Shown here: piece after piece, positions 1-64,000 of the stretch | Layout of the letters: the number at the start of each line of letters is the position of its first letter | Numbering within the stretch: the first letter of the stretch is position 1 | NCBI RefSeq assembly: GCF_014651715.1 | Contig: NZ_BMXK01000008.1 | Location: 1-64,000, forward strand | Origin: Zhihengliuella salsuginis | GTDB taxonomy: Bacteria > Actinomycetota > Actinomycetes > Actinomycetales > Micrococcaceae | Direction: 5' to 3' | DNA: 64,000 bases | Made by a program: the position numbers and the translations under genes | Notes under the pieces: generated by a model | What the model saw: the letters and a program-made list of their open reading frames with translations, nothing else | Database searches by the model: none | What the model was told of the DNA's origin: nothing

Positions 1-688
1 CGTCGAGCTCGAAGTACATCGGCACGATCTCGAGCGGGAGCCCGGGCAGCAGCACGTCGCCGAGGACGGCCGGCGTCGTGAGGCCGCCCATCCCGTTGCC
101 GGCATCCACGACGACCTTCAGCGGGCGGATCCCCGACAGGTCCACCAGCGACCGCAGGTACGCGGCGTAGTCGGCCAGGACGTCGACCTCGTCGACCGAA
201 CCGCCGGCGACGCCGTCGGGCAGGCCGGAGTCCAGGTAGCGCACCGCGGTGTCGCGGATCTCGAACAGCCCCGTGTCGGCGGAGATCGGGACGGCGCCGG
301 CCTTGGCCATCTTCATGCCGTTGTACTGCGCCGGGTTGTGGCTCGCGGTGAACACCACGCCTGCCGCCTCGCGGACACCGCAGGCGAAGTACAGCTCGTC
401 CGTCGAGATCAGACCGAGCAGCTGGACCCGGCCGCCGCGACCCGCCGCGCCGCGGGCGAACGCCGCCGCGAACTCCGGCGACGACGGCCGCATGTCCCGA
501 CCCACCAGCACGGTCTGTCCGGAGAGGCCCAGCACGTCCACGAACGCGGCACCGACGGCCTCGGCCGATTCGGCGGTCAGCGAAGTGCCGACGAGGCCGC
601 GAACGTCATACGCCTTGAAGGCGTCAGAAAGATTCGATTTATACACCCCAACACTATAGCCAACCCCAATCGAATCGACTGCTCCCAT
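1..688 (-). CDS. manB: Phosphomannomutase/phosphoglucomutase, N-terminal part (runs off the window)
   Basis: Reading the minus strand gives an alpha-D-phosphohexomutase N-terminus: FKAYDVRG near the start, then the phosphoserine loop VVFTASHNPAQYNG, with the catalytic Ser about residue 102 counted from the GTG codon at 646. The enzyme interconverts hexose 6- and 1-phosphates and feeds nucleotide-sugar and cell-envelope synthesis. Two starts are possible. ATG at 688 follows an in-frame TGA and has GAGG about 10 bases upstream. GTG at 646 gives the N-terminal length usual for the family. The C-terminal half lies outside the window. An IS481-type element begins about 240 bases upstream, so the native promoter region may have been altered. 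Confidence 0.9.
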   Translation of the reverse strand, partial: MGAVDSIGVGYSVGVYKSNLSDAFKAYDVRGLVGTSLTAESAEAVGAAFVDVLGLSGQTVLVGRDMRPSSPEFAAAFARGAAGRGGRVQLLGLISTDELYFACGVREAAGVVFTASHNPAQYNGMKMAKAGAVPISADTGLFEIRDTAVRYLDSGLPDGVAGGSVDEVDVLADYAAYLRSLVDLSGIRPLKVVVDAGNGMGGLTTPAVLGDVLLPGLPLEIVPMYFELD

Positions 689-924
689 TACCTGATCGCC
701 TCAATGCTTGCGAACCGGTTCAAGTCGTCTAGTCGCTGCGGGATACCGGTCCGAAGGTCCCAGTCGAAAGTATCCAGAGCGAAATGTCAGAAGCCGTGGA
801 CAGCCTGGGACACGCGAGGAGCCCGTCCTGAAATTCGGAATGTGAAGTCGGTTTCGGGGCGCCTTCGACCGAAGACTGCGCAGACACCGATACTTGCGAT
901 TCCGGTGTCGCCGAGACCTCTAAC
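689..924. other. Intergenic region upstream of the phosphomannomutase gene
   Basis: No convincing gene is visible. The stretch is less GC-rich than the neighbouring genes and lies between the phosphomannomutase start and the left end of the insertion sequence. The short minus-strand frame crossing 729-1034 has no recognisable family and extends into the element, so it is not called. The promoter of the phosphomannomutase gene must lie here or inside the element. Confidence 0.5.
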
Positions 925-944
925 TGTTGTGGGTCATGACGTTG
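925..944 (+). repeat. Left terminal inverted repeat of the IS481-type element
   Basis: This repeat carries TGTTGT at the tip and CATGACGTTG at the inner end. The same two blocks occur in inverted orientation at the right end. Confidence 0.75.
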
Positions 945-1032
945 TGACAGCACCGGGATGTGAGAAGGGGTAGCTCTTCGCGGCAGGATTGATATCGACC
1001 AAGAAACCATTCCCTGCGAGGAGCTACCCCTC

Positions 1033-2045
1033 ATGACCCACTCTAGCGCCGCGTTGACCCCTGTCGCCCGCCTGAGGATCGTCGAAGCCTGCCAGCACCG
1101 CCCGAAGGCTCATGTCGCGGCCGAGCACATGATCAGCCGGGCCACCGTGGCCAAGTGGTGCCGCCGCTACGCCGAACATGGGCCTGACGGCCTGCAAGAG
1201 TCCTCATGCCGCCCGGACACGTCCCCGTCACAGACCCGCCGGAGGTCGTGGCCCGGATCGAGGCGCTGCGGCGGGATCACAAGTGGTCCGCGACCCGGAT
1301 CGCGTTCGAACTCGACCGTGAAGGCATCCGGATCAGCCCCCGGACAGTCGGACGCTGGTTCGCCCGCCTCGGCATCAACCGGCGCCGGCACCTGCTGCCC
1401 GACGGAGAGTCCTCCCGCAAACCGGCCGGACGCATCACCGCCCGGTACCCGGGCCACATGGCGCATCTGGACGTGAAGAAGACCGGCCGGATCCCCGACG
1501 GCGGCGGCTGGTTCGCCCACGGCCGCGACAGCGACCAGGCCCGCGCCGCCGAACGGGCGAAGGCCAAGCAGGGCGCCAAACGCGGGTACGTGTACCTGCA
1601 CACGATGGTGGACGGGTTCTCCCGCCTGGCCTACACCGAGACCCTGCCCAACGAGCAAGCAGTCACCACGATCGGGTTCTTCCACCGGGCCCGCGCGTTC
1701 TTCGCCGCCCACGGCATCACCCGGATCACCCGCGTGATCACGGACAACGGGTCGAACTACACGGCGAAGAACTTCGTGCGCACCGTCCTCACGTTCGCGT
1801 CCACTCATCAGCGGATCCGGGCCTACACGCCCAGGCACAACGGCAAGGTCGAACGCTACAACCGGATCCTCGCCGAGGAATTCCTCTATGCCCGGACCTG
1901 GACCTCAGAGAATGAACGCGCCGAAGCGCTGAAGACGTGGGTCATCCACTTCAACTACCATCGACCGCATAGTGCCGCGAGGGGCCGCCCGCCGGCCTCC
2001 CGCCTGCGTGCCGGTGTCACCAACGTCATGGCCTCATACAACTAG
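1033..2045 (+). pseudogene. IS481-family transposase, frameshifted
   Basis: The first frame starts at ATG 1033 (MTHSSAALTPVARLRIVEAC) and gives the N-terminal helix-turn-helix region up to about ...DTSPSQT near 1248. The homologous continuation PPEVVARIEALRRDHKW is in the -1 frame and runs to 2045. That part carries the DDE/RNase H-like core: Asp in AHLDVKK, Asp in VITDNGS and Glu in GKVERYNR. The second frame is open only from 1188, so the switch must occur after that point. IS481 transposases are normally one frame of about 330 residues, so a one-base indel is the simplest explanation. A translational -1 shift is possible, but I see no classic slippery heptamer. Confidence 0.8.
2021..2043 (-). 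repeat. Right terminal inverted repeat of the IS481-type element
   Basis: On the plus strand it reads CAACGTCATG, seven bases, then ACAACT. The transposase stop codon TAG (2043-2045) sits at the extreme tip, so the last transposase codons lie inside the repeat. Confidence 0.75.
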
Positions 2046-2142
2046 TGGTTTCCATGGTTTCGACCGGACAACGCGCGCTGCCGAACTCGTCACCAGTTCT
2101 CAGCGCGGCCTAGCATCCGACCGGCGGCGGGACTTTGATCAA

Positions 2143-3186
2143 TCATCGAAACGGGTCCCAACCGCTCGACGCTTGGCCGATGTTCTCCGCCAGCCAATCG
2201 CGTGCGAACCTCTCATCGATCCGCACTTCGGCTTCCCCGGGCTCGGCTCGCCCCACAAAGCACCAATCCTCCGGTAGATCAGCATCCGCGTCGAACGCCG
2301 CAAAGAGAGCGAAGCCCTCTCCACCCGTTAGAACCCACTTCCACGGATCGACTCCAGTCGAGCCTGCAGCCTCGTGAAGCTTCCGGAGTTCGTGCTCGAG
2401 AGACGCGGACTCAAGGCGAATCGATACGCCAGAGGCGTCCGCAATGCGTTCAGCATCACGGACAAGCCCATCGGACAGGTCCAACATTGCGTGGGCACCG
2501 CTGGCCCGGGCCACCGCGCCTGCTCCAATGCGAGGCCGGGGACGCAACTGTCCAAGCACCGCGGAACGGACATCTTCTGGCCATTCGCTGGGGAAGTCAC
2601 CAACGGGCATCGTCTGAATTTCAGACCGGGAAGTCGCCTGTTCGAGGACATCTACACCGGCGGCCGCTTGTCCGAGGACCCCGCAGACTGCCAGTATGTC
2701 GCCGGGACGTGCGCCGGAGCGCAGCACGGGCTCTCCCCCGTCGAGGGAACCGAACGCGGTCGTCGTCACGGAGATCTCGCGTCCCCGGCCGACATCTCCG
2801 CCGATGATCGCACAGTCGTGCGCTCCGAGCTGTTCGATGGAATCCGATACCCCTGCGGCGAAGGACGCAACCCAGCCGAGATCGATCTCGGCCGGCAGGC
2901 TCAGACTGGTCACGATGCCGGTGGGCCTCGCCCCCATCGCGTTGATGTCCGAGAGATTCTGCGCCACCGACTTCCAGCCGACGTCGTAGCCGGTGGTTCG
3001 GTAGCCGCAGGGCCAGACCCTGCGGAAGTCCTGATCCTCGGTGATCGTGTCCACCGTGGTGACCAGTCGGCCGTCCGGAACGGACAGCATTCCAGCGTCG
3101 TCACCGGGCCCGAGAAGCGGCGCCGCCGACCGGTAGCCGGCCAGCAACGTCTCGATCAGTTCTTTCTCTGTAAATCCCCTGCTCAC
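2143..3186 (-). CDS. thiL: Thiamine-monophosphate kinase ThiL
   Basis: A cytoplasmic kinase that phosphorylates thiamine monophosphate to thiamine diphosphate with ATP. The 347-residue product has GPGDDAGM near residue 27, VTTVDTITEDQDF, QNLSDINAMGA and LDLSDGL, the acidic Mg-ATP sites of the AIR synthase-like ThiL fold. The usual GGEDYEL near the C-terminus reads GGEGFAL here, a mild departure. The start chosen is GTG 3186, which overlaps the TGA of the upstream GTPase gene (GTGA). It gives an N-terminus (VSRGFTEKELIETLL) typical of the family, whereas an upstream ATG would add an atypical extension inside the GTPase gene. Coupling implies co-transcription with the GTPases. No TPP-riboswitch signature was noticed. 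Confidence 0.92.
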   Translation of the reverse strand: MSRGFTEKELIETLLAGYRSAAPLLGPGDDAGMLSVPDGRLVTTVDTITEDQDFRRVWPCGYRTTGYDVGWKSVAQNLSDINAMGARPTGIVTSLSLPAEIDLGWVASFAAGVSDSIEQLGAHDCAIIGGDVGRGREISVTTTAFGSLDGGEPVLRSGARPGDILAVCGVLGQAAAGVDVLEQATSRSEIQTMPVGDFPSEWPEDVRSAVLGQLRPRPRIGAGAVARASGAHAMLDLSDGLVRDAERIADASGVSIRLESASLEHELRKLHEAAGSTGVDPWKWVLTGGEGFALFAAFDADADLPEDWCFVGRAEPGEAEVRIDERFARDWLAENIGQASSGWDPFR

Positions 3187-4880
3187 GAGGCGCCACCCGA
3201 TCTTGCGCACGCGGCAGCGGCCCGGAAAGTGTTGCACCGCTCGATCTCTTCACGCACCGGTTCGACGACTTTGTCCCCGGCGACGCGCGACACCGACTCC
3301 TGCAGCCGCCGTCGGACTGTGCGCCCTCGGATGGCGGCTCCGGCTCGGGCGATCGCGGCAGATGCCAAGGCCAAAACCACGCCCGCGAGCAATCCCGCGG
3401 CGACCAACAACGTCGGAACGGCAATACCCTCCACGCGCGGTGCCGGGGGAACCTCGAATTGGAAGTAGTCCGCCACCGCCAATCCGAGGAGCCACACGGC
3501 TCCAGCCAGCGCTGCGGCCAGAGCGATCCACTGCACAACGGCAACGACGTACCACCACCAGGATTTCGCGTTTGCCTTGAGGTCGGTACCGGCGACGGCA
3601 CGATCGAGATGCTGGGGCAGCTCGTCCCGATTCGCGATCCCGGCATCGCGAATCGCGTACTGCCAGGCCGGTGGCGCCCCTTCTCCGGCCCGCTCGGTAA
3701 AACGGCGCACCGCGCCGTCGGCCATGGCACGCTGGGCCGCCCCCGCAGCCGGAAGAGAAGTGCGGTTGACGTCGGGATTCACGTCCGCCGACTTGAGGTT
3801 GAGGCGCCGCAGAGGATCCGGCCGCAGCTTCGAGACCCATTTTGTGAGGGGCCACCCCGTGTAGGCGGTAGCGTCCAGGCGGTAAGACCGTTTCGCCGCC
3901 CGGACCACCGTCTCGACGCCGACAGCGTCCGCCAGACTCGCCGCAAGCGCCTGCCGCTCGGGACGACCCGGCTGGGCGAGCGCAGTCTCTGCCGCGTCCA
4001 CCGCGAGAGCATCCCCCGCCCGGCTGACGTCGGCCGTCAAACGCTGGTGTGCGGCCGACCTCCGATCCACCATCGCACGGATGTCCGCTCGGAGTCCGTC
4101 GATCCCCTCCCCCGTCGCGGCCGACACCGCGCGCAGCTTCTGCCGGGGGATCCCATCCGCATCGAGCAACGCCGACAGCGACGCCAGAACGGGTTGCACC
4201 TCCGCCTCCGGCAATCGGTCGGACTGGTTCAGGACGATGAGCGTCACGGCATCGTGCGAGGCCAGGCGGCTCAGGAAGTCCCGATGCACGACGGCGTCCG
4301 CGTACTTCTGCGGGTCCAGGACGAATACCAGCACGTCGACCTGTCCGGCCATCCGATCCACCACATCGCGGTGCTCACGGGCCGTCGAATCGAAATCGGG
4401 CAGATCCAGGAGGATGAGCCCACCGGCCGGCACGACGGAGTCCCCCCGCCACCACCGCCCGAGCCCGCTGCGCTGCGGCTGATCGGACGCGTGCGCGTCC
4501 TCGATGACGTGCCGATCCTGAACCTGGAGCCAGTCCAGGAGCTCGCCCGCATCGGCCGCCTGTGCGCCGGCGTGCTCGTAGACAGCAGCCAACGCCCGGC
4601 TCGTCGTCGGCCGTGTCGCCGCCGTTCGCGCCAGCTCGACGCCGACCATCGCGTTGAAGAGCGAGCTCTTTCCGGAGCCCGTGGCTCCGAAGAATCCGAC
4701 CACCGTATGATCGGACGACAACTGACGCCGCCGTGAGGCCCGCTCGAGGACCTGCTCCCCTTGACTGACTGCTTCACCGGAGACGCGGCCACGTCCTGCC
4801 TCGACAGCTGCGCGCAGGCAGCCCAGGCGCTCCTCGAGCTCGTCCGGAGCTGTCCCCTTGGTTTTCAGTGCTCTAGGCAC
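3183..4880 (-). CDS. YfjP/dynamin-like GTPase with two C-terminal membrane segments
   Basis: A 565-residue GTPase. The P-loop GATGSGKSS is at residues 65-73, a switch-I-like RPTTSR follows at about 90, LLDLPDFDS at about 158-165 replaces the canonical DxxG, and NQSD at 218-221 fits the G4 base-recognition motif. Two hydrophobic segments near residues 440-466 and 488-510 predict membrane anchoring with a short loop between them, then a basic C-terminal tail. This layout recalls bacterial dynamin-like and IniA/IniC-type proteins that act at membranes, but the actual role is not known. The start is GTG 4880, overlapping the TAG of the preceding GTPase gene and preceded by GGGAAGG and GGGG. It probably works with the neighbouring paralogue. 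Confidence 0.82.
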   Translation of the reverse strand: MPRALKTKGTAPDELEERLGCLRAAVEAGRGRVSGEAVSQGEQVLERASRRRQLSSDHTVVGFFGATGSGKSSLFNAMVGVELARTAATRPTTSRALAAVYEHAGAQAADAGELLDWLQVQDRHVIEDAHASDQPQRSGLGRWWRGDSVVPAGGLILLDLPDFDSTAREHRDVVDRMAGQVDVLVFVLDPQKYADAVVHRDFLSRLASHDAVTLIVLNQSDRLPEAEVQPVLASLSALLDADGIPRQKLRAVSAATGEGIDGLRADIRAMVDRRSAAHQRLTADVSRAGDALAVDAAETALAQPGRPERQALAASLADAVGVETVVRAAKRSYRLDATAYTGWPLTKWVSKLRPDPLRRLNLKSADVNPDVNRTSLPAAGAAQRAMADGAVRRFTERAGEGAPPAWQYAIRDAGIANRDELPQHLDRAVAGTDLKANAKSWWWYVVAVVQWIALAAALAGAVWLLGLAVADYFQFEVPPAPRVEGIAVPTLLVAAGLLAGVVLALASAAIARAGAAIRGRTVRRRLQESVSRVAGDKVVEPVREEIERCNTFRAAAACARSGGAS

Positions 4881-6672
4881 GATCCCCGCCTTCCCTCGGG
4901 CCGGCACTGCTGCGACGCGTGGCGACGAGTGATCTCGTATCCACGACGGCCCGGCCCAGCTTCTCCACGTCAACGGTGTCCCGGACTCCGGTCAGGAGCG
5001 CCTCGAAACGCTCCGCTTCGGCAGAATGGAGCCCTGCGACGCGGTCCTCCAGCAGCGACCGGGCCTTCCGTGCCAACCGTCTGACGGCCTCCTCTCCGAA
5101 GATCGCCTCCAGGAGCTTCTGCCCGACCACCGCCGAGCCACCGGCGATGCCCACCTCCAGGCCCGTCAGCCCCGCCGTCGACGCGAAGACGACCACCATC
5201 AGGGCCACGGCGACGCCGTTGACCCCGAACGAAACCATCCGGGCGGTGAAACGCTTTCCCTCCCCCTCGGTCCGAATCAGCTCCATGAGGTCCGTCTGCC
5301 ACGCCCGGACCTCGGCCCCGGTCCGTTCGGAGAAATCCGGGGAGAGGCGTCCGACGTCGGTGCCGTCCAGCACGCCGCGGCCCGCCGGCGTCGCCCTCCA
5401 CGAACGGTAGACGAGCTCGGTGGCCCGCGCGGCCGAATCGACGATGACGGCGTGCAGGCCGGTCTCGATGGCCTCCTCCACCGTTTTGACGGGCACGGGT
5501 TTTCCCGTGAAGAAGGCGCCGATGCGATCCCGGACCCGTCCGACGGTCGTCTCCAGCGACCGGAAGAATTCCCCGGTTCCCACGAAGTCCTGCCACCGGG
5601 CCAGGACCTCGCCCCGCAGCAGGGTACCGTCCTGCGCGGCGTCGCTGACGTCGTCCTTGGCCTGCGCGAAGGCCCGCTCGACGATGTCGGCGAGGTGCTC
5701 GGCTTCTTCCAGCTGGTCCTGCTCGGCGGACAGGACTGCCTCGGACAGTTCGGCGACCTGGTCGACGGCACCGGCCAGCGTACGGCGGGCGACCTCCGAA
5801 CGTGCTGCGGCGTCAGATGCGAGACCGGTCAGCCAGTCCTTGACGTCGGCCACCGCGGTGGGCGGAAGCATCCCGTCTTCGTCGAGCCTGGTCTCCTCCA
5901 CCACGAAGAGGCGGGCGTCGTCGAGCCCGCGTTCGGCGAGCAGGGAGTGCAGGTGGGAGGAGATCTCTCCCGCCGCCTCCGCCGGTACACGGTCGAGGAC
6001 GACGCCCACGGTGATGTCGCGCCTCGCAGCGTCGTCGAGCAGCTCCCACGGAACGGCATCCGCGTACCGGTTGGCCGTCGTGACGAACAGCCAGAGGTCC
6101 GCGGCGGCGAGGAGCTGTCCTGCGAGCCGCCGGTTCTCGTCGGCGATGGAGTCCACGTCCGGGGCGTCGAGGAGGGCCAGTCCCCTGGGAATCGACGTCT
6201 CGCCCAGCACCACGAGCGAACCCGCCAGTGCCGGATTCTGTTCAGCCGTGGATGGCAGGGGCCGCGATGCGCCGTCGTCACCCTCGCCGCCAGCGCGGCG
6301 TCCGACGATCCGTTCGAGGCCGGGAAGAACCCGGTTCGTTTGGAACCAGGCCGCTTCCTCCGGGTGGTGGAGGAGGATCGGTTGGCGGGTGGTCGGGCGG
6401 ATGGCGCCGGCCCGGGTGACCGGATGTCCCACCAGGGCGTTGACGAGGGTCGACTTGCCCGCCCCCGTGGAGCCGCCGACGACCGCCAGCAGGGGCGCGT
6501 CCAGACTCTGGTACCGGGGAATCACATGGTCTCTGAGCTGTCCGATGGCTCGGTTGCGAGCCGCCTCGCCGGTCTCGCGGCTTCCGAGGGCCAGCGGCAG
6601 GCGGGCCGCGGACAGTTCATGCTGGGCCGCCGTCAGCGTTTCGACTGCGACTGCGACGTGCGCTGCATCCAT
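4873..6672 (-). CDS. YfjP/dynamin-like GTPase, first of a coupled pair
   Basis: A 599-residue protein with P-loop GSTGAGKST at 67-75, IRPTTRQP at about 91 and LLDAPDVDS at 167-175, the same modified G3 as its neighbour. A clear G4 N/TKxD is not visible: the equivalent stretch reads VVLDRVPAE, so guanine recognition may be weak. A long middle region rich in Glu, Gln and Ala suggests coiled coil. A hydrophobic stretch (MVSFGVNGVAVALMVVVF, then GLTGLEVGIAGGSAVVG) near residues 500-540 looks membrane-inserting. ATG 6672 was chosen because AGGAGG lies 10 bases upstream; frames extending further cross a tRNA gene. It is coupled to the second GTPase gene by an 8-base overlap. It may form a hetero-oligomer with it. 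Confidence 0.82.
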   Translation of the reverse strand: MDAAHVAVAVETLTAAQHELSAARLPLALGSRETGEAARNRAIGQLRDHVIPRYQSLDAPLLAVVGGSTGAGKSTLVNALVGHPVTRAGAIRPTTRQPILLHHPEEAAWFQTNRVLPGLERIVGRRAGGEGDDGASRPLPSTAEQNPALAGSLVVLGETSIPRGLALLDAPDVDSIADENRRLAGQLLAAADLWLFVTTANRYADAVPWELLDDAARRDITVGVVLDRVPAEAAGEISSHLHSLLAERGLDDARLFVVEETRLDEDGMLPPTAVADVKDWLTGLASDAAARSEVARRTLAGAVDQVAELSEAVLSAEQDQLEEAEHLADIVERAFAQAKDDVSDAAQDGTLLRGEVLARWQDFVGTGEFFRSLETTVGRVRDRIGAFFTGKPVPVKTVEEAIETGLHAVIVDSAARATELVYRSWRATPAGRGVLDGTDVGRLSPDFSERTGAEVRAWQTDLMELIRTEGEGKRFTARMVSFGVNGVAVALMVVVFASTAGLTGLEVGIAGGSAVVGQKLLEAIFGEEAVRRLARKARSLLEDRVAGLHSAEAERFEALLTGVRDTVDVEKLGRAVVDTRSLVATRRSSAGPREGGDRA

Positions 6673-6716
6673 TGGGTTCACGCCTCCTATCCTGCCGTAG
6701 ATTCCTGCAGCCGCGT

Positions 6717-6756
6717 TAAAACAAAAGTCCCGGAAGCCTGCTGGCTTCCGGGACTT
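6717..6756 (-). terminator. Rho-independent terminator after the tRNA-Glu genes
   Basis: A 13-base perfect stem (6726-6738 with 6743-6755, AGTCCCGGAAGCC) with a 4-base loop. On the minus strand it is followed by TTTTGTTTT. It lies directly downstream of the tRNA-Glu gene and upstream of the GTPase pair, separating the two transcription units. Confidence 0.85.
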
Positions 6757-6762
6757 CAAGGG

Positions 6763-6835
6763 TGACCCCAGCGGGATTCGAACCCGCGTTGCCGCCGTGA
6801 GAGGGCGGAGTACTAGGCCGCTATACGATGGGGCC
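6763..6835 (-). tRNA. tRNA-Glu (anticodon CTC), distal copy
   Basis: A 73-base cloverleaf on the minus strand. The acceptor GGCCCCA pairs with TGGGGTC, the anticodon arm is CCGCC-CTCTCAC-GGCGG with CTC at 34-36, and the T arm is GCGGGTTCGAATCCCGC. No CCA is encoded. It is identical in sequence to the copy at 6917-6989, and a terminator follows at once. It reads GAG, the dominant Glu codon in this genome region. Confidence 0.97.
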
Positions 6836-6916
6836 CTTGGTGACACAAGCACAAGATCCTGAACCGTGTGGACGCGAAAAACGACCTCCGGAACAGCTAT
6901 CAACTGCTTGCGTTCG

Positions 6917-6989
6917 TGACCCCAGCGGGATTCGAACCCGCGTTGCCGCCGTGAGAGGGCGGAGTACTAGGCCGCTATACGATGGGGCC
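6917..6989 (-). tRNA. tRNA-Glu (anticodon CTC), proximal copy
   Basis: Identical over all 73 bases to the gene at 6763-6835, with an 81-base spacer between the copies. Same strand as tRNA-Gln and gltX. The perfect identity points to recent duplication or ongoing gene conversion. Confidence 0.97.
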
Positions 6990-7057
6990 GAACGCAACGG
7001 AACACGATGACTCGCATTCCGCGGAAAGAAGATGAAGCAGAGCTTCCAACTTCTTCG

Positions 7058-7129
7058 CTGGGGTACCAGGACTCGAACCTAGAACGACGGTACCAGAAAC
7101 CGCTGTGTTGCCAATTACACCATACCCCA
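7058..7129 (-). tRNA. tRNA-Gln (anticodon CTG)
   Basis: A 72-base cloverleaf on the minus strand. The acceptor TGGGGTA pairs with TACCCCA, with G as discriminator. The anticodon loop TTCTGGT carries CTG, and the T arm reads CTAGGTTCGAGTCCTGG. No CCA is encoded. It lies between gltX and the two tRNA-Glu genes and is probably co-transcribed with them. Confidence 0.97.
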
Positions 7130-7196
7130 TGGCTACCTCAGCTACTGGTCAGCCGCCCTTTAGAGCGTCATTTCCAGCGCCTCAGCACGAGTAAAT

Positions 7197-7225
7197 ACTC
7201 TACACGCACTGCTGAGGAAAACCAA
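7197..7225 (-). promoter_or_regulatory. Candidate promoter of the tRNA-Gln/tRNA-Glu unit
   Basis: On the minus strand TTGGTT (-35, 7225-7220) and TAGAGT (-10, 7202-7197) are separated by 17 bases. They lie about 70 bases upstream of tRNA-Gln and downstream of the gltX stop. The match to the housekeeping sigma consensus is partial, so this is a suggestion only. Confidence 0.4.
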
Positions 7226-7270
7226 AATCGGAGCCCGCCCCGCGGGGCGTGTCCCTCGTCACGCCCGCAG

Positions 7271-8785
7271 TCAGGCCACGGGCATCTGGGCTGCGAAGGC
7301 CGCCAGGCGCTTCAGCGACGACTCACGGCCCAGGATCACCATCGACTCGAACAGCGGCGGCGAGATGCGGCGCCCCGAGATGGCGGCCCGTACGGGCCCG
7401 AAGGCCTTCCTGGGCTTGAGCCCGAGGTCATCGATCAGCGCCGAGCGCAAGGCGCCCTCGATGGCGTCCTTGTCCCAGGCCTGCAGGGCCTCGAGGGCCG
7501 CCGTGGCCTTCGCGACGACCTCACCGAGATTCTCCGGCATGCCCTTGAGCGCGTCGTCCGCGACATCGAGCTCGTCATCGGCGGTGAAGAGGAAGCCGGT
7601 CATGTCCGGGGCCTCCGCGAGCAGCGTGATGCGCTCCTGGACCAGCGGAGCGACCTCGGTGAGGATCTCCGCCTCCCGCTGGCTCGGCGTCTCCCCCACC
7701 AGGCCGGCAGCCTGGAAGTAGGGCACCAGGCGGTCGCGGAAGTCGCCCGGCTCCAGCTGACGGACGTGCGTACCGTTGATGGCTTCGGCCTTCTTGAGAT
7801 CGAAGCGGGCCGGATTGGCGAGGACGTCGGAGACGTCGAAGGCCTCGATGAGCTCTTCGCGGGTGAAGATGTCCTCGTCGGCGGACAGGCTCCATCCCAG
7901 CAGGGCCAGGTAGTTGAGCAGTCCCTCGGGGATGAAGCCGCGGTCCCGGTGGATGAAGAGGTTCGCCTCCGGGTCGCGCTTGGAGAGCTTCTTGTTGCCC
8001 TGGCCCATGACGTAGGGCAGGTGTCCGAAGAGGGGCATGTACTGGGCGACGCCGATCTCGATCAGGGCCCGGTACAGCGCGACCTGGCGCGGGGTCGACG
8101 ACAGGAGATCCTCGCCACGGAGCACGTGCGTGATTCCCATCAGGGCGTCGTCGACGGGGTTCACCAGCGTGTACAGCGGCTTGCCATTGCCGCGAACGAC
8201 GACGAAGTCCGGCGTCGCACCGGCCTTGAACGTGATCTCCCCGCGCACGAGGTCCGTGAAGGTGATGTCGTCCTCGGGCATGCGCAGGCGCAGTACCGGC
8301 TCGCGCCCCTCGGCGCGGAACGCCTCGATCTGCTCGGCGCTCAGGTCGCGGTCGTAATTGTCGTAGCCGAGCTTCGGATCGCGCCCGGCGGCCTTGTGGC
8401 GCTCCTCGACCTCGTCCGGCGTGGAGTAGGACTCGTAGACGTGTCCGCCCGCCAGCAGCTTGGAGATGACGTCCTGGTACAGGTCGGAACGCTGCGACTG
8501 GCGGTACGGCTCGTGCGGGCCGCCGACGACGACGCCCTCGTCCCAGGTGATGCCCAGCCACTCGAGGGCTTCGAGGAGCTGCTGGTAGCTCTCCTCGGAG
8601 TCGCGCTGAGCGTCGGTGTCCTCGATGCGGAAGATCATCTTGCCGCCCGTGTGGCGGGCGTAGGCCCAGTTGAACAGGGCCGTACGGATCAGGCCCACGT
8701 GCGGGGTGCCTGTCGGCGAGGGGCAAAAACGGACGCGGACGGGGGTTTCTTCGGTCACTGTCGGCAGAGTCGTGGCACTAGTCAT
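7271..8785 (-). CDS. gltX: Glutamyl-tRNA synthetase
   Basis: A class I aminoacyl-tRNA synthetase of 504 residues that charges tRNA-Glu with glutamate. The HIGH-type signature is [16 protein letters not shown] at residues 23-37 and the KMSKS-type loop is KLSKRD at 266-271. The C-terminal helical anticodon-binding region is complete. In most actinobacteria this enzyme also mischarges tRNA-Gln, which is then amidated by GatCAB. Its position next to tRNA-Gln and two tRNA-Glu genes on the same strand fits that role. The first ~12 residues before [11 protein letters not shown] are a short extension common in actinobacterial forms. Confidence 0.96.
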
Positions 8786-8838
8786 GATGCCTCGATTCTA
8801 GCCCTACTGCGGACCGGTGTCGTCGGCGGAACCGCGAC

Positions 8839-9120
8839 TCACCGACGTCGTGCGAGCGAGAGCACCAGAGCCGCAAACGCGGCGAGAGCGAACCCGACCG
8901 CCAGGACGATGCAGGTCCCGACCAGAGGCGCCGGCAGGTGTACGGCATCACCGACTCGTGCGGCGGCCCCGAAGAGCACTGCGAGGACCAGCCAGAGCCG
9001 TCTGGATCGGACCAGGGGCCATCGCCTCGACCGGGCTGGATGACGCGCCTGCCCGTGCCCCGGCTTTCGCGGCGGCGGATACTCGCCCGGCCCATCGCCC
9101 GGCGTCACGGGATCCGGCAC
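8839..9120 (-). CDS. Small two-segment membrane protein, unknown function
   Basis: A 93-residue product. The Pro/Gly/Arg-rich N-terminus is followed by two predicted membrane helices, about LWLVLAVLFGAAARVG (residues 42-57) and PLVGTCIVLAVGFALAAFAA (65-84), and the protein ends with LARRR. The start is GTG 9120, overlapping the last 16 bases of the heparinase-like gene, which suggests translational coupling. No strong ribosome binding site is visible and no family is recognised, so existence is moderately supported only. gltX begins 53 bases downstream. Confidence 0.5.
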   Translation of the reverse strand: MPDPVTPGDGPGEYPPPRKPGHGQARHPARSRRWPLVRSRRLWLVLAVLFGAAARVGDAVHLPAPLVGTCIVLAVGFALAAFAALVLSLARRR

Positions 9121-11873
9121 CAGGGCGTGGTCTGTCCGGTCGCCGGTCCGCCGCGGGTCCGCGAATACACCCGTGCCCGGTACTTCCCGGCTGGCAGGCC
9201 GTCCCAGACGAACTCGGTACCGTTCCCGTAGCCGGTCTCCTCCACGACGTCCGCGTCCCGATACAGTTTGACAGCGATCTGCCTGCCGGCGGCGCCGTCC
9301 ACCCGCAGCCTGAGCCCCGGCCCGTCCGGTTCAACATCCAGCCGGAGACCGACCGGGCTTTCATCGCCGGACGGGGTCTTCGCTTCCGGCGGGGCAGGCT
9401 CGTCGGGTCGGGGCCGGGCGGAGTCCGGCCGGCGCACCTCCGAGACGGCGCCGATCCTGGACCGCAGGAAGTCTTTGAATACCGGCCCCACTTCCGCGTG
9501 GGGAGTTCCGGGCACGACTTCGAGACGGACCTCGTGCCCGGCCTCCCGGGCCTGGTCCACCCACGGCAGCACGTGGTTCCTGTAGTGGTGGTCGGCATCG
9601 CCCACGATCAGGTCGACGGCGGGGATGTCCCGGTGCCGTGGAAGCTGATCGAACAGGACCGAATCGAGCTGTTCGACGTCGCCCGGTCCGGTACCACCCG
9701 TCATGAATTCCAAGACGTTCGGATGAGGCTTCTCCAGGAAGGATCCGATCCGCGTCTGCGGTGCACCGACGACGATGCCGCCGGCACCGAATTCGATGCC
9801 GTGGTAGATCGCAGCCGTGCCGCCCTTGGAACTTCCGATGCAGTACACCGATCGGCGGGAGACGCCCAACCGGTCAGCGGTTTCCGCGATCACGCGTTGA
9901 ACCGCGTCCGCGATCTGCGTCCGGCCGTGGTCCTGCAGGTAGTAGCTGCCCTGGTCTCCGAAGTCGTCGAGGATGTAGAGGACATTCACGTGCAGGTCCT
10001 GCAGCGAGTTCTTGTAGTTGTAGGTGAAGTGCCCCTTGGGGCTGATCGCCGAGAAGACGACCACCAGGGGTGCGTCCGCCGGCTGCTCGACGGCTTCGAG
10101 CCTGTAGTTCAACGGGGGCACCGTGCTGGACCGCTGCCACTGGTTTTTTCCGTCCACCAAGGCGAGATCCGCATAGTTGAAGTCACCTCGAACGGCGAAG
10201 CGCGTCTCCACCCGCGCTCGAGCCGCCGCGAACTCGACGCGCACGACGTTCGCGGGCTCGACCTTGCCGAACTCCGGGAAGGACCAGCCGAGCGGCCGCT
10301 CTCCGGACTCGCCGCGGTGCACGGTCACTCGAGTCGGCACGTCCGCGGTGAACAGCGCATCGAGAACCTTCACCCCGTCCCGGAATGCCTCGAATCCCTG
10401 TCCATGCGGAACCACCTCCAGGTTGGCGGCGAGGTTCCAGAACTGCTCCCAGGTGCGCGTCCGATCCGCCGTCGATTCGACGGTGTCGACGATCCGTACG
10501 ACATCCGCATCGTCGCCGGTGGCGACGGAGACCTGTCGTTGATGGTGGCCGTCCGGCAGCCGCCCGGTCTCGGACGTCACCTCGAACCCGGCATCCGTGG
10601 TCTCTGCGGCGCTCATGCGGACTGTTTCGGCGCGGGTGTCGACGCGCCGGACGCTGCGGCCGTCCAGAACGATGTTGTTGTGGGCGTACTGGCTGAACGC
10701 GTACACGGTCAACGGGTCCGCGTAGTTGTATCCGTAAGGCCCGGCCTCGGTCAGCAGCGGCTGCCCCAGAGAGTGGACGACCACCGACAGGTCGTCCGAG
10801 TGCTTGTGGTAGTCCGAGTTGTAGGCGGCCGTGGTCATGACCCACGTCGCCTGGGGGTCGGCCCATGCCGAACGGTGGATGGCATAGCCCGATGCGGGCA
10901 GGAGGAGAGTGCGCTCCGCCGGCTCCCGGCCGCGTCGGCCACCGGAAACGGAGAAGTCGAAGCCGGCGTCGTCGAAGATCCTGCCCGCCAAACCGCGAAG
11001 GTCCCTGGCGACGGAATCACTGAGCAGCGGATACCTTCCCGTCGGGGTCACGACGTGGGCCGCGTAGCGCGCCGCCTTGGCGAGGATCGCGTCCAGCTCC
11101 GAATCCGTGTCCCCCCGCTGATGAAGGTACACGGAGTGCTCCCCCAGGTACTGGCAGACCATCTGGTGGTACGTCGGTGAATTCTCGACATGCACGCCAT
11201 CGGCCGTGAAGCACGTCGAGAAGTAGTCGTGCAGCCGCCGCAGGGCCACCTGACGCGTTGCCTCGAGCACACCGGCGTCATTCCACGTCGCCATCTCCGA
11301 ATAGTGCCTCAGCGCCAGGTCCTGGAACATTCCGTGGTTGTTCCACCCCGCGTGGAAGTCCTCCCGGCGCAGGATCGCAGCGGTCGCGTCGATGGCTTCC
11401 CGCAGAGGTGCCAGGTCCGAGACTCCGCCTCGGCGGAGATTCCACTCCACCAGCAGCCAGTGCATCAACCGCTGGGCGGTTGTCTCGTCGTGGTAGGCCA
11501 TGGGATGCCTGGCCGATTCCGGCTGGAGGCCGGCGGACTCCACCCAGCGGCCGATCAGCTCCAGGACGGCGGCGCGTACCCGTTGTTCCGGTGCCTCGAG
11601 GACCGACGCCCAATCGGCCAGAAAGAGGAACCCGTGCGTGAACCGGTCCCGCGTCCGGTCGCCCACGTCATCCCAGACCCGGCCGCCGTCGTACGTGAGA
11701 TCGCCGAACCTCGGCGAGCGGATCACACCGCCCGTCAGGTACGCCTCCACCGCGCTGTCGCTGGATGCCCCCACGCGTCGCGGCAGCCGACCATAGCTGT
11801 AATCGCCCAAGTCTGCGCCCGAAGCGTCGGCCGCGGCAGAAGAGGAGCCGGTATTCGTTGGATTCATCCACAT
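9105..11873 (-). CDS. Heparinase II/III-like polysaccharide lyase fused to an Asp2-like alpha/beta hydrolase
   Basis: A 922-residue protein with at least three parts. Residues about 60-560 look like a heparinase II/III lyase: an alpha-helical barrel with FHAGWNNHG (174-181) and ENSPTYHQM (230-238), then a beta domain beginning with YHKHSDDLSVV (355-365), the family hallmark. Residues about 590-810 resemble an alpha/beta hydrolase of the Asp2 type, with nucleophile elbow CIGSSKGGTAA (Ser 681/682), acid GDADHH (759-763) and a His in GTPHAEV (792). Residues about 840-922 form a small beta domain. No signal peptide is evident, so it acts in the cytoplasm or reaches its polymer another way. A role in an acidic, perhaps acylated, polysaccharide is inferred. 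ATG 11873 or 11867 could be the start. Confidence 0.78.
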   Translation of the reverse strand: MWMNPTNTGSSSAAADASGADLGDYSYGRLPRRVGASSDSAVEAYLTGGVIRSPRFGDLTYDGGRVWDDVGDRTRDRFTHGFLFLADWASVLEAPEQRVRAAVLELIGRWVESAGLQPESARHPMAYHDETTAQRLMHWLLVEWNLRRGGVSDLAPLREAIDATAAILRREDFHAGWNNHGMFQDLALRHYSEMATWNDAGVLEATRQVALRRLHDYFSTCFTADGVHVENSPTYHQMVCQYLGEHSVYLHQRGDTDSELDAILAKAARYAAHVVTPTGRYPLLSDSVARDLRGLAGRIFDDAGFDFSVSGGRRGREPAERTLLLPASGYAIHRSAWADPQATWVMTTAAYNSDYHKHSDDLSVVVHSLGQPLLTEAGPYGYNYADPLTVYAFSQYAHNNIVLDGRSVRRVDTRAETVRMSAAETTDAGFEVTSETGRLPDGHHQRQVSVATGDDADVVRIVDTVESTADRTRTWEQFWNLAANLEVVPHGQGFEAFRDGVKVLDALFTADVPTRVTVHRGESGERPLGWSFPEFGKVEPANVVRVEFAAARARVETRFAVRGDFNYADLALVDGKNQWQRSSTVPPLNYRLEAVEQPADAPLVVVFSAISPKGHFTYNYKNSLQDLHVNVLYILDDFGDQGSYYLQDHGRTQIADAVQRVIAETADRLGVSRRSVYCIGSSKGGTAAIYHGIEFGAGGIVVGAPQTRIGSFLEKPHPNVLEFMTGGTGPGDVEQLDSVLFDQLPRHRDIPAVDLIVGDADHHYRNHVLPWVDQAREAGHEVRLEVVPGTPHAEVGPVFKDFLRSRIGAVSEVRRPDSARPRPDEPAPPEAKTPSGDESPVGLRLDVEPDGPGLRLRVDGAAGRQIAVKLYRDADVVEETGYGNGTEFVWDGLPAGKYRARVYSRTRGGPATGQTTPWCRIP

Positions 11874-11928
11874 GCTTTCAATGTGAGGTTCGGTCGCTCG
11901 AGCGGGCGCCTTCTCCGCGTCGCGATCC

Positions 11929-12690
11929 TCAGCGGCGGAACTGGTTCAGCAGCGTCCCGATCCCCTCGACCTCGACCTCGAACCGCTGGCCCTCACGCAG
12001 CAGTCCGACGCCGGCCGGGGTGCCCGTCAGGATGACGTCGCCCGGCAGGAGGGTGAACGCCTGCGAGGCGAACGACACCAGCTCCGCCACCGACCACACC
12101 ATGTCCGACGTGTTGCCGTCCTGGACGGTCTCGCCGTCGAGGCGGCCGACGACGCCCACGTCTTCGGGATCGAACTCGGTCTCGATCCACGGCCCGATCG
12201 GGCACGACCCGTCCCACCCCTTGGCGCGGCCCCACTGCAGGTCGGTCTTCTGGACGTCGCGGGCGGTGAGGTCGTTGGCGCAGGTGTAGCCGAAGATCAC
12301 GTCAGCGACCTTCTCCGCCGGGACATCCTTGCAGATACGGCCGATCACCACGGCCAGCTCGGCCTCGTAGGAGATCTCCTCGGAGAAGGACGGGAGCGTG
12401 ACCGGGTCGCCCGGGCCCGCAATGGCCGTATTCGGCTTGAGGAACATCAGAGGCGACGCCGGGACCTCGTTGCCCAGCTCGGACGCGTGGTCGGCGTAGG
12501 TCCGGCCGAAGCACACGACCTTCGACCGGGGGATGATCGGCGCCACCAGCCTGACATCGTCGATCGCGTGCTTGGTGCCGGTCGGCTGGACCCCCTGATA
12601 GAAGGGGTCGCCTGCGATCCCGACGATCTCATCGCCGTTCACGACGCCGTACTGCGGGTCTCCATCTACAACAAAACGTGCAATTCGCAT
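11929..12690 (-). CDS. Fumarylacetoacetate hydrolase family protein
   Basis: A 253-residue FAH-fold enzyme. YEAELAVVIG supplies the paired acidic metal ligands, CANDLTARDVQ the third acid, and LLPGDVILTGTPAGVG is the typical C-terminal signature. Family members include acylpyruvate hydrolases, oxaloacetate decarboxylases and isomerases, and the substrate cannot be read from sequence. ATG 12690 (MRIARFVVDG) was chosen because it matches the normal family N-terminus; the longer frame to 12744 would run through the hairpin downstream of ilvE. It is the last gene after ilvE on this strand. Confidence 0.88.
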   Translation of the reverse strand: MRIARFVVDGDPQYGVVNGDEIVGIAGDPFYQGVQPTGTKHAIDDVRLVAPIIPRSKVVCFGRTYADHASELGNEVPASPLMFLKPNTAIAGPGDPVTLPSFSEEISYEAELAVVIGRICKDVPAEKVADVIFGYTCANDLTARDVQKTDLQWGRAKGWDGSCPIGPWIETEFDPEDVGVVGRLDGETVQDGNTSDMVWSVAELVSFASQAFTLLPGDVILTGTPAGVGLLREGQRFEVEVEGIGTLLNQFRR

Positions 12691-12722
12691 GACGTCCACC
12701 TTACTGGTCGCTGCCAAATAGA

Positions 12723-12754
12723 ACTGCGGCCGACGCATCTGCATCGACCGCAGT
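12723..12754 (-). terminator. Hairpin downstream of ilvE
   Basis: ACTGCGGCCGA (12723-12733) pairs with TCGACCGCAGT (12744-12754) with one mismatch. On the minus strand it is followed by TCTATTTGG. It lies just after the ilvE stop codon and probably terminates ilvE transcription before the FAH-family gene. Confidence 0.65.
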
Positions 12755-12774
12755 CCTCTACCAAAACGGATCGT

Positions 12775-13863
12775 CTAGGCGAGCCGGGTGAGCCAGCCGT
12801 GCTTGTCGGCGACGGCACCGGTCTGGATGCCCAGCAGCTCTTCGCGGATGCTCAGGGTGAGCGAGTCCTCGGCGAGCTCCGGGGACGGGATGTCGCCGTC
12901 TGCCGTCTTCAGCTCCCCGATCGGCGTGATCACGGCTGCCGTCCCGCAGGCGAAGACCTCGCGCAGGGTGCCGTTCGCCGCTGTGCGGCGCCACTCGTCC
13001 AGCGTGATCTTCCGCTCGTCGAGCGTGAGCCCGCGGTCCTTGATCAGCTGGATGACCGACTTGCGCGTCACACCGTGCAGGATGTTGCCGTTGAGCGCCG
13101 GCGTGACGACGCGGCCGTCGTCGAACACGAAGAACACGTTCATGCCGCCGAGCTCTTCGACGGCGTCGTCGTTGAACGGGTCGAGGAACAGGACCTGCTG
13201 GCACCCGTTCTCCTCGGCCTCGAGCTGCGCGGCCAGGGACGCGGCGTAGTTGCCGCCGCACTTGGCCTCGCCGGTGCCGCCGCGTCCAGCGCGTGCGTAC
13301 TGCGTGGACAGCCAGATGGAGACCGGCTTGAGCTTGCCGCCGAAGTAGTTGCCTGCCGGCGACGCGATGAGCCGGTAGGACACCTCGCGTGCCGGCCGGA
13401 CGCCCAGGAAGGCCTCGGTCGCGATCATGAACGGGCGCAGGTAGAGCGCCTCGCCCTCGCCGGCGGGAACCCACTCCTGGTCGGTCTTGACGAGCTCCTT
13501 GAGCGACTCGACGAACGCCTCGGCGGGCAGGTCGGGCAGCGCCAGGCGCTGGGCCGACTTGTTGAACCGCTCTGCATTGGCCTCCGGACGGAACGTCCAG
13601 ACGGTCCCGTCCGAGTGCCGGTACGCCTTGAGGCCCTCGAAGATCTCCTGGCCGTAGTGCAGGACGGATGCGGCAGGGTCGAGCGCGATCGGTCCGTAGG
13701 GCTCGATGCGCGCGTTCGACCAGCGGCCGCCGTCGTCGGTCCAGTTCCAGTCGATCACCGCGGTGTGGTCGGTGAAGTGGTTGCCGAACCCCGGGTTGGC
13801 GAGTACGGCGGCGCGCTCCTCGTCGCTCTTGGGGGTAGTTGAGAGCTGCTGGGAGAATTCCAT
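12775..13863 (-). CDS. ilvE: Branched-chain amino acid aminotransferase
   Basis: A fold-type IV PLP aminotransferase of 362 residues that interconverts Leu, Ile and Val with their 2-oxo acids, the last step of synthesis and first step of breakdown. Seen: HYGQEIFEGLKAYRH, YLRPFMIATE, the PLP-lysine segment GEAKCGGNYAASL, FLDPFNDDAVEELGGMNVFF and FACGTAAVITPI, all typical of the long bacterial BCAT-II type. It is followed on the same strand by a hairpin and preceded, 81 bases away, by leuB, so the two may be co-transcribed. Confidence 0.95.
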   Translation of the reverse strand: MEFSQQLSTTPKSDEERAAVLANPGFGNHFTDHTAVIDWNWTDDGGRWSNARIEPYGPIALDPAASVLHYGQEIFEGLKAYRHSDGTVWTFRPEANAERFNKSAQRLALPDLPAEAFVESLKELVKTDQEWVPAGEGEALYLRPFMIATEAFLGVRPAREVSYRLIASPAGNYFGGKLKPVSIWLSTQYARAGRGGTGEAKCGGNYAASLAAQLEAEENGCQQVLFLDPFNDDAVEELGGMNVFFVFDDGRVVTPALNGNILHGVTRKSVIQLIKDRGLTLDERKITLDEWRRTAANGTLREVFACGTAAVITPIGELKTADGDIPSPELAEDSLTLSIREELLGIQTGAVADKHGWLTRLA

Positions 13864-13944
13864 GGTGCCGGCGGTGCTTTCTCTTATTGGACTATGGGTG
13901 TCGAGCTCGCGCTGCAGCGGTGCAGCGCGGGTTCTGAGGCCAGC

Positions 13945-15003
13945 TTAGGCTACGAGCGACACGATCGCATCGCCGATCTCGGCCGTGGAGCGTTCGTCCG
14001 TGAGCTCCGCGCGGCTGGTGATGTCCTCCTCGACGGCGCGCTCGACGGCGCGTGCGGCCTCGGGCAGGCCCACGTGCTCGAGGAGCAGGGCGACGGAGAG
14101 GATGGCGGCCGTCGGGTCGGCCTTCTGCTGCCCGGCGATGTCCGGCGCCGAGCCGTGCACGGGCTCGAACATGCTCGGCTCCGTGCGGTCCATGTTGATG
14201 TTGCCACTCGCGGCGAGGCCGATGCCGCCCGTGACCGCGCCCGCGAGGTCGGTGAGGATGTCGCCGAAGAGGTTGTCCGTGACGATGACGTCGAACCGGC
14301 CCGGGTCGGTGGTCATGAAGATGGTGGCGGCGTCGACGTGCATGTAGTCGTGGCTGACCTCCGGGAACTCCGCCGCGACGGACTCCACGGTACGCCGCCA
14401 CAGGTGACCGGCGTTGACCAGCACGTTGTGCTTGTGGACCAGGGTGACCTTCTTGCGTTCGCGCTCGGCGGCGCGGGCGAAGGCGTCACGCACAACACGC
14501 TCCACGCCGTGGGCGGTGTTGATGGACACCTCGGTCGCGATCTCGTGCTCCGTGCCGACCCGCAGCGCGCCGCCATTGCCCACGTACGGCCCCTCGGTGC
14601 CCTCGCGGACGACGACGAAGTCGATGTCGCCGGGATGGGACAGCGGGCTGGGCACGCCCGGGTAGAGCTTCGCGGGACGAAGGTTGACGAAGTGGTCCAG
14701 GGTGAAGCGCAGCTTCAGCAGCAGCTCGCGTTCGATCAACCCGGACGGGATCCGGGTGTCTCCGGGCGCGGCTCCGACGGCGCCGAAGAGGATCGCGTCG
14801 TGCTGGCGGATCGCGGCGAGCGTGTCGTCATTGAGCACTTCGCCCGTCTCGAGCCAGTGGCTGGCGCCGAGGTCGTAGTCGGTCAGCTTGACCTCGACGC
14901 CGCCCTCCGTGGCTCGGCGGAGGACCTTCACGGCTTCCGCGACGACTTCCGGGCCGATTCCGTCGCCCGGGATGACTGCAAGATCGATGCTGTTGCTACT
15001 CAT
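13945..15003 (-). CDS. leuB: 3-isopropylmalate dehydrogenase
   Basis: A 352-residue beta-decarboxylating dehydrogenase of leucine synthesis, NAD+- and Mg-dependent. Seen: [18 protein letters not shown] at the N-terminus, [12 protein letters not shown] (substrate/Tyr region), [10 protein letters not shown] with the catalytic Lys, [19 protein letters not shown] with metal-binding Asp, [20 protein letters not shown] and [20 protein letters not shown]. Length is normal for the actinobacterial type. It lies upstream of ilvE on the same strand. Confidence 0.95.
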
Positions 15004-15071
15004 GATCCAAGCCTAGGCAAATCGTCCGCATCTTGGACAGTTTGGTTCGACATATGAGACACGGGGCGGTG

Positions 15072-17147
15072 CTATGCGAACCGGGGAGCCGCCAACTCGA
15101 CGACATCGCGCCCGCCGTCGATCGCGTAGATGCGGTGCGCACCGGACACCACCGGATACTCGAACCCGCCCCGGGCGAGCCTCTCCGCCTGATGCGTCCG
15201 GAGATGGAGGGCTGCGACCTGCCCGCCGCTGGCATGGATCAGAGAGCCCGTCGGCGCGTGGTGGGCAATGCGCGTCGTCCGATATCCTCTGGACCGCCGG
15301 GTCCCGTAGAGCCGGAAGAACTTCGCGAAGGCTCCGCTCCCGGGGTCGAGCTGCGCGATGCCGTTGCCAGTCGACGCGAACACGGAGTCGCCGACGACGA
15401 TCGGCGAATTGACCTCCCCCTCGCCGGGCAGTTCCGTCTCCCAGACGACCCGCCGCTCGTTCCAGTCGATGCCCACCACGCGCGCGGGCCGGCGGGAATC
15501 CGCTGCGCCGTACGCGGCCCGGACCGACGTCGTCATGATCAACCGGTCCCCGTGGCGCGTCAGTCCGACAATCGACTGATCCGGCACGACGTCGAGCCAG
15601 CTCCCCTCCACACGGCCGTCGTCGGCTGCCAGGGCGACGATCCCCCCGCCCCGCTGGCCCTGCCCGGGTACGGAGGCGACGAAGATCGTGTTCCCGATGG
15701 ACGTCAGCCCGAAGGGACGGGACTGGCCGTAGTCGGATTCCAGCGCGGCGAGCGGGGTCACCCGACCGTCGGACGGCCGCAGCCTGACGATCCTGGACCC
15801 CGGGTACGAGGCCAGGACGATCTCGTTCCCGAAGCCCGCCATCGACTCGACCTGCTCGATGCCGTCCCCCGTGTACACGCGGTCGGACGCCAGGTCGGCG
15901 CTCAGACGGGTCACGGACTCGCCCAGGTATCCCGCCGCATAGACCGATCCGTCGCCGGAGCCGTGAATCGTCTGCACCTTCTGGGCCGACTCGCCGACGT
16001 CGAGCGGGACCGAGTACCGGAAGCCGGGCGCCTCGACGTACAGCGACTCGAGTGTGTAGCCGTTCTCCTCCTGGTCTGCGTAGACCGTCCGCAGAAGGGG
16101 AAAGGTGCCGCCGCCCGTGGTCAACGTGGCTGCGAGGGGGAATCGTCCCGTTCCGTCGGCCGGGGCCACGACCTCCCACCGGGTCGCGTCCACGTGCAGT
16201 CGGCGGAGGCCGGCTGCGCCGTAGGCGTAGAAGAAGTCGCCCACGCGTTCCATGAAGGTGTAGTACGCCGGACTGTCGAGTTGCCGGAACTCCCGCCGGG
16301 CGACGTCCCAGAGGACGGTCTTCGACTGCCAGTCGTCGCCGCGGTACCCGAGTGCGACGACGTCGTCCCAGGCCCTGAGCCACTGGACGTTGCCCTCCAG
16401 ATTCGCCTCCGGGAGATCGATGAGCTCGATCGTCTCCCCCGTGCCCCTGTCCGCGCACAGCAGCTGGGGCCGGGCGCTTCCCGTGCCGCCCCAGACGTGC
16501 GTCCGCGTCGTGGAGACGCACCGGACGTAGTCGACGTGCTCCCCGACCACCGGCCCCTTCTCGACCGTGCGCCGGCGGGGATCGAGCCGGACCAGACGCG
16601 CCTCTCCCCCGGGCCCGTGCGTTCCGGCCCAGACCGTCCCCTCCACGTCGACTTGGGGGTCGTAGGCATCGGAGAACCAGTCCTCGGACCCGCTCCACTG
16701 CTGAACCCGTCCGTCGACGAAGACGCTGTGGCAGCCGCGGCTGGAGAGGCTGAGCAGTTCGCCGCCCCCGAGGACGGCGAGCTCCTGAACTCCACGCTGG
16801 GCCGTGGTGATCTGCGGAAAGACTCGCAGGACACGACCGGTCGCGGCCTCGAGCACGTGGAGCTGGTTCTCCAGTCCACTGGAACCGACGAACACGGCGG
16901 CTTCTCCGCGTTCGTCTTCTCCGAACCGGAAGACCGAAGGCGTCTCGCCGTTCACGGGGAGCTCGAACCTCCGCAGGACGTCCGTCCCGCGGTCGGCACC
17001 GAATCGGGGACGGATCTCGATCGGGGGCGATTCCCGGTCGGCCGGCGAAGGGCTCGGCGTCGCGGCCGTCGGCAGCCGTTCCGCCCCCAGCGATGCAAGG
17101 GCGGCGGCACCGGCTCCGCGCAGGACGGCGCGCCTGCTGAAGTTCAT
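15072..17147 (-). CDS. Tat-exported beta-propeller protein, unknown function
   Basis: A 691-residue protein with a twin-arginine signal (FSRRAVLRGAGAAALASLG) followed by a Pro/Ser-rich linker. The rest is repetitive, with blades such as VGDSVFASTGNGIAQLDPGSG, GNTIFVASVPGQG and VVSGAHRIYAIDGG, typical of a seven- or eight-bladed propeller of the PQQ/YVTN class. No catalytic motif could be assigned. The Tat signal implies folding before export, perhaps with a cofactor or metal. ATG 17147 has AGAGG five bases upstream, preferred over the GTG two codons earlier. It is divergently oriented from the two-component system, with about 180 bases between. Confidence 0.75.
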   Translation of the reverse strand: MNFSRRAVLRGAGAAALASLGAERLPTAATPSPSPADRESPPIEIRPRFGADRGTDVLRRFELPVNGETPSVFRFGEDERGEAAVFVGSSGLENQLHVLEAATGRVLRVFPQITTAQRGVQELAVLGGGELLSLSSRGCHSVFVDGRVQQWSGSEDWFSDAYDPQVDVEGTVWAGTHGPGGEARLVRLDPRRRTVEKGPVVGEHVDYVRCVSTTRTHVWGGTGSARPQLLCADRGTGETIELIDLPEANLEGNVQWLRAWDDVVALGYRGDDWQSKTVLWDVARREFRQLDSPAYYTFMERVGDFFYAYGAAGLRRLHVDATRWEVVAPADGTGRFPLAATLTTGGGTFPLLRTVYADQEENGYTLESLYVEAPGFRYSVPLDVGESAQKVQTIHGSGDGSVYAAGYLGESVTRLSADLASDRVYTGDGIEQVESMAGFGNEIVLASYPGSRIVRLRPSDGRVTPLAALESDYGQSRPFGLTSIGNTIFVASVPGQGQRGGGIVALAADDGRVEGSWLDVVPDQSIVGLTRHGDRLIMTTSVRAAYGAADSRRPARVVGIDWNERRVVWETELPGEGEVNSPIVVGDSVFASTGNGIAQLDPGSGAFAKFFRLYGTRRSRGYRTTRIAHHAPTGSLIHASGGQVAALHLRTHQAERLARGGFEYPVVSGAHRIYAIDGGRDVVELAAPRFA

Positions 17148-17324
17148 ACGCACCTCTCGCTCGAATACCCAGGACGGTCAAAGCTCCGCTTCGAGCACCG
17201 TCCACCAGCCTATGCCGGACGGTATCGGGACCGAAAGACGCCCGGGCGACGACCAGCCCCTCCGAGCCGTCGGGAGCCGGCCGGTCGTTTGCTCTGCGCA
17301 GCCCGCCTGACATACAACTAAGCC

Positions 17325-18524
17325 ATGGCATGGCATCGAAGCGCGGATCAATGGCTCCGCGACCACCCCGGGCATGTCGATGCCGCCCTGGCCGGCGTCC
17401 TCTGGTTCTTCTGCGCCGGCGGGAGCCTGACCTTCGGCGTCGCCATGAGCGTCCCGGACGCGATCCTCTACTTCGTCATCAGCTCGTTGGAGACGCTGCC
17501 GCTGGCGTGGCGCCGGACGAAGACCACCCTCTCGGCCGGCGTCGTCGTCCTGGCCTGCCTCCTCCACCTGGCCCTCGTGCCGCTGTACCTGCCGTCCATC
17601 GTGGCGGTGCCGATCATCGTGTTCACACTCGCCAAGTACGGCCGGCGCTGGGAGTCCACGACCGGGCTCGCCCTCTCGCTGCTCGGCGCGATCCTCTCCA
17701 CCGTCACCTTCGGCGCCGTCGGCGGCCTGCTGAACCCGGCCTACCTCGTGTTCAACGCCCTGGTGATCATGCTCGGCATGCTGGTGGTCTGGACCTCCGG
17801 CGATCTCGCCCGGACCCGGCGGCTCAACGTGCAGACGCTCGAGGAGCGGGCGCAGCGGCTCGAGAAGGAACAGGCCGCCGAGCGCGCCGCGGCCGCCGCC
17901 GACGAGAGGGCGCGCATCGCGCGGGACATGCACGACGTCGTCGCGCACTCCCTGTCCGTCATGGTCGCCCAGGCGGACGGGGGCCGCTACGCGGCCGCGC
18001 AATCCCCCGACACCGCGCGCCAGGCCCTGGAGACGATCGCCGCGACGGGACGGGAGTCGCTGCGCGAGATGCGGCGCCTGCTCGGGATCCTGCGCAACGA
18101 CGACGATGCCGAATACCGGCCGCAGCCCACCATCGCCAGCCTGCCCGAACTCGTCGAAACGGTTGCCGCCGCCGGCCAGCCGGTGGAGCTCCACGCGCAC
18201 GGCAGCCGGACCACCCCGCTGCCGCAGGGCGCCGAACTCGTCGTCTACCGCGCGGTGCAGGAGGCGCTGACCAACGTGCTCAAGCACGCCGGACCGGCGG
18301 CCGCGGCGCGGGTCGACGTCCGGTGGGCGCCCGACGGCATCCACGTCTCCGTCACCGACAACGGGCGCGGCTCCCAATCGGACCGCTCCGGGGAGGGATC
18401 GCGCCTCGGCCTCGCCGGGATGCGCGAACGGGTTAGTCTCTACGGCGGCACGGTGTCCGCCGCACCCCTGCCGCGGGGAGGATTCGCCGTCTCGCTCTTC
18501 ATTCCAGTCTCGGAGGACGCATGA
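17325..18524 (+). CDS. Sensor histidine kinase, DesK/NarL type
   Basis: A 399-residue membrane kinase. About five hydrophobic segments occupy residues 20-160, followed by a coiled stretch, the HisKA_3 dimerisation helix ERARIARDMHDVVAHSLSVM with phospho-acceptor His 203, and a HATPase_c domain (EALTNVLKHAG for the N box, VTDNGRG for G1, LGLAGMRERV for G2). No large extracellular sensor is present, so an intramembrane or envelope signal is likely. Its stop overlaps the start of the response regulator (ATGA), typical of a cognate pair. Target genes are not proven; the nearby ABC exporter is the usual partner of such systems. Confidence 0.93.
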   Translation: MAWHRSADQWLRDHPGHVDAALAGVLWFFCAGGSLTFGVAMSVPDAILYFVISSLETLPLAWRRTKTTLSAGVVVLACLLHLALVPLYLPSIVAVPIIVFTLAKYGRRWESTTGLALSLLGAILSTVTFGAVGGLLNPAYLVFNALVIMLGMLVVWTSGDLARTRRLNVQTLEERAQRLEKEQAAERAAAAADERARIARDMHDVVAHSLSVMVAQADGGRYAAAQSPDTARQALETIAATGRESLREMRRLLGILRNDDDAEYRPQPTIASLPELVETVAAAGQPVELHAHGSRTTPLPQGAELVVYRAVQEALTNVLKHAGPAAAARVDVRWAPDGIHVSVTDNGRGSQSDRSGEGSRLGLAGMRERVSLYGGTVSAAPLPRGGFAVSLFIPVSEDA

Positions 18525-19222
18525 ACGCACCAACATCCCCCATCCGGATCGCACTCGTCGACGATCAGACCCTGGTCCGCAGCGGATTCAGGATGCTGAT
18601 CAACTCCCAGCCCGACCTCGAGGTGATCGCCGAGGCGGGCACCGGGCGCGAGGCCCTGGCCTCGCCGGCCGTGGCGCGGGCCGACGTCATACTCATGGAC
18701 ATCCGCATGCCCGATGTGGACGGTATCGAGGCCACCCAGCGGATCCTCGCCTCGGCCGGGGCCGCCGGCACCGCCGAGCAGGGGCCCCGCATCGTGGTGC
18801 TGACCACGTTCGATCTCGACGAGTACGCGCTCTCGGCCATCCACGCGGGGGCCAGCGGCTTCCTGCTCAAGGACGCTCCGCCGGAGGAGCTGCTCGAGGC
18901 GATCCGCACCGTCCACCGCGGCGACGCCGTCATCGCGCCCTCCACCACGCGGAGGCTGCTGGACCACGTCGCGCCGATGCTGCGCGCCGAGACGCAGGAG
19001 GAGTCCCCGGACCATCGGGCCGTCGCCTCGCTGACGGCGCGGGAACGAGAGGTCTTCGAATTCATGGCCCAGGGCGCGTCCAACCCGGAGATCGCGGGGC
19101 AGCTGTTCCTCTCCGAAGCGACCGTGAAATCGCACGTGCGCCGGGTCCTCTCCAAGCTCGGCGCCCGGGACCGGGTGCAGGCCGTCGTGATCGCCTACAG
19201 CACCGGCGTCGTCTCCCCCTGA
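18521..19222 (+). CDS. LuxR/NarL-family response regulator
   Basis: A 233-residue regulator. The receiver domain (residues 8-130) has acidic pair DD at 14-15, phospho-acceptor Asp 60 in VILMDIRMPD, and Lys in FLLKDAPPEE. The C-terminal LuxR helix-turn-helix (about 165-225) contains LTAREREVFEFMAQG and SEATVKSHVRRVLSKLG. Overlap of four bases with the kinase gene indicates a cognate pair. It probably binds DNA as a dimer once phosphorylated by its partner. Confidence 0.95.
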   Translation: MNAPTSPIRIALVDDQTLVRSGFRMLINSQPDLEVIAEAGTGREALASPAVARADVILMDIRMPDVDGIEATQRILASAGAAGTAEQGPRIVVLTTFDLDEYALSAIHAGASGFLLKDAPPEELLEAIRTVHRGDAVIAPSTTRRLLDHVAPMLRAETQEESPDHRAVASLTAREREVFEFMAQGASNPEIAGQLFLSEATVKSHVRRVLSKLGARDRVQAVVIAYSTGVVSP

Positions 19223-19239
19223 GGAAACGGCTGCCGCCG

Positions 19240-20439
19240 TCAGTTTCCGAGGCGGCCGTCCGCGAAGTCGTCGAACACGGCCCGGACGCCGTCGTCGTTG
19301 ATGAGGATCGACTGGCCGTCCGCGCTGGTGCCGAACGGCGCCTCGGGCACCGTATGCCCGATCTGCGCCAGGTCCGCCTGGTAGAGCCACGCGGCGAACG
19401 TCAGCATGTCCTCGGCGGAGAGGTTCGTCTCCACGTGCGGGTCCACCAGGGACAGCGTCCGCGCCAGGGCCTGCGGCCCCTCCGCCAGAGCGTGCGCCCC
19501 GAACCCCAGCAGGGCGACCCCCTGGTGGAAGCTGCGGTCGAAATCGCCGCCCGGCAGGGTCTTGCGCTCCCGCACGTACATCAGCGCGTCGACCGGGTTC
19601 AGCAGCACCTCCCCGGCGGAGACGTCCTTGACCGGCACGGGCGCGTCCAGCGGGAGGCCGCCGGCGTCCTCGACGATCGACTGGAAACCCTGGAATCCCG
19701 TCAGGACGTACCCGTCGAGTTCGATCCCGGTCGCGTTCGTCACCGCCTGTTGCTGCCCGTCGGGACCGCCGAAGACGAGCGCCGCGTTGATCTTCGCCTC
19801 GCCGCCGCCGGCCAGGGGAACCCACAGGTCGCGCGGGATGCCGACGATGCCCCCGCCGCCCATCCCGTCCACGCCCACGACCTGGAGGGCGTCGGCACGC
19901 GTCTCTGTGATGAGCTCGCCCTCCTTCTCCCGCGCGTCCGCGCCCATGAAGAGCACGTGACGGGCGCCGTCGCCGAGGGCGGGCATGTCGACGCCGAGGC
20001 TGGGCCACCACCCGCCCACGACCCTCCAGCCGCCGTCCGTGCCGGACGACCCTCCCGCGGAGACGGCCAGGGTCACGTCGTCGCCCGAGGTGAGCACGGC
20101 GATCTGCTCGCCGTTCCACGTCCCGGTAGCGCTCTCCACGCTGAGGGAACCGGACGACGTCGTCCGTGCGGCCGCCGCCGACGCGGCCCGCTCCCCTGTG
20201 GGCACCTCTTCCCCGCGGTACCAGCCCGTGATCAGCTCGGCCAGGGGCGCCGGCATGCCGCCCGTGTCGATCTCAGGAACCTCGGCGGTCGGCGACGCCG
20301 AGGCCGACGCGGACGGGGCCTCGGATTCCGCCGGCGGTTCGGCGGGCGCCCCGCACCCCGCGAGCACGAAGGACAGCGAGATCAGGCCGCCGGTTGCCGG
20401 GACGAGACGGCGGCCGAAGCGGCGCGGGGATGACTGCAT
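19240..20439 (-). CDS. LytR-CpsA-Psr (LCP) family protein made as a lipoprotein
   Basis: A 399-residue protein. The N-terminal signal ends in a lipobox, SLSFVLAGC (Cys 29), then a Pro/Ala/Ser/Glu linker. The LCP core starts near residue 160: HVLFMGADAREKEG, TRADALQVVGVD, GIPRDLWVPLAGGGEAKINAAL, and YVRERKTLPGGDFDR, the acidic and Arg residues that bind polyprenyl pyrophosphate. LCP enzymes transfer wall glycopolymers from lipid carriers to peptidoglycan. Most members have a transmembrane helix near the N-terminus, so the lipoprotein anchor is unusual. It stands alone on the minus strand between the two-component system and the ABC exporter. Confidence 0.85.
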   Translation of the reverse strand: MQSSPRRFGRRLVPATGGLISLSFVLAGCGAPAEPPAESEAPSASASASPTAEVPEIDTGGMPAPLAELITGWYRGEEVPTGERAASAAAARTTSSGSLSVESATGTWNGEQIAVLTSGDDVTLAVSAGGSSGTDGGWRVVGGWWPSLGVDMPALGDGARHVLFMGADAREKEGELITETRADALQVVGVDGMGGGGIVGIPRDLWVPLAGGGEAKINAALVFGGPDGQQQAVTNATGIELDGYVLTGFQGFQSIVEDAGGLPLDAPVPVKDVSAGEVLLNPVDALMYVRERKTLPGGDFDRSFHQGVALLGFGAHALAEGPQALARTLSLVDPHVETNLSAEDMLTFAAWLYQADLAQIGHTVPEAPFGTSADGQSILINDDGVRAVFDDFADGRLGN

Positions 20440-20535
20440 GACGTCATGGTCTCATCCCCAGGGCTGAGACCCGGCGCAGTATTTCGCGCCCGGGGGTCGA
20501 TGTGGTGGCGCACAGGGAATTCATAGCGTGGGGGC

Positions 20536-21315
20536 ATGACTGAAAACTCCACTGCAAACATCCCGGTCGCGGTCTCCGCCCGCGGCCTCCGGAAGGTCTA
20601 CGGACACGGCGAGACGCAGGTCGAGGCCCTGCGCGACATCGACATCGACTTCGCGGCCGGACGCTTCACGGCCATCATGGGCCCGTCCGGCTCCGGAAAA
20701 TCGACGCTCATGCACTGCCTCGCCGGGCTCGACTCGTCCTCGGGCGGTCAGATCTTCGTCGGGGACCAGGAGATCTCGGGGCTCGACGATTCGGGCCTGA
20801 CCGCCCTGCGGCGGGACAAGGTCGGCTTCGTCTTCCAATCGTTCAACCTCGTCCCGACCCTGACGGCCGAGCAGAATATGCTCCTGCCGCTGCAGCTCGC
20901 CGGCCGGGCCGCCGACCGGGAGTGGTTCGACCGCGTCGTCGCCTCGCTCGGCCTCGGTCCGCGGCTGGCCCACAAGCCGCACCAGCTCTCGGGCGGGCAG
21001 CAGCAGCGCGTTGCGGTGGCGCGCGCCCTGCTGACGCGGCCCGACGTCGTCTTCGGCGACGAGCCGACGGGCAACCTCGACTCCCAGACCGGCGCCGAGG
21101 TCCTCCGCCTCCTGCAGGACTCCGCCCGCAACTTCGGGCAGACGATCATCATGGTCACCCATGATCCGGCCGCCGCCAGCTACGCCGACCAGGTGGTCCT
21201 CATGCGCGACGGCGACATCGTCGGCGCCCTCCAGGATCCCACGACCGCCTCCGTCACCCGGGCCCTCGCCGAGCTCTCCGGCGCCGCGCCCCTCGCCTCG
21301 GAGGCCGGTGCCTGA
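20536..21315 (+). CDS. ABC transporter ATP-binding protein, MacB/LolD type
   Basis: A 259-residue ATPase with Walker A GPSGSGKST at 49-57, Q-loop VFQSFNLVPTLTAEQN, signature LSGGQQQRVAVARAL, Walker B VVFGDEPTGNLDS and H-loop MVTHDP. This is the LolD/MacB class that pairs with FtsX-like permeases in antibiotic or envelope-stress export and lipoprotein handling. The stop is one base from the start of the permease gene. A nearby DesK-type two-component system fits an inducible exporter, but regulation is inferred. Confidence 0.94.
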   Translation: MTENSTANIPVAVSARGLRKVYGHGETQVEALRDIDIDFAAGRFTAIMGPSGSGKSTLMHCLAGLDSSSGGQIFVGDQEISGLDDSGLTALRRDKVGFVFQSFNLVPTLTAEQNMLLPLQLAGRAADREWFDRVVASLGLGPRLAHKPHQLSGGQQQRVAVARALLTRPDVVFGDEPTGNLDSQTGAEVLRLLQDSARNFGQTIIMVTHDPAAASYADQVVLMRDGDIVGALQDPTTASVTRALAELSGAAPLASEAGA

Positions 21316-21316
21316 G

Positions 21317-23797
21317 ATGCTCACCCTCGCCCTCGCCAACATCCGGACCTACGCCCGGCGGCTCATCGCCGTCGTCCTGGCCGTGCTCATCGGGACCGCC
21401 TTCCTCGCGGCGACCCTGATGGTCAACGCCAGCACCACCGCCTCGCTGGAGCGCAGCATCGGCGAGTCCTACCAGGACGCCGACCTGGTGGCGGCCGTCG
21501 ACTGGGACCGCTTCGCCGGCGGCGACTCGACCGGCGCCCTCACCCGGAACGACGTGCGCCAGGCCGGCGGCGTGCCCGGCGTCCAGTCCGCCCTGGGCTA
21601 CGACGTCGATCCGATCCGCGCCAGCGCCGGGGAGAAGACCGTCGCCGCGGGCCTGGCGGAGATCCCCGGGGAACCGTGGCCCGCACCGGAGATCACTGAA
21701 GGCGACCTGCCGACGCGGAACACCCAGGTGGTGCTCGACACCGAGTCCGCGGCCGACGCCGGCATCGCCGTCGGCGACTCGATCGAGCTCCTCACGGAGG
21801 CGAACGCGGATCCGGTGACGGTGACCGTCTCGGGCCTGACCGAGCCCAGCATGAACCCCATGACGGCGGCGAACATGCAGATCTACGGCCTCCCGAAGCT
21901 CCTGGAGGCGACGCTGACCGCCGAGCAGCAGCAGCAGGTCGGCGCCGTGCACCTGATGCTCGACGCGGGTGCCGACACCGCGGCGGTCGCCTCCGACGTG
22001 TCGGCGGCCATGGCGGACTCCGACGCGGGTCCGGTCTCCGTGAAGACGGCCGACGAGCAGGTGATGGCCGAGGTCAACCAGATGACCGGCGGCAACCAGG
22101 CGATCACGCTCGTGCTCATGGTCTTCGTTCTCGTCGCGCTCGTGGTGACCGGGCTCGTGGTCGTCAACACCTTCTCCGTCCTGCTGGCCCAGCGCATCCG
22201 AGAACTCGCACTCCTGCGGACGATCGGCGCCTCCCGCGGGCAGCTGAACCGTTCCGTGCTCGTCGAAGCCGCAATCGTCGGCTTCGTGTCCTCGCTGCTG
22301 GGCGTCGGGGCCGCGGCCCTGATCATGTCGGGACTCGTCGCCTACGCGCAGACGATGCCCGAAGCCTCGTTCGTCACCCTCGCCATCCCGCTGGAGGCCG
22401 TGGTGGTCACCACGGTCGTCGGCACGCTCCTCACGCTCGCCGCCGCCTGGTGGCCGGCGCGCAAGGCCACCAGGGTGGCACCGCTGGAGGCCATGCGCCC
22501 CGCGGATGCGGCCAGCGAGTCGCAGCGGCTCGGACGGGTGCGCATCGTCTTCGGCGCGGTCCTCACCCTGCTCGGCGCGGCCGTTCTCGGCCTCGGAGCG
22601 TCGCAGGGGCAGCTCGTCATCGGGTTCGCCGGCGGCATCGTCTCGTTCATCGGCCTGCTCCTGCTGGCTCCCCTGTTCGTCCTGCCGGCCATCACGTGGA
22701 TCGGCCGGCTGACCGGCCGCACGGTGCCGGCGAAGCTGGCGGCCCTCAACGCGGTGCGCAACCCCTCGCGCACGGCAGCCACGGCGACGGCCCTGCTCAT
22801 CGGCGTCACTCTCGTGACGATGATGATGACCGGCGCGCAGACCGCCAAGGCGACCTTCGACTCGCGACTGGCCGGCGAGTTCCCGATCGACACCTCCGTC
22901 GACGGGAGCATGGCCGGCGTCGAACTGGATGCGGACTCCGTCGCCACGGTCTCCGCTCTCGACGGCGTCGAGTCGGCGATTCTGGCGACTGCGGTGGCCA
23001 GCGACGAATCGGGGATGCCTGTCTACAGCGCCGACGAGGCCGAGCTCGCCTCCGTCCTCAACGACCCATCCCTCGTGCCGGGCCCGGGCGAGGTGACGGT
23101 GCCCCAGTACGTGACGGACGACGTCGTCGTACCGACCGCCGACGGAACGACGACGCTGACCGCCGTCGTCAGCCAGAGCGTTGGGCTGCCGCCGGTCGTC
23201 ACGTCGGAAACGGCCGCAACGCTGGGCGCCGAGGCCCCGGACCACCCCGCCGCCCTGTGGGTCAAGGCCGAGCCGGGCGTCGATCCCGCCGCCGCGCTCG
23301 AGCTGCGCACCGAGATCGCCGAGGCCCTGGGCGTCGAGGAATTCTCCGTCAGCGGCGGGCTGGTGGAGAAGGGCCTCTTCACGCAGATCATCGACGGCCT
23401 GCTGATGGTCGTGGTCGGCCTGCTCGCCGTCGCGGTGCTGATCGCCGTGATCGGCGTGGCGAACACGCTGAGCCTGTCCGTGCTCGAGCGCACCCGGGAG
23501 AACTCCCTGCTGCGGGCGCTCGGCCTCCGGGCGCGGCAGCTGCGAACGATGCTCTCCGTCGAGTCCGTCCTCGTCGGCGTCACAGCCGCCCTGCTGGGGA
23601 TCATCCTGGGGTCGGCCTACGGCGTCCTCGGCGTCCAGTCGGCGCTCGGGACGATGGCGACGACCGTGATCTCCATCCCGTGGCTGCAGCTGGCCGCGGT
23701 CCTCGCCATCGCGATCATCGCCGCATGGCTGGCCTCCGTGGTTCCGGGGCGCCGCGCCGCCCGCCTCTCCCCCGTGGAGGGTCTCGCCAGCGAATAG
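21317..23797 (+). CDS. FtsX-like ABC transporter permease
   Basis: An 826-residue permease with the duplicated FtsX layout: an N-terminal helix (LIAVVLAVLIGTAFLAATL), a large extracytoplasmic domain, three helices (about residues 255-400 with ALLRTIGASRGQLNRSVLVE), then a second half repeating this order and ending with NSLLRALGLRARQLRTML, three helices and SPVEGLASE. ATG 21317 was chosen: it lies directly after the ATPase gene stop with no gap to speak of, and the longer upstream frame is only an overlap in another frame. The last ~176 bases recur as a second copy at 25445-25621. Confidence 0.93.
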   Translation: MLTLALANIRTYARRLIAVVLAVLIGTAFLAATLMVNASTTASLERSIGESYQDADLVAAVDWDRFAGGDSTGALTRNDVRQAGGVPGVQSALGYDVDPIRASAGEKTVAAGLAEIPGEPWPAPEITEGDLPTRNTQVVLDTESAADAGIAVGDSIELLTEANADPVTVTVSGLTEPSMNPMTAANMQIYGLPKLLEATLTAEQQQQVGAVHLMLDAGADTAAVASDVSAAMADSDAGPVSVKTADEQVMAEVNQMTGGNQAITLVLMVFVLVALVVTGLVVVNTFSVLLAQRIRELALLRTIGASRGQLNRSVLVEAAIVGFVSSLLGVGAAALIMSGLVAYAQTMPEASFVTLAIPLEAVVVTTVVGTLLTLAAAWWPARKATRVAPLEAMRPADAASESQRLGRVRIVFGAVLTLLGAAVLGLGASQGQLVIGFAGGIVSFIGLLLLAPLFVLPAITWIGRLTGRTVPAKLAALNAVRNPSRTAATATALLIGVTLVTMMMTGAQTAKATFDSRLAGEFPIDTSVDGSMAGVELDADSVATVSALDGVESAILATAVASDESGMPVYSADEAELASVLNDPSLVPGPGEVTVPQYVTDDVVVPTADGTTTLTAVVSQSVGLPPVVTSETAATLGAEAPDHPAALWVKAEPGVDPAAALELRTEIAEALGVEEFSVSGGLVEKGLFTQIIDGLLMVVVGLLAVAVLIAVIGVANTLSLSVLERTRENSLLRALGLRARQLRTMLSVESVLVGVTAALLGIILGSAYGVLGVQSALGTMATTVISIPWLQLAAVLAIAIIAAWLASVVPGRRAARLSPVEGLASE
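23622..23797 (+). repeat. 3' end of the permease gene, copy A of a 176-base direct repeat
   Basis: From GCGTCCTCGG through the stop codon this stretch matches 25445-25621, with about eleven substitutions and one inserted base in copy B (roughly 93% identity by eye). Similarity continues more weakly through the terminator hairpins that follow each copy. Confidence 0.9.
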
Positions 23798-23816
23798 CTC
23801 TCGGCAAAAACGACAA

Positions 23817-23862
23817 CGGCCCGTCGCGTCCATCTCCTATTGGAGGGGAACGCGGCGGGCTG
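23817..23862 (+). terminator. Hairpin downstream of the ABC permease gene
   Basis: GGCCCGTCGCGT (23818-23829) pairs with ACGCGGCGGGCT (23850-23861) with wobble pairs. It is followed by GTCTCCATTAATTCCT. A related, stronger hairpin follows the second copy of the gene end. Confidence 0.65.
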
Positions 23863-23898
23863 TCTCCATTAATTCCTCTTTGTCCACCGGCATCACTG

Positions 23899-25434
23899 AT
23901 GTACGATTCACACATGTTTGTCGCCCGGGTCCCTCAAGAATTCATCACAGGGACGTCGGAGCCCGTAGCCAAGTTCTTTTCCACGACTGACGACCGCCGG
24001 GAGTCTCTCAAGCTCACCCGGGACCGAACCTATGAGCTCGCGTCGATTCCAAAACTCGCCTTCGTCGACCACTCTACAATTGCTTTCCTGCAGCATACGG
24101 ATAACTCGGGCGCCACCGTGACAACGTCGCGCCACCGATTGGGACTCCTTCGTGAGCTCCAGAAGATAACCGTGGACAAGTTATTTGCTCCAAGCAGCAC
24201 TTCGACGGATCTCGACCGGATATTAGGCGCCGTGAGACTGGCCCGATGGATAGGCACACCGGTCGTCGAGGCAGCTTTACGAGCGTTGATAAAACACGCA
24301 CCCCGGAACGCATTGCGAGCGTATCGTCCATACCAGGGGACCGTCCTCGAGGCCCTGCTGAAGGAGGTCGGTCAAGGCCTGAACGACGGCACCTCGATCT
24401 CCAATGCACTCGCGTACATCTATTTCTACAATGAGCTTCTTCGTGCCACAGCTCACACCAGCAAAGACGAACGGCTCGGGGCACTAACGGCGATTCACCG
24501 TGACATCGTGAAACTCGACAGGCTCCCCCTCTGCGTTGCCCTCTCCACGGCGATCACCAGCGTCACCTCGGATTGGACGCAAGCGTCCCGGGTCGCGGAC
24601 CGCGCTCGCCAACTGCATTCTTCACCGCAGACTGCTTCTGCAGAACCAGAGACGGGTGTGTTGACCTTCGGAACCCCCCGGCCTGTCGAACCCAGCGTCT
24701 GTAGGTTCACCGCCAAGGACTTGATCGGCGACATCGTTTCCCGCGGAACAGGCAGACCATGCATCCTCTACTCGGGCGATCCGCGCTTCATACGGACCTA
24801 CGCACCTCGCCTGTTTTTCTACATGACCGCGTTTCCCGAATTCGACTACCACTTCCTTATCATCGGATCTCAATCCGAGGCATCGGCCTGCGCAAGTGAC
24901 CTCGTACGCCTGCAGGAAGAATTAGCGCATTTCCAACATCGCACAGCCGTTCCTTTCAGCGCCTCATACTGCGAAGTCCCCGATGATGTCGACAACATCG
25001 TCTCCTTTTATGCAAGCGCCCGATTCCTGTTCGCTAATAAACAACTCGAAGGGTTCCCGGCCGGTCTCTGGATCCAAGACCTGGACCTTTTCCCAGACGG
25101 CGACTTCACCGGACATCTCGCAAGGATGCAGGCGGCGGACATTTCCATCGTCGCTTCTCGTTCCCTAGCGGGGCTGATGCCTTGGAAACGCTACTTGGCT
25201 GGCAGCGTCTTCATTCGACCAACAACTACTGCCGGCAACCTACTCAATTCCGTTGCGGAATACCTAAGATTTTGGCTCACGAATGGCGGACAATGGATGG
25301 TCGACCAGAACGCACTCTCCTATGCAATCGACCAGAACCCGAACATCGTCCTTTACGATATGTCGGCGGCACAAGTCCCCTTACGCCAATCCACGGTCAA
25401 TTCACGCCTGGAACGGGTCCTCAGCGAAGAATAA
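23899..25434 (+). CDS. Putative GT-A-type glycosyltransferase with an alpha-helical N-terminal region
   Basis: A 511-residue protein that I do not recognise as a named family. Residues 1-250 look mainly helical. From about residue 285 a Rossmann-like sugar-nucleotide transferase pattern is suggested: CILYSGDPRF, WIQDLDLFPDGDF with a DxD-like DLD at 394-396, AGSVFIRPTTTAGNLL (434-449) and WMVDQNALSYAI (466-477). The order DxD, then xGxxFxRPTxxT, then DQ is seen in nucleotide-diphospho-sugar transferases. Its GC content is visibly lower than that of its neighbours, with many A/T-ending codons. No good ribosome binding site precedes ATG 23899 or ATG 23914. It lies exactly between two copies of the permease gene end, pointing to acquisition. 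Confidence 0.7.
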   Translation: MYDSHMFVARVPQEFITGTSEPVAKFFSTTDDRRESLKLTRDRTYELASIPKLAFVDHSTIAFLQHTDNSGATVTTSRHRLGLLRELQKITVDKLFAPSSTSTDLDRILGAVRLARWIGTPVVEAALRALIKHAPRNALRAYRPYQGTVLEALLKEVGQGLNDGTSISNALAYIYFYNELLRATAHTSKDERLGALTAIHRDIVKLDRLPLCVALSTAITSVTSDWTQASRVADRARQLHSSPQTASAEPETGVLTFGTPRPVEPSVCRFTAKDLIGDIVSRGTGRPCILYSGDPRFIRTYAPRLFFYMTAFPEFDYHFLIIGSQSEASACASDLVRLQEELAHFQHRTAVPFSASYCEVPDDVDNIVSFYASARFLFANKQLEGFPAGLWIQDLDLFPDGDFTGHLARMQAADISIVASRSLAGLMPWKRYLAGSVFIRPTTTAGNLLNSVAEYLRFWLTNGGQWMVDQNALSYAIDQNPNIVLYDMSAAQVPLRQSTVNSRLERVLSEE

Positions 25435-25444
25435 CGAGGCCATA

Positions 25445-25621
25445 GCGTGCTCAGGGTCCAGCCGGCGCTGGGGACCGATGGCGACGACCGTGATCTCCAT
25501 CCCGTGGCTGCAGCTGGCCGCGGTCCCGACCATCGCGATCATCGCCGCATGGCTGGCCTCCGTGGTCCCCGGGCGCCGCGCCGCCCGCCTCTCCCCCGTG
25601 GAGGGCCTCGCCAGCGAATAG
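25445..25621 (+). pseudogene. Remnant 3' end of an FtsX-like permease gene, copy B of the direct repeat
   Basis: This stretch encodes the permease C-terminus (VISIPWLQLAA, then IIAAWLASVVPGRR, then SPVEGLASE and stop). It differs from copy A by about eleven substitutions plus one extra C near 25473 that breaks the frame upstream of the tail. It is a fragment, not a gene. The simplest reading is that it is the end of the former resident permease gene, displaced when the cargo gene and a replacement end were inserted. Confidence 0.85.
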
Positions 25622-25640
25622 CGCGGACCCGCGACGAAAA

Positions 25641-25693
25641 CGGCGGCCCGTCGCGTGCCCCTCTGCTGGAGAAGGGCACGAGGCGGGCCGCCG
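25641..25693. terminator. Bidirectional terminator between the exporter locus and metG
   Basis: A stem of about 20 pairs, CGGCGGCCCGTCGCGTGCCC (25641-25660) with 25674-25693, contains one or two mismatches. It lies between converging transcription from the plus-strand cargo gene and minus-strand metG. It is related in sequence to the hairpin at 23817-23862. Confidence 0.8.
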
Positions 25694-25709
25694 TCGTCAC
25701 GCCGTGTGT

Positions 25710-27269
25710 CTAGACCTCTGCGGGCACCTCGTAGCGCGGGAAGATCGGGGCCGGCTCGGGAAGATCGGACCCGGACTCGAGCGGCTCGTCGAAGGCGGTG
25801 AAGACGCGCGCGGCGCCGTCCGCCTGGCCGAGGACGTCGAGCAGCCGGCTCGACGCATCCGGCATGACGGGCTGGACCAGCAGGGCCACCCGGCGGACGA
25901 CCTCGAGGGTGACGTAGAGGACCGTGCGCATCCGCGGTTCGTCGGTCTTGCGCAGGACCCAAGGCTGCTGGTCGGCGAAGTAGGCGTTGGCGTCGCCCAG
26001 AACATTCCAGACGGCCTCGAGGGCCCGGCTGAACTCCTGGCGCTCGAAGTGGTCGCGCACGATCGGCAGCAGGGCGGCCGCCGCGTCGAGGATCTGCTGG
26101 TCGGCAGCGGTGAATTCACCCGGAGCCGGCACCTGCGAATCGCAGTTCTTCTTGACCATCGACAACGAGCGCTGCGCGAGGTTGCCCAGGTTGTTCGACA
26201 GATCGGCGTTCATACGGCCGACGATCGCGTCGTGGCTGTAGGAACCGTCCGCGCCGAAGGGGACCTCGCGCAGGAAGAAGTACCGGATCGAGTCGAGTCC
26301 GTACTGGTCGACGAACTCCGCCGGCGCGATCACGTTGCCCAACGACTTCGACATCTTCACGCCGTTGTTGTGCAGGAAGCCGTGGATCATCACGCGGCCG
26401 GGCAGCTCGAGGCCGGCGGACATGAGGAAGGCCGGCCAGTAGATCGCGTGGAAGCGGGAGATGTCCTTGCCGATCACGTGGACGTCGGCCGGCCAGTACT
26501 TCTTGAAGCTCGCGGACGTCGTGTCCGGGAATCCCGTACCGGTCAGGTAGTTGGTGAGCGCGTCCACCCAGACGTACATGACGTGGTCGGCGTTGCCGGG
26601 CACGGGGACGCCCCAGTCGAACGTCGTGCGGGAGATCGAGAGGTCCTCCAGCCCGCGTTCGACGAAGCGGATCACCTCGTTGAAGCGCGAGCGCGGCGCC
26701 CCGAAGTCCGGGGCGTTGCGGTAGTGCTCGAGCAGCTTGTCCTGGTAGGCGGACAGGCGGAAGAAGTAGGACTCCTCCTCCGTCCAGGTGACCGGCGTGT
26801 CCGTCTCGGTCGCGTAGCGGACCCCGTCCTCGCGGAGCTCCGTGTCCTCCTCGGAGTAGTAGGCCTCGTCCCGGACGGAGTACCAGCCGGCGTACTTGTC
26901 CAGGTAGACGTCGCCGTTGGCCTCCATCCGGCGCCAGATCTCCTGCGCGGCGTCGATGTGGTCCGGGTCCGTGGTCCGGATGAAACGGTCGTAGCTGATG
27001 CCCAGCTCGTCGTTCATCTGCTGGAAGGAATCAGAATTGCGCTGCGCGAGCTCCCTGGGCGAGATCCCCTGCTTCTGCGCGGTCTGCAGCATCTTCTGGC
27101 CGTGCTCGTCGGTGCCGGTCAGGAAGAACACGTCGAACCCGTCGAGCCGCTTGAAACGCGCCATCGCGTCCGTGGCGATGACCTCGTAGGCGTGCCCGAT
27201 GTGCGGAACACCGTTCGGGTACGAGATCGCGGTGGTGATGTAGAAGGGAGTCTGCTCGGTAGAAGTCAC
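25710..27269 (-). CDS. metG: Methionyl-tRNA synthetase
   Basis: A class I synthetase of 519 residues that charges initiator and elongator tRNA-Met. The HIGH motif is PHIGHAYE at 22-29 and KMSKS is at 305-309 ([13 protein letters not shown]). The knuckle region around residue 125-140 ([19 protein letters not shown]) lacks the zinc-binding cysteine pairs, so it is the zinc-free subtype. No C-terminal dimerisation domain is present. It is convergent with the inserted cargo gene across a strong hairpin. Confidence 0.96.
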
Positions 27270-27334
27270 CCCAGAAATCTACCGCATCTGCGGCCCCGGG
27301 GCCCTGTCGTCGGCGTCGATGACGCCGGCCGAGA

Positions 27335-27378
27335 CGACGCCGCCGCCCCCTGCGAGGTGCAGGGCGCGGCGGCGTCGG
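27335..27378. terminator. GC-rich hairpin between serA and metG
   Basis: CGACGCCGCCGC then CCCTGC (from 27335) pairs with GCAGGG then GCGGCGGCGTCG (to 27378) around a short loop. It lies just after the serA stop on the minus strand. There is no T-run, so it may act as a non-canonical terminator or processing hairpin. Confidence 0.55.
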
Positions 27379-27400
27379 TGCTCACAGGGCGGTTGTGCTT

Positions 27401-28993
27401 CTAGGTCAGGTCCACCTCGCGGGCGAACGTCGCCCCGACCGCGTCGCGGATGGCGTCGAGGACGCCCTCGGACAGCGCGTCGTCGACGGTGAGCACGGCC
27501 AGCGCCTCGGCGTCGTTCTCGCTCGGGGCCACCTGCATGCCGACGATGTTGACGCCGCGTTCGCCCAGGATGGCGCCGAGGGATCCGACGACGCCCGGGC
27601 GGTCCTGGTAGCGCAGCACCACGAGGTGCTCGGCGATCGGGATCTCGATCTCGTAGCCGTCGATGCCGACGAGCTTCTCGATCTGCTTCGGACCGGTCAG
27701 CGTGCCCGAGACGCCGAGCTGTGTCCCGTCGCTGGTCGACCCGCGCAGGTTGAGCTGATTGCGGTACTCCGGGGAATCCGCGGTGGTGATGAGCCGTGCG
27801 GAGATTCCGCGCTGCTCGGCGAGGACCGGCGCGTTGACGTAGGAGACCTGCTCGGAGACGACGTCGGTGAAGATGCCCTTCAGTGCGGCCAGCTCGAGTG
27901 CCTTGACGTCGAGGGACGCGATCTCGCCGGCGACCTCGATGTCGAGGCTGACGAGCGAGTCGGCCGTGAGCGCGGTGAAGATGCGGCCGAGCTTCTCGAT
28001 GAGGGGGATGCCCGGACGGACGTTCTCGTCGATGACGCCGCCGGCGACGTTCACGGCATCGGGGACGAGCTCGCCGCCGAGGGCGAGGCGCACAGACTTG
28101 GCCACGGAGACGCCGGCCTTCTCCTGCGCCTCCTCCGTCGAGGCGCCGAGGTGCGGTGTCACGATCACGTTCTCGAACTCGAAGAACGGAAGATCAGTGC
28201 TGGGCTCGGTCGAGTAGACGTCGATGCCGGCGCCGGCGATCTGCCCGTCCTTCAGCGCGGTGTAGAGGTCCGCCTCGTCGACCAGCCCGCCGCGGGCCAC
28301 GTTGACGACGTAGGCCGTTTCCTTCATCTTGCCGAAGGCGTCGGCGCCGAGCATGCCCAGGGTCTCCGGGGTCTTCGGCATGTGGATCGTCACGAAGTCG
28401 CTGGAGGCGAGCAGTTCGTCGAGTTCGACCAGCTGCACGCCCAGCTGCTGGGCGCGCGCCGCCGTCACGTAGGGGTCGAAGGCGACGACGTTCATACCGA
28501 AGCCCTGGAGCCGGGCGGCGACCAGGGCGCCGATGCGCCCCAGGCCGATGATGCCGGCGGTCTTCTCGTAGAGCTCGACACCCGCGTACTTGGAACGCTT
28601 CCACTCCCCCGCCTTCAGCGAGGCGTTGGCGGCCGGGATGCGCCGGGCGAGGGAGACGACGTGGCCCACCGTCAGCTCGGCGGCCGAGATGATGTTCGAC
28701 GTCGGAGCGTTCACGACCATGACGCCGGCCTGCGTCGCGGCCTTGATGTCGACGTTGTCGAGTCCGACGCCGGCGCGGGCGACGACCTTGAGCTTGGAGG
28801 CGGCGGCGATCGCTTCCGCATCGACCTTCGTGGCCGAGCGGACCAGGATCGCGTCGACATCGGCGATCGCCGGGAGAAGCTCGGCACGGTCCGCGCCGTT
28901 GACCGAACGGATCTCGAAGTCCGTGCCGAGAGCCTCGACAGTGGCGGGCGAGAGCTCTTCGGCAAGCAAGACGACGGGCTTGGTTTCTGACAC
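27401..28993 (-). CDS. serA: D-3-phosphoglycerate dehydrogenase, long form with ACT domain
   Basis: A 530-residue enzyme for the first step of serine synthesis, oxidising 3-phosphoglycerate with NAD+. Seen: a split catalytic domain, NAD-binding GIIGLGRIGALVAARL, VNVARGGLVDEADL with a catalytic Arg, VTPHLGASTEEAQ with the catalytic His, then an intervening domain and a C-terminal ACT domain (VLRYQDRPGVVGSLGAILGE) that in this class binds serine as feedback inhibitor. GTG 28993 (VSETKPVVLLAEEL) was chosen: AAAGGTG lies upstream at good spacing and the length matches actinobacterial SerA. Confidence 0.95.
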   Translation of the reverse strand: MSETKPVVLLAEELSPATVEALGTDFEIRSVNGADRAELLPAIADVDAILVRSATKVDAEAIAAASKLKVVARAGVGLDNVDIKAATQAGVMVVNAPTSNIISAAELTVGHVVSLARRIPAANASLKAGEWKRSKYAGVELYEKTAGIIGLGRIGALVAARLQGFGMNVVAFDPYVTAARAQQLGVQLVELDELLASSDFVTIHMPKTPETLGMLGADAFGKMKETAYVVNVARGGLVDEADLYTALKDGQIAGAGIDVYSTEPSTDLPFFEFENVIVTPHLGASTEEAQEKAGVSVAKSVRLALGGELVPDAVNVAGGVIDENVRPGIPLIEKLGRIFTALTADSLVSLDIEVAGEIASLDVKALELAALKGIFTDVVSEQVSYVNAPVLAEQRGISARLITTADSPEYRNQLNLRGSTSDGTQLGVSGTLTGPKQIEKLVGIDGYEIEIPIAEHLVVLRYQDRPGVVGSLGAILGERGVNIVGMQVAPSENDAEALAVLTVDDALSEGVLDAIRDAVGATFAREVDLT

Positions 28994-29293
28994 TTCAGTG
29001 GCACCTTTGCTTCGGTTGGATGCAAACAGGGACGCAGAGCGCGTCGGCCACAAGGTTATCCGCGGGCGGTCTTCCGCGCCGAACCGCGCGCCGCACTGTT
29101 ACACCGGGCCGGGAAAAGTTCACCTCATATATGACGTCATTCGCCTCCTGTTGCGGGTAACATCGGCGATAGCGACCCGTTGTGCCGAGTCCTGCGGCAT
29201 CCACGTCCCGGCCGGCGCGGTCCGGCCCGCTGCCCCGACATCACCGGCCGGGCCATCGCTTCGCAACCGATCAGAGCGGAAGACGCCACCATC
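28994..29293. other. Divergent intergenic region between serA and the amidase gene
   Basis: About 300 bases must hold both divergent promoters. A perfect 10-base palindrome ATGACGTCAT lies at 29131-29140 in an AT-richer patch (CTCATATATGACGTCATTC). I see no clear -35/-10 pair for either gene and no RNA gene. Confidence 0.5.
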
Positions 29294-31333
29294 ATGAGAC
29301 CCTCACCCCGAACGCTGGCCGTCGGCCTCGCGACCCTCGTACTCGTCGCGGCCGGCTCGTCGCCGGTCCATGCGGACGAGCCTGCGGCTCCCACAGCCTC
29401 CACGACGGAGGGACCCGGCATTCCAGAGGGACCCGGCAACCCGGCGGCCGAGCTCGACGAGCTCTCCGCCGTCCAAGAGGCCGACGTCGTGAGCATCGAC
29501 GCGTCCCCGTCGGCGCCCGTCGTCGTCTCCATCTCGTGGGAGGGGCCGGAACCGCACGCCCAGTACCGCGTCCTGACGGGCGAATCCTGGGGCGACTGGG
29601 CCGAAGTTCCCAGCGACTCCCACGACGGTCCCGACGACGAAGCGCACGGAGCGGAGATCTACGACCCGTTGGCGATCGTGAACGCCGAGGAGATCCAGAT
29701 CAGGCCGACGGCGCCCGACGCCAACACGGAATCCCTTACTGTGGAGGCGTACGCCTCGGAGGTGACCGACGTCGACCGGCAGGTCACGCAGGCGGGCATC
29801 GCCAAGATGCAGTCGTCCACGAGCAACAGCGTCCTCCAGCAGGTCATCCCGCGGGAATCATGGGGCGCGCGGGCTCCCGTCTGCGATCTCGGAAACGCGG
29901 ACCAGAAGCACGCCACGATCATCCACCACACGGCTGGATCCAATGCCTACGAGGCCTGGCAGGTCCCGTCCATCCTGCGCGGCATCCAGAATTTCCACAT
30001 CGCCAAGAATCCGACGTGGTGCGATATCGGCTACCACATGCTGGTCGACAAATTCGGCAACATCTACGAGGGTCGCGGCGGCGGAGTCACGAAGGCCCGC
30101 ATCGCCACCCACGCCGCCGGGTGGAACAGCGACACCTTCGGCGTCTCCGTCCTCGGCGACTACCGGTACGCGAAGCCGACGTGGTCCGTCCGGAACTCCC
30201 TCACCCGGATCGTCGCCTGGCAGGCCAAGTACTGGGGCTACGATCCGGCGGGCAAGGTGACCCTGACCGCCGGTGGCGGAGGCAGATACCCCGCCGGTCA
30301 GAGGGTGACGATCAACAGGGTCATCGGCCACAGGGACGTCGGATACACCACGTGCCCGGGCGACAACATCTACACATACCTCACCCAGTTCCGTTCCGAC
30401 GCCGGCGCCTACATGAAATACGAGGAGGCCCGCCGGACAGTCTCGGACACCCGCCTGTCCGGCGATACGCGCTACACGACGTCGGTCGAGGCAGCCCAGC
30501 GCTCGCACCCGAACGGTGCCAAGAAGGTATACATCGCCACCGGCGAGAACTACGCGGACGCACTGGTGGCCGCCCCCGCTGCTGCCCATCGGGGTGCCGC
30601 CCTCCTGTTGACCAAGTCGGCGTCCGTGCCCTCGGAGGTTCTCGCCGAGGTGCGGCGCCTGAATCCGAGCAGTGCCGTGATCGTGGGCGGCACGGGCGCC
30701 GTGTCCAGGAAGGCCGCCGCGCAGATCGACGAGATCGTCCCGACCGTCGTCCGCCATTCGGGTGCGGACCGGTACGAGACCGCGACGGCAGTGATCCGCG
30801 GGGCCTTCCCCTCGGCGAACCGCGCCTATGCGGTGACCGGCGGTTCGTATCCCGACGCACTCTCCGCGGCCGCCGTCGCCGGCTCCGAAGGTGCACCGGT
30901 AATTCTAGTCCGCGGGAGCAGTGGCTCCGCTGGTGAGACGAATCTGCGCACTCTGCGTTCCCTCGGCGTCTCGAAGGTCGTCGTGGTCGGCGGACCGGCA
31001 ATCGTTTCGCGGGCAGTCGCCGATTCGCTGCGGGAGTTCTCGCCCTACCGGGTCTACGGCGCCGACCGCTACGCGACGAACCACAAGCTCAACGCCGGCC
31101 TCGTCTCTGGAGCATCGGAGGCCTACTTCGCCACCGGCTACAGCTTCCCGGACGCCATCTCCGGGGCGGCCGTCGCCGGTACCCGCGACGCCCCGCTGTA
31201 CCTTGCGAAGCGCAACTGTATCGCTCAGCAGGCCCGAGCGGACATCCTGGATTCCAGCGTCTCCCGGCTGACGCTCCTCGGCGGTTCGGCAATTGTGCAT
31301 GACTCCGTCGGCGATCTGGAGCCCTGCTTCTGA
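29294..31333 (+). CDS. Secreted N-acetylmuramoyl-L-alanine amidase with three CWB2 repeats
   Basis: A 679-residue exported wall hydrolase. The signal peptide cleaves after about VHA-27. The amidase_2/PGRP domain (about 183-362) has IPRESWGARAP, zinc ligands His in TIIHHTAGSN (211), His in VIGHRDVG (346) and Cys in TTCPGD (354), plus GYHMLVDKFGNIYEGRGG. Then come three cell-wall-binding type 2 repeats at about 390-485, 487-580 and 585-679, each starting with RLSGDTRY-, RHSGADRYET- or RVYGADRYAT-like blocks and containing GxxYPDALSAA-like motifs. It probably cleaves the glycan-peptide bond while held at the wall. The start is ATG 29294, just before a typical signal sequence. Confidence 0.92.
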   Translation: MRPSPRTLAVGLATLVLVAAGSSPVHADEPAAPTASTTEGPGIPEGPGNPAAELDELSAVQEADVVSIDASPSAPVVVSISWEGPEPHAQYRVLTGESWGDWAEVPSDSHDGPDDEAHGAEIYDPLAIVNAEEIQIRPTAPDANTESLTVEAYASEVTDVDRQVTQAGIAKMQSSTSNSVLQQVIPRESWGARAPVCDLGNADQKHATIIHHTAGSNAYEAWQVPSILRGIQNFHIAKNPTWCDIGYHMLVDKFGNIYEGRGGGVTKARIATHAAGWNSDTFGVSVLGDYRYAKPTWSVRNSLTRIVAWQAKYWGYDPAGKVTLTAGGGGRYPAGQRVTINRVIGHRDVGYTTCPGDNIYTYLTQFRSDAGAYMKYEEARRTVSDTRLSGDTRYTTSVEAAQRSHPNGAKKVYIATGENYADALVAAPAAAHRGAALLLTKSASVPSEVLAEVRRLNPSSAVIVGGTGAVSRKAAAQIDEIVPTVVRHSGADRYETATAVIRGAFPSANRAYAVTGGSYPDALSAAAVAGSEGAPVILVRGSSGSAGETNLRTLRSLGVSKVVVVGGPAIVSRAVADSLREFSPYRVYGADRYATNHKLNAGLVSGASEAYFATGYSFPDAISGAAVAGTRDAPLYLAKRNCIAQQARADILDSSVSRLTLLGGSAIVHDSVGDLEPCF

Positions 31334-31334
31334 G

Positions 31335-33530
31335 TCAGCAGGCCTTCAACGCCGCGACGTCCCCGCTGAGCACGCCCGTGCCGCCCAGGAGGAGCACGCT
31401 GCGGGCAGCGCTCGCGTCGAGGTGCGCCAACGTGGCGTCGGGGACACAGTCGGTCCGGCTGAGGTAGAGGGACCAACGGTTCTTCCCGGCTACCGCCGCT
31501 CCGGCCAGCGCGTCCGGGTAGTCGTAGCCCGTAGCAAGGTAGGCGGCCGATCCGGTCGCGTATCCGGGCGTCGACGAGCCGTTCAGCGCCCGGTTCGTCG
31601 CGTACCTGTCCGCACCGTAGCGGCGGACGGGTGAGAATTCGGCGAGGGAGTCGAAGAGGCTCGCGGACACCGCTCCGGGGCCGCCGGCGACGGTGACGCG
31701 ATCCACACCGAGCCGCCTGAGACCGTCCCGTGTGGTGCCGGAGACGGTGCCGGCGCTGCCCCGGACCAGCAGCACGGGTCGGTCCTGCGCGGCGGCGACG
31801 GACGAGGCGGAGAGCGCGTCGGGATAGTTCGCCCCGGTCGCCACGTAGGCATCCGCCGCCGAACCGAACGCGCCGGCAGAGACCTCCACGGCGGTCGCGT
31901 ACCGGTCCGCCCCGCCCCTTCGGGTCGCCGCGGCCAAGCGATCAAGTTCGGCGAACACCGCGTCGCTGACGGCCCCGCGCCCCCCGACGACGACGATGCG
32001 ACTCGGCCCCAGCCGCTCGATCTCCGTCCGCGTCTCCGCCGGGAGCGACGCCGAACGCGTCAGCAGCAGCGGGGCGCCGTCGTGGGCTGCGGCAGGCGCC
32101 GCGACGAGGGCGTCCGCATAGTCGCCGCCCGTCGCCACGTAGACCACGTCTGTTCCGGAGGGGAACCCGTGCCGCGACACGGCGGCCGCGGTGGCGTACC
32201 GGTCGGGGCCGTGGATGCGGCCGACCGCATAGGTCTGGAAGACCGGGTCCACCGCGTTGACGTCGGCGCTGCGCAACCCCAATTTGTTCCTCAGGTCGAC
32301 CCCGGAGATGCTGGCGGTCCGTCCACCGGAGGAGACGGCGGTGGCCGTCGATACCGCACCGTCGGTGCCGTTCCTGCGCCGCACCTCGACGACGTCGCCG
32401 AGCCCGAAGGCCCCGGCCACCGTTGCCTGCGGTACCGTCTTGCTCCAGGTGCTGTACGGGTTGCCCACGGCGGAGCTGATCGATTCCGGGTCGTCACGCG
32501 ACTGCAGGTACGCCACGTCCGTTCCCCAGACGGAGGCGGCCGCCCGAGTCTTGCCCCCGGACGAGGAGAAGTACACGGCATCGATCAGGCCGCCGTTGTG
32601 GACAATAACCCGCGCCGAGGTGGGCTCTCCACCCGAGGTGTTCACCGTCGCGTCGACCGCCGCACGCCATCGCGCCCCGTACCTGCCTTCAGGGCCCTGG
32701 GACTCCTTCTCCCAGCCGGAGAACTTCTGCGACCGCGAGTCGTCGAACACGTGGCAGGCGCAGCCGGGCCGGAAGGAGGCCTTGTTGCGCATGGCGTAGG
32801 TGCGGGCCGCAATCACCTGGGACTGCAGCGCCGAATCGCCCCACAGAGAGGGCATCTCGTCGACGCCGTACAGGTACTCGTCGTTGAGGCGAAGCTTGTT
32901 GAGCACATTGACCTGCCCGTCCAGAGCTCCAACCCTGATGCGGCCGTGCCGGTACTCCCCGGGCTCCCCGGCGTCGGCGCCCGTCACGGTGACCGTGGTG
33001 TTCCCGCTCCCCTGCGGCCAGGCGCGGGTCCGCTGCCACTCGACGTCCAGCTGTGTACCGCGGGCCCGAACGCCGCCGCTGACCAACACGTAGTCGCCGT
33101 CGGCCGTGAAGACGACCGGACTCCCCGTGACGACCCAGCGGCCGTCGACCCGGATGCGCAGGGATCCGTTGCGCGGTGTAATGGTGGTCTGCCCGGTCTT
33201 GACGAGCTGGACGTGGATGTCGCTGGTCGCGTACGTGGCCGAGGTGGTCACGTCCGCCGGGGCGTAGTAGTGCTCCAGGATGGATGTCGCAGAGTGGCCA
33301 TTCATGGACCGCCCCTTGGCCCCGTACTGGCTCATGCCCACGCCGTGGCCCCATCCGGCTCCGTCGAATTCGAACGATACGGGGATCCGGGTGGCCGCGT
33401 CGGCGCGGGTCGCGGGCGCTGCGTAGGCGGTGCCGGCGAGCACCAGCGCGGCAATGGAGGCGAGCGCGATCCCACGCCGGCGACGTCGTGCCGGGCCGGC
33501 GGAAATCGTGTTGGACGTGGCGCGATTCAT
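31335..33530 (-). CDS. Secreted SpoIID/LytB-domain protein with three CWB2 repeats
   Basis: A 731-residue exported protein. The N-terminus has a basic cluster (RRRRRG), a hydrophobic segment and a likely cleavage at AYA (residue 37). Residues about 48-420 match SpoIID/LytB: FDGAGWGHGVGMSQYGAKGRS at the start, LNDEYLYGVDEMPSLWGDSALQSQVIAARTYA and SSSGGKTRAAASVWG. SpoIID proteins are lytic transglycosylases acting on denuded glycans. Three CWB2 repeats at about 440-731 carry ADRYATA and GxxYPDALSA motifs. Its stop lies one base from the stop of the convergent amidase gene, so both share the same wall-anchoring module and a common 3' boundary. Confidence 0.9.
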   Translation of the reverse strand: MNRATSNTISAGPARRRRRGIALASIAALVLAGTAYAAPATRADAATRIPVSFEFDGAGWGHGVGMSQYGAKGRSMNGHSATSILEHYYAPADVTTSATYATSDIHVQLVKTGQTTITPRNGSLRIRVDGRWVVTGSPVVFTADGDYVLVSGGVRARGTQLDVEWQRTRAWPQGSGNTTVTVTGADAGEPGEYRHGRIRVGALDGQVNVLNKLRLNDEYLYGVDEMPSLWGDSALQSQVIAARTYAMRNKASFRPGCACHVFDDSRSQKFSGWEKESQGPEGRYGARWRAAVDATVNTSGGEPTSARVIVHNGGLIDAVYFSSSGGKTRAAASVWGTDVAYLQSRDDPESISSAVGNPYSTWSKTVPQATVAGAFGLGDVVEVRRRNGTDGAVSTATAVSSGGRTASISGVDLRNKLGLRSADVNAVDPVFQTYAVGRIHGPDRYATAAAVSRHGFPSGTDVVYVATGGDYADALVAAPAAAHDGAPLLLTRSASLPAETRTEIERLGPSRIVVVGGRGAVSDAVFAELDRLAAATRRGGADRYATAVEVSAGAFGSAADAYVATGANYPDALSASSVAAAQDRPVLLVRGSAGTVSGTTRDGLRRLGVDRVTVAGGPGAVSASLFDSLAEFSPVRRYGADRYATNRALNGSSTPGYATGSAAYLATGYDYPDALAGAAVAGKNRWSLYLSRTDCVPDATLAHLDASAARSVLLLGGTGVLSGDVAALKAC

Positions 33531-33564
33531 ACCACCATTCTACGCCTGTGCACCATGACGCGAA

Positions 33565-33595
33565 GAAGCCCGGCCCCTAGTCGGAGCCGGGCTTC
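33565..33595 (-). terminator. Hairpin downstream of ilvC
   Basis: GAAGCCCGGC (33565-33574) pairs perfectly with GCCGGGCTTC (33586-33595) around an 11-base loop. On the minus strand it is followed by TTCGCGTC. It lies between the ilvC stop and the SpoIID gene start and probably ends the ilvBNC transcript. Confidence 0.75.
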
Positions 33596-33616
33596 CCGGG
33601 TGAAACGGCCGCCTGT

Positions 33617-35195
<1,579 letters not shown>

Positions 35196-35197
35196 GT

Positions 35198-37075
35198 CTA
35201 GTCCTCCTGCTCCCAGTCGGGAGTCATGTTGCGGGCGATCTGGATGGCGTCGTTGCTGACGCCGGCGGGCACCATCGGCCAGACCATGGAGTCCCGGCTG
35301 ACGACGAAGTCGACGACCACGGGACGGTCGTTGATCTCGAGCGCCTGGGCGATGGTCGCGTCGATGTCTTCGGCGCTCTCGCAGCGCAGGCCGACGGCGC
35401 CGTAGGCCTCGGCCAGCTTCACGAAGTCCGGCACGCGCACCGTGCCGTGCCCGGTGTTCAGGTCGGTGTTCGAGTAGCGGCCCTCGTAGAACAGGGTCTG
35501 CCACTGCCGCACCATGCCGAGCGACGAGTTGTTGATGATCGCGACCTTGATGGGGATCTGGTTGATCACGCACGTGGCCAGTTCCTGGTTGGTCATCTGG
35601 AAGCAGCCGTCCCCGTCGATGGCCCAGACCACGCGGTCGGGGTTGCCGACCTTCGCGCCCATGGCCGCCGGAACGGAGTAGCCCATGGTTCCGAGTCCGC
35701 CGGAGTTCAGCCACTGGTGCGGCCGCTCGTACTTCACGAACTGGGCGGCCCACATCTGGTGCTGGCCGACGCCGGCGACGTACACGCCCTCCGGGCCCGT
35801 CATCTCGCCGATCCGCTGGATGACCTGCTGCGGCGCCGACAGCCCGTCGTTCGGCTCCGTGAAGCCCATCGGGTAGGTCTCGCGCAGCCGGTTGAGCGTC
35901 GCCCACCACGACGTCAGGTCGGGCTTCTCGCCGTCGATCTGCGTCTTGTAGGCCGCCAGCAGCTCGGGGAGGATCTCCTTGACGTCGCCCACGATCGGGA
36001 CGTCCGCCGTGCGGTTCTTGGAGATCTCGGCGGGGTCGATGTCCGCGTGGATGACCTTGGCATTGGGCGCGAACGTGGAGAGGACGCCGGTCACCCGGTC
36101 GTCGAACCGTGCGCCGAGCGTGATCAGCAGGTCGGACTGCTGCAGCGCGGTCACCGCGGAGACCGAGCCGTGCATGCCCGGCATGCCCACGTGCTGTTCG
36201 TGCGAGTCGGGGAAGGCGCCACGGGCCTGCAGCGTCGTCGCCACCGGCGCGCCCACGTACTCGGCGAGCTCGATCAGTTCGTGCGAGGCATGCGCCTTGA
36301 TGACGCCGCCGCCGACGTAGAACACGGGCCGCTTGGCGCCGGCCATGAGCTTGGCCGCCTCGCGCAGCTGCTTGGCGTGCCCCCTGGTGACGATCTTGTA
36401 CCCGGGCAGGTCGATCTTCGGCGGCCACTGGAACACCATGCCGGCCTGCTGGGCGTCCTTGGTCACGTCCACCAGGACGGGACCGGGCCGGCCGGAGCTG
36501 GCGATGTGGAACGCCTCGGCCAGCACGCGCGGGATCTCCTCCGGGTCGGAGACCAGGAACGAGTGCTTCGTGATCGGCATCGTGATGCCGACGATGTCGG
36601 CCTCCTGGAACGCGTCCGAGCCGATCACGGCGCTGTTGACCTGGCCGGTGATCGCCACGAGGGGCACCGAGTCCATGTGCGCGTCGGCGATCGCCGTGAC
36701 GAGGTTGGTGGCGCCGGGGCCGGACGTCGCGATGCAGACGCCCACCTCCCCGGTCACCATGGCGTAGCCCTGGGCGGCGTGGCCGGCGCCCTGCTCGTGA
36801 CGGACGAGCACGTGGTTGAGCACGCTCGAGTCCATCAGGGGGTCGTAGGTGGGGAGGATGGCCCCGCCCGGCAACCCGAAGACGTCTTTGACGCCCAGTT
36901 CTTCCAGTGAGCGGACGATGGCTTGTGAGCCAGTCATCTCCGTGGGGGCCACCGTGTTGTTCGGTCCCTGGACGGGACCGCCGGCCTCCACTGCGGAAGA
37001 GACAGGAGCAGCATCCTTGGTGCGACTTGCAGCCTTGGCCGCCAGCGCTGGGCTGATGTCGGATCCGTTAGTCAT
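35198..37075 (-). CDS. ilvB: Acetolactate synthase large subunit
   Basis: A 625-residue ThDP/FAD enzyme that condenses two pyruvates, or pyruvate plus 2-oxobutyrate, the committed step of branched-chain synthesis. Seen: [14 protein letters not shown] with the activating Glu region nearby, [14 protein letters not shown], and the ThDP-Mg motif [16 protein letters not shown] ending [13 protein letters not shown]. The first ~45 residues are an Ala/Ser/Pro-rich extension. ATG 37075 has AAGGAAG upstream and follows an attenuator; the longer frame crosses that attenuator and is rejected. Confidence 0.96.
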
Positions 37076-37108
37076 GGATTCTTCCTTCTCTTCTCTTCTT
37101 TCGCGCAT

Positions 37109-37145
37109 AAAAAAACCCCTCTGGCCGATTGCGGCTTCAGTGGGG
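37109..37145 (-). terminator. Attenuator terminator in the ilvB leader
   Basis: On the minus strand CCCC, A, CTG, AA, GCCG, loop CAAT, CGGC, CAG, A, GGGG is followed by seven T residues (plus-strand A-run 37109-37115). A full intrinsic terminator placed before ilvB and after the leader-peptide stop is the classic attenuation layout. An upstream segment GCCCCTTGG could pair with the GGGG arm as an alternative structure. Confidence 0.85.
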
Positions 37146-37190
37146 AGTGGCGCGTCACCTGTCCAACCAAGGGGCTGTCCGTGTTGGGAT

Positions 37191-37238
37191 TCAGGCCACG
37201 CGCTCGGTAACTCGTAGGACGGTGGTGATGTTCTGCAT
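37191..37238 (-). CDS. ilvB operon leader peptide (attenuation)
   Basis: A 15-residue frame on the minus strand, [15 protein letters not shown], holds one Ile, three Val and one Leu among 15 codons and stops with TGA 45 bases before the terminator hairpin. Low charging of branched-chain tRNAs would stall the ribosome here and change folding of the downstream leader RNA. A possible promoter (TTGACA at 37274-37269, 17-base spacer, AAAACT at 37251-37246) would place transcription start at or next to the ATG, so the peptide could be translated leaderless. GGGTGG in front of the ATG is the alternative ribosome binding site. Confidence 0.8.
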
Positions 37239-37245
37239 GCCACCC

Positions 37246-37274
37246 AGTTTTCCCGCCCCCACGACGGGTGTCAA
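37246..37274 (-). promoter_or_regulatory. Candidate ilvB promoter
   Basis: On the minus strand a perfect TTGACA (37274-37269) is followed after 17 bases by AAAACT (37251-37246), three of six matches to the -10 consensus. The predicted start is within a base or two of the leader-peptide ATG. Confidence 0.5.
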
Positions 37275-37292
37275 CGAGCCACGCTCACCGTC

Positions 37293-37326
37293 TCACTATT
37301 TGGACATTCATTTCACTCTTTGGACA
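37293..37326. promoter_or_regulatory. Direct repeat upstream of the ilvB promoter, possible activator site
   Basis: TCACTATTTGGACA (37293-37306) and TCACTCTTTGGACA (37313-37326) match at 13 of 14 bases with an offset of exactly 20 bases, about two helical turns. They lie just upstream of the candidate -35. Such phased repeats usually bind a regulator; the protein is unknown. Confidence 0.55.
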
Positions 37327-37395
37327 CTACAGGACGACGGCGGAAGGCGCCACGGCCGCGCGCGGCCGCCTCCCGCCGTCGTACTGCGCCAGCGG

Positions 37396-39099
37396 TTAAC
37401 CGCAGTAGGCTCCGACGCTGGCCGACTTGACCAGCTTGGTGTATTTGGCCAGCACACCCTTAGTGAAGCGGGCCGGCAACGGCTCCCAGCCCTCCTTGCG
37501 GGACTCCAGCTCGGCCTCGTCGACCAGGAGGTCGAAGGAGCGCGCTGCGATGTCGACGCGGATCGTGTCGCCGTTCCGGACGAACGCGATCGGGCCGCCG
37601 TCGACGGCCTCCGGGGCCACGTGCCCGATGCACAGGCCGGTCGTGCCGCCGGAGAAGCGGCCGTCGGTCAGGAGGAGCACGTCCTTGCCGAGGCCGGCGC
37701 CCTTGATGGCGCCGGTGATGGCGAGCATCTCGCGCATGCCGGGTCCGCCCTTCGGGCCCTCGTAGCGGATGACGACGACGTCGCCGGCCGCGATCTCGCC
37801 GCGGTCCAGGGCCTCGAGCGCCCCCTGCTCGCGCTCGAACACGCGGGCGGTGCCCTCGAAGACGTCCGCGTCGAAGCCGGCCGACTTCACGACCGCTCCC
37901 TCCGGGGCGAGCGATCCGTGCAGCACGGTGACGCCACCCGTCTTGTGGAGCGGGTTGTCCATGTGGCGCAGGATCTTGCCGTCGACATCCGGCGGCGCGA
38001 TGTCGGCGAGGTTCTCGGCGACGGTCTTGCCCGTGACGGTGAGGCAGTCCCCGTGCAGCAGGCCGGCGTCGAGCAGGGCCTTCATGACGACGGGCACGCC
38101 GCCGATCTTGTCCAGGTCGAACATGACGTGCTTGCCGAACGGCTTCATGTCGGCCAGGTGCGGGACCTTGTCGCCGATGCGGTTGAAGTCGTCGAGGGTC
38201 AGCTCGACCTCGGCCTCGCGGGCGATCGCCAGAAGGTGCAGGACGGCGTTGGTGGAGCCGCCGAACGCCATGGTGACGGCGATCGCGTTCTCGAACGCCT
38301 CCTTGGTCAGGATGTCGCGGGCGCGGATGCCCTTGCGCAGCATCTCGACGACGGCCTCGCCGGACTTGTGGGCGTACATGTCGCGGCGGCGGTCGGCCGA
38401 CGGCGGGGCCGCCGAGCCCGGCAGAGACATGCCGAGCGCCTCGCCGATGGACGCCATCGTGTTCGCCGTGTACATGCCGCCGCAGGCGCCCTCGCCCGGG
38501 CAGATCGCGCGCTCGATCGCGTCGAGATCCTTCTCGCTCATGGTGCCGGCCGCGCAGGCTCCCACGGCCTCGAAGGCGTCGATGAGGGTGACCTCGCGCT
38601 CCGTGCCGTCGGACATCTGCGCGAAGCCCGGCATGATCGTCCCGGCATACAGGAAGACGGAGGCGAGGTTCAGCCGCGCCGCCGCCATGAGCATGCCCGG
38701 GAGGGACTTGTCGCAGCCGGCGAGGAGGACCGAGCCGTCGAGGCGCTCGGCCATCATGACGGTCTCGACCGAGTCGGCGATGACCTCGCGCGAGACGAGC
38801 GAGAAGTGCATGCCCTCGTGCCCCATGGAGATGCCGTCGGAGACGGAGATCGTCCCGAACTGCATCGGGTAGCCGCCGCCCGCGTGCACGCCCTCCTTGG
38901 AACCCTGCGCCAGCCGGTTGAGGGAGAGGTTGCAGGGGGTGATCTCGTTCCACGAACTGGCGATGCCAATCTGCGGCTTGGCGAAGTCGTCGTCGCCCAT
39001 GCCGACGGCGCGGAGCATGCCGCGGGCCGGAGCGGCATGGATCCCGTCCGTGACGGCGCGACTGCGTGGCTTGATGTCTGGTGTGGAGTCCTGCGTCAT
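37396..39099 (-). CDS. ilvD: Dihydroxy-acid dehydratase
   Basis: A 567-residue iron-sulfur dehydratase, the third step of branched-chain synthesis. Cluster cysteines are visible in [24 protein letters not shown] and [16 protein letters not shown]-terminal [20 protein letters not shown] and [24 protein letters not shown] are family hallmarks. ATG 39099 ([20 protein letters not shown]) gives the normal start; the frame can be extended six codons to 39117. It is on the same strand as ilvBNC but upstream of the ilvB leader region, so it is likely a separate unit. Confidence 0.95.
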
Positions 39100-39200
39100 A
39101 TCCGCGATTCTAGGCACGTCGCATTCCCAACGGAGAACCCGTGACCAGATCTCGTAACGATGTCCAGCAATCTGTCAGGGCCCACCCATAGACTGGCGGC

Positions 39201-39677
39201 ATGGCCTACGAGACGAATGGGAATCTGAGCGATTCGGCACTGAAGGCGCACCTGCATCGCGCGTTCGACGATCAGATCCCCAACTTCGGCAGCTACAACC
39301 TGGTCTACGCCGCGGGCAGCGCGGGCGGGAGCGGGTCCTTCATCGTCGGATTCCGGCGCCAGCCGCTGGAACTCGTCATCGCCCCGGTCAACCCCTCGAC
39401 CCTCATGCCGCGCGATGCGGCCGTGTCGGTCAACCTGACGAACCTCTCCCACCTCGCCGAGGTTCGCGACGGGGGATTCGAAGTCGGCACCAGCACGGGG
39501 CGCGTCTTCCGCTTCGAGGTCGCCGCCTACCCGAGCATCGAGGTCCCGCCCTCGGTCTCCCCCGAGGGCGGCACCCGCACGCTGCTGGAGCAGGAGTCGG
39601 ACGCGGCGGACTTCGTCGGTTTCATGGACGAGTTCATGACCCGTGTCGACGAGCTCGCCTCCGCGTCATCCGCGTAG
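39201..39677 (+). CDS. Conserved-looking small protein, unknown function
   Basis: A 158-residue soluble protein without signal or membrane segment. It begins MAYETNGNLSDSALKAHLHR. The middle is predicted beta-rich (SFIVGFRRQPLELVIAPVNP, FEVGTSTGRVFRFEVAAYPS) and the C-terminus is an acidic helix (ESDAADFVGFMDEFMTRVDELA). Codon use is normal for the region and it faces away from ilvD. I do not recognise a family and assign no function. Confidence 0.7.
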   Translation: MAYETNGNLSDSALKAHLHRAFDDQIPNFGSYNLVYAAGSAGGSGSFIVGFRRQPLELVIAPVNPSTLMPRDAAVSVNLTNLSHLAEVRDGGFEVGTSTGRVFRFEVAAYPSIEVPPSVSPEGGTRTLLEQESDAADFVGFMDEFMTRVDELASASSA

Positions 39678-39871
39678 CCGCCCTTAGCTACGCGTGCGCG
39701 CCCGCGCGTGCAGGGGCATAAAGAGGACTGCTCCGGGGCCGTCCGCAACGGAATATGTGAGGTGTGCCTCAACGAGGCATTCCGATTTGCACGGCCTACT
39801 CAGGGCATGTATTGTTTTATCTCGTTGCGAACGCGACAGGGCAGCGAAAAGGCCCGATCGCACCGCATAAT
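39678..39871. other. Intergenic region before tRNA-Lys
   Basis: No gene is visible. A GC-rich palindromic stretch at about 39687-39708 (GCGTGCGCGCCCGCGCGTGC) may terminate the preceding small gene. The AT-richer part at about 39808-39830 probably carries the tRNA-Lys promoter. Confidence 0.45.
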
Positions 39872-39947
<76 letters not shown>

Positions 39948-39951
39948 GGAA

Positions 39952-39988
39952 AAGGAGGTCAGCCGCGAGGCTGGCCTCCTTTTGGTTT
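39952..39988 (+). terminator. Rho-independent terminator after tRNA-Lys
   Basis: AAGGAGGTCAGCC (39953-39965) pairs with GGCTGGCCTCCTT (39969-39981) with one mismatch and loop GCGA, followed by TTTGGTTT. Confidence 0.85.
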
Positions 39989-40010
39989 AACCCGACACGA
40001 GGAGGACCAC

Positions 40011-40481
40011 ATGGCAGAACGCCTGACCCCGGGAACGCCCGCCCCCGACTTCGAGCTGACGACGTCCGATGAGCAGCAGGTCAAGCTCTCCGATCTGCGC
40101 GGCCGCAAGGTCATCGTGTACTTCTACCCGGCGGCGTCGACCCCGGGCTGCACGAAGCAGGCCTGCGACTTCCGCGACAGCCTGGCCCCGCTCGAGGCCG
40201 CCGGATACAAGGTGCTCGGCATCTCCCCCGACAAGCCCGCCAAGCTGGCGAAGTTCGTCGAGAAGGAGACCCTGACCTTCCCCCTGCTCTCCGACGAGGA
40301 CCACGCCGTCGCCGAGGCCTACGGCGCCTGGGGCGAGAAGAAGAACTACGGCAGGGTCTACGAGGGCCTGATCCGCTCGACGATCGTCGTCGGCGAGGAC
40401 GGCACGGTCGAACTCGCACAGTACAACGTGCGCGCCACCGGCCATGTCGCGAAACTCCGTCGGGATCTGGGGCTCGACTAG
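40011..40481 (+). CDS. bcp: Thioredoxin-dependent peroxiredoxin, Bcp type
   Basis: A 156-residue cytoplasmic thiol peroxidase that reduces hydrogen peroxide and organic hydroperoxides with thioredoxin. PAASTPGCTKQACDFRD carries the peroxidatic Cys 47 and, five residues on, resolving Cys 52, the atypical 2-Cys arrangement of BCP/PrxQ. Thr 44 and a downstream Arg (IRSTIVV) complete the active site. ATG 40011 follows GGAGG at good spacing. It is a single gene between two tRNAs. Confidence 0.95.
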   Translation: MAERLTPGTPAPDFELTTSDEQQVKLSDLRGRKVIVYFYPAASTPGCTKQACDFRDSLAPLEAAGYKVLGISPDKPAKLAKFVEKETLTFPLLSDEDHAVAEAYGAWGEKKNYGRVYEGLIRSTIVVGEDGTVELAQYNVRATGHVAKLRRDLGLD

Positions 40482-40561
40482 CGATCCCCGACCCCGCCGC
40501 GGAGGCCGGTCCGCTACACTGGATTGGTCCGCTTGCAGCCGTGTGCCGCGGCGGGTCGCAC

Positions 40562-40646
40562 GCGAGCGTGGCGAAATTGGCAGACGCGCTGGATTTAGGT
40601 TCCAGTGTCTTCGGACGTGGGGGTTCAAGTCCCCCCGCTCGCACCA
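40562..40646 (+). tRNA. tRNA-Leu (anticodon TAG)
   Basis: An 85-base class II tRNA with encoded CCA. The acceptor GCGAGCG pairs with CGCTCGC, the D arm is GGCGAAATTGGCAGACGC, the anticodon arm is CTGGA-TTTAGGT-TCCAG with TAG, there is a variable arm, and the T arm is GGGGGTTCAAGTCCCCC. It reads CUN leucine codons. Confidence 0.97.
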
Positions 40647-40759
40647 TCCCGACCGACCGGCGCCGCGCCGGTCGGTTTTCAGTATCGGCACCCTACGGTC
40701 CAGTCGGCGGAACCGTCCGCAACACCGCCCCCACCACAAGGCAGCAAGGAGACCGCGCG

Positions 40760-42508
40760 TTGAACCCCGGCAACCTCCAGTCCCCCGGAACGGCCGCAGC
40801 CCCGGGCTCGGCCTCGGGTCTCTCCCGCCGCGCGCTTTTCGGCCTCGGCGCCGGGCTCGGGTCCGCCGCCCTGCTCGGCCTCAGCGGTTGCAGCACGACG
40901 CCGGCGCCCGCACCGTCCGCATCCCCCTCGCCGTCGCCGACCGGGCCGCTCACGTTCAGACTCGGCACACCGGCCGCGCCCGTCTCCCTCGATCCGTCGA
41001 TGGTCACCGACGCCGAATCCCACCGTGTCACCCGCCAGATCTTCGAGGGCCTCGTGGGTGTCGACCCCGAGAGCGGCGCCCCGCGCCCCGCCCTGGCCTC
41101 CTCGTGGGAGGCGTCGGACGACGGCCTCGCCTACACGTTCACACTGCGCCCCGGTGTCACCTTCCACGACGGCACCGAGCTGACGGCCGACGTCGTCGTG
41201 CAGAACTTCGAGCGCTGGGCCGCCAGCATCGGCGACGCGGCCTCCCAGGACGCCCTCTCCTTCGACGCGGTCTTCCACCACCGCGCCTCCGAACTGCCGG
41301 CCCCGTCCGACGACGAGCCGACGCTCGACGGCCTGACGCAGGAGGCGCTGGGCCGGATGCCCGAGGTCCCGGAGGCCATCGCCGCGGGAGAGAGCTACTT
41401 CGCCGGCTGCCGCGCCGAGGACGAGGAGACGTTCGTCCTCGAACTCAACGCCCCGCTCACCGGGCTCGTCCAGGCCCTCACGATCCCCGGTCTGGCGGTC
41501 GCAGCGCCGTCGTCGACCCCCGAAGCGCCGGTCGGCACCGGACCGTACCGGTACACCGGTGCGAGCGACGGGACCTACTCCCTCGAGCGCTTCGACGAGT
41601 ACTGGCACACGACCCCGGAAGCCGTCGAACGGGTCGAGTTCCGGGTCCTGCGCGACGGGGATTCGAGACTGCGGTCCCTGCTCGACGGCTCGCTGGACGG
41701 GTTCGACGCCGTGACGGTCAACGAGATGCGCGAGCTCGTGCGCAGCGGCCAGCAGATCCTCCAGCGCGACCCCTTCTCCGTGCTCTACCTCGGCATGAAC
41801 CAGTCGTCGGGGCCCCTCGCCTCGCTGCCGGTCCGCCAGGCCGTCTCGCACGCGATCCAGCGCTCCCAGGTCATCGAGAACCACTTCATCGCGGGCACGG
41901 ACGAGGCCAAGGCCTTCACCCCGCCGAGCCTCGGCGTGGAACCGCCGGCAACGTACTACGGCTACGACCCGGACGAGGCCGAACGCCTGCTCGAGGAATC
42001 CGGGTACGACGGCGAGCCGATCCCGTTCCTGTACCCCCTCAACGTCACCCGCGGCTACCTGCCGCTGCCCGAGCGGATCTACGCCGAGATCAGCGCCCAG
42101 CTCACGACGGCCGGGTTCAACATCAAGCCGGTCCCGCTGGACTGGTCCGACGGGTACATCGAAGCCATCTTCGGCGGCGAGCACGCCGGCTTCCACCTCC
42201 TCGGCTGGACGGGCTCCTACCGCGACCCCGACCACTTCCTGGGGTCGATCTTCGCCAGTGCCGACCAGCAGTTCGGGTACGACTCGGCAACCCTGAGGAC
42301 CCACATCGCCGCGGCGCGGTCGATGCCCGAAACCCCGGAGCGCACCGCAGCGTACCGGGCCATCGGCGAGGTCCTCGCCCGGGACGTTCCGGCCCTGCCG
42401 CTGGCCTTCCCGATCTCCGCGCTGACCGTCACGACCGACGTCACCGCCTACCCGGTGAGCCCCGTCCTCGACGAGCCCCTCGACCGGGTGAGGATGGTCA
42501 CAACCTGA
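40760..42508 (+). CDS. ABC-type substrate-binding lipoprotein, oligopeptide/nickel family (SBP_bac_5)
   Basis: A 582-residue extracytoplasmic solute-binding protein. SRRALFGLGAGLGSAALLGLSGC combines a twin-arginine motif with a lipobox (Cys 44), predicting a Tat-exported lipoprotein. Family features follow: VTRQIFEGLVGVDPESGAPRPALASSWEASDDGLAYTFTLRPGVTFHDGTELTADVV is the classic SBP_5 opening read in pieces, and VGTGPYRYTG, PVRQAVSHAI and GYDPDEAERLLEESG occur later. TTG 40760 was chosen because AAGGAG lies upstream at good spacing; a longer frame would run through tRNA-Leu. No permease or ATPase genes adjoin, so its transporter is encoded elsewhere. Confidence 0.88.
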   Translation: MNPGNLQSPGTAAAPGSASGLSRRALFGLGAGLGSAALLGLSGCSTTPAPAPSASPSPSPTGPLTFRLGTPAAPVSLDPSMVTDAESHRVTRQIFEGLVGVDPESGAPRPALASSWEASDDGLAYTFTLRPGVTFHDGTELTADVVVQNFERWAASIGDAASQDALSFDAVFHHRASELPAPSDDEPTLDGLTQEALGRMPEVPEAIAAGESYFAGCRAEDEETFVLELNAPLTGLVQALTIPGLAVAAPSSTPEAPVGTGPYRYTGASDGTYSLERFDEYWHTTPEAVERVEFRVLRDGDSRLRSLLDGSLDGFDAVTVNEMRELVRSGQQILQRDPFSVLYLGMNQSSGPLASLPVRQAVSHAIQRSQVIENHFIAGTDEAKAFTPPSLGVEPPATYYGYDPDEAERLLEESGYDGEPIPFLYPLNVTRGYLPLPERIYAEISAQLTTAGFNIKPVPLDWSDGYIEAIFGGEHAGFHLLGWTGSYRDPDHFLGSIFASADQQFGYDSATLRTHIAAARSMPETPERTAAYRAIGEVLARDVPALPLAFPISALTVTTDVTAYPVSPVLDEPLDRVRMVTT

Positions 42509-42593
42509 CGCCCGTCCGGGCCCTGAATTTCGGTGCGCTGACGTGGACGCGCTAACCTTTCGGTAAAACCTCGCCTTTCGACGGAGAATGCCT

Positions 42594-44078
42594 GTGCCCG
42601 CCACACCTGCCACCCAGAACATCGACGTCGCGCTCATCGGCGGCGGCGTCATGTCTGCCACGCTCGGCACGCTCATCAAGCAGCTCGAGCCCAACTGGAC
42701 GATCAGCCTCTTCGAGAATCTGGACGAGGCCGGCCTGGAGTCCTCGGGGCCGTGGAACAACGCCGGCACCGGGCACTCGGCACTGTGCGAGCTCAACTAC
42801 ACGCCCGCGGGCCAGGACGGCCGGGTCGACCCCGCCAAGGCCGTCGGCATCAACGAGCAGTTCCAGGTCTCCCGCCAGTTCTACGCCTTCATGGTCGAGC
42901 AGGGCCTCATCGGCCCCCCGAAGTCGTTCATCAACGCCCTGCCGCACATGAGCTTCGTCATCGGCGACGACAACTCCGACTACCTGCAAGCCCGTCGCGA
43001 CGCCCTGCGCACGCAGCCGCTGTTCGAGAACATCGAGCACACCGAGGACCTCTCCACCATCGCGGACTGGGCGCCGCTGGTGGCCGAGGGCCGCAACGAG
43101 TCCCAGCGCGTGGCCGCATCGCGGTTCACCACGGGCACCGACGTCGACTTCGGATCGCTGACGCGCCAGCTGACGACGCACCTCGGGGCGTCGGGCGTCG
43201 AGCTGAACTTCGGGCACAAGGTCCTCGGACTGAGCCGCGACGGCTCCGGCTGGCAGATCTCCGTGAAGAACAACGCGACCGGCGAGAAGCGCAAGGTCAA
43301 CGCGAAGTTCGTCTTCGTCGGCGCGGGCGGCGGCGCGCTGCGCCTGCTGCAGTCCGCGGGCATCGACGAGATCAAGGGCTTCGGCGGCTTCCCCGTCTCC
43401 GGCCAGTTCCTGCGCAACACCAGCGACTCCACCATCGAACGACACCACGCGAAGGTCTACGGCCAGGCATCCGTCGGCGCCCCGCCCATGTCGGTGCCCC
43501 ACCTGGACACGCGCTTCGTCGACGGCAAGCGCTCCCTGATGTTCGGCCCCTACGCCGGATTCTCGACGAACTTCCTCAAGTCGGGCTCCTACCTCGACCT
43601 GCCGCTGTCCATCAGCCCGAGCAACATCCTCCCGATGCTCGCGGTCGGCAAGGACAACCTCGACCTGACCAAGTACCTCGTCAAGGAGGTCCTCAAGTCG
43701 CGCACCAAGAAGGACGACGCGCTGCGCGAGTACTACCCGGAGGCCGACGGCGACGAGTGGGAGCTGATCACCGCCGGCCAGCGCGTGCAGGTCATCAAGA
43801 AGGACGCGAAGAAGGGCGGCGTGCTCCAGTTCGGCACCGAGGTCATCACGAGCTCGGACGGCTCGATCTCCGGCCTGCTCGGCGCCTCGCCGGGCGCCTC
43901 CACGGCCGCGCCGATCATGCTCGAGGTCCTGCGCCGCTGCTTCCCGTCCCAGTTCGGCGGCTGGGAGTCGAAGCTCACGGAGATCATCCCGAGCTTCGGC
44001 CAGCGTCTGAACGAGAACCCCGCGCTGCTCGCCGACGTGACTGCGGCGACCGACAAGGCGCTCGAGCTCGACTCCTGA
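42594..44078 (+). CDS. mqo: Malate:quinone oxidoreductase
   Basis: A 494-residue FAD enzyme of the inner face of the membrane that oxidises malate to oxaloacetate and passes electrons to quinone. Seen: the FAD-binding [68 protein letters not shown], and [20 protein letters not shown] near the C-terminus, all MQO signatures. GTG 42594 is preferred over ATG 42588 because GGAGA ends immediately before the ATG and is six bases from the GTG. A hairpin follows the gene. Confidence 0.95.
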
Positions 44079-44100
44079 GCCGGCCCCGACGCTGATCCAG

Positions 44101-44135
44101 AAGACCCGGCAGGCACCTGCCGGGTCTTCTCTCGT
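44101..44135 (+). terminator. Hairpin downstream of mqo
   Basis: AAGACCCGGCAG (44101-44112) pairs perfectly with CTGCCGGGTCTT (44117-44128), followed by CTCTCGTCT. A strong stem with a weak pyrimidine tail. Confidence 0.8.
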
Positions 44136-44182
44136 CTGCGGAGCGCACGGCCGGGAATAACGCCGGCGGGTCGAACGCTATT

Positions 44183-44211
44183 GTATGCAAACACATATAA
44201 ATGTGGCATAC
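44183..44211. promoter_or_regulatory. Palindromic operator candidate upstream of the luciferase-like gene
   Basis: GTATGC at 44183-44188 and GCATAC at 44206-44211 flank a second inverted pair, CACAT (44192-44196) and ATGTG (44201-44205). The element lies about 35 bases before the ATG of an operon that ends with a MarR-type regulator, so it is a likely MarR binding site. It is AT-rich in a GC-rich surrounding. Confidence 0.7.
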
Positions 44212-44244
44212 TGGCTTCAAGGCCACCGAACAAAGGAGCACACC

Positions 44245-45375
44245 ATGCAGATCGGCGTCTTCAGCGTCAGCGACATCACGACCGACCCCACCAACAACAC
44301 GACTCCGTCCGAGAACGACCGCATCAAGGCATCGGTGGCGATCGCCAAGAAGGTCGAGGAGATCGGCATGGATGTCTACGCCATCGGCGAGCACCACAAC
44401 CCGCCCTTCTTCTCCTCGTCCCCGACCACGACGCTCGCGCACATCGCGGCGCAGACCGAGCGGATCATCCTCTCGACGGCCACCACGCTGATCACCACCA
44501 ACGATCCGGTGAAGATCGCCGAAGACTTCGCGATGCTGCAGCACCTCTCCGACGGCCGCGTCGACCTCGTCCTCGGCCGCGGCAACACCGCACCGGTGTA
44601 CCCGTGGTTCGGCAAGAACATGCAGGACTCGGTCGATCTGACCGTCGAGAACGCGCATCTGCTGCACCGCCTGTGGAACGAGGACTCCGTGACCTGGGAC
44701 GGCAAGTTCCGCACCCCGCTGCAGAACTTCACCTCGACGCCGCGCCCGCTCGACGACGTCGCGCCGTTCGTCTGGCACGGCTCGATCCGCACGCCACAGG
44801 TGGCCGAGATCGCCGCCTACTACGGCGACGGCTTCTTCGCCAACAACATCTTCTGGCCGAAGGAGCACTACCAGCAGCTCATCAGCCTCTACCGCGAGCG
44901 CTTCGAACACTACGGCCACGGCCGCGCCGACCAGGCGTTCGTGGGTCTCGGCGGCCAGTTCTACCTGGGCAAGACCTCCCAGGAAGCGGCCCGCGAGTTC
45001 CGCCCCTACTTCGACAACGCCCCGGTCTACGGCCACGGCCCGTCGATGGAGGACTTCACCTCGCAGACCCCGCTCACCGTCGGCAGCCCGCAGGAGGTCA
45101 TCGAGAAGACCCTGTCCTTCCAGGAGTACTTCGGCGACTACCACCGGCAGCTGTTCCTGGTGGACCACGCCGGCCTGCCGCTGAAGACCGTGCTGAACCA
45201 GCTGGACATGTTCGGCGAGCACGTCCTGCCGGAGCTGCGCGCCGAGTACGCCAAGCGCAAGCCGGCCGACCACCCGGACGCCCCCACGCACGCGAGCCTG
45301 ACGGCGGCGAAGCAGGCCGGCGTGAAGCCGGCCCAGATGAAGAACGAGCAGGCCGAGGCGATCGAGAATGGCTGA
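44245..45375 (+). CDS. Luciferase-like (LLM class) flavin oxidoreductase
   Basis: A 376-residue TIM-barrel flavin-dependent monooxygenase or dehydrogenase of the bacterial luciferase superfamily. Seen: GMDVYAIGEHHNPPFFSSSP, ILSTATTLITTNDPVKIAEDFAMLQHLSDGRVDLVLGRGN (read in parts), and WHGSIRTPQVAEIAAYYGDGFF. The substrate is not deducible. ATG 44245 has AAGGAG seven bases upstream and lies after the palindrome. The stop overlaps the start of the MarR gene by eight bases, so oxidoreductase and regulator form one unit that may respond to a small toxic or xenobiotic compound. Confidence 0.88.
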   Translation: MQIGVFSVSDITTDPTNNTTPSENDRIKASVAIAKKVEEIGMDVYAIGEHHNPPFFSSSPTTTLAHIAAQTERIILSTATTLITTNDPVKIAEDFAMLQHLSDGRVDLVLGRGNTAPVYPWFGKNMQDSVDLTVENAHLLHRLWNEDSVTWDGKFRTPLQNFTSTPRPLDDVAPFVWHGSIRTPQVAEIAAYYGDGFFANNIFWPKEHYQQLISLYRERFEHYGHGRADQAFVGLGGQFYLGKTSQEAAREFRPYFDNAPVYGHGPSMEDFTSQTPLTVGSPQEVIEKTLSFQEYFGDYHRQLFLVDHAGLPLKTVLNQLDMFGEHVLPELRAEYAKRKPADHPDAPTHASLTAAKQAGVKPAQMKNEQAEAIENG

Positions 45376-45829
45376 TCAACCGGAGCCCCCGAACGTGCGG
45401 GAGACCGCGCTGGCCTGGGAATCCCTGTTCCGCTGCCAGGTGACGATCATGCGCCGGCTGCAGACCCTGCCGGACTTCCGCGAGCTGAACATGCGCGAGT
45501 ACGACGTCCTGTTCAACCTCAAGCGGGCCCCCGACTGCGGGTTGCGGCTCGGCGACCTGAACGAGCACCTGCTGCTCAGCCAGCCGAGCCTCTCCCGCAT
45601 GATCGACCGGCTCGTGACCCGCGGACTCGTCGCCCGCATCGCCGACCCGGCGGACGCCCGGGCCGTCCTGATCACGCTGACGGAGGCGGGCGCCGAGGTG
45701 CAGCAGCGCATCGGCCGGGCCCACGTGAGGCACATCAACGAGGTGATGGCGGAGGGGCTCAGCCGGGACGAGCTGTGCCAGCTGCGCCGGCTCACACAGG
45801 CCCTCAGCGATTCGGTCGGGCCCTCCTGA
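45368..45829 (+). CDS. MarR-family transcriptional regulator
   Basis: A 153-residue winged-helix regulator. The core is MREYDVLFNLKRAPDCGLRLGDLNEHLLLSQPSLSRMIDRLVTRGLVARIADPADARAVLITLTEAG, seen here as helix-turn-helix plus the wing with its DxRAxxIxLT pattern. MarR dimers usually repress their own operon until a ligand or oxidant releases them. It is translationally coupled to the upstream flavin oxidoreductase, and the palindrome at 44183-44211 is its probable site. Confidence 0.92.
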   Translation: MADQPEPPNVRETALAWESLFRCQVTIMRRLQTLPDFRELNMREYDVLFNLKRAPDCGLRLGDLNEHLLLSQPSLSRMIDRLVTRGLVARIADPADARAVLITLTEAGAEVQQRIGRAHVRHINEVMAEGLSRDELCQLRRLTQALSDSVGPS

Positions 45830-45840
45830 CCTCCCGGCGC

Positions 45841-45890
45841 GAACAGCCCGGGCGCCCGTTGCGAACGGCGCCCGGGCTGTTCTATGCCCC
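45841..45890. terminator. Strong hairpin between the MarR gene and the nad operon
   Basis: GAACAGCCCGGGCGCC (45841-45856) pairs perfectly with GGCGCCCGGGCTGTTC (45867-45882). It overlaps the last base of the cysteine desulfurase gene and terminates transcription in both directions between convergent units. Confidence 0.85.
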
Positions 45891-47024
45891 GGGGGCGACC
45901 GCCCGGACGGCGGCGACCAGGGCGCGTGCCGTCTGCGTGATCTCGGCCTCCTTCACGTCGCGCGTGAAACTCAGCCGGACCGAGGTCAGCGCCAGGTCCG
46001 GCGCGTAGCCCATCGCGAGGAGGACGGGCGAGGGCTCGTCGCTGTCCGCGTGGCACGCCGAGCCCGAGGAGCACTGGATGCCGCGGCGCTCCAGCTCGAG
46101 CAGGACCGCCTCCCCTGCCGTCCCCGGGAAGCAGAACGAGACGATCCCGGGTACCCGCTGCTCCGGGTGGCCCGTGGGCACCGCCCGGTCCTGCAGGTCC
46201 TGCACGACGGCGTCGCGCAGGTGGGTGCCGAACCCCGCCGCCCGTCCGTCGTCGTCCCGCGCGGCCCGCGCGGCGTGCTGCAGCGCGAGCGCCGTCGCCA
46301 CCGCCCCCGCCACGTTCTCGGTTCCGCCGCGGCGGCCGCGCTCCTGGCCGCCGCCGCCGAGCTGCTCCGCCAGCGGCAGGCGCGCGCGGACCATGAGCAG
46401 CCCGGCCCCCTTGATGCCCCCGATCTTGTGGCCGGAGACGGTCAGCGCGTCGACCCCGCCCGCGAGCTCGGCGAGGTCGAGCCAGCCGGCCGCCTGCACG
46501 GCATCGGTGTGCACCAGCGCCCCGGCGGCGCGCGCGGCTCCGGCGATCTCGGCGATCGGCTGGATCGTTCCGACCTCGTTGTTCACGGCCATGACGGACA
46601 CGAGGGTCGTGTCCTCGCGCAGCGCGCGCGCCACGTCGGCGGGGTCGACCCGGCCCCGCCGGTCCACCCCCACGACGGTCAGCTCGAAGCCGTGGTGCTC
46701 GGCCAGGTACCGGGCGGCGTTGCGCACGGACGAGTGCTCGACCGCGCTGACGACCAGGTGCCGGCCGCGCGGCGCCGCCAGCGCCAGGCCCTTGAGGGCG
46801 AGGTTGTTCGACTCGGTCCCCCCGGAGGTGAAGACCACGTCGTTCTCGCGCACGCCGAGCGCCGCCGCCGACGTGCCGCGCGCGAACGAGAGGGCGCGGG
46901 CGGCCGAGGCGCCGAGCTCGTGCCGGCTGGACGGGTTGCCGAAGTCGTTGGTGAGCAGAGGCCAGACCGTCTGCAGGACGTCCTGCCGCGTCGGCGCCGT
47001 GGCGGCCGCATCCATGTAGATCAC
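45882..47024 (-). CDS. Cysteine desulfurase (NifS/IscS-like) of the nad operon
   Basis: A 380-residue class V PLP enzyme that removes sulfur from cysteine. VFTSGGTESNNLALKG, VEHSSVRNA, HTDAVQAAG, PLP Lys 200 in VSGHKIGGIKGAG and catalytic Cys 324 in CSSGSACHAD are visible. GTG 47024 overlaps the nadC stop (GTGA), with ATG 47015 as alternative. It is the last gene of nrtR-nadA-nadB-nadC-desulfurase. Because quinolinate synthase NadA carries an oxygen-sensitive 4Fe-4S cluster, a dedicated sulfur donor is a reasonable role, known for NifS-like proteins in other nad operons. That role is inferred here. Confidence 0.9.
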   Translation of the reverse strand: MIYMDAAATAPTRQDVLQTVWPLLTNDFGNPSSRHELGASAARALSFARGTSAAALGVRENDVVFTSGGTESNNLALKGLALAAPRGRHLVVSAVEHSSVRNAARYLAEHHGFELTVVGVDRRGRVDPADVARALREDTTLVSVMAVNNEVGTIQPIAEIAGAARAAGALVHTDAVQAAGWLDLAELAGGVDALTVSGHKIGGIKGAGLLMVRARLPLAEQLGGGGQERGRRGGTENVAGAVATALALQHAARAARDDDGRAAGFGTHLRDAVVQDLQDRAVPTGHPEQRVPGIVSFCFPGTAGEAVLLELERRGIQCSSGSACHADSDEPSPVLLAMGYAPDLALTSVRLSFTRDVKEAEITQTARALVAAVRAVAPGA

Positions 47025-47968
47025 GACGCCCCGCCGCCCGTCGCGGCCTCGAAGTCGAGGCCGAGGTCCAGGGAGCGCACGCTGTGCGTCAGCGCGCCCG
47101 AGGAGACGACGTCGACACCCGTGGCCGCGATCTCGCCGATGGTCTCGGCGCGGACGTTGCCCGAGGCCTCCACCAGGCAGCGTCCGGCGACCCGGCGCAC
47201 GCCCTCGGCCAGGTCGGCCAGCGCGAAGTTGTCGAGCATGACCGTGTCCACACCGGCCTCGACGACGGGCTCGAGCTGGTCCAGGCGGTCGATCTCCACC
47301 TCGAAGTGCACGGTGTGGCCCAGCTGCTCCCTGGCCCGGCGCAGGGCCCGGGTCAGCTCCCCGCCGGTGCCGAGCAGGGCGAGGTGGTTGTCCTTGGCCA
47401 TGACGGCCTCGCTGAGGTTGTCCCGGTGGTTGTACCCGCCGCCGCACCTCACGGCGTAGCGTTCGAGCACGCGCAGCCCGGGCGTCGTCTTGCGGGTGTC
47501 GGCGACCCGGACCGGGTGGCCGTTGGCGGAGACGGCGCCGCCGGCCGCGGCGACCATGGCCGCCGTCGCCGTGGCGATGCCGCTGAGCCGCTGCAGGAGG
47601 TTCAGGCCGACCCGCTCGCCGGTCAGCAGCGCCCGCGCCGGACCGCTCACGGTGACCAGGGCGTCCCCGGCCGCGAACCGGTCCCCGTCGGCGAGGTGCT
47701 CGGAGACGGACACCGAATCGTCCACGAGGCGCATGCTGGCGGCGAAGGCGGCGAGCCCGGCGCACACGCCGGCCTCGCGCGCGACGACCCGGCCGACGGC
47801 CGTCGCGGTGTCGTCGATCAGCGTGTCCGCCGTGATGTCGCCGGCGGGCGCGTCCTCCGCGAGGGCCGCGGCCACGATCCGCTCCAGGGCGGGACGCGGC
47901 ACCGGGCGGGGAGCCCGGAGGACCGCCCGCTCACGAATGCTGGGCTGCTGCGAAGGGCTGTGCTGCAT
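47021..47968 (-). CDS. nadC: Nicotinate-nucleotide pyrophosphorylase (carboxylating)
   Basis: A 315-residue quinolinate phosphoribosyltransferase that makes nicotinate mononucleotide from quinolinate and PRPP. Seen: LLTGERVGLNLLQRLSGIAT, VADTRKTTPGLRVLERYAV, RCGGGYNHRDNLSEAVMAKDNH, VEVEIDRLDQL, VDTVMLDNF and LVEASGNV, the QPRT active-site set. The N-terminus overlaps nadB by 38 bases, and a shorter start within the first 25 residues cannot be excluded. Confidence 0.94.
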   Translation of the reverse strand: MQHSPSQQPSIRERAVLRAPRPVPRPALERIVAAALAEDAPAGDITADTLIDDTATAVGRVVAREAGVCAGLAAFAASMRLVDDSVSVSEHLADGDRFAAGDALVTVSGPARALLTGERVGLNLLQRLSGIATATAAMVAAAGGAVSANGHPVRVADTRKTTPGLRVLERYAVRCGGGYNHRDNLSEAVMAKDNHLALLGTGGELTRALRRAREQLGHTVHFEVEIDRLDQLEPVVEAGVDTVMLDNFALADLAEGVRRVAGRCLVEASGNVRAETIGEIAATGVDVVSSGALTHSVRSLDLGLDFEAATGGGAS

Positions 47969-49667
47969 GTCGTTCTCCCCTGTCGGTTCTCGTCGATGTC
48001 GTCGGTGTCGTCGGTGCCGGGCGGTGCCCGTCGGGGCGCCCGGTGTCGTTGCGGAAATGGGCCCCGAGCGAATCCTCCCGGGCCAGGGCCGCGCGCGCGA
48101 TCAGCCGGCCGAGGAGCGCGCGGTTCGCGAGCTCGTGGACGGCGCGGGACTCCCCGCCGCCCAGGCTTCGCTCGGCCTCGGCTGCGATGCGCCCGGCCTC
48201 GGACGCCGCCTCCCGGAGGCCTCGTGCGTTGCGTTCGACGGCCAGGTGCCGGCTGGCGACCCGTCGCAGCCGTGCGGACAGCTCCGCCGTGCCCGGGCCG
48301 GGCAGCGGCGCCCGGTCCGGGGCACCCCGCAGGGGGCGGCGCGGACGGGAACGGGGCGCGGCAGCGGGCGCCGCCGCACCGGCGAGTGCCGCGTCGACGG
48401 CGCGCCAGGCGAAGACGAGGCCCTCCAGCAGCGAGTTGGAGGCGAGCCGGTTGGCCCCGTGGACCCCGGTGCAGGCGGACTCCCCGACCGCGTAGAGACC
48501 GGCGACGCCGGTCCGCCCGCTGGCATCGGTGGCGATCCCGCCCATCCAGTAGTGCTGGGCCTCGGCCACCGGGATCAGGTCGCGGGCCGGATCCAGTCCG
48601 GCGGCGGCGAGGGAGGCGACGATGCCCGGGAAGCGGCCCGCGAGGAAGCCTGCTCCCCGGCTGCGCTCGATCCCGCGGGCGTCGAGGAAGACGCCGCCCG
48701 TCGCGCGGCGCCGGGCGTGGATGGCGCGGGCGACGACGTCCCGCGGGGACAGCTCGGCGCGCGGGTCGGCGGAGGGCATGAAGCGCTCCCCCGCCCCGTC
48801 GAGCAGCACAGCGCCCTCGCCCCGCACGGCCTCCGAGATCATGAGCGTGGGGGCGTCCTGCGCCCCGGGCGGGCGGGTGCCGACGGCCGCGGCGTCCAGC
48901 AGGGTGGGGTGGAACTGGATGAACTCGAGGTCGCGGAGCCGGGCGCCGGCCCGCCAAGCCAGCGCCGCCCCGTCCCCCGTCGCCCCGGACGGGTTGGTCG
49001 TGAATTCGTAGAGCTGGCCGATGCCGCCCGTCGCGATGACGACCGCGTCCCCTGCGAGCTCCCGGATCGGCCCGTCCGGACCGGCCGCCCCGCCGGCGAG
49101 CAGGCGCACGCCGGCGACCGTGCCGTCGTCGTGCTGGACGAGATCCGTGACGAACGCGTTCTCGAGGATCCGCAGGCGGCCGCGGGCCTCGGCGGTGCGG
49201 CACGCGCGGATGAGCGCGGACGCGATGCCGGCGCCCGTCGCGTCCCCGCCGTGGTGCAGGATGCGGGCGTGCGAATGCGCGCCCTCCAGCCCCAGGGCGA
49301 ACCCGCGCTCCGCACGGTCGAACTCCGTTCCGGCCGCGATCAGGCGCTCGACGTGGGTCCACGCCTCGCGGCAGAGGAGCTCGACGGCGGCCGGGTCGCC
49401 GGCGTGCGCCCCGGCCGTCAGGGTGTCGGCGATGTGCGAGGCGACGCTGTCGCCCGCCGCCTCCGAGTCCGGCGAGACCGCGGCGATCCCGCCCTGGGCG
49501 TACCAGGTGTTCGAATCCTGCAGCCGGTCCTTCGTGACGAGGGTGGCGGCCGGCTCCCCCGCCGCACGCGACCGCTCGGCGGCGGCGAGGGCGGCGTAGA
49601 GCCCGGCGATGCCGGAGCCGACGATGATCAGCGAACGCGCCCCGCCCCCTCCGACGGCGGTGCTCAC
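47931..49667 (-). CDS. nadB: L-aspartate oxidase
   Basis: A 578-residue FAD enzyme that oxidises aspartate to iminoaspartate for NadA. Seen: SLIIVGSGIAGLYAALAAAE for FAD, DSNTWYAQGGIAAVSPDSEA, EGAHSHARILHHGGDATG, TGGIGQLYEFTTNPSGATGDG, EFIQFHPT, AEAQHYWMGGIATDASGRT and GESACTGVHGANRLASNSLLEGLVFAWRA read in parts. GTG 49667 overlaps the nadA stop (GTGA). The C-terminal ~45 residues are a low-complexity Thr/Pro/Arg tail, not expected to be catalytic. Confidence 0.94.
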   Translation of the reverse strand: MSTAVGGGGARSLIIVGSGIAGLYAALAAAERSRAAGEPAATLVTKDRLQDSNTWYAQGGIAAVSPDSEAAGDSVASHIADTLTAGAHAGDPAAVELLCREAWTHVERLIAAGTEFDRAERGFALGLEGAHSHARILHHGGDATGAGIASALIRACRTAEARGRLRILENAFVTDLVQHDDGTVAGVRLLAGGAAGPDGPIRELAGDAVVIATGGIGQLYEFTTNPSGATGDGAALAWRAGARLRDLEFIQFHPTLLDAAAVGTRPPGAQDAPTLMISEAVRGEGAVLLDGAGERFMPSADPRAELSPRDVVARAIHARRRATGGVFLDARGIERSRGAGFLAGRFPGIVASLAAAGLDPARDLIPVAEAQHYWMGGIATDASGRTGVAGLYAVGESACTGVHGANRLASNSLLEGLVFAWRAVDAALAGAAAPAAAPRSRPRRPLRGAPDRAPLPGPGTAELSARLRRVASRHLAVERNARGLREAASEAGRIAAEAERSLGGGESRAVHELANRALLGRLIARAALAREDSLGAHFRNDTGRPDGHRPAPTTPTTSTRTDRGERHAAQPFAAAQHS

Positions 49668-50959
49668 GGCTTCGCGTCGAGCATGCGCTGGAGGGCGACC
49701 TTCGCGTGCGCGGTCGTCCCCTCGTCGACGGTGATCCGGTTGACCACGCGGCCCGCGACGAGCTCCTCCAGGACCCAGGCCAGGTAGCCCGGGTGGATGC
49801 GGTACATCGTCGAGCACGGGCAGACCACCGGGTCGAGGCAGAAGATCGTGTGCTGCGGGTACTCGTCCGCCAGGCGGTTGACCATGTTGACCTCGGTGCC
49901 GATGGCGAACACGCTCGGCTCGGTCGCCGCCGCGACGGCCTTGCGGATGAAATCGGTGGAGCCCGCGGCATCGGCCGCGTCGACGACGGGCATCGGGCAC
50001 TCGGGGTGGACGATCACCTGCACCTCGGGGAACTGCGCCCGGGCGCCCTCGATCTGCTCGACCGTGAAGCGCTTGTGCACCGAGCAGAAGCCGTGCCAGA
50101 GGATCACGCGGGCGTCGCGCAGCGTCTGCTCGTCGTTGCCGCCGAGGGCCGCGCGCGGGTTCCACATGGGCATGGCCTCGAGGGGCACGCCCATGGCCTT
50201 GGCCGTGTTCCGGCCCAGGTGCTGGTCGGGGAAGAACAGGACCCGCCGGCCGCGTTCGAACGCCCATTCGAGCACCGTCGCCGCGTTCGAGGAGGTGCAC
50301 ACGATTCCGCCGTTGCGCCCGACGAAGCCCTTCAACGCGGCGGAGGAGTTCATGTAGGTCACGGGCACGACGGCGGCGCGCCCGTCGTCGTCCTCGTCCG
50401 CGTAGAGCTCCATGAGCTGCTCCCAGCACTCCTCGACGCTGGAGGAATCGGCCATGTCCGCCATCGAGCAGCCGGCCGCCAGGTTGGGCAGGACCACCGC
50501 CTGGTCGTCGCGGGAGAGGATGTCGGCCGTCTCTGCCATGAAGTGCACGCCGCAGAACACGATGTACTTCGCGTCCTCGCGGGACAGGGCCGCGTTGGCG
50601 AGCTGGAAGGAGTCGCCGACGAAGTCCGCGTGCTCGACGACCTCGTCGCGCTGGTAGAAGTGCCCGAGCACCACGAGATCCTCGCCGAGCTGCTCCTTGG
50701 CGCGGCGGATCCGCCCGCCGAGCTCGGCGTCGTCGGCCAGCCGGTACTCCTCGGGGATCACGCCCTGGCGCGGCGTGTCCGCGGGGGCGACGTCCTCCAT
50801 CGAGGACCCGGGCCCGTAGGCCGGCGAGCCGGCGTCGAAATTCCACGGTGAGACGGCCAGCTCCGGCGTGCACGAGCCGCCGGCGGCCGGCGACGTCGCC
50901 GCACCGGGGGCCGGACGGGCCGTCTCGAAGCTCTGGATCTTGACTTGGACGCTTGTCAT
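49664..50959 (-). CDS. nadA: Quinolinate synthase A
   Basis: A 431-residue 4Fe-4S enzyme condensing iminoaspartate with dihydroxyacetone phosphate to quinolinate. Seen: VLGHFYQRDEVVEHADFVGDSFQLA, IVFCGVHFMAETADIL, MNSSAALKGFVGR with IVCTSSNAATVLEWA, LFFPDQHLGRNTAKAMG, VIVHPECPMPVV and CPCSTMYRIHPGYL with cluster cysteines. A non-conserved extension of about 70 residues precedes the core, as usual for actinobacterial NadA. ATG 50959 has GGAAGG upstream. It overlaps the end of the NrtR gene by four bases. Confidence 0.95.
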   Translation of the reverse strand: MTSVQVKIQSFETARPAPGAATSPAAGGSCTPELAVSPWNFDAGSPAYGPGSSMEDVAPADTPRQGVIPEEYRLADDAELGGRIRRAKEQLGEDLVVLGHFYQRDEVVEHADFVGDSFQLANAALSREDAKYIVFCGVHFMAETADILSRDDQAVVLPNLAAGCSMADMADSSSVEECWEQLMELYADEDDDGRAAVVPVTYMNSSAALKGFVGRNGGIVCTSSNAATVLEWAFERGRRVLFFPDQHLGRNTAKAMGVPLEAMPMWNPRAALGGNDEQTLRDARVILWHGFCSVHKRFTVEQIEGARAQFPEVQVIVHPECPMPVVDAADAAGSTDFIRKAVAAATEPSVFAIGTEVNMVNRLADEYPQHTIFCLDPVVCPCSTMYRIHPGYLAWVLEELVAGRVVNRITVDEGTTAHAKVALQRMLDAKP

Positions 50960-51741
50960 ACTCGTGAACCTTCCTGGGGGGATGCGGTGGCGGCAGGGGC
51001 CGGGGCGGGCAGTGCGGTGACAGGGTCTTCGTAGCGGTAGAGCTTCGGCGGGCGGTGCTTGACGCCGTGCAGGTGCTCCCCCGTCTCGACCAGGCCCGGC
51101 GAGCCCTTGAGCTGGCGCCGAAAGTTGGCGGGATCGAGCGTCGTGTCGAGGACGACCTCGTACACCTCGCGGACCTGGGCGAGCGTGAACCGGTCTCCCA
51201 GCAGGCGGTGGGCGACCTTCCCGTAGGTCACCTTGTTCCGCAGCCGCCAGAGCGCGTACTCCACGATCCGGCCGTGGTCGAAGGCCAGCTGCTCCCGGAC
51301 CTCGGGCGAGTCGACCGGGAACCAGGCGACGTTGGGGTCTTCGATGAGCTCTGAATGGGGCGCGCCCCGGTCGTCGCGCGCCCCGCTCGTGTCGGCCTGG
51401 CGGACGAGCGCCCAGTAGACGATCGAGACGACCCGCCGCGCCGGCGAGCGGTCGGTGCCGCCGAACGCGTAGAGCTGCTCGAGGTAGCGCGGCACCAGGC
51501 CCGTGGTCGTGCGCAGGTTCTCCGCGGCCGCGGACTGGAGCGACTGCTCCGCGGCCAGCGGCCCTCCCGGCAGCGCCCACTGCCCGCGGTACGGCTGGCG
51601 GGTGCGCCTCACCAGGGGGATCCACAGCCGCAGGGGGCTGTCCTCGTCCGCGCCGCGGTCGCGGCGCAGGGAGAAGATCACGGTGGAGACCGCCAGCTCC
51701 GGGCTCGTCGCGGCCCGCTCGGAGACGTTCAGAAATTCCAT
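50956..51741 (-). CDS. nrtR: NrtR-type Nudix-related transcriptional regulator of NAD synthesis
   Basis: A 261-residue protein with an N-terminal Nudix-fold domain (VIFSLRRD, RQPYRGQWALPGGPL, then a degenerate Nudix box in which the REUXEEXGU part reads AAENLRTTTGL). The C-terminal winged helix carries YGKVAHRLLGDRFTLAQVREVYEVVLDTTLDPANFRRQL and the NrtR end piece PPKLYRY. In NrtR proteins the Nudix domain senses ADP-ribose-like ligands and the wing binds DNA. ATG 51741 was chosen: the longer frame from 51786 would run through a 25-base palindrome that looks like the operator. It is first gene of the nad operon, hence probably autoregulated. Confidence 0.88.
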   Translation of the reverse strand: MEFLNVSERAATSPELAVSTVIFSLRRDRGADEDSPLRLWIPLVRRTRQPYRGQWALPGGPLAAEQSLQSAAAENLRTTTGLVPRYLEQLYAFGGTDRSPARRVVSIVYWALVRQADTSGARDDRGAPHSELIEDPNVAWFPVDSPEVREQLAFDHGRIVEYALWRLRNKVTYGKVAHRLLGDRFTLAQVREVYEVVLDTTLDPANFRRQLKGSPGLVETGEHLHGVKHRPPKLYRYEDPVTALPAPAPAATASPQEGSRV

Positions 51742-51758
51742 GGATCCCGCCGGTGAAG

Positions 51759-51783
51759 AGTTAATGTCACAACGACTATAACT
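51759..51783. promoter_or_regulatory. Candidate NrtR operator upstream of nrtR-nadABC
   Basis: AGTTAATGTC, five bases ACAAC, then GACTATAACT: each 10-base arm matches the inverted partner at eight positions. It starts 18 bases upstream of the nrtR start and overlaps the stop codon of the Lrp-type gene. A 21-25 base palindrome with GTC/GAC around a short centre is the general form of NrtR sites. Confidence 0.7.
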
Positions 51784-52249
51784 CATCCGGCACCGCGGCC
51801 GCCTCGACGAGCGGCAGCATGCGCGACGCGATCGGCGTATTCAGCACGACCGACGACGACGACCGCACCACAGTGCCGGTGGCCAGGACCGCGTCGAGCA
51901 CGCGCTGCAGATCCGCGTTCGACCGCGCTACGACGCACGCCAGCAGGTCGAACTCGCCGGAGACGGTGTGCAGCTCGAGCACCTCGGGAATACCGGCGAG
52001 CGCGGCGGCGACGCCGTCGTGCCCGGCGTCCTGGTGGATGGCGAGCGAGCAGTAGGCGCGCACGGGGTAGCCGATCCCTTCGGGGTCCAGCTGCGGCCCC
52101 CACCCGGTGATCGCCCCCGCGGCCTGGAGCTTGTCCAGCCGCGCCTGGACAGTGGCGCGGGCGACGGCGAGCGCGCGGGAGGCTTCGAGGACGGACATCT
52201 TGTGGTCGCCGGTGAAGAGAGCGACGATTCGGGCGTCAAGGGTGTCCAT
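51776..52249 (-). CDS. Lrp/AsnC-family transcriptional regulator
   Basis: A 157-residue regulator. The N-terminal helix-turn-helix (DARIVALFTGDHKMSVLEASRALAVARATVQARLDKLQAAGAI, read in parts) is followed by a RAM effector domain (YCSLAIHQDAG, LELHTVSGEFDLLACVVARS, VVRSSSSVVLNTPI). It is divergently transcribed from the oxoacid dehydrogenase genes with 116 bases between, the usual place for a BkdR-like local regulator that responds to an amino or oxo acid. Three similar 13-base direct repeats lie in that gap. Confidence 0.92.
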   Translation of the reverse strand: MDTLDARIVALFTGDHKMSVLEASRALAVARATVQARLDKLQAAGAITGWGPQLDPEGIGYPVRAYCSLAIHQDAGHDGVAAALAGIPEVLELHTVSGEFDLLACVVARSNADLQRVLDAVLATGTVVRSSSSVVLNTPIASRMLPLVEAAAVPDEL

Positions 52250-52258
52250 GATATTCCT

Positions 52259-52336
52259 TGCAGTTTGTCTAGGGCTATTGGGTTCTGGCTCGGCAATTAG
52301 TGCAGTTTGCCTACCCTCTATGATGCACCTTGCATA
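52259..52336. promoter_or_regulatory. Three direct repeats between the Lrp-type gene and the dehydrogenase operon
   Basis: TGCAGTTTGTCTA (52259-52271), TGCAGTTTGCCTA (52301-52313) and TGCACCTTGCATA (52324-52336) share TGCA, TTG and TA at fixed positions. Offsets of 42 and 23 bases are near four and two helical turns. Multiple phased sites are typical for Lrp-type octamers wrapping DNA. Confidence 0.65.
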
Positions 52337-52365
52337 GCCGCCCTGGCGTGTCTACCGTCACAAAC

Positions 52366-53415
52366 ATGAATACTCTGTCCTACGGCCGCGCCGCTCTGCC
52401 CGACGCCGAGCTGGTGCGCCTCTTTTCCCAGATGACGCAGGTGAGGCACCTGGACACGTCGGCGATCGCCTGGCAGCGCCAGGGCATCCTCCCCGGCTAC
52501 GCGCCGATGCGCGGCCAGGAGGCCGCCCAGGTGGGCAGCGTGGCCGCGCTCGACATGTCCCGCGACTTCGTCTTCCCGACCTACCGCGAGATGGGCGCGG
52601 CTCTGGCCGCCGGCGTCGATATGGGCGAGTACATGGCGACCCACAAGGCGACGTGGAACGGCGGCATGTACGACGCCCGCGAAACCCGGGTCACGCCGAT
52701 CCAGACGGTGATCGGCGGGTCCGCGCTGCACGCCGTCGGGTGGGCGCACGGGCAGCGGCTGGACGCCGCCGCGGCCGGGGCGGACGAACCACTGGACCTG
52801 CCGGTCGCGCTGGTCTACCTCGGCGACGGAGCGAGCTCGCAGGGCGACATCCACGAGGCGATGAACTTCGCCGGCGTCTTCGAGACGCCGACCGTGTTCT
52901 TCGTCCAGAACAACGGCTGGGCCATCTCCGTTCCGACGGAGCGCCAGGTCGCCGGCGGCTCGGTGGCCGCACGCGGCGCGGGCTACGGCATCGCGTCGAT
53001 CCACGTGGACGGGAACGACGTCGAGGCGGTCGTCCAGGCGACACGCGCCGCCGTCGCCCACGCCCGCTCCGGCGCGGGACCCGCCGTCGTCGAGGCGATG
53101 ACCTACCGGCGCGGCCCCCACTCGACGTCGGACGACCCGGGGCGCTACCGCTCACTGGCCGAGGAGCGTCGCGACGGCGGGGTGGACCCCATGGACGCGC
53201 TCAGGGACCGCCTCCTCGAGGCCGGCGCGCTGACGGCGGAGGACGTCGCGGCGATTCAGAGCGAGGCCGAGGCATTCGAGGAACGCGTCCGGGCCGACGT
53301 CCAGGCCCAGGGGCCCCGGCCGGGGGCCGAGATGTTCGAGTACGTCTATCAGGAGATGCCGGCACCCCTGCGCGAGCAGGCCGCCGCATGGCGAGAGGAA
53401 TCCGATCATGTCTAA
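52366..53415 (+). CDS. 2-oxoacid dehydrogenase E1 component, alpha subunit
   Basis: A 349-residue ThDP-dependent subunit that decarboxylates a 2-oxo acid. The ThDP-Mg motif is YLGDGASSQGDIHEAMNFAG at 151-170 with NN at 182-183. RGQEAAQVG at 50-58 and YRRGPHSTSDDPGRYR near residue 250 are typical of branched-chain and acetoin-type E1 alpha. ATG 52366 (MNTLSYGRAALPDAELVRLF) is the normal start; an upstream in-frame TTG would overlap the repeat region. The stop overlaps the beta-subunit start by eight bases. Branched-chain oxo acids are the likeliest substrates, acetoin an alternative. Confidence 0.92.
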   Translation: MNTLSYGRAALPDAELVRLFSQMTQVRHLDTSAIAWQRQGILPGYAPMRGQEAAQVGSVAALDMSRDFVFPTYREMGAALAAGVDMGEYMATHKATWNGGMYDARETRVTPIQTVIGGSALHAVGWAHGQRLDAAAAGADEPLDLPVALVYLGDGASSQGDIHEAMNFAGVFETPTVFFVQNNGWAISVPTERQVAGGSVAARGAGYGIASIHVDGNDVEAVVQATRAAVAHARSGAGPAVVEAMTYRRGPHSTSDDPGRYRSLAEERRDGGVDPMDALRDRLLEAGALTAEDVAAIQSEAEAFEERVRADVQAQGPRPGAEMFEYVYQEMPAPLREQAAAWREESDHV

Positions 53416-54460
53416 TGCCGTAGCCACCCCGCCGGTGGATGCCGGCGCGGGCCGGACCGTCCCCGCAGAGCGCACCGGACGGACGACCCTGTCCATGAAC
53501 CAGGCCATCAACGCGGCGCTGCACGACGCGCTCGCGGAGAACCCGCGCACGCTCGTCCTCGGCGAGGACGTGGGCCGGCTCGGCGGCGTCTTCCGCGTCA
53601 CGGACGGGCTGCAGGCGAAGTTCGGGGCCGACCGCGTCTTCGACACCCCGCTGGCGGAGTCGGGCATCCTGGGCATGTCGGCCGGCCTCGCGATGGCGGG
53701 CTACCACCCGATCCCCGAGGTCCAGTTCGACGGGTTCACCTACCCGGCGATCAACCAGCTGGTCACGCAGATCGCCCGGATGAACTTCCGCACCCGCGGC
53801 GCCCTGCCGATGCCCATCACGCTGCGCATGCCGAGCTTCGGCGGCATCCAGTCCCCCGAGCTGCACTCGGAGTCACTCGAGTGGCTGTTCGCCCACGTGG
53901 CCGGACTGAAGGTCGTCTCCCCGTCCAGCCCGCACCAGGCGTACCACCTGCTGCGGCACGCCGCGCAGCGCCCGGACCCCGTGGTCTACATGGAGCCGAA
54001 GTCGCGCTACTGGCAGAAGGGCCGGGTCGACTTCGACGAGCCCGGAAACCTCGAGGGCGCGCACGTCGCCCGCGCCGGACGGCACCTGACGCTTGTCGCG
54101 TGGGGCGCGATGGTCTCCCGGTGCCTGCAGGCGGCGGAGGCCGCCGCGGAGGACGGGCTCGACGTCGAGGTCCTCGACCTGCGCTGGCTCTCCCCCATCG
54201 ACGCGGACGCCCTGGCGGCGTCGATCAGCAAGACGCGGCGCGCCGTCGTCGTGCACGAGGCCCCGAAGACCGCGGGCCTGGGCGCCGAGGTCTCCCAGCT
54301 CATCACGGAGCGGTGCTTCGGCACGCTCAAGGCCCCGGTGGAGCGCGTGACCGGCTTCGACGTGCCGTTCCCCTCCGGGAGCCTCGAGAACGAATACATC
54401 CCGAACATCGACCGCATCCTGTATGGGATCCAGCGCGTATTGGAGTACCGCCGTGGCTGA
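53408..54460 (+). CDS. 2-oxoacid dehydrogenase E1 component, beta subunit
   Basis: A 350-residue transketolase-like beta subunit. Seen: LSMNQAINAALHDALAENPRTLVLGEDVGRLGGVFRVTDGL, FDTPLAESGILGMSAGLAMAGYHPIPEVQF and a C-terminal domain with DLRWLSPIDADALAASISKT and VVHEAPKTAGLGAEV (read in parts). It completes the alpha2beta2 E1 with the upstream gene. Overlap with the next gene by eight bases indicates tight stoichiometric coupling to the lipoyl-domain protein. Confidence 0.93.
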   Translation: MSNAVATPPVDAGAGRTVPAERTGRTTLSMNQAINAALHDALAENPRTLVLGEDVGRLGGVFRVTDGLQAKFGADRVFDTPLAESGILGMSAGLAMAGYHPIPEVQFDGFTYPAINQLVTQIARMNFRTRGALPMPITLRMPSFGGIQSPELHSESLEWLFAHVAGLKVVSPSSPHQAYHLLRHAAQRPDPVVYMEPKSRYWQKGRVDFDEPGNLEGAHVARAGRHLTLVAWGAMVSRCLQAAEAAAEDGLDVEVLDLRWLSPIDADALAASISKTRRAVVVHEAPKTAGLGAEVSQLITERCFGTLKAPVERVTGFDVPFPSGSLENEYIPNIDRILYGIQRVLEYRRG

Positions 54461-54779
54461 ACTGTCCTTCCCCCTGCCCGATCTCGGCGAGGGCCTCATC
54501 GAGGCCACCATCCTCGAGTGGCTCGTCGAGGAGGGCGAGCACGTCGAGCGCAACCAGCCGCTCGTCGAGGTCGAGACGACCAAGAGCTCGCTCGAGCTGC
54601 CCAGCCCGCAGACCGGCGTCGTGGTGCGCACGCACGGCGGACCGGGTGAGACGATCGACGTGGGCGACCCGCTCATCGTGTTCGAGGTCCCCGACGACAC
54701 CGCCGGGATCATCGGCACCGTCCCGAAGGACGAGAAGCCGAAGCGGCGGGTGCGACTGAACGTCGACCTCGATGACTGA
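54453..54779 (+). CDS. Stand-alone lipoyl-domain protein (E2-like carrier only)
   Basis: A 108-residue protein consisting of little more than one biotinyl/lipoyl domain: LSFPLPDLGEGLIEATILEWLVEEGEHVERNQPLVEVETTKSSLELPSPQTGVV in pieces, with lipoyl-acceptor Lys 44 in ETTKSS (normally DKA). There is no E3-binding domain and no acyltransferase catalytic domain with HxxxDG. GTG 54453 has GGAG eight bases upstream and overlaps the E1 beta stop. It can carry the acyl group made by E1, but another protein must complete transfer; the next gene, an alpha/beta hydrolase, is the obvious candidate. Confidence 0.9.
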   Translation: MAELSFPLPDLGEGLIEATILEWLVEEGEHVERNQPLVEVETTKSSLELPSPQTGVVVRTHGGPGETIDVGDPLIVFEVPDDTAGIIGTVPKDEKPKRRVRLNVDLDD

Positions 54780-54789
54780 CGGAGGAACC

Positions 54790-55560
54790 ATGACCTCAAC
54801 CCGACTACTCGGCGTCCAGGCCTTCGGCGACGCCGCAGGGCTGCCCCCCGTCGTCCTGATCCACGGGTTCGCCTCGTCGATCCACGCGAACTGGGAGGCC
54901 ACGGGCTGGATCCGGCACCTGACAGAGGCGGGCCGGCGCGTCGTCGCCGTCGAGCTGCCGGGCCACGGGAACACCCCGGCCGCTGCCGACTGGACACCGG
55001 CGGACCTCGTCGAAGAGGTCGCCTCCGTGATCGATGAGCACGTCGGCGTCGCGGACGTGATCGGCTACTCCCTGGGAGCGCGGCTCGGCTGGGAGCTGGC
55101 CGGCCGGCACCCGGAGCGCGTGCGGCGCCTCGTGCTCGGCGGCGCGGCGGCCGTGGACCCGTTGGCCGGGTTCGACACAGCGGAAGCGCACCGCGTCCTC
55201 GACCCGACCGACGGGGCCGACGCGATGTCCGACCCGGTCTCCGAGCAGCTGCTGGGCGCGGCCCGGGCCGGCGAGCAGATGCTCGGTCGCTCGGACGGGC
55301 TGGCCACCGTGCTGGCATTCATTGAATCCATCCAGTCGCAGCGCTACGATCCGGCCAGCTCCGTGCCGACGTCTCCCACGCTGGCCGTCGCCGGCGAGCG
55401 CGACGACCTCGCGGAGACCAGCGCCGAGCTGTTGCGGCTGGTGCGCGAGGCGGGCGGGGAGGCGCCCGACGTCGTCCTGGTGCCCGGGCGGACCCACGCG
55501 AACGCGGTGACGGCGCGGGCGTTCAAGCGGGCGGCGACGGAGTTCCTCGCCGCCGAATAG
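54790..55560 (+). CDS. Alpha/beta hydrolase, candidate acyl-transfer partner of the lipoyl protein
   Basis: A 256-residue alpha/beta-hydrolase fold enzyme: oxyanion-hole region VVLIHGFASS, nucleophile Ser 94 in VIGYSLGARLG, acid Asp at about 205-206 (AGERDD) and His 236 in GRTHANAV. No signal peptide. ATG 54790 follows GGAGG. Acetoin dehydrogenase E2 (AcoC) of several bacteria fuses a lipoyl domain to exactly this type of hydrolase fold, so the split pair here may together be the E2. Whether it hands the acyl group to CoA or hydrolyses it is unknown. Confidence 0.87.
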   Translation: MTSTRLLGVQAFGDAAGLPPVVLIHGFASSIHANWEATGWIRHLTEAGRRVVAVELPGHGNTPAAADWTPADLVEEVASVIDEHVGVADVIGYSLGARLGWELAGRHPERVRRLVLGGAAAVDPLAGFDTAEAHRVLDPTDGADAMSDPVSEQLLGAARAGEQMLGRSDGLATVLAFIESIQSQRYDPASSVPTSPTLAVAGERDDLAETSAELLRLVREAGGEAPDVVLVPGRTHANAVTARAFKRAATEFLAAE

Positions 55561-55568
55561 AGACCCCC

Positions 55569-55600
55569 GACCCTCCGGCGCCGCGGCGCGCCGGAGGGTC
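55569..55600 (+). terminator. Terminator hairpin after the dehydrogenase operon
   Basis: GACCCTCCGGCG (55569-55580) pairs perfectly with CGCCGGAGGGTC (55589-55600), directly followed by TTGACATT. The last bases double as the -35 region of the next promoter. Confidence 0.8.
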
Positions 55601-55642
55601 TTGACATTCCCGGTGACACACACCACAATGATCGTATACGAT
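55601..55642 (+). promoter_or_regulatory. Promoter and GntR-type operator of the homoprotocatechuate operon
   Basis: TTGACA (55601-55606), a 17-base spacer and CACAAT (55624-55629) form a good promoter. Immediately downstream lies the perfect 12-base palindrome ATCGTATACGAT (55631-55642), at the expected transcription start. A GntR/FCD regulator is the second gene of the operon, and palindromes centred on GTATAC-like cores are common for that family. Binding here would block initiation. Confidence 0.72.
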
Positions 55643-55667
55643 TTCATACATGACACCGGGAGGGTCC

Positions 55668-57188
55668 GTGACCACCACACCTGAAGGCAACGACGCCGCA
55701 CACGCCACGACCGTCGACGCCGCGTTCTGCGAGCGCGTCGGCAAGGTCGTCGCCGTCCACCTGGCCTACCGGTCCCGCGCCGAGCAGCGCGGGCGGACGC
55801 CGACCTTCCCGTCCTACTTCATGAAGGCCACCTCCTCCCTGGCGGCGACCGGCGAAACGGTCGAACGCCCCGCCGGGACCGAGCTGCTCGCCTTCGAGGG
55901 CGAGATCGCCCTCGTCATCGGCACAGCCGCCCGCCGCATCTCCCCCGACGAGGGCTGGGGCCACGTCGGGTGGGTCACCGCGAGCAACGACCTCGGCCTG
56001 TACGACATCAAGTACGCCGACAAGGGTTCGAACGTACGTTCGAAATCGGGTGACGGGTTCACCCCGATCGGGCCCGCGCTGCTCCCCGCAGCCGACGTCG
56101 ACCCGGGCAACCTGCGGATCCGCACGTGGGTCAACGGGAGTCTCGCCCAGGACGCCACCACCGAGGAGCTGATCTTCAGCTTCGGGCAGATCGTCGCCGA
56201 CCTCTCCCAGCAGATGACGCTGCAGCCGGGCGACGTGGTCCTCACCGGCACCCCCGCCGGCTCGTCGGTCATCGTGCCCGGGGACGTCGTGGAGGTCCAG
56301 GTCGACGACGTCGCCTCCTCCCGCTCCACGGGCCGGCTCTCGACGACCGTCACCGAGGGCGCCGAGGGCTTCGCCGCCTTCGGCAACCCCACGAAGATCA
56401 CCGACGCCGACCGCATCGACGCGTTCGGCACCCCGGAGGCCGCGGGCATCGAGCGCCCGCTCACCGGGGCCGAGGCCCTGACCGAGGGCGTCAAGGAGAA
56501 ACTGCTCTCCGTCGCCACCGCCACCATCTCCGGGGCCCTGCGCAAGCGGGGACTGAACAACGTCGCCATCGAGGGCCTGACGGCCACGAAGGGCACCCGC
56601 AAGGTCATCGGGCTCGCCCGCACCCTGCGCTACGTCCCCAACCGCGAGGACCTGTTCAAGTCCCACGGCGGCGGCTACAACGCCCAGAAACGGGCGATGG
56701 ACTCTCTCGAGCCGGGCCAGATCCTGGTCATGGAGGCCCGCGGCGAGCAGGGCTCGGCCACGCTCGGCGACATCCTCGCCCTGCGCACGCAGGTCGCGGG
56801 CGCCGAGGCCATCATCACCGACGGCGGTGTACGCGACCTCTCCGCCGTCGAGGACCTCGACATCCCGGCGTTCCACAACGGCGCCCACCCCGCGGTCCTC
56901 GGCCGCAAGCACGTCCCCTGGAGCATCGACGAGACGATCGGCTGCGGCGGCACCACCGTCCAGCCCGGCGACATCATCGTCGGGGACGCCGACGGCATCC
57001 TCGTGATCCCGCCGGCACTGGCCGCCGAGATCGCCGACGAGACCGTCGAGCAGGAGCGCCGCGACACCTTCGTGTTCGAGCACGTCAAGAAGGGCCACAA
57101 GATCGACGGGCTCTTCCCCATGAACAAGGACTGGCTGGAGAAGTACCACGCGTGGGTCAACTCGGGAGCGGACCTTGACGCCCTCTAA
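55668..57188 (+). CDS. Fusion of FAH-type decarboxylase/isomerase (HpaG-like) and RraA-type aldolase-like domain
   Basis: A 506-residue two-domain protein. Residues 20-225 are an FAH domain with metal ligands Glu 77 and Glu 79 (FEGEIALVIG) and Asp 108 (ASNDLG), plus LQPGDVVLTGTPAGSS. This matches HpaG, which decarboxylates and isomerises the homoprotocatechuate ring-cleavage acid. Residues 275-480 are RraA-like (TATISGALRKRGLNNVAIEGL). LGD at 366-368, exactly 20 residues, then RD at 389-390 form the GD-x20-RD motif of class II pyruvate aldolases. Regulatory RraA proteins lack its metal Asp. So the second half may be an aldolase. GTG 55668 has GGGAGG five bases upstream. It overlaps the GntR gene by 14 bases. 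Confidence 0.87.
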   Translation: MTTTPEGNDAAHATTVDAAFCERVGKVVAVHLAYRSRAEQRGRTPTFPSYFMKATSSLAATGETVERPAGTELLAFEGEIALVIGTAARRISPDEGWGHVGWVTASNDLGLYDIKYADKGSNVRSKSGDGFTPIGPALLPAADVDPGNLRIRTWVNGSLAQDATTEELIFSFGQIVADLSQQMTLQPGDVVLTGTPAGSSVIVPGDVVEVQVDDVASSRSTGRLSTTVTEGAEGFAAFGNPTKITDADRIDAFGTPEAAGIERPLTGAEALTEGVKEKLLSVATATISGALRKRGLNNVAIEGLTATKGTRKVIGLARTLRYVPNREDLFKSHGGGYNAQKRAMDSLEPGQILVMEARGEQGSATLGDILALRTQVAGAEAIITDGGVRDLSAVEDLDIPAFHNGAHPAVLGRKHVPWSIDETIGCGGTTVQPGDIIVGDADGILVIPPALAAEIADETVEQERRDTFVFEHVKKGHKIDGLFPMNKDWLEKYHAWVNSGADLDAL

Positions 57189-57858
57189 ATCCGAGCAGGC
57201 CTACGAGCTGCTGCAGTCGAAGATCGTCTCCGGGGACTACTCCCCCGGGTACCGGCTCGTGCTCAGCTCCCTCGCCGCGGAGCTCGGCTGCAGCGTCGTC
57301 CCCGTCCGCGAGGCGATCCGCCGCCTCGAGGCCGAGGGGCTCGTCTCCTTCGAACGGAACGTCGGCGCGACCGTCGCCAGTGTCGACGCGACGCTCTACC
57401 TGAACACGATGCAGACGCTCTCCATCCTCGAGGGGGCGGCCACCGCGCTCGCGGCACCGCTCATCAGCGACGAGACCCTCGCGGAGGCGCGCCGCCTCAA
57501 CCGCGAGATGGAGGCCTGCCTCGCCGACTTCGATCCCGATCGGTTCTCGCGGCTGAACATCGCCTTCCACGAGCTCCTGTACGGCTCGTGCCCGAACCCC
57601 CACATCCTCGACCTCGTGCACCGGGGCTGGAAGCGGATGCGGGCCATGCGCTCGCCGACGTTCTCCACCGTCCCGGGCCGGGCGCGCAACTCCGTCGCGG
57701 AGCACGACGCGCTGCTGGACCTGCTCGTCTCGCAGGCCCCGTCGGCGGCCGTCGAGGCGGCAGCCCGGGAGCACCGCACCAACACCCTCAACGCCTACCT
57801 GGCCGTCGCGGGCCTGCCACCGTCCACGCTGACGCTGCCCGCCGCAGTTCACCCCTGA
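57175..57858 (+). CDS. GntR-family regulator with FCD domain
   Basis: A 227-residue regulator. The winged helix (AYELLQSKIVSGDYSPGYRLVLSSLAAELGCSVVPVREAIRRLEAEGLVSFERN in pieces) is followed by an all-helical FCD ligand domain (LEGAATALAAPLIS, FHELLYGSCPN, EHDALLDLLVSQ with the metal/ligand His residues). The start is TTG 57175, with GGAG upstream, inside the end of the fusion gene. FadR-type regulators of this class usually repress catabolic operons until a pathway acid binds. The palindrome at 55631-55642 is the likely site. Confidence 0.9.
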   Translation: MTPSKSEQAYELLQSKIVSGDYSPGYRLVLSSLAAELGCSVVPVREAIRRLEAEGLVSFERNVGATVASVDATLYLNTMQTLSILEGAATALAAPLISDETLAEARRLNREMEACLADFDPDRFSRLNIAFHELLYGSCPNPHILDLVHRGWKRMRAMRSPTFSTVPGRARNSVAEHDALLDLLVSQAPSAAVEAAAREHRTNTLNAYLAVAGLPPSTLTLPAAVHP

Positions 57859-57886
57859 CCGCTTTTCACTGTCGAAAGGACAACCC

Positions 57887-59392
57887 ATGAGCAAGCACTT
57901 CGTCCCGGAGGACCTCCCCACCCGCATCCAGCACTACATCGGTGGCCAGTTCGTCGACTCCGTCGGCGGCGAGACCTTCGAGGTCCTCGACCCGGTGACC
58001 AACCAGACGTACGCCACGGCCGCCTCCGGCCAGAAGGCGGACATCGACGCGGCCGTCGCCGCCGCCACCGAGGCCTTCGAGAACGGCCCGTGGCCGCGCA
58101 TGAAGCCCCGGCAGCGGGCGAACATCCTCAACAAGATCGCCGACGCCGTCGTCGCCCAGGAGGACCGCCTCGCCGAGCTGGAAACGTTCGACACGGGCCT
58201 GCCGATCACCCAGGCGCGCGGCCAGGCCCAGCGCGCCGCGGAGAACTTCCGCTTCTTCGCGGACCTGATCGTCGCCCAGCACGACAACGCGTTCAAGGTC
58301 CCGGGCTCGCAGGTCAACTACGTCAACCGCAAGCCGATCGGCGTCGCGGGCCTGATCACCCCGTGGAACACCCCGTTCATGCTCGAGTCCTGGAAGCTCG
58401 CCCCGTCGATCGCCTCCGGCTGCACGGTCGTCCTGAAGCCGGCCGAGTTCACGCCGCTGTCGGCGTCCCTGTGGGCGACCATCTTCAAGGAGGCCGGCCT
58501 GCCGGACGGCGTCTTCAACATGGTCAACGGGCTCGGCGAGTCCGCCGGCGACGCCCTCGTCAAGCACCCGGACGTCCCGCTGATCTCCTTCACGGGCGAG
58601 TCCTCCACCGGCCAGACCATCTACCGCAACTGCGCTGAGGGCCTCAAGGGCATGTCGATGGAGCTCGGCGGCAAGTCGCCGGCCATCGTCTTCGCCGACG
58701 CCGATTTCGACGCCGCGATCGATTCGACCCTCTTCGGCGTCTTCTCCCTGAACGGCGAACGCTGCACCGCCGGCTCCCGCATCCTCGTCGAGCGCAGCAT
58801 CTACTCGAAGTTCTGCGAGGCGTACGCCGCCCGGGCGAAGACCATCAAGGTGGGCGACCCCCACGACCCGGAGACCCAGGTGGGGGCGCTCGTGCACCCC
58901 GAGCACTACGACAAGGTGATGAGCTACGTCGAGCTCGGCAAGTCCGAGGGCCGCGTCCTCGCCGGCGGGGGCCGCCCGGAGAACCTCCCGGAGGGCCAGG
59001 AGAACGGCTCGTACGTGGCCCCGACGGTCTTCGCCGACGTCGCCCCGGACGCCCGCATCTTCCAGGAGGAGATCTTCGGCCCGGTCGTCGCGATCACCCC
59101 GTTCGACACCGACGAGGAGGCCCTCGCCCTCGCCAACAACACCAAGTACGGCCTGGCCGCCTACGTGTGGACGACCAACCTCAAGCGCGCCCACAACTTC
59201 GCCCAGGACGTCGAGGCCGGCATGGTCTGGCTCAACAGCCACAACGTCCGCGACCTGCGCAGCCCCTTCGGCGGCGTCAAGGCATCCGGACTCGGCAACG
59301 AGGGCGGCTACCGCTCGATCGACTTCTACACCGACCAGCAGGCCGTGCACATCACCCTCGGCGATGTGCACACCCCCAAGTTCGGCGGCTGA
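57887..59392 (+). CDS. hpaE: 5-carboxymethyl-2-hydroxymuconate semialdehyde dehydrogenase
   Basis: A 501-residue NAD-dependent aldehyde dehydrogenase. Seen: GLITPWNTPFMLESWKLAPSIASGCTVVLKPAE, FTGESSTGQTIYRN, the general base in MELGGKSPAIVFADAD and the catalytic Cys in NGERCTAGSRILVE, QEEIFGPVVAI and SPFGGVKASGLGNEGG. The ALDH fold alone does not fix the substrate, but position between the FAH-type gene and the ring-cleavage dioxygenase points to the semialdehyde of the homoprotocatechuate meta pathway. ATG 57887 follows AAAGGA. Confidence 0.9.
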   Translation: MSKHFVPEDLPTRIQHYIGGQFVDSVGGETFEVLDPVTNQTYATAASGQKADIDAAVAAATEAFENGPWPRMKPRQRANILNKIADAVVAQEDRLAELETFDTGLPITQARGQAQRAAENFRFFADLIVAQHDNAFKVPGSQVNYVNRKPIGVAGLITPWNTPFMLESWKLAPSIASGCTVVLKPAEFTPLSASLWATIFKEAGLPDGVFNMVNGLGESAGDALVKHPDVPLISFTGESSTGQTIYRNCAEGLKGMSMELGGKSPAIVFADADFDAAIDSTLFGVFSLNGERCTAGSRILVERSIYSKFCEAYAARAKTIKVGDPHDPETQVGALVHPEHYDKVMSYVELGKSEGRVLAGGGRPENLPEGQENGSYVAPTVFADVAPDARIFQEEIFGPVVAITPFDTDEEALALANNTKYGLAAYVWTTNLKRAHNFAQDVEAGMVWLNSHNVRDLRSPFGGVKASGLGNEGGYRSIDFYTDQQAVHITLGDVHTPKFGG

Positions 59393-59471
59393 CACCGCCC
59401 GGCACCGCCCTTCCGACGGCGGCACCCACAGCCGCGTGCCGCCGTCGTACCGAACCACCAGGAGAGAAACA

Positions 59472-60569
59472 ATGAGCAACGAGATCCCCCGGCCCACCGC
59501 CCCGGCCCCCGACATCCTGCGCTGCGCCTACATGGAGCTGGTCGTCACCGACCTCGCCAAGTCCCGCGACTTCTATGTCGACCTGCTCGGCCTGCACGTG
59601 ACCGAAGAGGACGAGAACCAGATCTACCTGCGCTCCTTCGAGGAGTTCATCCACCACAATCTGGTCCTCACCAAGGGCCCCGTCGCCGCGCTGAAGGCCA
59701 TGGCCTTCCGGGTGCGCGCCCCCGAGGACGTGGACCTCGCCGAGGCCTACTACCAGGAGCTGGGCTGCCGCACCGAACGCCGCAAGGACGGCTTCGTCAA
59801 CGGCGTCGGCGACGCCCTGCGCGTGGAGGACCCGCTGGGCTTCCCGTACGAGTTCTTCCACGAGGTCGACCACGTCGAGCGCCTGCACATGCGCTACGAC
59901 CTCTACTCGGCCGGCGAGCTGGTCCGCCTGGACCACTTCAACCAGGTCACCCCGGACGTCCAGCGCGGCCGCAAGTACCTGGAGGACCTGGGCTTCCGCG
60001 TCACCGAGGACATCAAGGACGAGGAGGGCACCACCTACGCCGCCTGGATGCACCGCAAGGGCACCGTGCACGACACCGCGCTCACGGGCGGCAACGGCCC
60101 GCGCATGCACCACGTCGCCTTCTCCACCCACGAGAAGCACAACATCATCCAGATCTGCGACAAGATGGGCGCTCTGCGCATGTCCGACCGGATCGAGCGC
60201 GGCCCCGGCCGCCACGGCGTCTCCAACGCGTTCTACCTGTACATCCTCGACCCGGACGACCACCGCATCGAGATCTACACGCAGGACTACTACACGGGCG
60301 ACCCGGACAACCCCACCATCACCTGGGACGTCCACGACAACCAGCGCCGCGACTGGTGGGGCAACCCGGTCGTCCCGTCCTGGTACACCGAGGCCTCCCT
60401 GGTCCTCGACCTCGACGGCAACCCGCAGGAGGTCATCGAGCGCACGGACGACTCGGAGATGGCCGTGACCGTCGGCGCCGACGGGTTCTCCTACACCCGC
60501 GAGGACGACGAGTCCGGCACCTACCGCGGCCAGGCCTCGAAGGGCTTCAAGCTCGGCAACCAGGTCTGA
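59472..60569 (+). CDS. hpaD: Homoprotocatechuate (3,4-dihydroxyphenylacetate) 2,3-dioxygenase
   Basis: A 365-residue vicinal-oxygen-chelate extradiol dioxygenase that opens the ring of 3,4-dihydroxyphenylacetate. Metal ligands fall at His 155 (VRLDHFNQ), His 214 (RMHHVAF) and Glu 267 (HRIEIYT). Second-sphere His 200 (GTVHDT), Arg 243 and Tyr 257 are also in place. These numbers equal those known for the Brevibacterium fuscum iron enzyme, also 365 residues long. ATG 59472 has GGAGA upstream; the frame extends further only as overlap with hpaE. It is last gene of the operon and is followed by a long perfect hairpin. Confidence 0.96.
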   Translation: MSNEIPRPTAPAPDILRCAYMELVVTDLAKSRDFYVDLLGLHVTEEDENQIYLRSFEEFIHHNLVLTKGPVAALKAMAFRVRAPEDVDLAEAYYQELGCRTERRKDGFVNGVGDALRVEDPLGFPYEFFHEVDHVERLHMRYDLYSAGELVRLDHFNQVTPDVQRGRKYLEDLGFRVTEDIKDEEGTTYAAWMHRKGTVHDTALTGGNGPRMHHVAFSTHEKHNIIQICDKMGALRMSDRIERGPGRHGVSNAFYLYILDPDDHRIEIYTQDYYTGDPDNPTITWDVHDNQRRDWWGNPVVPSWYTEASLVLDLDGNPQEVIERTDDSEMAVTVGADGFSYTREDDESGTYRGQASKGFKLGNQV

Positions 60570-60588
60570 CCGGCCCTGCCCCGAGCGT

Positions 60589-60640
60589 ACGACGGCGTCC
60601 GGCGACTTCCCCAGGGAAGTCGCCGGACGCCGTCGTTCCC
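60589..60640 (+). terminator. Long perfect terminator hairpin after hpaD
   Basis: A 23-base stem (60589-60611 with 60614-60636, starting ACGACGGCGTCCGGCGAC) with a minimal loop, followed by TCCCCCTCT. It ends the catabolic operon. Confidence 0.85.
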
Positions 60641-60679
60641 CCTCTAGCCGCCGCCGGCTGCGCCGAGCACACTGGAAGC

Positions 60680-61372
60680 ATGACCGAGAGGAACGCCCCC
60701 TGCCCGCCCTACGCCGACCGCGACGCGGCTGCGGCCGCGCTCGCCGAGCCCTTGCGGTTCCTGGCCGGCGACCCGGCGGCCGTCGTGCTCGGGCTGGCCC
60801 GCGGCGGCGTGCCCGTGGCGGCCGGCATCGCGGGGCGGCTCTCCCTCGCATGGGACGCGCTGGTGGTGCGCAAACTCGGGGTGCCCGGCCATCCGGAGGT
60901 GGCCTTCGGCGCGCTGGCGGCCCACGGCGGCGCGCGGGCCGCCTACCACTCGGACGCCGTCCGGGCGGGCCTGGGCCTCAGGGCCGGCCGACGCGCGCTG
61001 CGCGTGGTCGAGGAGCAGGAGGCCGCCGAACTGGACCGCCGCCAGCGGGACTACCTCGCCGGGCGGATCCCGGATGTCACCGGTCGCACCGTGGTGCTCG
61101 CCGACGACGGCCTGGCCACCGGGGCCACCCTCCGCGCCGCGCTCGCCGTGCTGAGCACCTCCGACCCGGCGCGGTGCATCGCCGCGGTGCCGGTCGGGCC
61201 GCCGTCGGCGTGCGCTGACCTGGAGCCCGCGGTGGACCGTCTGGTCTGCCCCTGCCGGCCGGAGGACTTCCGAGCCGTCGGCGCCGCCTACGAGAGCTTC
61301 GACCAGGTCTCCGACGACGAGGTCCACCGCCTGCTGGACGGGCCCGGCGGGCCTGGATTCACGGGCGGGTGA
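60680..61372 (+). CDS. Phosphoribosyltransferase-domain protein
   Basis: A 230-residue type I PRTase-fold protein. AVVLGLARGGVPVAAGIA, VVRKLGVPGHPEVAFGALA and the PRPP loop TVVLADDGLATGATLRAAL are visible. Proteins of this kind (often beside erythromycin esterase or dienelactone hydrolase genes) have no firmly assigned substrate. ATG 60680 was chosen 8-9 bases after GGAAG. Its 3' end overlaps the convergent META-domain gene by 14 bases. Confidence 0.85.
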   Translation: MTERNAPCPPYADRDAAAAALAEPLRFLAGDPAAVVLGLARGGVPVAAGIAGRLSLAWDALVVRKLGVPGHPEVAFGALAAHGGARAAYHSDAVRAGLGLRAGRRALRVVEEQEAAELDRRQRDYLAGRIPDVTGRTVVLADDGLATGATLRAALAVLSTSDPARCIAAVPVGPPSACADLEPAVDRLVCPCRPEDFRAVGAAYESFDQVSDDEVHRLLDGPGGPGFTGG

Positions 61373-61742
61373 GCGTGCCGACGCGCCCGCCGTCGGCATC
61401 GAAGACCACCAGCACGTCGCCTTCGACCTCCAGCGTGTCGAGGTCCCCGATCCACTCGACGAGGTTCTCGCACCACATCAGGGTGCGGACGACGCCGAGC
61501 GTCCTCACCCGGCCGTCGTCCACGGACCAGGACCCGCTCAGGCGGTTGCAGCCATCGGAGCCGGTCAGGGATCCGTCCGCGTCGAATCGCAGCCACGCGG
61601 AGGCGCCGTCGTCCATGCCCCACCGGCCGAGGACGCGCTCCTGAACGGGGGAGCCGCCGCCCGCCGGATCGCAGGCGGACAGGCCGGCGGCCGCGAGCAC
61701 GGCGAGCACGAGCGGCAGGGCGCGGGGCAGGTTGGGGGCCAT
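61359..61742 (-). CDS. META-domain (HslJ-like) lipoprotein
   Basis: A 127-residue lipoprotein. The signal ALPLVLAVLAAAGLSAC ends in a lipobox, then comes a short META/HslJ domain with LGRWGM, SLTGSDGCNRLSGSWSVDDG and VRTLMWCENLVEWI. HslJ proteins are linked to novobiocin resistance and envelope stress in enterobacteria; the role here is unknown. Start codons at 61742, 61760 or 61793 are possible, and 61742 puts the signal at the N-terminus. It is convergent and slightly overlapping with the phosphoribosyltransferase gene. Confidence 0.78.
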   Translation of the reverse strand: MAPNLPRALPLVLAVLAAAGLSACDPAGGGSPVQERVLGRWGMDDGASAWLRFDADGSLTGSDGCNRLSGSWSVDDGRVRTLGVVRTLMWCENLVEWIGDLDTLEVEGDVLVVFDADGGRVGTLTRP

Positions 61743-61843
61743 ACGGCCAGCATGCCGCATGCCGGCGCGTTTGTCCCGGTGCGGCTCGCGCACCGGGCAC
61801 CGCGCGAGCCGCGCCCGCCTCCCGGCAACGCGTGTTCGTATTC

Positions 61844-61858
61844 AGAACGCTTCGTTCT
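61844..61858. promoter_or_regulatory. Palindrome upstream of the IclR gene, candidate operator
   Basis: AGAACG, CTT, CGTTCT is a perfect inverted repeat with three-base centre, 58 bases before the IclR start and in a locally AT-rich stretch. IclR proteins commonly bind such short palindromes in their own promoters. Confidence 0.6.
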
Positions 61859-61915
61859 ATTTTTGAGACCAGGTGCTAGGCTCGTGTCCTGTGATGGGCA
61901 ACACAAGGAGTAAGC

Positions 61916-62674
61916 ATGGCATCTGAATCCGCCGCGACGCCGCACCCGGCCAAGGACGACACCAAGCCGGCGTCGCAGACGCTCTCCCGCGGCATCCGGA
62001 TGCTGGAGATCCTGGCCGAGTCGCCGGGGCCCGTCACGATCGCCGACCTGTCGGCGAGTCTGGGGGTGCACCGCTCGATCGCCTACCGGATCCTGCGCAC
62101 CCTCGAGGCCCACCTGCTCGTCATGCGCGACGCCAGCGGCCGGGTCCAGCTGGCCCCGGGGCTCGTCACCCTGGCCCTCGGCGTGCAGCAGGACCTGCAG
62201 TCGGCCGCCCTCCCGGAGCTCGCCGAGGTCGCGAACGAGCACGGCGCGAGTGCATTCATCGCCGTCTGGGACCAGCGCGACTGCTTCACCCTGGTCACCG
62301 TCGAGCCCCGGCACGGCAACGCGGCGGTCATCCAGCGCCCGGGATCCCGGCACGCCTTCAACCGCGGCGCCCCGGGGATCGCCATCCAGTCGGCACTGGC
62401 CCGCGAGGCCTGGACCGAGCGCATGCCCGACGAGCCGTACCGCGAGGCCGCCGTCGAGGCCCGCGACCTCGGCTACTCGATCAGCCGGGACGAGGTGATT
62501 CCGGGCGTCTCAGCCGTGGCTGCTCCCATCCAGGTGCCCAATCAGCTGCCCGCGGCTGTCGCGATGGTCTACCCGACCGCGTCGCCGCCGGCGGAGACGG
62601 CCGCCCTCGGGAACCGGATGATCCGCGCCGCGCGCGCTATCGAGCGCGGCCTCGGCGCCGCGCCGGGGCGCTGA
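61916..62674 (+). CDS. IclR-family transcriptional regulator
   Basis: A 252-residue regulator. The N-terminal winged helix (LSRGIRMLEILAESPGPVTIADLSASLGVHRSIAYRILRTLEAHLLV in parts) is followed by an effector domain (FIAVWDQRDCFTLVTVEPRHG, FNRGAPGIAIQSAL, EVIPGVSAVAAPI). IclR proteins often govern aromatic catabolism, and the homoprotocatechuate operon lies 1.3 kb upstream, but two genes intervene and the target is not established. ATG 61916 follows AAGGAG. Confidence 0.92.
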   Translation: MASESAATPHPAKDDTKPASQTLSRGIRMLEILAESPGPVTIADLSASLGVHRSIAYRILRTLEAHLLVMRDASGRVQLAPGLVTLALGVQQDLQSAALPELAEVANEHGASAFIAVWDQRDCFTLVTVEPRHGNAAVIQRPGSRHAFNRGAPGIAIQSALAREAWTERMPDEPYREAAVEARDLGYSISRDEVIPGVSAVAAPIQVPNQLPAAVAMVYPTASPPAETAALGNRMIRAARAIERGLGAAPGR

Positions 62675-62746
62675 CGCGCCGGCCGGCGACCAGCACGACG
62701 GCGGAGCCCACCACCGCGCCTGTCGCCGCCTGACGCCCCCCCGGCG

Positions 62747-64000
62747 TCAGACCCCCGACAGGTCGAGCTCGAGCGCGGTCGTCGACCCCTGCTGCGTCTT
62801 GTGCACGACGAGTTGAGCCGCGATCTGCTCCTTGAGCTCCTGCACGTGGCTCACCAGGCCCACGACACGGCCGCTGGTGCGCAATCCGTCCAGGGCGGAC
62901 ATGACCTTCTCCAGCGTCGCCGGGTCGAGGCTCCCGAAGCCCTCGTCGACGAAGAGCGTCTCCATGTCGATCCCGCCGGACTCGGCCTGGATCACGTCGG
63001 CCAGGCCCAACGCCAGCGCGAGCGAGGCCATGAAGGACTCACCACCCGACAGCGAGCCGGGCTCGCGCTCCGCGCCGGTCCACTCGTCCCGGACCTTGAT
63101 GCCCAGTCCGCCCTTGCCCCGGCCGCCTGAGGCGTCGTCGTGGGCGAGCGCGAAACGCCCCGCGGTCATCTCCACGAGCCGTTCGTTGGCTGCTGCGGCG
63201 ACGGCCTCCAGGCGAGCCGCGAGGACATAGGTGCTCAACGGCATCTTGTAGCTGTTCTCCCCTGCCCCGGTGGCCAGATCCGCCAGCCCCTTGACGAGCT
63301 CGAATTCGGCCAGCAGCGGCCCCTGGCGCTCGGTCAGCGCGTCCAGGCGGGCCCGCTGGCCGTCGAAGCGCCGCGCGTATCCCTCCAGGTTCCCCCGGCG
63401 TGTGACCAGCTTCGTGACGTCGTGTTCGGACTCGACGGCCTGCGCCCGCGCGGCTGCGAGCCCTTCCTCGGTGGGAACGTCGAGTCCGCTCTGCCGGTCG
63501 CTCCGCGCGCGGGCGAGTTCCTCGCTCTCGGCCAGCGCCGACAGGCGGATCCCCTCCTCGTCGAAATCCGCGACGCTCCTGGCGAGCTCCTTCTGCCGGA
63601 CGTCGTCGACACGGCTCGCGGCCGCCGTGCGCACGGAGTCGAATCCCTGCTCGGCCAGCGCGGCGTCGAGTTCGGCGCGGGCCGTCTTCTCGGCACGCTC
63701 GGCCTCGCCCACGGCCGCCAGCGACCGTTCCCAGCCGCTGCCGGCCTCGACGACCCGCCGCAGCTCGTCGACCCGCTCGTCCAGCGTTGCAGCCGGTGCG
63801 GCGGCATCGGCGATCTGGCGCGAGCCGGAGTCGATCTGCTCGCGCAGCTCGGTGCGCAGTGCCTCGAGCGTCGCCTGCCGCTCCCGCGCCCGCGCGAGGT
63901 CGGCGGCCAGTGCGGTCCGCTCCGACCCGATCCGTTCGAGCTGAGCCTCGGCTGCTTCCAGAGCCTCAGCGGCGGCTTCGGACTCGGCCGTCAGCGCTGC
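62747..64000 (-). CDS. sbcC: Exonuclease SbcC, C-terminal part (gene continues beyond the window)
   Basis: The minus-strand frame is open to the window end. It starts inside a long Ala/Glu/Arg-rich coiled coil and ends with the SMC/Rad50-like C-terminal ATPase half: signature GSLSGGESFMASLALALGLA, Walker B METLFVDEGFGSLDPATLEK, and GLVSHVQELKEQI. SbcC with SbcD processes DNA hairpins and ends. At least 417 residues are present; the N-terminal Walker A half, and sbcD if adjacent, lie outside. Confidence 0.93.
   Translation of the reverse strand, partial: AALTAESEAAAEALEAAEAQLERIGSERTALAADLARARERQATLEALRTELREQIDSGSRQIADAAAPAATLDERVDELRRVVEAGSGWERSLAAVGEAERAEKTARAELDAALAEQGFDSVRTAAASRVDDVRQKELARSVADFDEEGIRLSALAESEELARARSDRQSGLDVPTEEGLAAARAQAVESEHDVTKLVTRRGNLEGYARRFDGQRARLDALTERQGPLLAEFELVKGLADLATGAGENSYKMPLSTYVLAARLEAVAAAANERLVEMTAGRFALAHDDASGGRGKGGLGIKVRDEWTGAEREPGSLSGGESFMASLALALGLADVIQAESGGIDMETLFVDEGFGSLDPATLEKVMSALDGLRTSGRVVGLVSHVQELKEQIAAQLVVHKTQQGSTTALELDLSGV

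Follow-up and report, generated by a model that had tools for sequence, protein, structure and literature searches.

A one-gene insert between an intact and a relic copy of a permease gene end in Zhihengliuella salsuginis

The closest described counterpart of the locus reported here is e14 in the icd gene of E. coli, for which the published account describes a 165-bp duplication with 12 nucleotide exchanges, an intact frame upstream, and a relic on the far side (PMC11148124). The locus in Zhihengliuella salsuginis, found in a 64,000-nucleotide window (the whole stretch of DNA that we analyzed), resembles the e14 site as that account portrays it, with integration at the 3' end of a protein gene, an intact upstream end, and a duplicate of about 93% identity, here of 177 bp with 12 substitutions and one insertion. 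As a prophage, e14 carries an integrase gene, whereas the insert at the permease end holds one gene and no integrase, and its far copy is frameshifted. The insert also recalls a CIME, having repeats at both ends and no recombinase or transfer genes, but its repeats are long copies of a gene end that are att-like only by position, and we found no related ICE or IME at the site. A third comparison is with the moron glycosyltransferases of temperate phages, since distant relatives of the cargo gene lie beside an endolysin gene on two viral contigs, one of which has an integrase; the cargo itself, however, falls in another clade, among chromosomal genes that include one from a polysaccharide-export locus, and no phage gene is left beside it.

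The upstream side of the locus is an intact open reading frame of 826 aa for an ABC exporter permease (21317–23797, plus strand, from ORF and start calls), presumably of the FtsX/MacB type, whose last 177 bp form the first copy of the repeat (23621–23797, plus strand). These 177 bp and a terminator are present again 1.8 kb downstream (coding part 25444–25621, plus strand), directly before a minus-strand gene (25710–27269) that we take to be metG and that, from its position in four of four congeners, is the ancestral neighbor of the permease. A repeat finder returned an ungapped 147-nt match of 96% identity (23652–23798 versus 25476–25622), and gapped alignment extended it to about 23621/25444 upstream and, through the terminator hairpin, to about 23860/25688 downstream. 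It is the longest direct repeat of at least 60 nt in the window; the others are one 71% match and a tRNA pair, two identical tRNA-Glu genes at 6762–6989 spaced 154 bp start to start. With a direct repeat of a gene end on both sides of the insert and the open frame intact in the upstream copy, the geometry fits the suggestion, made in a first-pass annotation, that DNA integrated at a gene end and rebuilt it; copy 1 would be the working, attL-like end and copy 2 the attR-like relic.

Alignment of the 177-bp coding copies shows 12 substitutions and one insertion, or about 93% identity. The first-pass annotation had assigned this identity to some 176 bases plus the terminator, which is right for the coding part and not for the terminators, where the two copies are clearly less alike. 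The hairpin of copy 1 (23816–23863, plus strand) folds at −38.7 kcal/mol (z −6.7, fold of 23815–23875) and that of copy 2, which adjoins metG (25633–25698, plus strand), at −54.3 kcal/mol (z −7.1, fold of 25632–25700), so that both fold strongly yet are built differently in sequence; a search of Rfam at E up to 1 gave just one match, a microRNA family on the terminator, which we judged to be chance. Two terminators that are both intact but unlike fit two separately maintained versions of the gene end better than recent copying in place followed by decay.

Intact but different terminators also point to a donor whose version of the gene had diverged, as would be expected if DNA from a related strain, with the cargo behind its own permease end, had entered either by homologous recombination on one side and an illegitimate join on the other (HFIR, a process described in PMC3240628) or as a circle by a RecA-mediated Campbell crossover. 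Such a capture would give the same final structure and needs no integrase, none being present, and the two copies differ at 7 of 59 third positions, roughly a third of the count against the nearest congener (21 of 59). Against this, no donor carrying both the permease end and the cargo was found; the stretch directly downstream of copy 1 (23798–23913) was detected in only 1 of 390 family genomes, its own, and the nearest relatives of the cargo are only about 31–37% identical. We regard this route as a serious candidate, though on balance an improbable one.

The downstream copy is out of frame and is altered at the positions corresponding to 23621, 23630, and 23703, at which all 32 of the further family sequences used agree. 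Within 23621–23705, six of the seven clearly polarized differences are specific to the relic and alter the protein or the frame, the seventh being derived in copy 1; within 23706–23797, one change is derived in the relic versus two in copy 1. For this test of chimerism, which looked for a crossover point, the 13 differences (12 substitutions and the insertion) were sorted by eye, and three were set aside as ambiguous. The resulting pattern is suggestive only and places no crossover point, and in-place decay accounts for most of it. The proposal in the first-pass annotation that the divergence of the copies marks a related-strain donor is favored by the two differently built, intact terminators, but most of the clearly polarized differences are relic damage that could have arisen in place.

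Close orthologs of the permease are present in four of four congeneric genomes, and each of these has a single permease end followed by metG after 114–229 bp, the arrangement that the first-pass annotation had predicted for genomes lacking the insert. None of the four carries the cargo. With one end and no cargo in all four congeners, the insertion falls in the source lineage, and on the scale of the genus this comparison makes the cargo an insertion. An old fixed duplication, with both copies in all relatives, is ruled out by the single permease end of all four congeners.

Across the family, the slot between permease and metG varies. We surveyed 2.1 to 15.6 kb around the permease end in 40 further, hand-picked genomes, finding metG downstream in 25 of them at gaps from 85 bp to 7.3 kb, six of which are at most 128 bp; in the other 15, metG lies outside the examined stretch, which leaves room for larger insertions there. 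The suggestion that other strains might carry different cargo at this position was borne out at the family level. In G014, for example, the slot (L101, 5562–12616) contains matches to Stealth, to GT2 plus CDP-glycerol glycerophosphotransferase, and to DegT aminotransferase, its GT2 gene having 56% G+C, whereas the slot is empty in G065 and G088, which belong to the same genus as G014 and have gaps of 105 and 128 bp. Among seven proteins from the slots of five other genomes, a Pfam search gave weak FG-GAP/SGL matches and a GrpB match in G021 and no match in the others. We found no relevant report of the permease–metG site as an integration hotspot in the literature on Micrococcaceae.

The family survey also bears on a route by which the transporter gene or genes were duplicated in tandem and most of the second copy was then replaced or deleted by the cargo, leaving the 3' end. 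Such duplications do occur, as seen in G154, where a second long open frame (973 codons) lies downstream of the first and has a permease end 90% identical to it (the tandem permease-like ends are at L132 435–608 and 4399–4572). In Z. salsuginis, however, this route would require two events and leaves the unlike terminators to be explained, there is no other trace of a second transporter, and all four congeners have a single copy; we consider it unlikely. None of the 40 other family genomes showed a truncated second permease end.

Between the copies we took a single long open frame to be a gene, namely the cargo (23914–25434, plus strand), which encodes 506 aa. Its composition is foreign, as the first-pass annotation had stated of the sole gene between the copies, with a G+C content of 0.570 (57.0%) versus 0.694 (69.4%) for the window and 0.717 for the permease, and a third-position G+C of 0.656 versus 0.943 in the permease. 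A foreign gene joined at a repeated permease end might also reflect misassembly or contamination, as such a repeat could mislead an assembler. The locus is nevertheless internal to a contig of 203,674 bases, its two flanks are intact, the genome (3.37 Mb in 32 contigs) is reported as 99.95% complete with 0 contamination, and the damage in the relic and its distinct terminator need real sequence; an artifact is thus very improbable. By eye, a weak candidate promoter precedes the gene (23880–23913, plus strand; TTGTCC, 16 nt, TACGAT, then about 6 nt to the ATG), and the short distance from TACGAT to the ATG suggests that the cargo mRNA may be leaderless; a promoter scanner returned no site, the candidate being below its threshold.

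The cargo protein has no match in Pfam or NCBIfam (E up to 5) or in PADLOC or PHROGs (E up to 1), and a sequence search of solved structures gave three weak matches to a helical respiratory-chain subunit, which we judged to be chance. A structure model built from six sequences (mean pLDDT 71.2; mostly 72–95 per 10-residue block over residues 281–480) places residues 279–506 in a GT-A Rossmann-like fold, supporting a predicted GT-A glycosyltransferase domain, with VIA Z of about 13 to many GT-A enzymes. The match to bovine alpha-1,3-galactosyltransferase (2vs5) has VIA Z 13.7 and rmsd 3.3 over 195 residues, with LARGE1, yeast MNT2, and many blood-group-type enzymes close behind; we assume the matched enzymes to be of the GT6, GT8, GT15, and LARGE types. 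Sequence identity in these VIA comparisons is just 8–14%, and the helical N-terminal part of the cargo has no counterpart among the matched enzymes. Residues D389, D391, W461, D464, Q465, and N466 are invariant in all six aligned sequences, and we read 389–391 as a putative metal-binding DxD and W461 with D464-Q-N as a putative catalytic-site motif.

Relatives of the cargo are rare and distant. Matches were found in 6 of 395 family genomes, at identities of 27–36%, and in 5 of 396 order genomes (the source genome included in both counts). Among named genomes, 10 relatives were found, the best in Propioniciclava; the closest relatives overall are about 31–37% identical. A tblastn search with the cargo matched none of 72,556 plasmid and 50,697 phage records. 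The Propioniciclava relative sits 3' of a UDP-sugar dehydrogenase, a glycosyltransferase, and an ABC-2/ATPase pair in a polysaccharide-export locus, the G149 relative adjoins a UDP-GlcNAc 2-epimerase and an FkbM methyltransferase, and the G288 and L068 relatives adjoin heparinase-like proteins. On viral contigs, relatives of the cargo are accessory genes, one (L076, 5185–6687) following an integrase (2413–3552) and an endolysin (4155–4925), the other (L077) lying between an endolysin gene and a tail-protein gene. In a tree of 19 rows, 17 of them different, the cargo groups with Propioniciclava (82/80), the starred set comprising these two with G149, G409, and G288, and the viral relatives form a different set with G009 and G339. 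Given the fold and these neighbors, the model-based prediction is that the cargo is most likely a surface-glycan glycosyltransferase, possibly one that alters phage receptors.

The cargo is the only gene between the copies, and no integrase accompanies it, in agreement with the first-pass annotation; other phage genes are likewise absent from the insert. The sole PF00589 matches in the source genome are far from the insert, at C12:83204–83767 and C8:193570–194142. The exact 26-mer of the repeat end has no match in the viral contigs, and of 48 pattern-matched stretches for the repeat-end protein in those contigs none was confirmed. A tblastn search with the phage integrase of L076, a single remote query, gave no match in 60 sequences (59 loci and the window). 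Seven of seven loci with cargo relatives lacked a flanking repeat of at least 45 nt, and a search for exact flanking repeats of at least 15 nt in eight loci, six of which were also in the previous set, gave one 15-mer and one 20-mer that we judged to be chance.

We tentatively prefer integration of an element to one-sided or RecA-type capture and to duplication followed by replacement, and put at roughly an even chance that the insert is what is left of a foreign element which entered through one reciprocal crossover in the permease 3' end and, its integrase lost, persists as a one-gene, CIME-like island. On this account, the incoming DNA would have carried its own version of the permease end and terminator, and one crossover with the resident end would have rebuilt a working end upstream and displaced the old one to the far side of the foreign DNA, where it then would have decayed; everything but the glycosyltransferase gene, any integrase included, would have been lost. 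We infer that a recombinase borne by the element made the crossover, that more DNA once lay between the copies, and that the cargo was kept because of the surface-glycan change. Element integration is supported by the empty site in four of four congeners, the e14-like geometry, the damage in the relic set against an intact copy 1, the unlike but intact terminators, the foreign composition, and the relatives on viral contigs. Counting against it are the lack of an integrase, the failure to find the repeat end on viral contigs as a protein or an exact 26-mer, the grouping of the cargo with chromosomal and polysaccharide genes, the lack of a second truncated end in 40 genomes, and the lack of bracketing repeats around those relatives whose flanks were examined.

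A more far-reaching idea, which we hold to be quite unlikely, is that the serA-metG-permease-leuB-gltX region is a recurrent landing place for surface-glycan genes in this family, with the present locus a minimal, one-gene island whose gene-restoring, att-like ends would let Xer or a helper integrase mobilize it in trans, an integron-free single-gene cassette altering the cell surface and phage sensitivity. As it stands, the locus is well explained by known processes and is a tidy case of ordinary gene capture, in which a single, probably surface-modifying gene is lodged behind a conserved gene pair with the host gene unharmed. Its more interesting parts are the variable slot and the cargo itself, which points to an unclassified glycosyltransferase family with members in polysaccharide loci as well as on phage contigs. 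Should the site still be active, the locus would serve as a small natural system for finding out how far an integrated element can be pared down.

The loci of the cargo relatives have some further features. tRNA genes are usual integration targets, and in Kocuria (L042) some 600 bp separate the relative (9117–10541) from a tRNA-Leu gene (8436–8522); no repeat of the tRNA-Leu end was found beyond the cargo-relative gene at this locus. A tandem array of 22-bp units lies upstream of another relative, on one side only (L043, 8016–8213). Of the five other family genomes in which a relative occurs, two have it in the syntenic neighborhood of the cargo (the serA-metG-leuB-gltX side, window 7271–29053) but in different slots, an observation made post hoc: the G339 relative (L043, 8838–10175) lies between genes matching window positions 11932–12774 and 12778–13944, and the G409 relative (L040, 8617–10182) lies about 28 kb from gltX.

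Follow-up and report, generated by a model that had tools for sequence, protein, structure and literature searches.

An operon of Zhihengliuella salsuginis encodes both E1 subunits of a 2-oxoacid dehydrogenase together with a stand-alone lipoyl carrier and an alpha/beta hydrolase, and is devoid of an E2 acyltransferase. With slightly better than even confidence, we propose that this quartet is an NAD-dependent 4-hydroxyphenylpyruvate dehydrogenase, whose acyl-lipoyl thioester would be hydrolysed to free 4-hydroxyphenylacetate. The wider proposition, put forward tentatively and at somewhat below even confidence, is that a small diffusible lipoyl carrier and a dedicated serine hydrolase let an E2-free dehydrogenase yield a free acid without CoA, and that this system is the missing enzyme for the step from 4-hydroxyphenylpyruvate to 4-hydroxyphenylacetate in Gram-positive tyrosine catabolism.

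Known lipoate-dependent complexes normally pass the acyl-lipoyl intermediate to CoA. By a 2018 count, only five such complexes had been characterised (PMC6067878). If our proposal is true, the quartet would add another type to the lipoate-dependent enzyme systems, and such complexes could make free aryl-acetic acids while conserving NADH. The hydrolase would then be a bacterial counterpart to ABHD11, a lipoyl thioesterase discovered recently, and the operon would offer candidate genes for the conversion of tyrosine to 4-hydroxyphenylacetate, which was reported in the 1970s and is still listed without a gene.

Organization of the operon

Within the window, the whole stretch of 64,000 nucleotides that was analysed, the quartet and its flanking elements are located as follows:

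51776-52249, minus strand: Lrp/AsnC-family regulator, divergent (PF01037 and AsnC HTH)
52366-53415, plus strand: E1alpha, 349 aa (PF00676)
53408-54460, plus strand: E1beta, 350 aa (PF02779 and PF02780)
54453-54779, plus strand: stand-alone lipoyl carrier, 108 aa, GTG start (PF00364)
54582-54584, plus strand: carrier Lys44 codon, predicted lipoylation site (ETTKS), invariant in aligned carriers
54790-55560, plus strand: alpha/beta hydrolase, 256 aa, ATG start at 54790 (PF00561)
55069-55071, plus strand: hydrolase Ser94 codon, nucleophile (GYSLG), invariant in 38 aligned hydrolases
55402-55404, plus strand: hydrolase Asp205 codon, proposed triad acid, invariant in the same 38
55495-55497, plus strand: hydrolase His236 codon, proposed triad base, invariant in the same 38
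55569-55600, plus strand: perfect 13-bp inverted repeat

The Pfam matches bore out a sequence-only reading of this DNA, which had described E1alpha, E1beta, a 108-residue carrier and a 256-residue hydrolase (244.6 bits for E1alpha against PF00676, 67.9 bits for the carrier against PF00364, and 75.1 bits for the hydrolase against PF00561). The overlaps that it had noted among the first three genes measure 8 bp each (E1alpha/E1beta and E1beta/carrier), and the gap of about ten bases between the carrier stop and the hydrolase start is exactly 10 bp. The perfect 13-bp hairpin at 55569-55600 lies 3' of the hydrolase gene and probably marks the end of the operon. In agreement with the earlier claim that classical E2 catalytic and E3-binding domains are absent, a domain profile search of the operon gave no match to PF00198 (E2 acyltransferase) or to the E3-binding domain. 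Among the parts of a 2-oxoacid dehydrogenase complex, the operon contains the TPP-dependent E1alpha and E1beta (PF00676, PF02779, PF02780) and a lipoyl domain with a modifiable lysine (PF00364; K44 invariant, lipoylation predicted), and lacks the E2 acyltransferase and the E1/E3-binding domain.

Properties of the encoded proteins

E1alpha carries the motifs GDGASSQGD..NN (TPP) and HSTSDD. It scores 366 bits against the pyruvate dehydrogenase E1alpha equivalog TIGR03181, under the cut-off of 411, and is about equally similar to branched-chain E1 structures (186 bits) and pyruvate E1 structures (181 bits); an acetoin-specific E1 model was not among the matches of the profile search. Plasmid-encoded E1alpha relatives (~43%) in Rhodococcus neighbour a classical E2. 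The carrier is 70-94% identical among orthologues in the alignment and has a conserved tail with an RRVRL motif; its structure model is poor (pLDDT 60.7), with the tail unresolved. Dihydrolipoyl dehydrogenase (E3) is encoded outside the operon, at C2 (TIGR01350, 422 bits, over the cut-off), and presumably serves the carrier.

The AlphaFold model of the hydrolase (pLDDT 94.6) shows the fold of an alpha/beta serine hydrolase with a Ser-Asp-His triad, and structure comparison places it with enol-lactonases and esterases (Z up to 24.3). Since many hydrolase families match almost equally (Z 22-24), the fold cannot name the substrate. Plasmid-encoded hydrolase relatives (Sinorhizobium, R. opacus) have no E1 or lipoyl gene among their neighbours.

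Distribution and co-conservation

The distribution of the quartet was analysed in 149 family genomes and 80 named Micrococcaceae loci. E1alpha and the carrier occur in an identical set of 50 of the 149 family genomes. A hydrolase that is not co-conserved had been named beforehand as a possible refutation; in each of the 80 named loci, however, its gene comes directly after that of the carrier. All four genes are present in 78 of these loci, so the arrangement is not due to chance, and in the two exceptions part of the set is missing merely within the retrieved stretch. The Lrp/AsnC-family regulator likewise accompanies the quartet in 78 of the 80 loci. A hydrolase of ~35% identity starts 2 bp past the carrier in the two family genomes that diverge most, and a genome from outside the family (G343, locus L183) holds the complete Lrp-E1a-E1b-carrier-hydrolase set in another neighbourhood. 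The earlier reading was incomplete here, as it had no sight of the orthologous hydrolase that persists without E1 and carrier in 47 of the 149 family genomes, which are interspersed on the hydrolase tree. The hydrolase therefore has a role outside the complex.

Linkage to aromatic catabolism

Overlooked at first, homoprotocatechuate genes adjoin the quartet (55650-60569):

55650-57188, plus strand: FAH-RraA fusion (PF01557 and PF03737; NF009399, 791 bits, cut-off 444), predicted to act as decarboxylase/isomerase and aldolase in the homoprotocatechuate pathway
57175-57858, plus strand: GntR/FCD regulator (domain profile search)
57887-59392, plus strand: HpaE, 5-carboxymethyl-2-hydroxymuconate semialdehyde dehydrogenase (TIGR02299, 668 bits, cut-off 638)
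59463-60569, plus strand: HpaD, homoprotocatechuate 2,3-dioxygenase (TIGR02295, 463 bits, cut-off 321)

An hpa gene lies within ~10 kb of the quartet in 44 of the 80 loci (HpaB in 28, HpaD/HpaE in 18) and is absent from this range in the other 36, with a chance of such linkage of ~0.5% per single-copy gene. Curated cut-offs are passed by HpaB-1, HpaD, HpaE and HpaH. The linkage is in part inherited from one ancestral neighbourhood. Next to the G343/L183 cassette, an aminotransferase whose nearest match is phenylalanine aminotransferase 4r2n is encoded, as well as a Tyr/Trp-type ABC transporter with a TrpX-type binding protein, the best solved relative of which is 6HNI, the tyrosine-binding CD0873 (PMC6816091). 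Gene context thus points to aromatic substrates, not to branched-chain ones, and the linkage suggests 4-hydroxyphenylpyruvate and 4-hydroxyphenylacetate as substrate and product. The hint that E1alpha looks branched-chain-like was not supported by these linked genes, which point to catabolism of aromatic amino acids or 4-hydroxyphenylacetate.

A different substrate, be it branched-chain 2-oxo acids, pyruvate/acetoin or the oxo acid of a GABA-like amino acid, would fit the nearly equal structural similarities of E1alpha, its HSTSDD motif, the Lrp-type regulator and a linked permease nearest to a GABA permease. We consider this quite unlikely, as the genome contains three further complete E1a-E1b-E2 operons, whose E1alpha all pass the TIGR03181 cut-off that the quartet E1alpha misses, and as hpa genes and, in L183, the aromatic aminotransferase and Tyr/Trp-type transporter are linked to the quartet. 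Because of these three operons, ordinary 2-oxo acids are probably covered; together with the aromatic linked genes, they weakened branched-chain function as the first choice. It counts against our proposal that classical E2s are encoded elsewhere and that one complete E1-E2 operon adjoins a phenylalanine-aminotransferase-like gene. The permease, with its best score for GABA permease under every cut-off, was set aside as substrate evidence.

The hydrolase might instead have no more than the operon in common with E1 and carrier and act independently in aromatic catabolism, as an enol-lactonase or as a C-C or ester hydrolase. Its closest folds are 3-oxoadipate enol-lactonase, other lactonases, esterases and C-C hydrolases, and several hydrolase-only lineages have it close to hpa genes (L078, L069, L061). 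This explanation appears highly improbable in view of the carrier-hydrolase adjacency in 80 of 80 loci and of G343, where the hydrolase sits within the quartet and HpaD on a different contig; to our knowledge, the homoprotocatechuate route requires no hydrolase of this type.

The presence of HpaD as such was dropped as evidence, since its occurrence in 135 of the 149 family genomes does not discriminate. At least 85 HpaD-positive genomes lack the quartet, and the homoprotocatechuate pathway can therefore run without it. No HpaB was recognisable in the Z. salsuginis genome or in any sampled genome of the genus, which leaves the step after 4-hydroxyphenylacetate unexplained in Z. salsuginis. This absence and the 47 hydrolase-only genomes are the chief points against our proposal. 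Tyrosine degradation via homogentisate was rejected for this genome, its sole HPPD-like match (87 bits) lying in a QuiC-type 3-dehydroshikimate dehydratase.

Proposed reaction

As an E2-acyltransferase-less 2-oxoacid dehydrogenase of tyrosine (aromatic amino acid) catabolism, the quartet would start with the decarboxylation of 4-hydroxyphenylpyruvate by E1alpha/E1beta with thiamine diphosphate, and the 4-hydroxyphenylacetyl group would move to the free 108-aa carrier, onto the lipoyl arm that its Lys44 would bear. With its proposed triad Ser94-Asp205-His236, the hydrolase, a putative acyl-lipoyl thioesterase by analogy, would use water to cut the S-acyl-dihydrolipoyl thioester, so that 4-hydroxyphenylacetate is set free and no acyl-CoA forms, and the housekeeping dihydrolipoyl dehydrogenase encoded elsewhere would reoxidise the carrier. 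The predicted net reaction is 4-hydroxyphenylpyruvate + NAD+ + H2O -> 4-hydroxyphenylacetate + CO2 + NADH, and the product would then enter the homoprotocatechuate pathway.

Alternatively, E1 and carrier could act on aromatic 2-oxo acids with acyl transfer to CoA. This transfer could fall to a classical E2 encoded at another locus, or the hydrolase could perform it in the manner supposed for AcoC, which would make the hydrolase an arylacetyl-CoA thioesterase or itself the acyltransferase. Five PF00198 domains are encoded elsewhere in the genome, AcoC, to which the hydrolase is most closely related in NCBIfam, is annotated as an acetyltransferase, and a hydrolase without E1 and carrier in 47 genomes is expected for a diffusible CoA substrate. 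The carrier, however, has no E3/E1-binding domain for joining another E2 core, and the hydrolase adjoins it in all 80 named loci. Moreover, HpaB acts on free 4-hydroxyphenylacetate, so that passing the acyl group to CoA and then hydrolysing the product would be wasteful. We therefore regard this alternative as unlikely, albeit with an appreciable chance of being right.

Relation to known systems

In both the quartet and AcoC-type E2 proteins, a lipoyl domain and an alpha/beta hydrolase fold serve one TPP-dependent E1alpha/E1beta. The suggestion that carrier and hydrolase are a split AcoC-like E2 survives insofar as they may work like the two halves of AcoC; membership in that family does not. 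Among NCBIfam models, the hydrolase matches the AcoC model NF011457/PRK14875 best, at 72.4 bits, and the carrier scores 52.5 bits against it, both far below the cut-off of 307, and the domains do not share one polypeptide. They are encoded by two genes here and in all relatives examined, and no fused AcoC-like relative above the cut-off was found in 297 genomes of the class. With its aromatic-catabolism context as a further difference, the quartet is AcoC-like only in the sense of distant sequence similarity. Branched-chain and pyruvate dehydrogenase complexes share the E1alpha/E1beta and lipoyl domain families, whereas the quartet operon lacks the E2 core and the E3/E1-binding domain and its carrier has only 108 aa.

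Phenylglycine biosynthesis in Streptomyces pristinaespiralis combines a phenylpyruvate dehydrogenase, PglB/PglC, and a thioesterase, PglD, in one operon (PMC10685826). The likeness is one of description; that system is biosynthetic, and the passages of the source that describe it mention no dedicated lipoyl carrier (PMC10685826). ABHD11, a human mitochondrial alpha/beta serine hydrolase, hydrolyses acyl-lipoyl thioesters and is a glutaryl-lipoyl thioesterase (PMC12643935), a precedent for the activity proposed here. It differs as a repair/regulatory enzyme on the OGDH complex that performs no obligatory catalytic step (PMC12643935). PDB 7c4d, on which ABHD11 was modelled, also resembles the quartet hydrolase (Foldseek rank 14).

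The old 4-hydroxyphenylpyruvate oxidase activity of Arthrobacter is reportedly that of an oxidase (O2) and not of an NAD-linked complex. It resembles the quartet in taxonomic range and in the reaction predicted here, and differs as an activity without a located gene and as an oxidase, versus the predicted NAD-dependence. This activity, leading from tyrosine to 4-hydroxyphenylacetate, is attributed to Blakley 1977 as cited in PMC2991359. Arthrobacter arilaitensis uses tyrosine, and the gene for its 4-hydroxyphenylpyruvate oxidase had not been located (PMC2991359); GapMind left out the route from tyrosine to 4-hydroxyphenylacetate because too little was known about it (PMC9007349). Both tyrosine and 4-hydroxyphenylacetate support growth of Arthrobacter sp. 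Rue61a (PMC3534580). The quartet is present in P. aurescens TC1 (L090), a near relative of strain Rue61a.

An E1-carrier-hydrolase gene set without an E2 catalytic domain

The sequence-only reading had described a 2-oxoacid dehydrogenase operon without a classical E2 catalytic or E3-binding domain, and this was confirmed by gene coordinates, overlaps and Pfam content. Both overlaps, E1alpha/E1beta and E1beta/carrier, measure 8 bp, and the gap between carrier and hydrolase is 10 bp; Pfam found neither an E2 catalytic nor a peripheral-subunit-binding domain in the four products, nor other notable domains.

Features of the quartet locus
45882-51786: NAD biosynthesis genes nadA, nadB and nadC, NifS-like gene, Nudix regulator; adjoin the quartet
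upstream of E1alpha, divergent: Lrp/AsnC regulator
52366-53415, +: E1alpha (Pfam E1_dh)
53408-54460, +: E1beta (Transket_pyr, Transketolase_C)
54453-54779, +: lipoyl protein (carrier), 108 residues, GTG start (Biotin_lipoyl)
54790-55560, +: alpha/beta hydrolase (Abhydrolase_1)
55569-55600: perfect 13-bp hairpin, 3' of the hydrolase
55650-57188: FAH-RraA fusion, first gene of a second operon beyond the hairpin

The NAD-gene neighborhood recurs in many relatives, which means that the synteny is in part inherited. The quartet is best rated as a variant of the 2-oxoacid dehydrogenase complexes. As for the suggestion of a split AcoC-like E2, the carrier and hydrolase would indeed work like the two halves of AcoC, whereas membership in that family fails on both architecture and score, and a scan of 297 genomes of the class yielded no fused relative scoring above the AcoC cut-off. 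In its logic, the quartet is similar to PglB/PglC plus PglD of phenylglycine biosynthesis (PMC10685826).

Distribution and co-conservation

Among 149 genomes of the family, carrier orthologues (E <= 1e-44) were found in 50, and E1alpha orthologues (E <= 1e-80) in exactly those 50, of which 48 also have a strong hydrolase match. The other two, whose quartets are the most diverged, encode directly 3' of the carrier (L054:7906-8634 and L055:7796-8509) a hydrolase of about 35% identity, beginning 2 bp beyond the carrier stop codon; it lacks a Pfam match at 1e-10 but retains the catalytic Ser, Asp and His. In 80 named loci, from Arthrobacter, Paenarthrobacter, Pseudarthrobacter, Sinomonas, Zhihengliuella and others, the hydrolase follows the carrier without exception, together with E1beta (79), E1alpha (78), Lrp (78) and an amino acid permease (64). 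Outside the family, one sampled genome of the order (G343) has the quartet, with a carrier of 67% identity and the Lrp-E1alpha-E1beta-carrier-hydrolase set in a neighborhood unlike the family's. The hydrolase thus accompanies the rest of the set, an argument for counting it as a member.

Carrier Lys44 and an RRVRL motif in the short carrier tail are invariant in the carrier alignment, as are Ser94, Asp205 and His236 in 38 aligned hydrolases. The confident AlphaFold model of the hydrolase (pLDDT 94.6) is about equally similar to enol-lactonases, esterases and C-C hydrolases, so that the fold leaves the substrate unfixed.

What chiefly speaks against an exclusively dedicated hydrolase partner is that 47 of the 149 genomes have the hydrolase while lacking both E1alpha and carrier, which implies some further use. 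Hydrolases with and without E1alpha and carrier are intermixed on their tree, with 10 changes of state, at least 6 of them forced by well-supported branches; furthermore, in some loci (L078, L060) the permease and hydrolase are still adjacent and E1alpha-E1beta-carrier is missing, while same-genus relatives have it. E1alpha, E1beta and carrier therefore behave as a single unit with repeated losses (or gains). Speculatively, both states would be accounted for if the hydrolase had an ABHD11-like role and acted on the acyl-lipoyl groups that other complexes carry.

Proposed mechanism and substrate

We propose that the carrier is lipoylated at Lys44 and served by a housekeeping E3, and that the hydrolase would cleave the acyl-dihydrolipoyl carrier by hydrolysis, a 2-oxo acid (probably an arylpyruvate) thus entering and a free acid one carbon shorter leaving. 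ABHD11 provides a precedent for acyl-lipoyl hydrolysis (PMC12643935). Were the acyl group shown to be hydrolysed off the carrier, the quartet would rank as a distinct type of complex.

Genes of 4-hydroxyphenylacetate/homoprotocatechuate (hpa) catabolism lie within about 10 kb of 44 of the 80 loci (HpaB in 28, HpaD or HpaE in 18), with HpaB-1 (586 bits; cut-off 480) and HpaH (365; cut-off 351.5) verified. Three of the four products of the second operon in the window (FAH-RraA fusion, GntR regulator, HpaE, HpaD) exceed NCBIfam cut-offs. Arthrobacter mobilis and A. hankyongi have the quartet, HpaB, HpaC and FAH-RraA together, followed in A. mobilis by HpaE and HpaD; the order in Sinomonas is permease, quartet, FAH-RraA, GntR, HpaE, HpaD, HpaH, HpaI. 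In G343, hpa genes are not adjacent to the quartet (HpaD is on a separate contig), and its neighbors are an aminotransferase closest to 4r2n, a 'putative phenylalanine aminotransferase' (285 bits vs 149 for the next), and an ABC transporter with a TrpX-like binding protein (312 bits, below the cut-off of 390), whose best solved relative, 6HNI, is the tyrosine-binding CD0873 (PMC6816091). Together, these two kinds of linkage point to aromatic amino acids; the linked permease, nearest to GABA permease, speaks against this.

By combining an FAH domain with an RraA-like one, the fusion encoded immediately 5' of GntR-HpaE-HpaD in the window could unite decarboxylase/isomerase and aldolase steps in a single protein.

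According to Sparnins and Chapman (1976) and Blakley (1977), both cited in PMC2991359, tyrosine is degraded in Gram-positives including an Arthrobacter by way of 4-hydroxyphenylpyruvate, 4-hydroxyphenylacetate and homoprotocatechuate. For the A. arilaitensis genome, PMC2991359 counts the gene for 4-hydroxyphenylpyruvate oxidase among those that could not be located, and GapMind omitted this route for lack of knowledge (PMC9007349). The chemistry of E1, carrier and hydrolase is predicted to be this missing step from 4-hydroxyphenylpyruvate to 4-hydroxyphenylacetate. The quartet is present in P. aurescens TC1, a close relative of Arthrobacter sp. Rue61a, which itself grows on both tyrosine and 4-hydroxyphenylacetate (PMC3534580). 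However, most HpaD-positive family genomes are devoid of the quartet, an open problem for the proposed role. The hydroxylase HpaB (PF03241) is present in only 41 of the 149 genomes, against 135 with HpaD; no HpaB was found in the host genome or its genus in the sample, despite homoprotocatechuate ring-cleavage genes, and this too is a difficulty for the proposal.

Other 2-oxoacid dehydrogenases of the host

The host genome (3.37 Mb, 32 contigs) encodes five PF00198 acyltransferase domains outside the quartet: SucB, adjoining a dihydrolipoyl dehydrogenase gene; one within an open frame of 1295 aa, probably the Kgd protein; and three in E1alpha-E1beta-E2 operons. Since the E1alpha of all three operons exceeds the TIGR03181 cut-off of 411 bits and that of the window (366) falls below it, the quartet contributes a fourth E1, diverged and lacking an E2 of its own. 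A weak HPPD-like match in this genome (L081, G000:C6:138750-139646) was rejected, as it corresponds to the C-terminal region of a 3-dehydroshikimate dehydratase of the QuiC type. On contig C5 (L043:1401-6264), a complete E1alpha-E1beta-E2 operon is immediately preceded by the gene of an aminotransferase closest to phenylalanine aminotransferase 4r2n; this operon could handle aryl-pyruvates through CoA, a further difficulty for the role proposed for the quartet.
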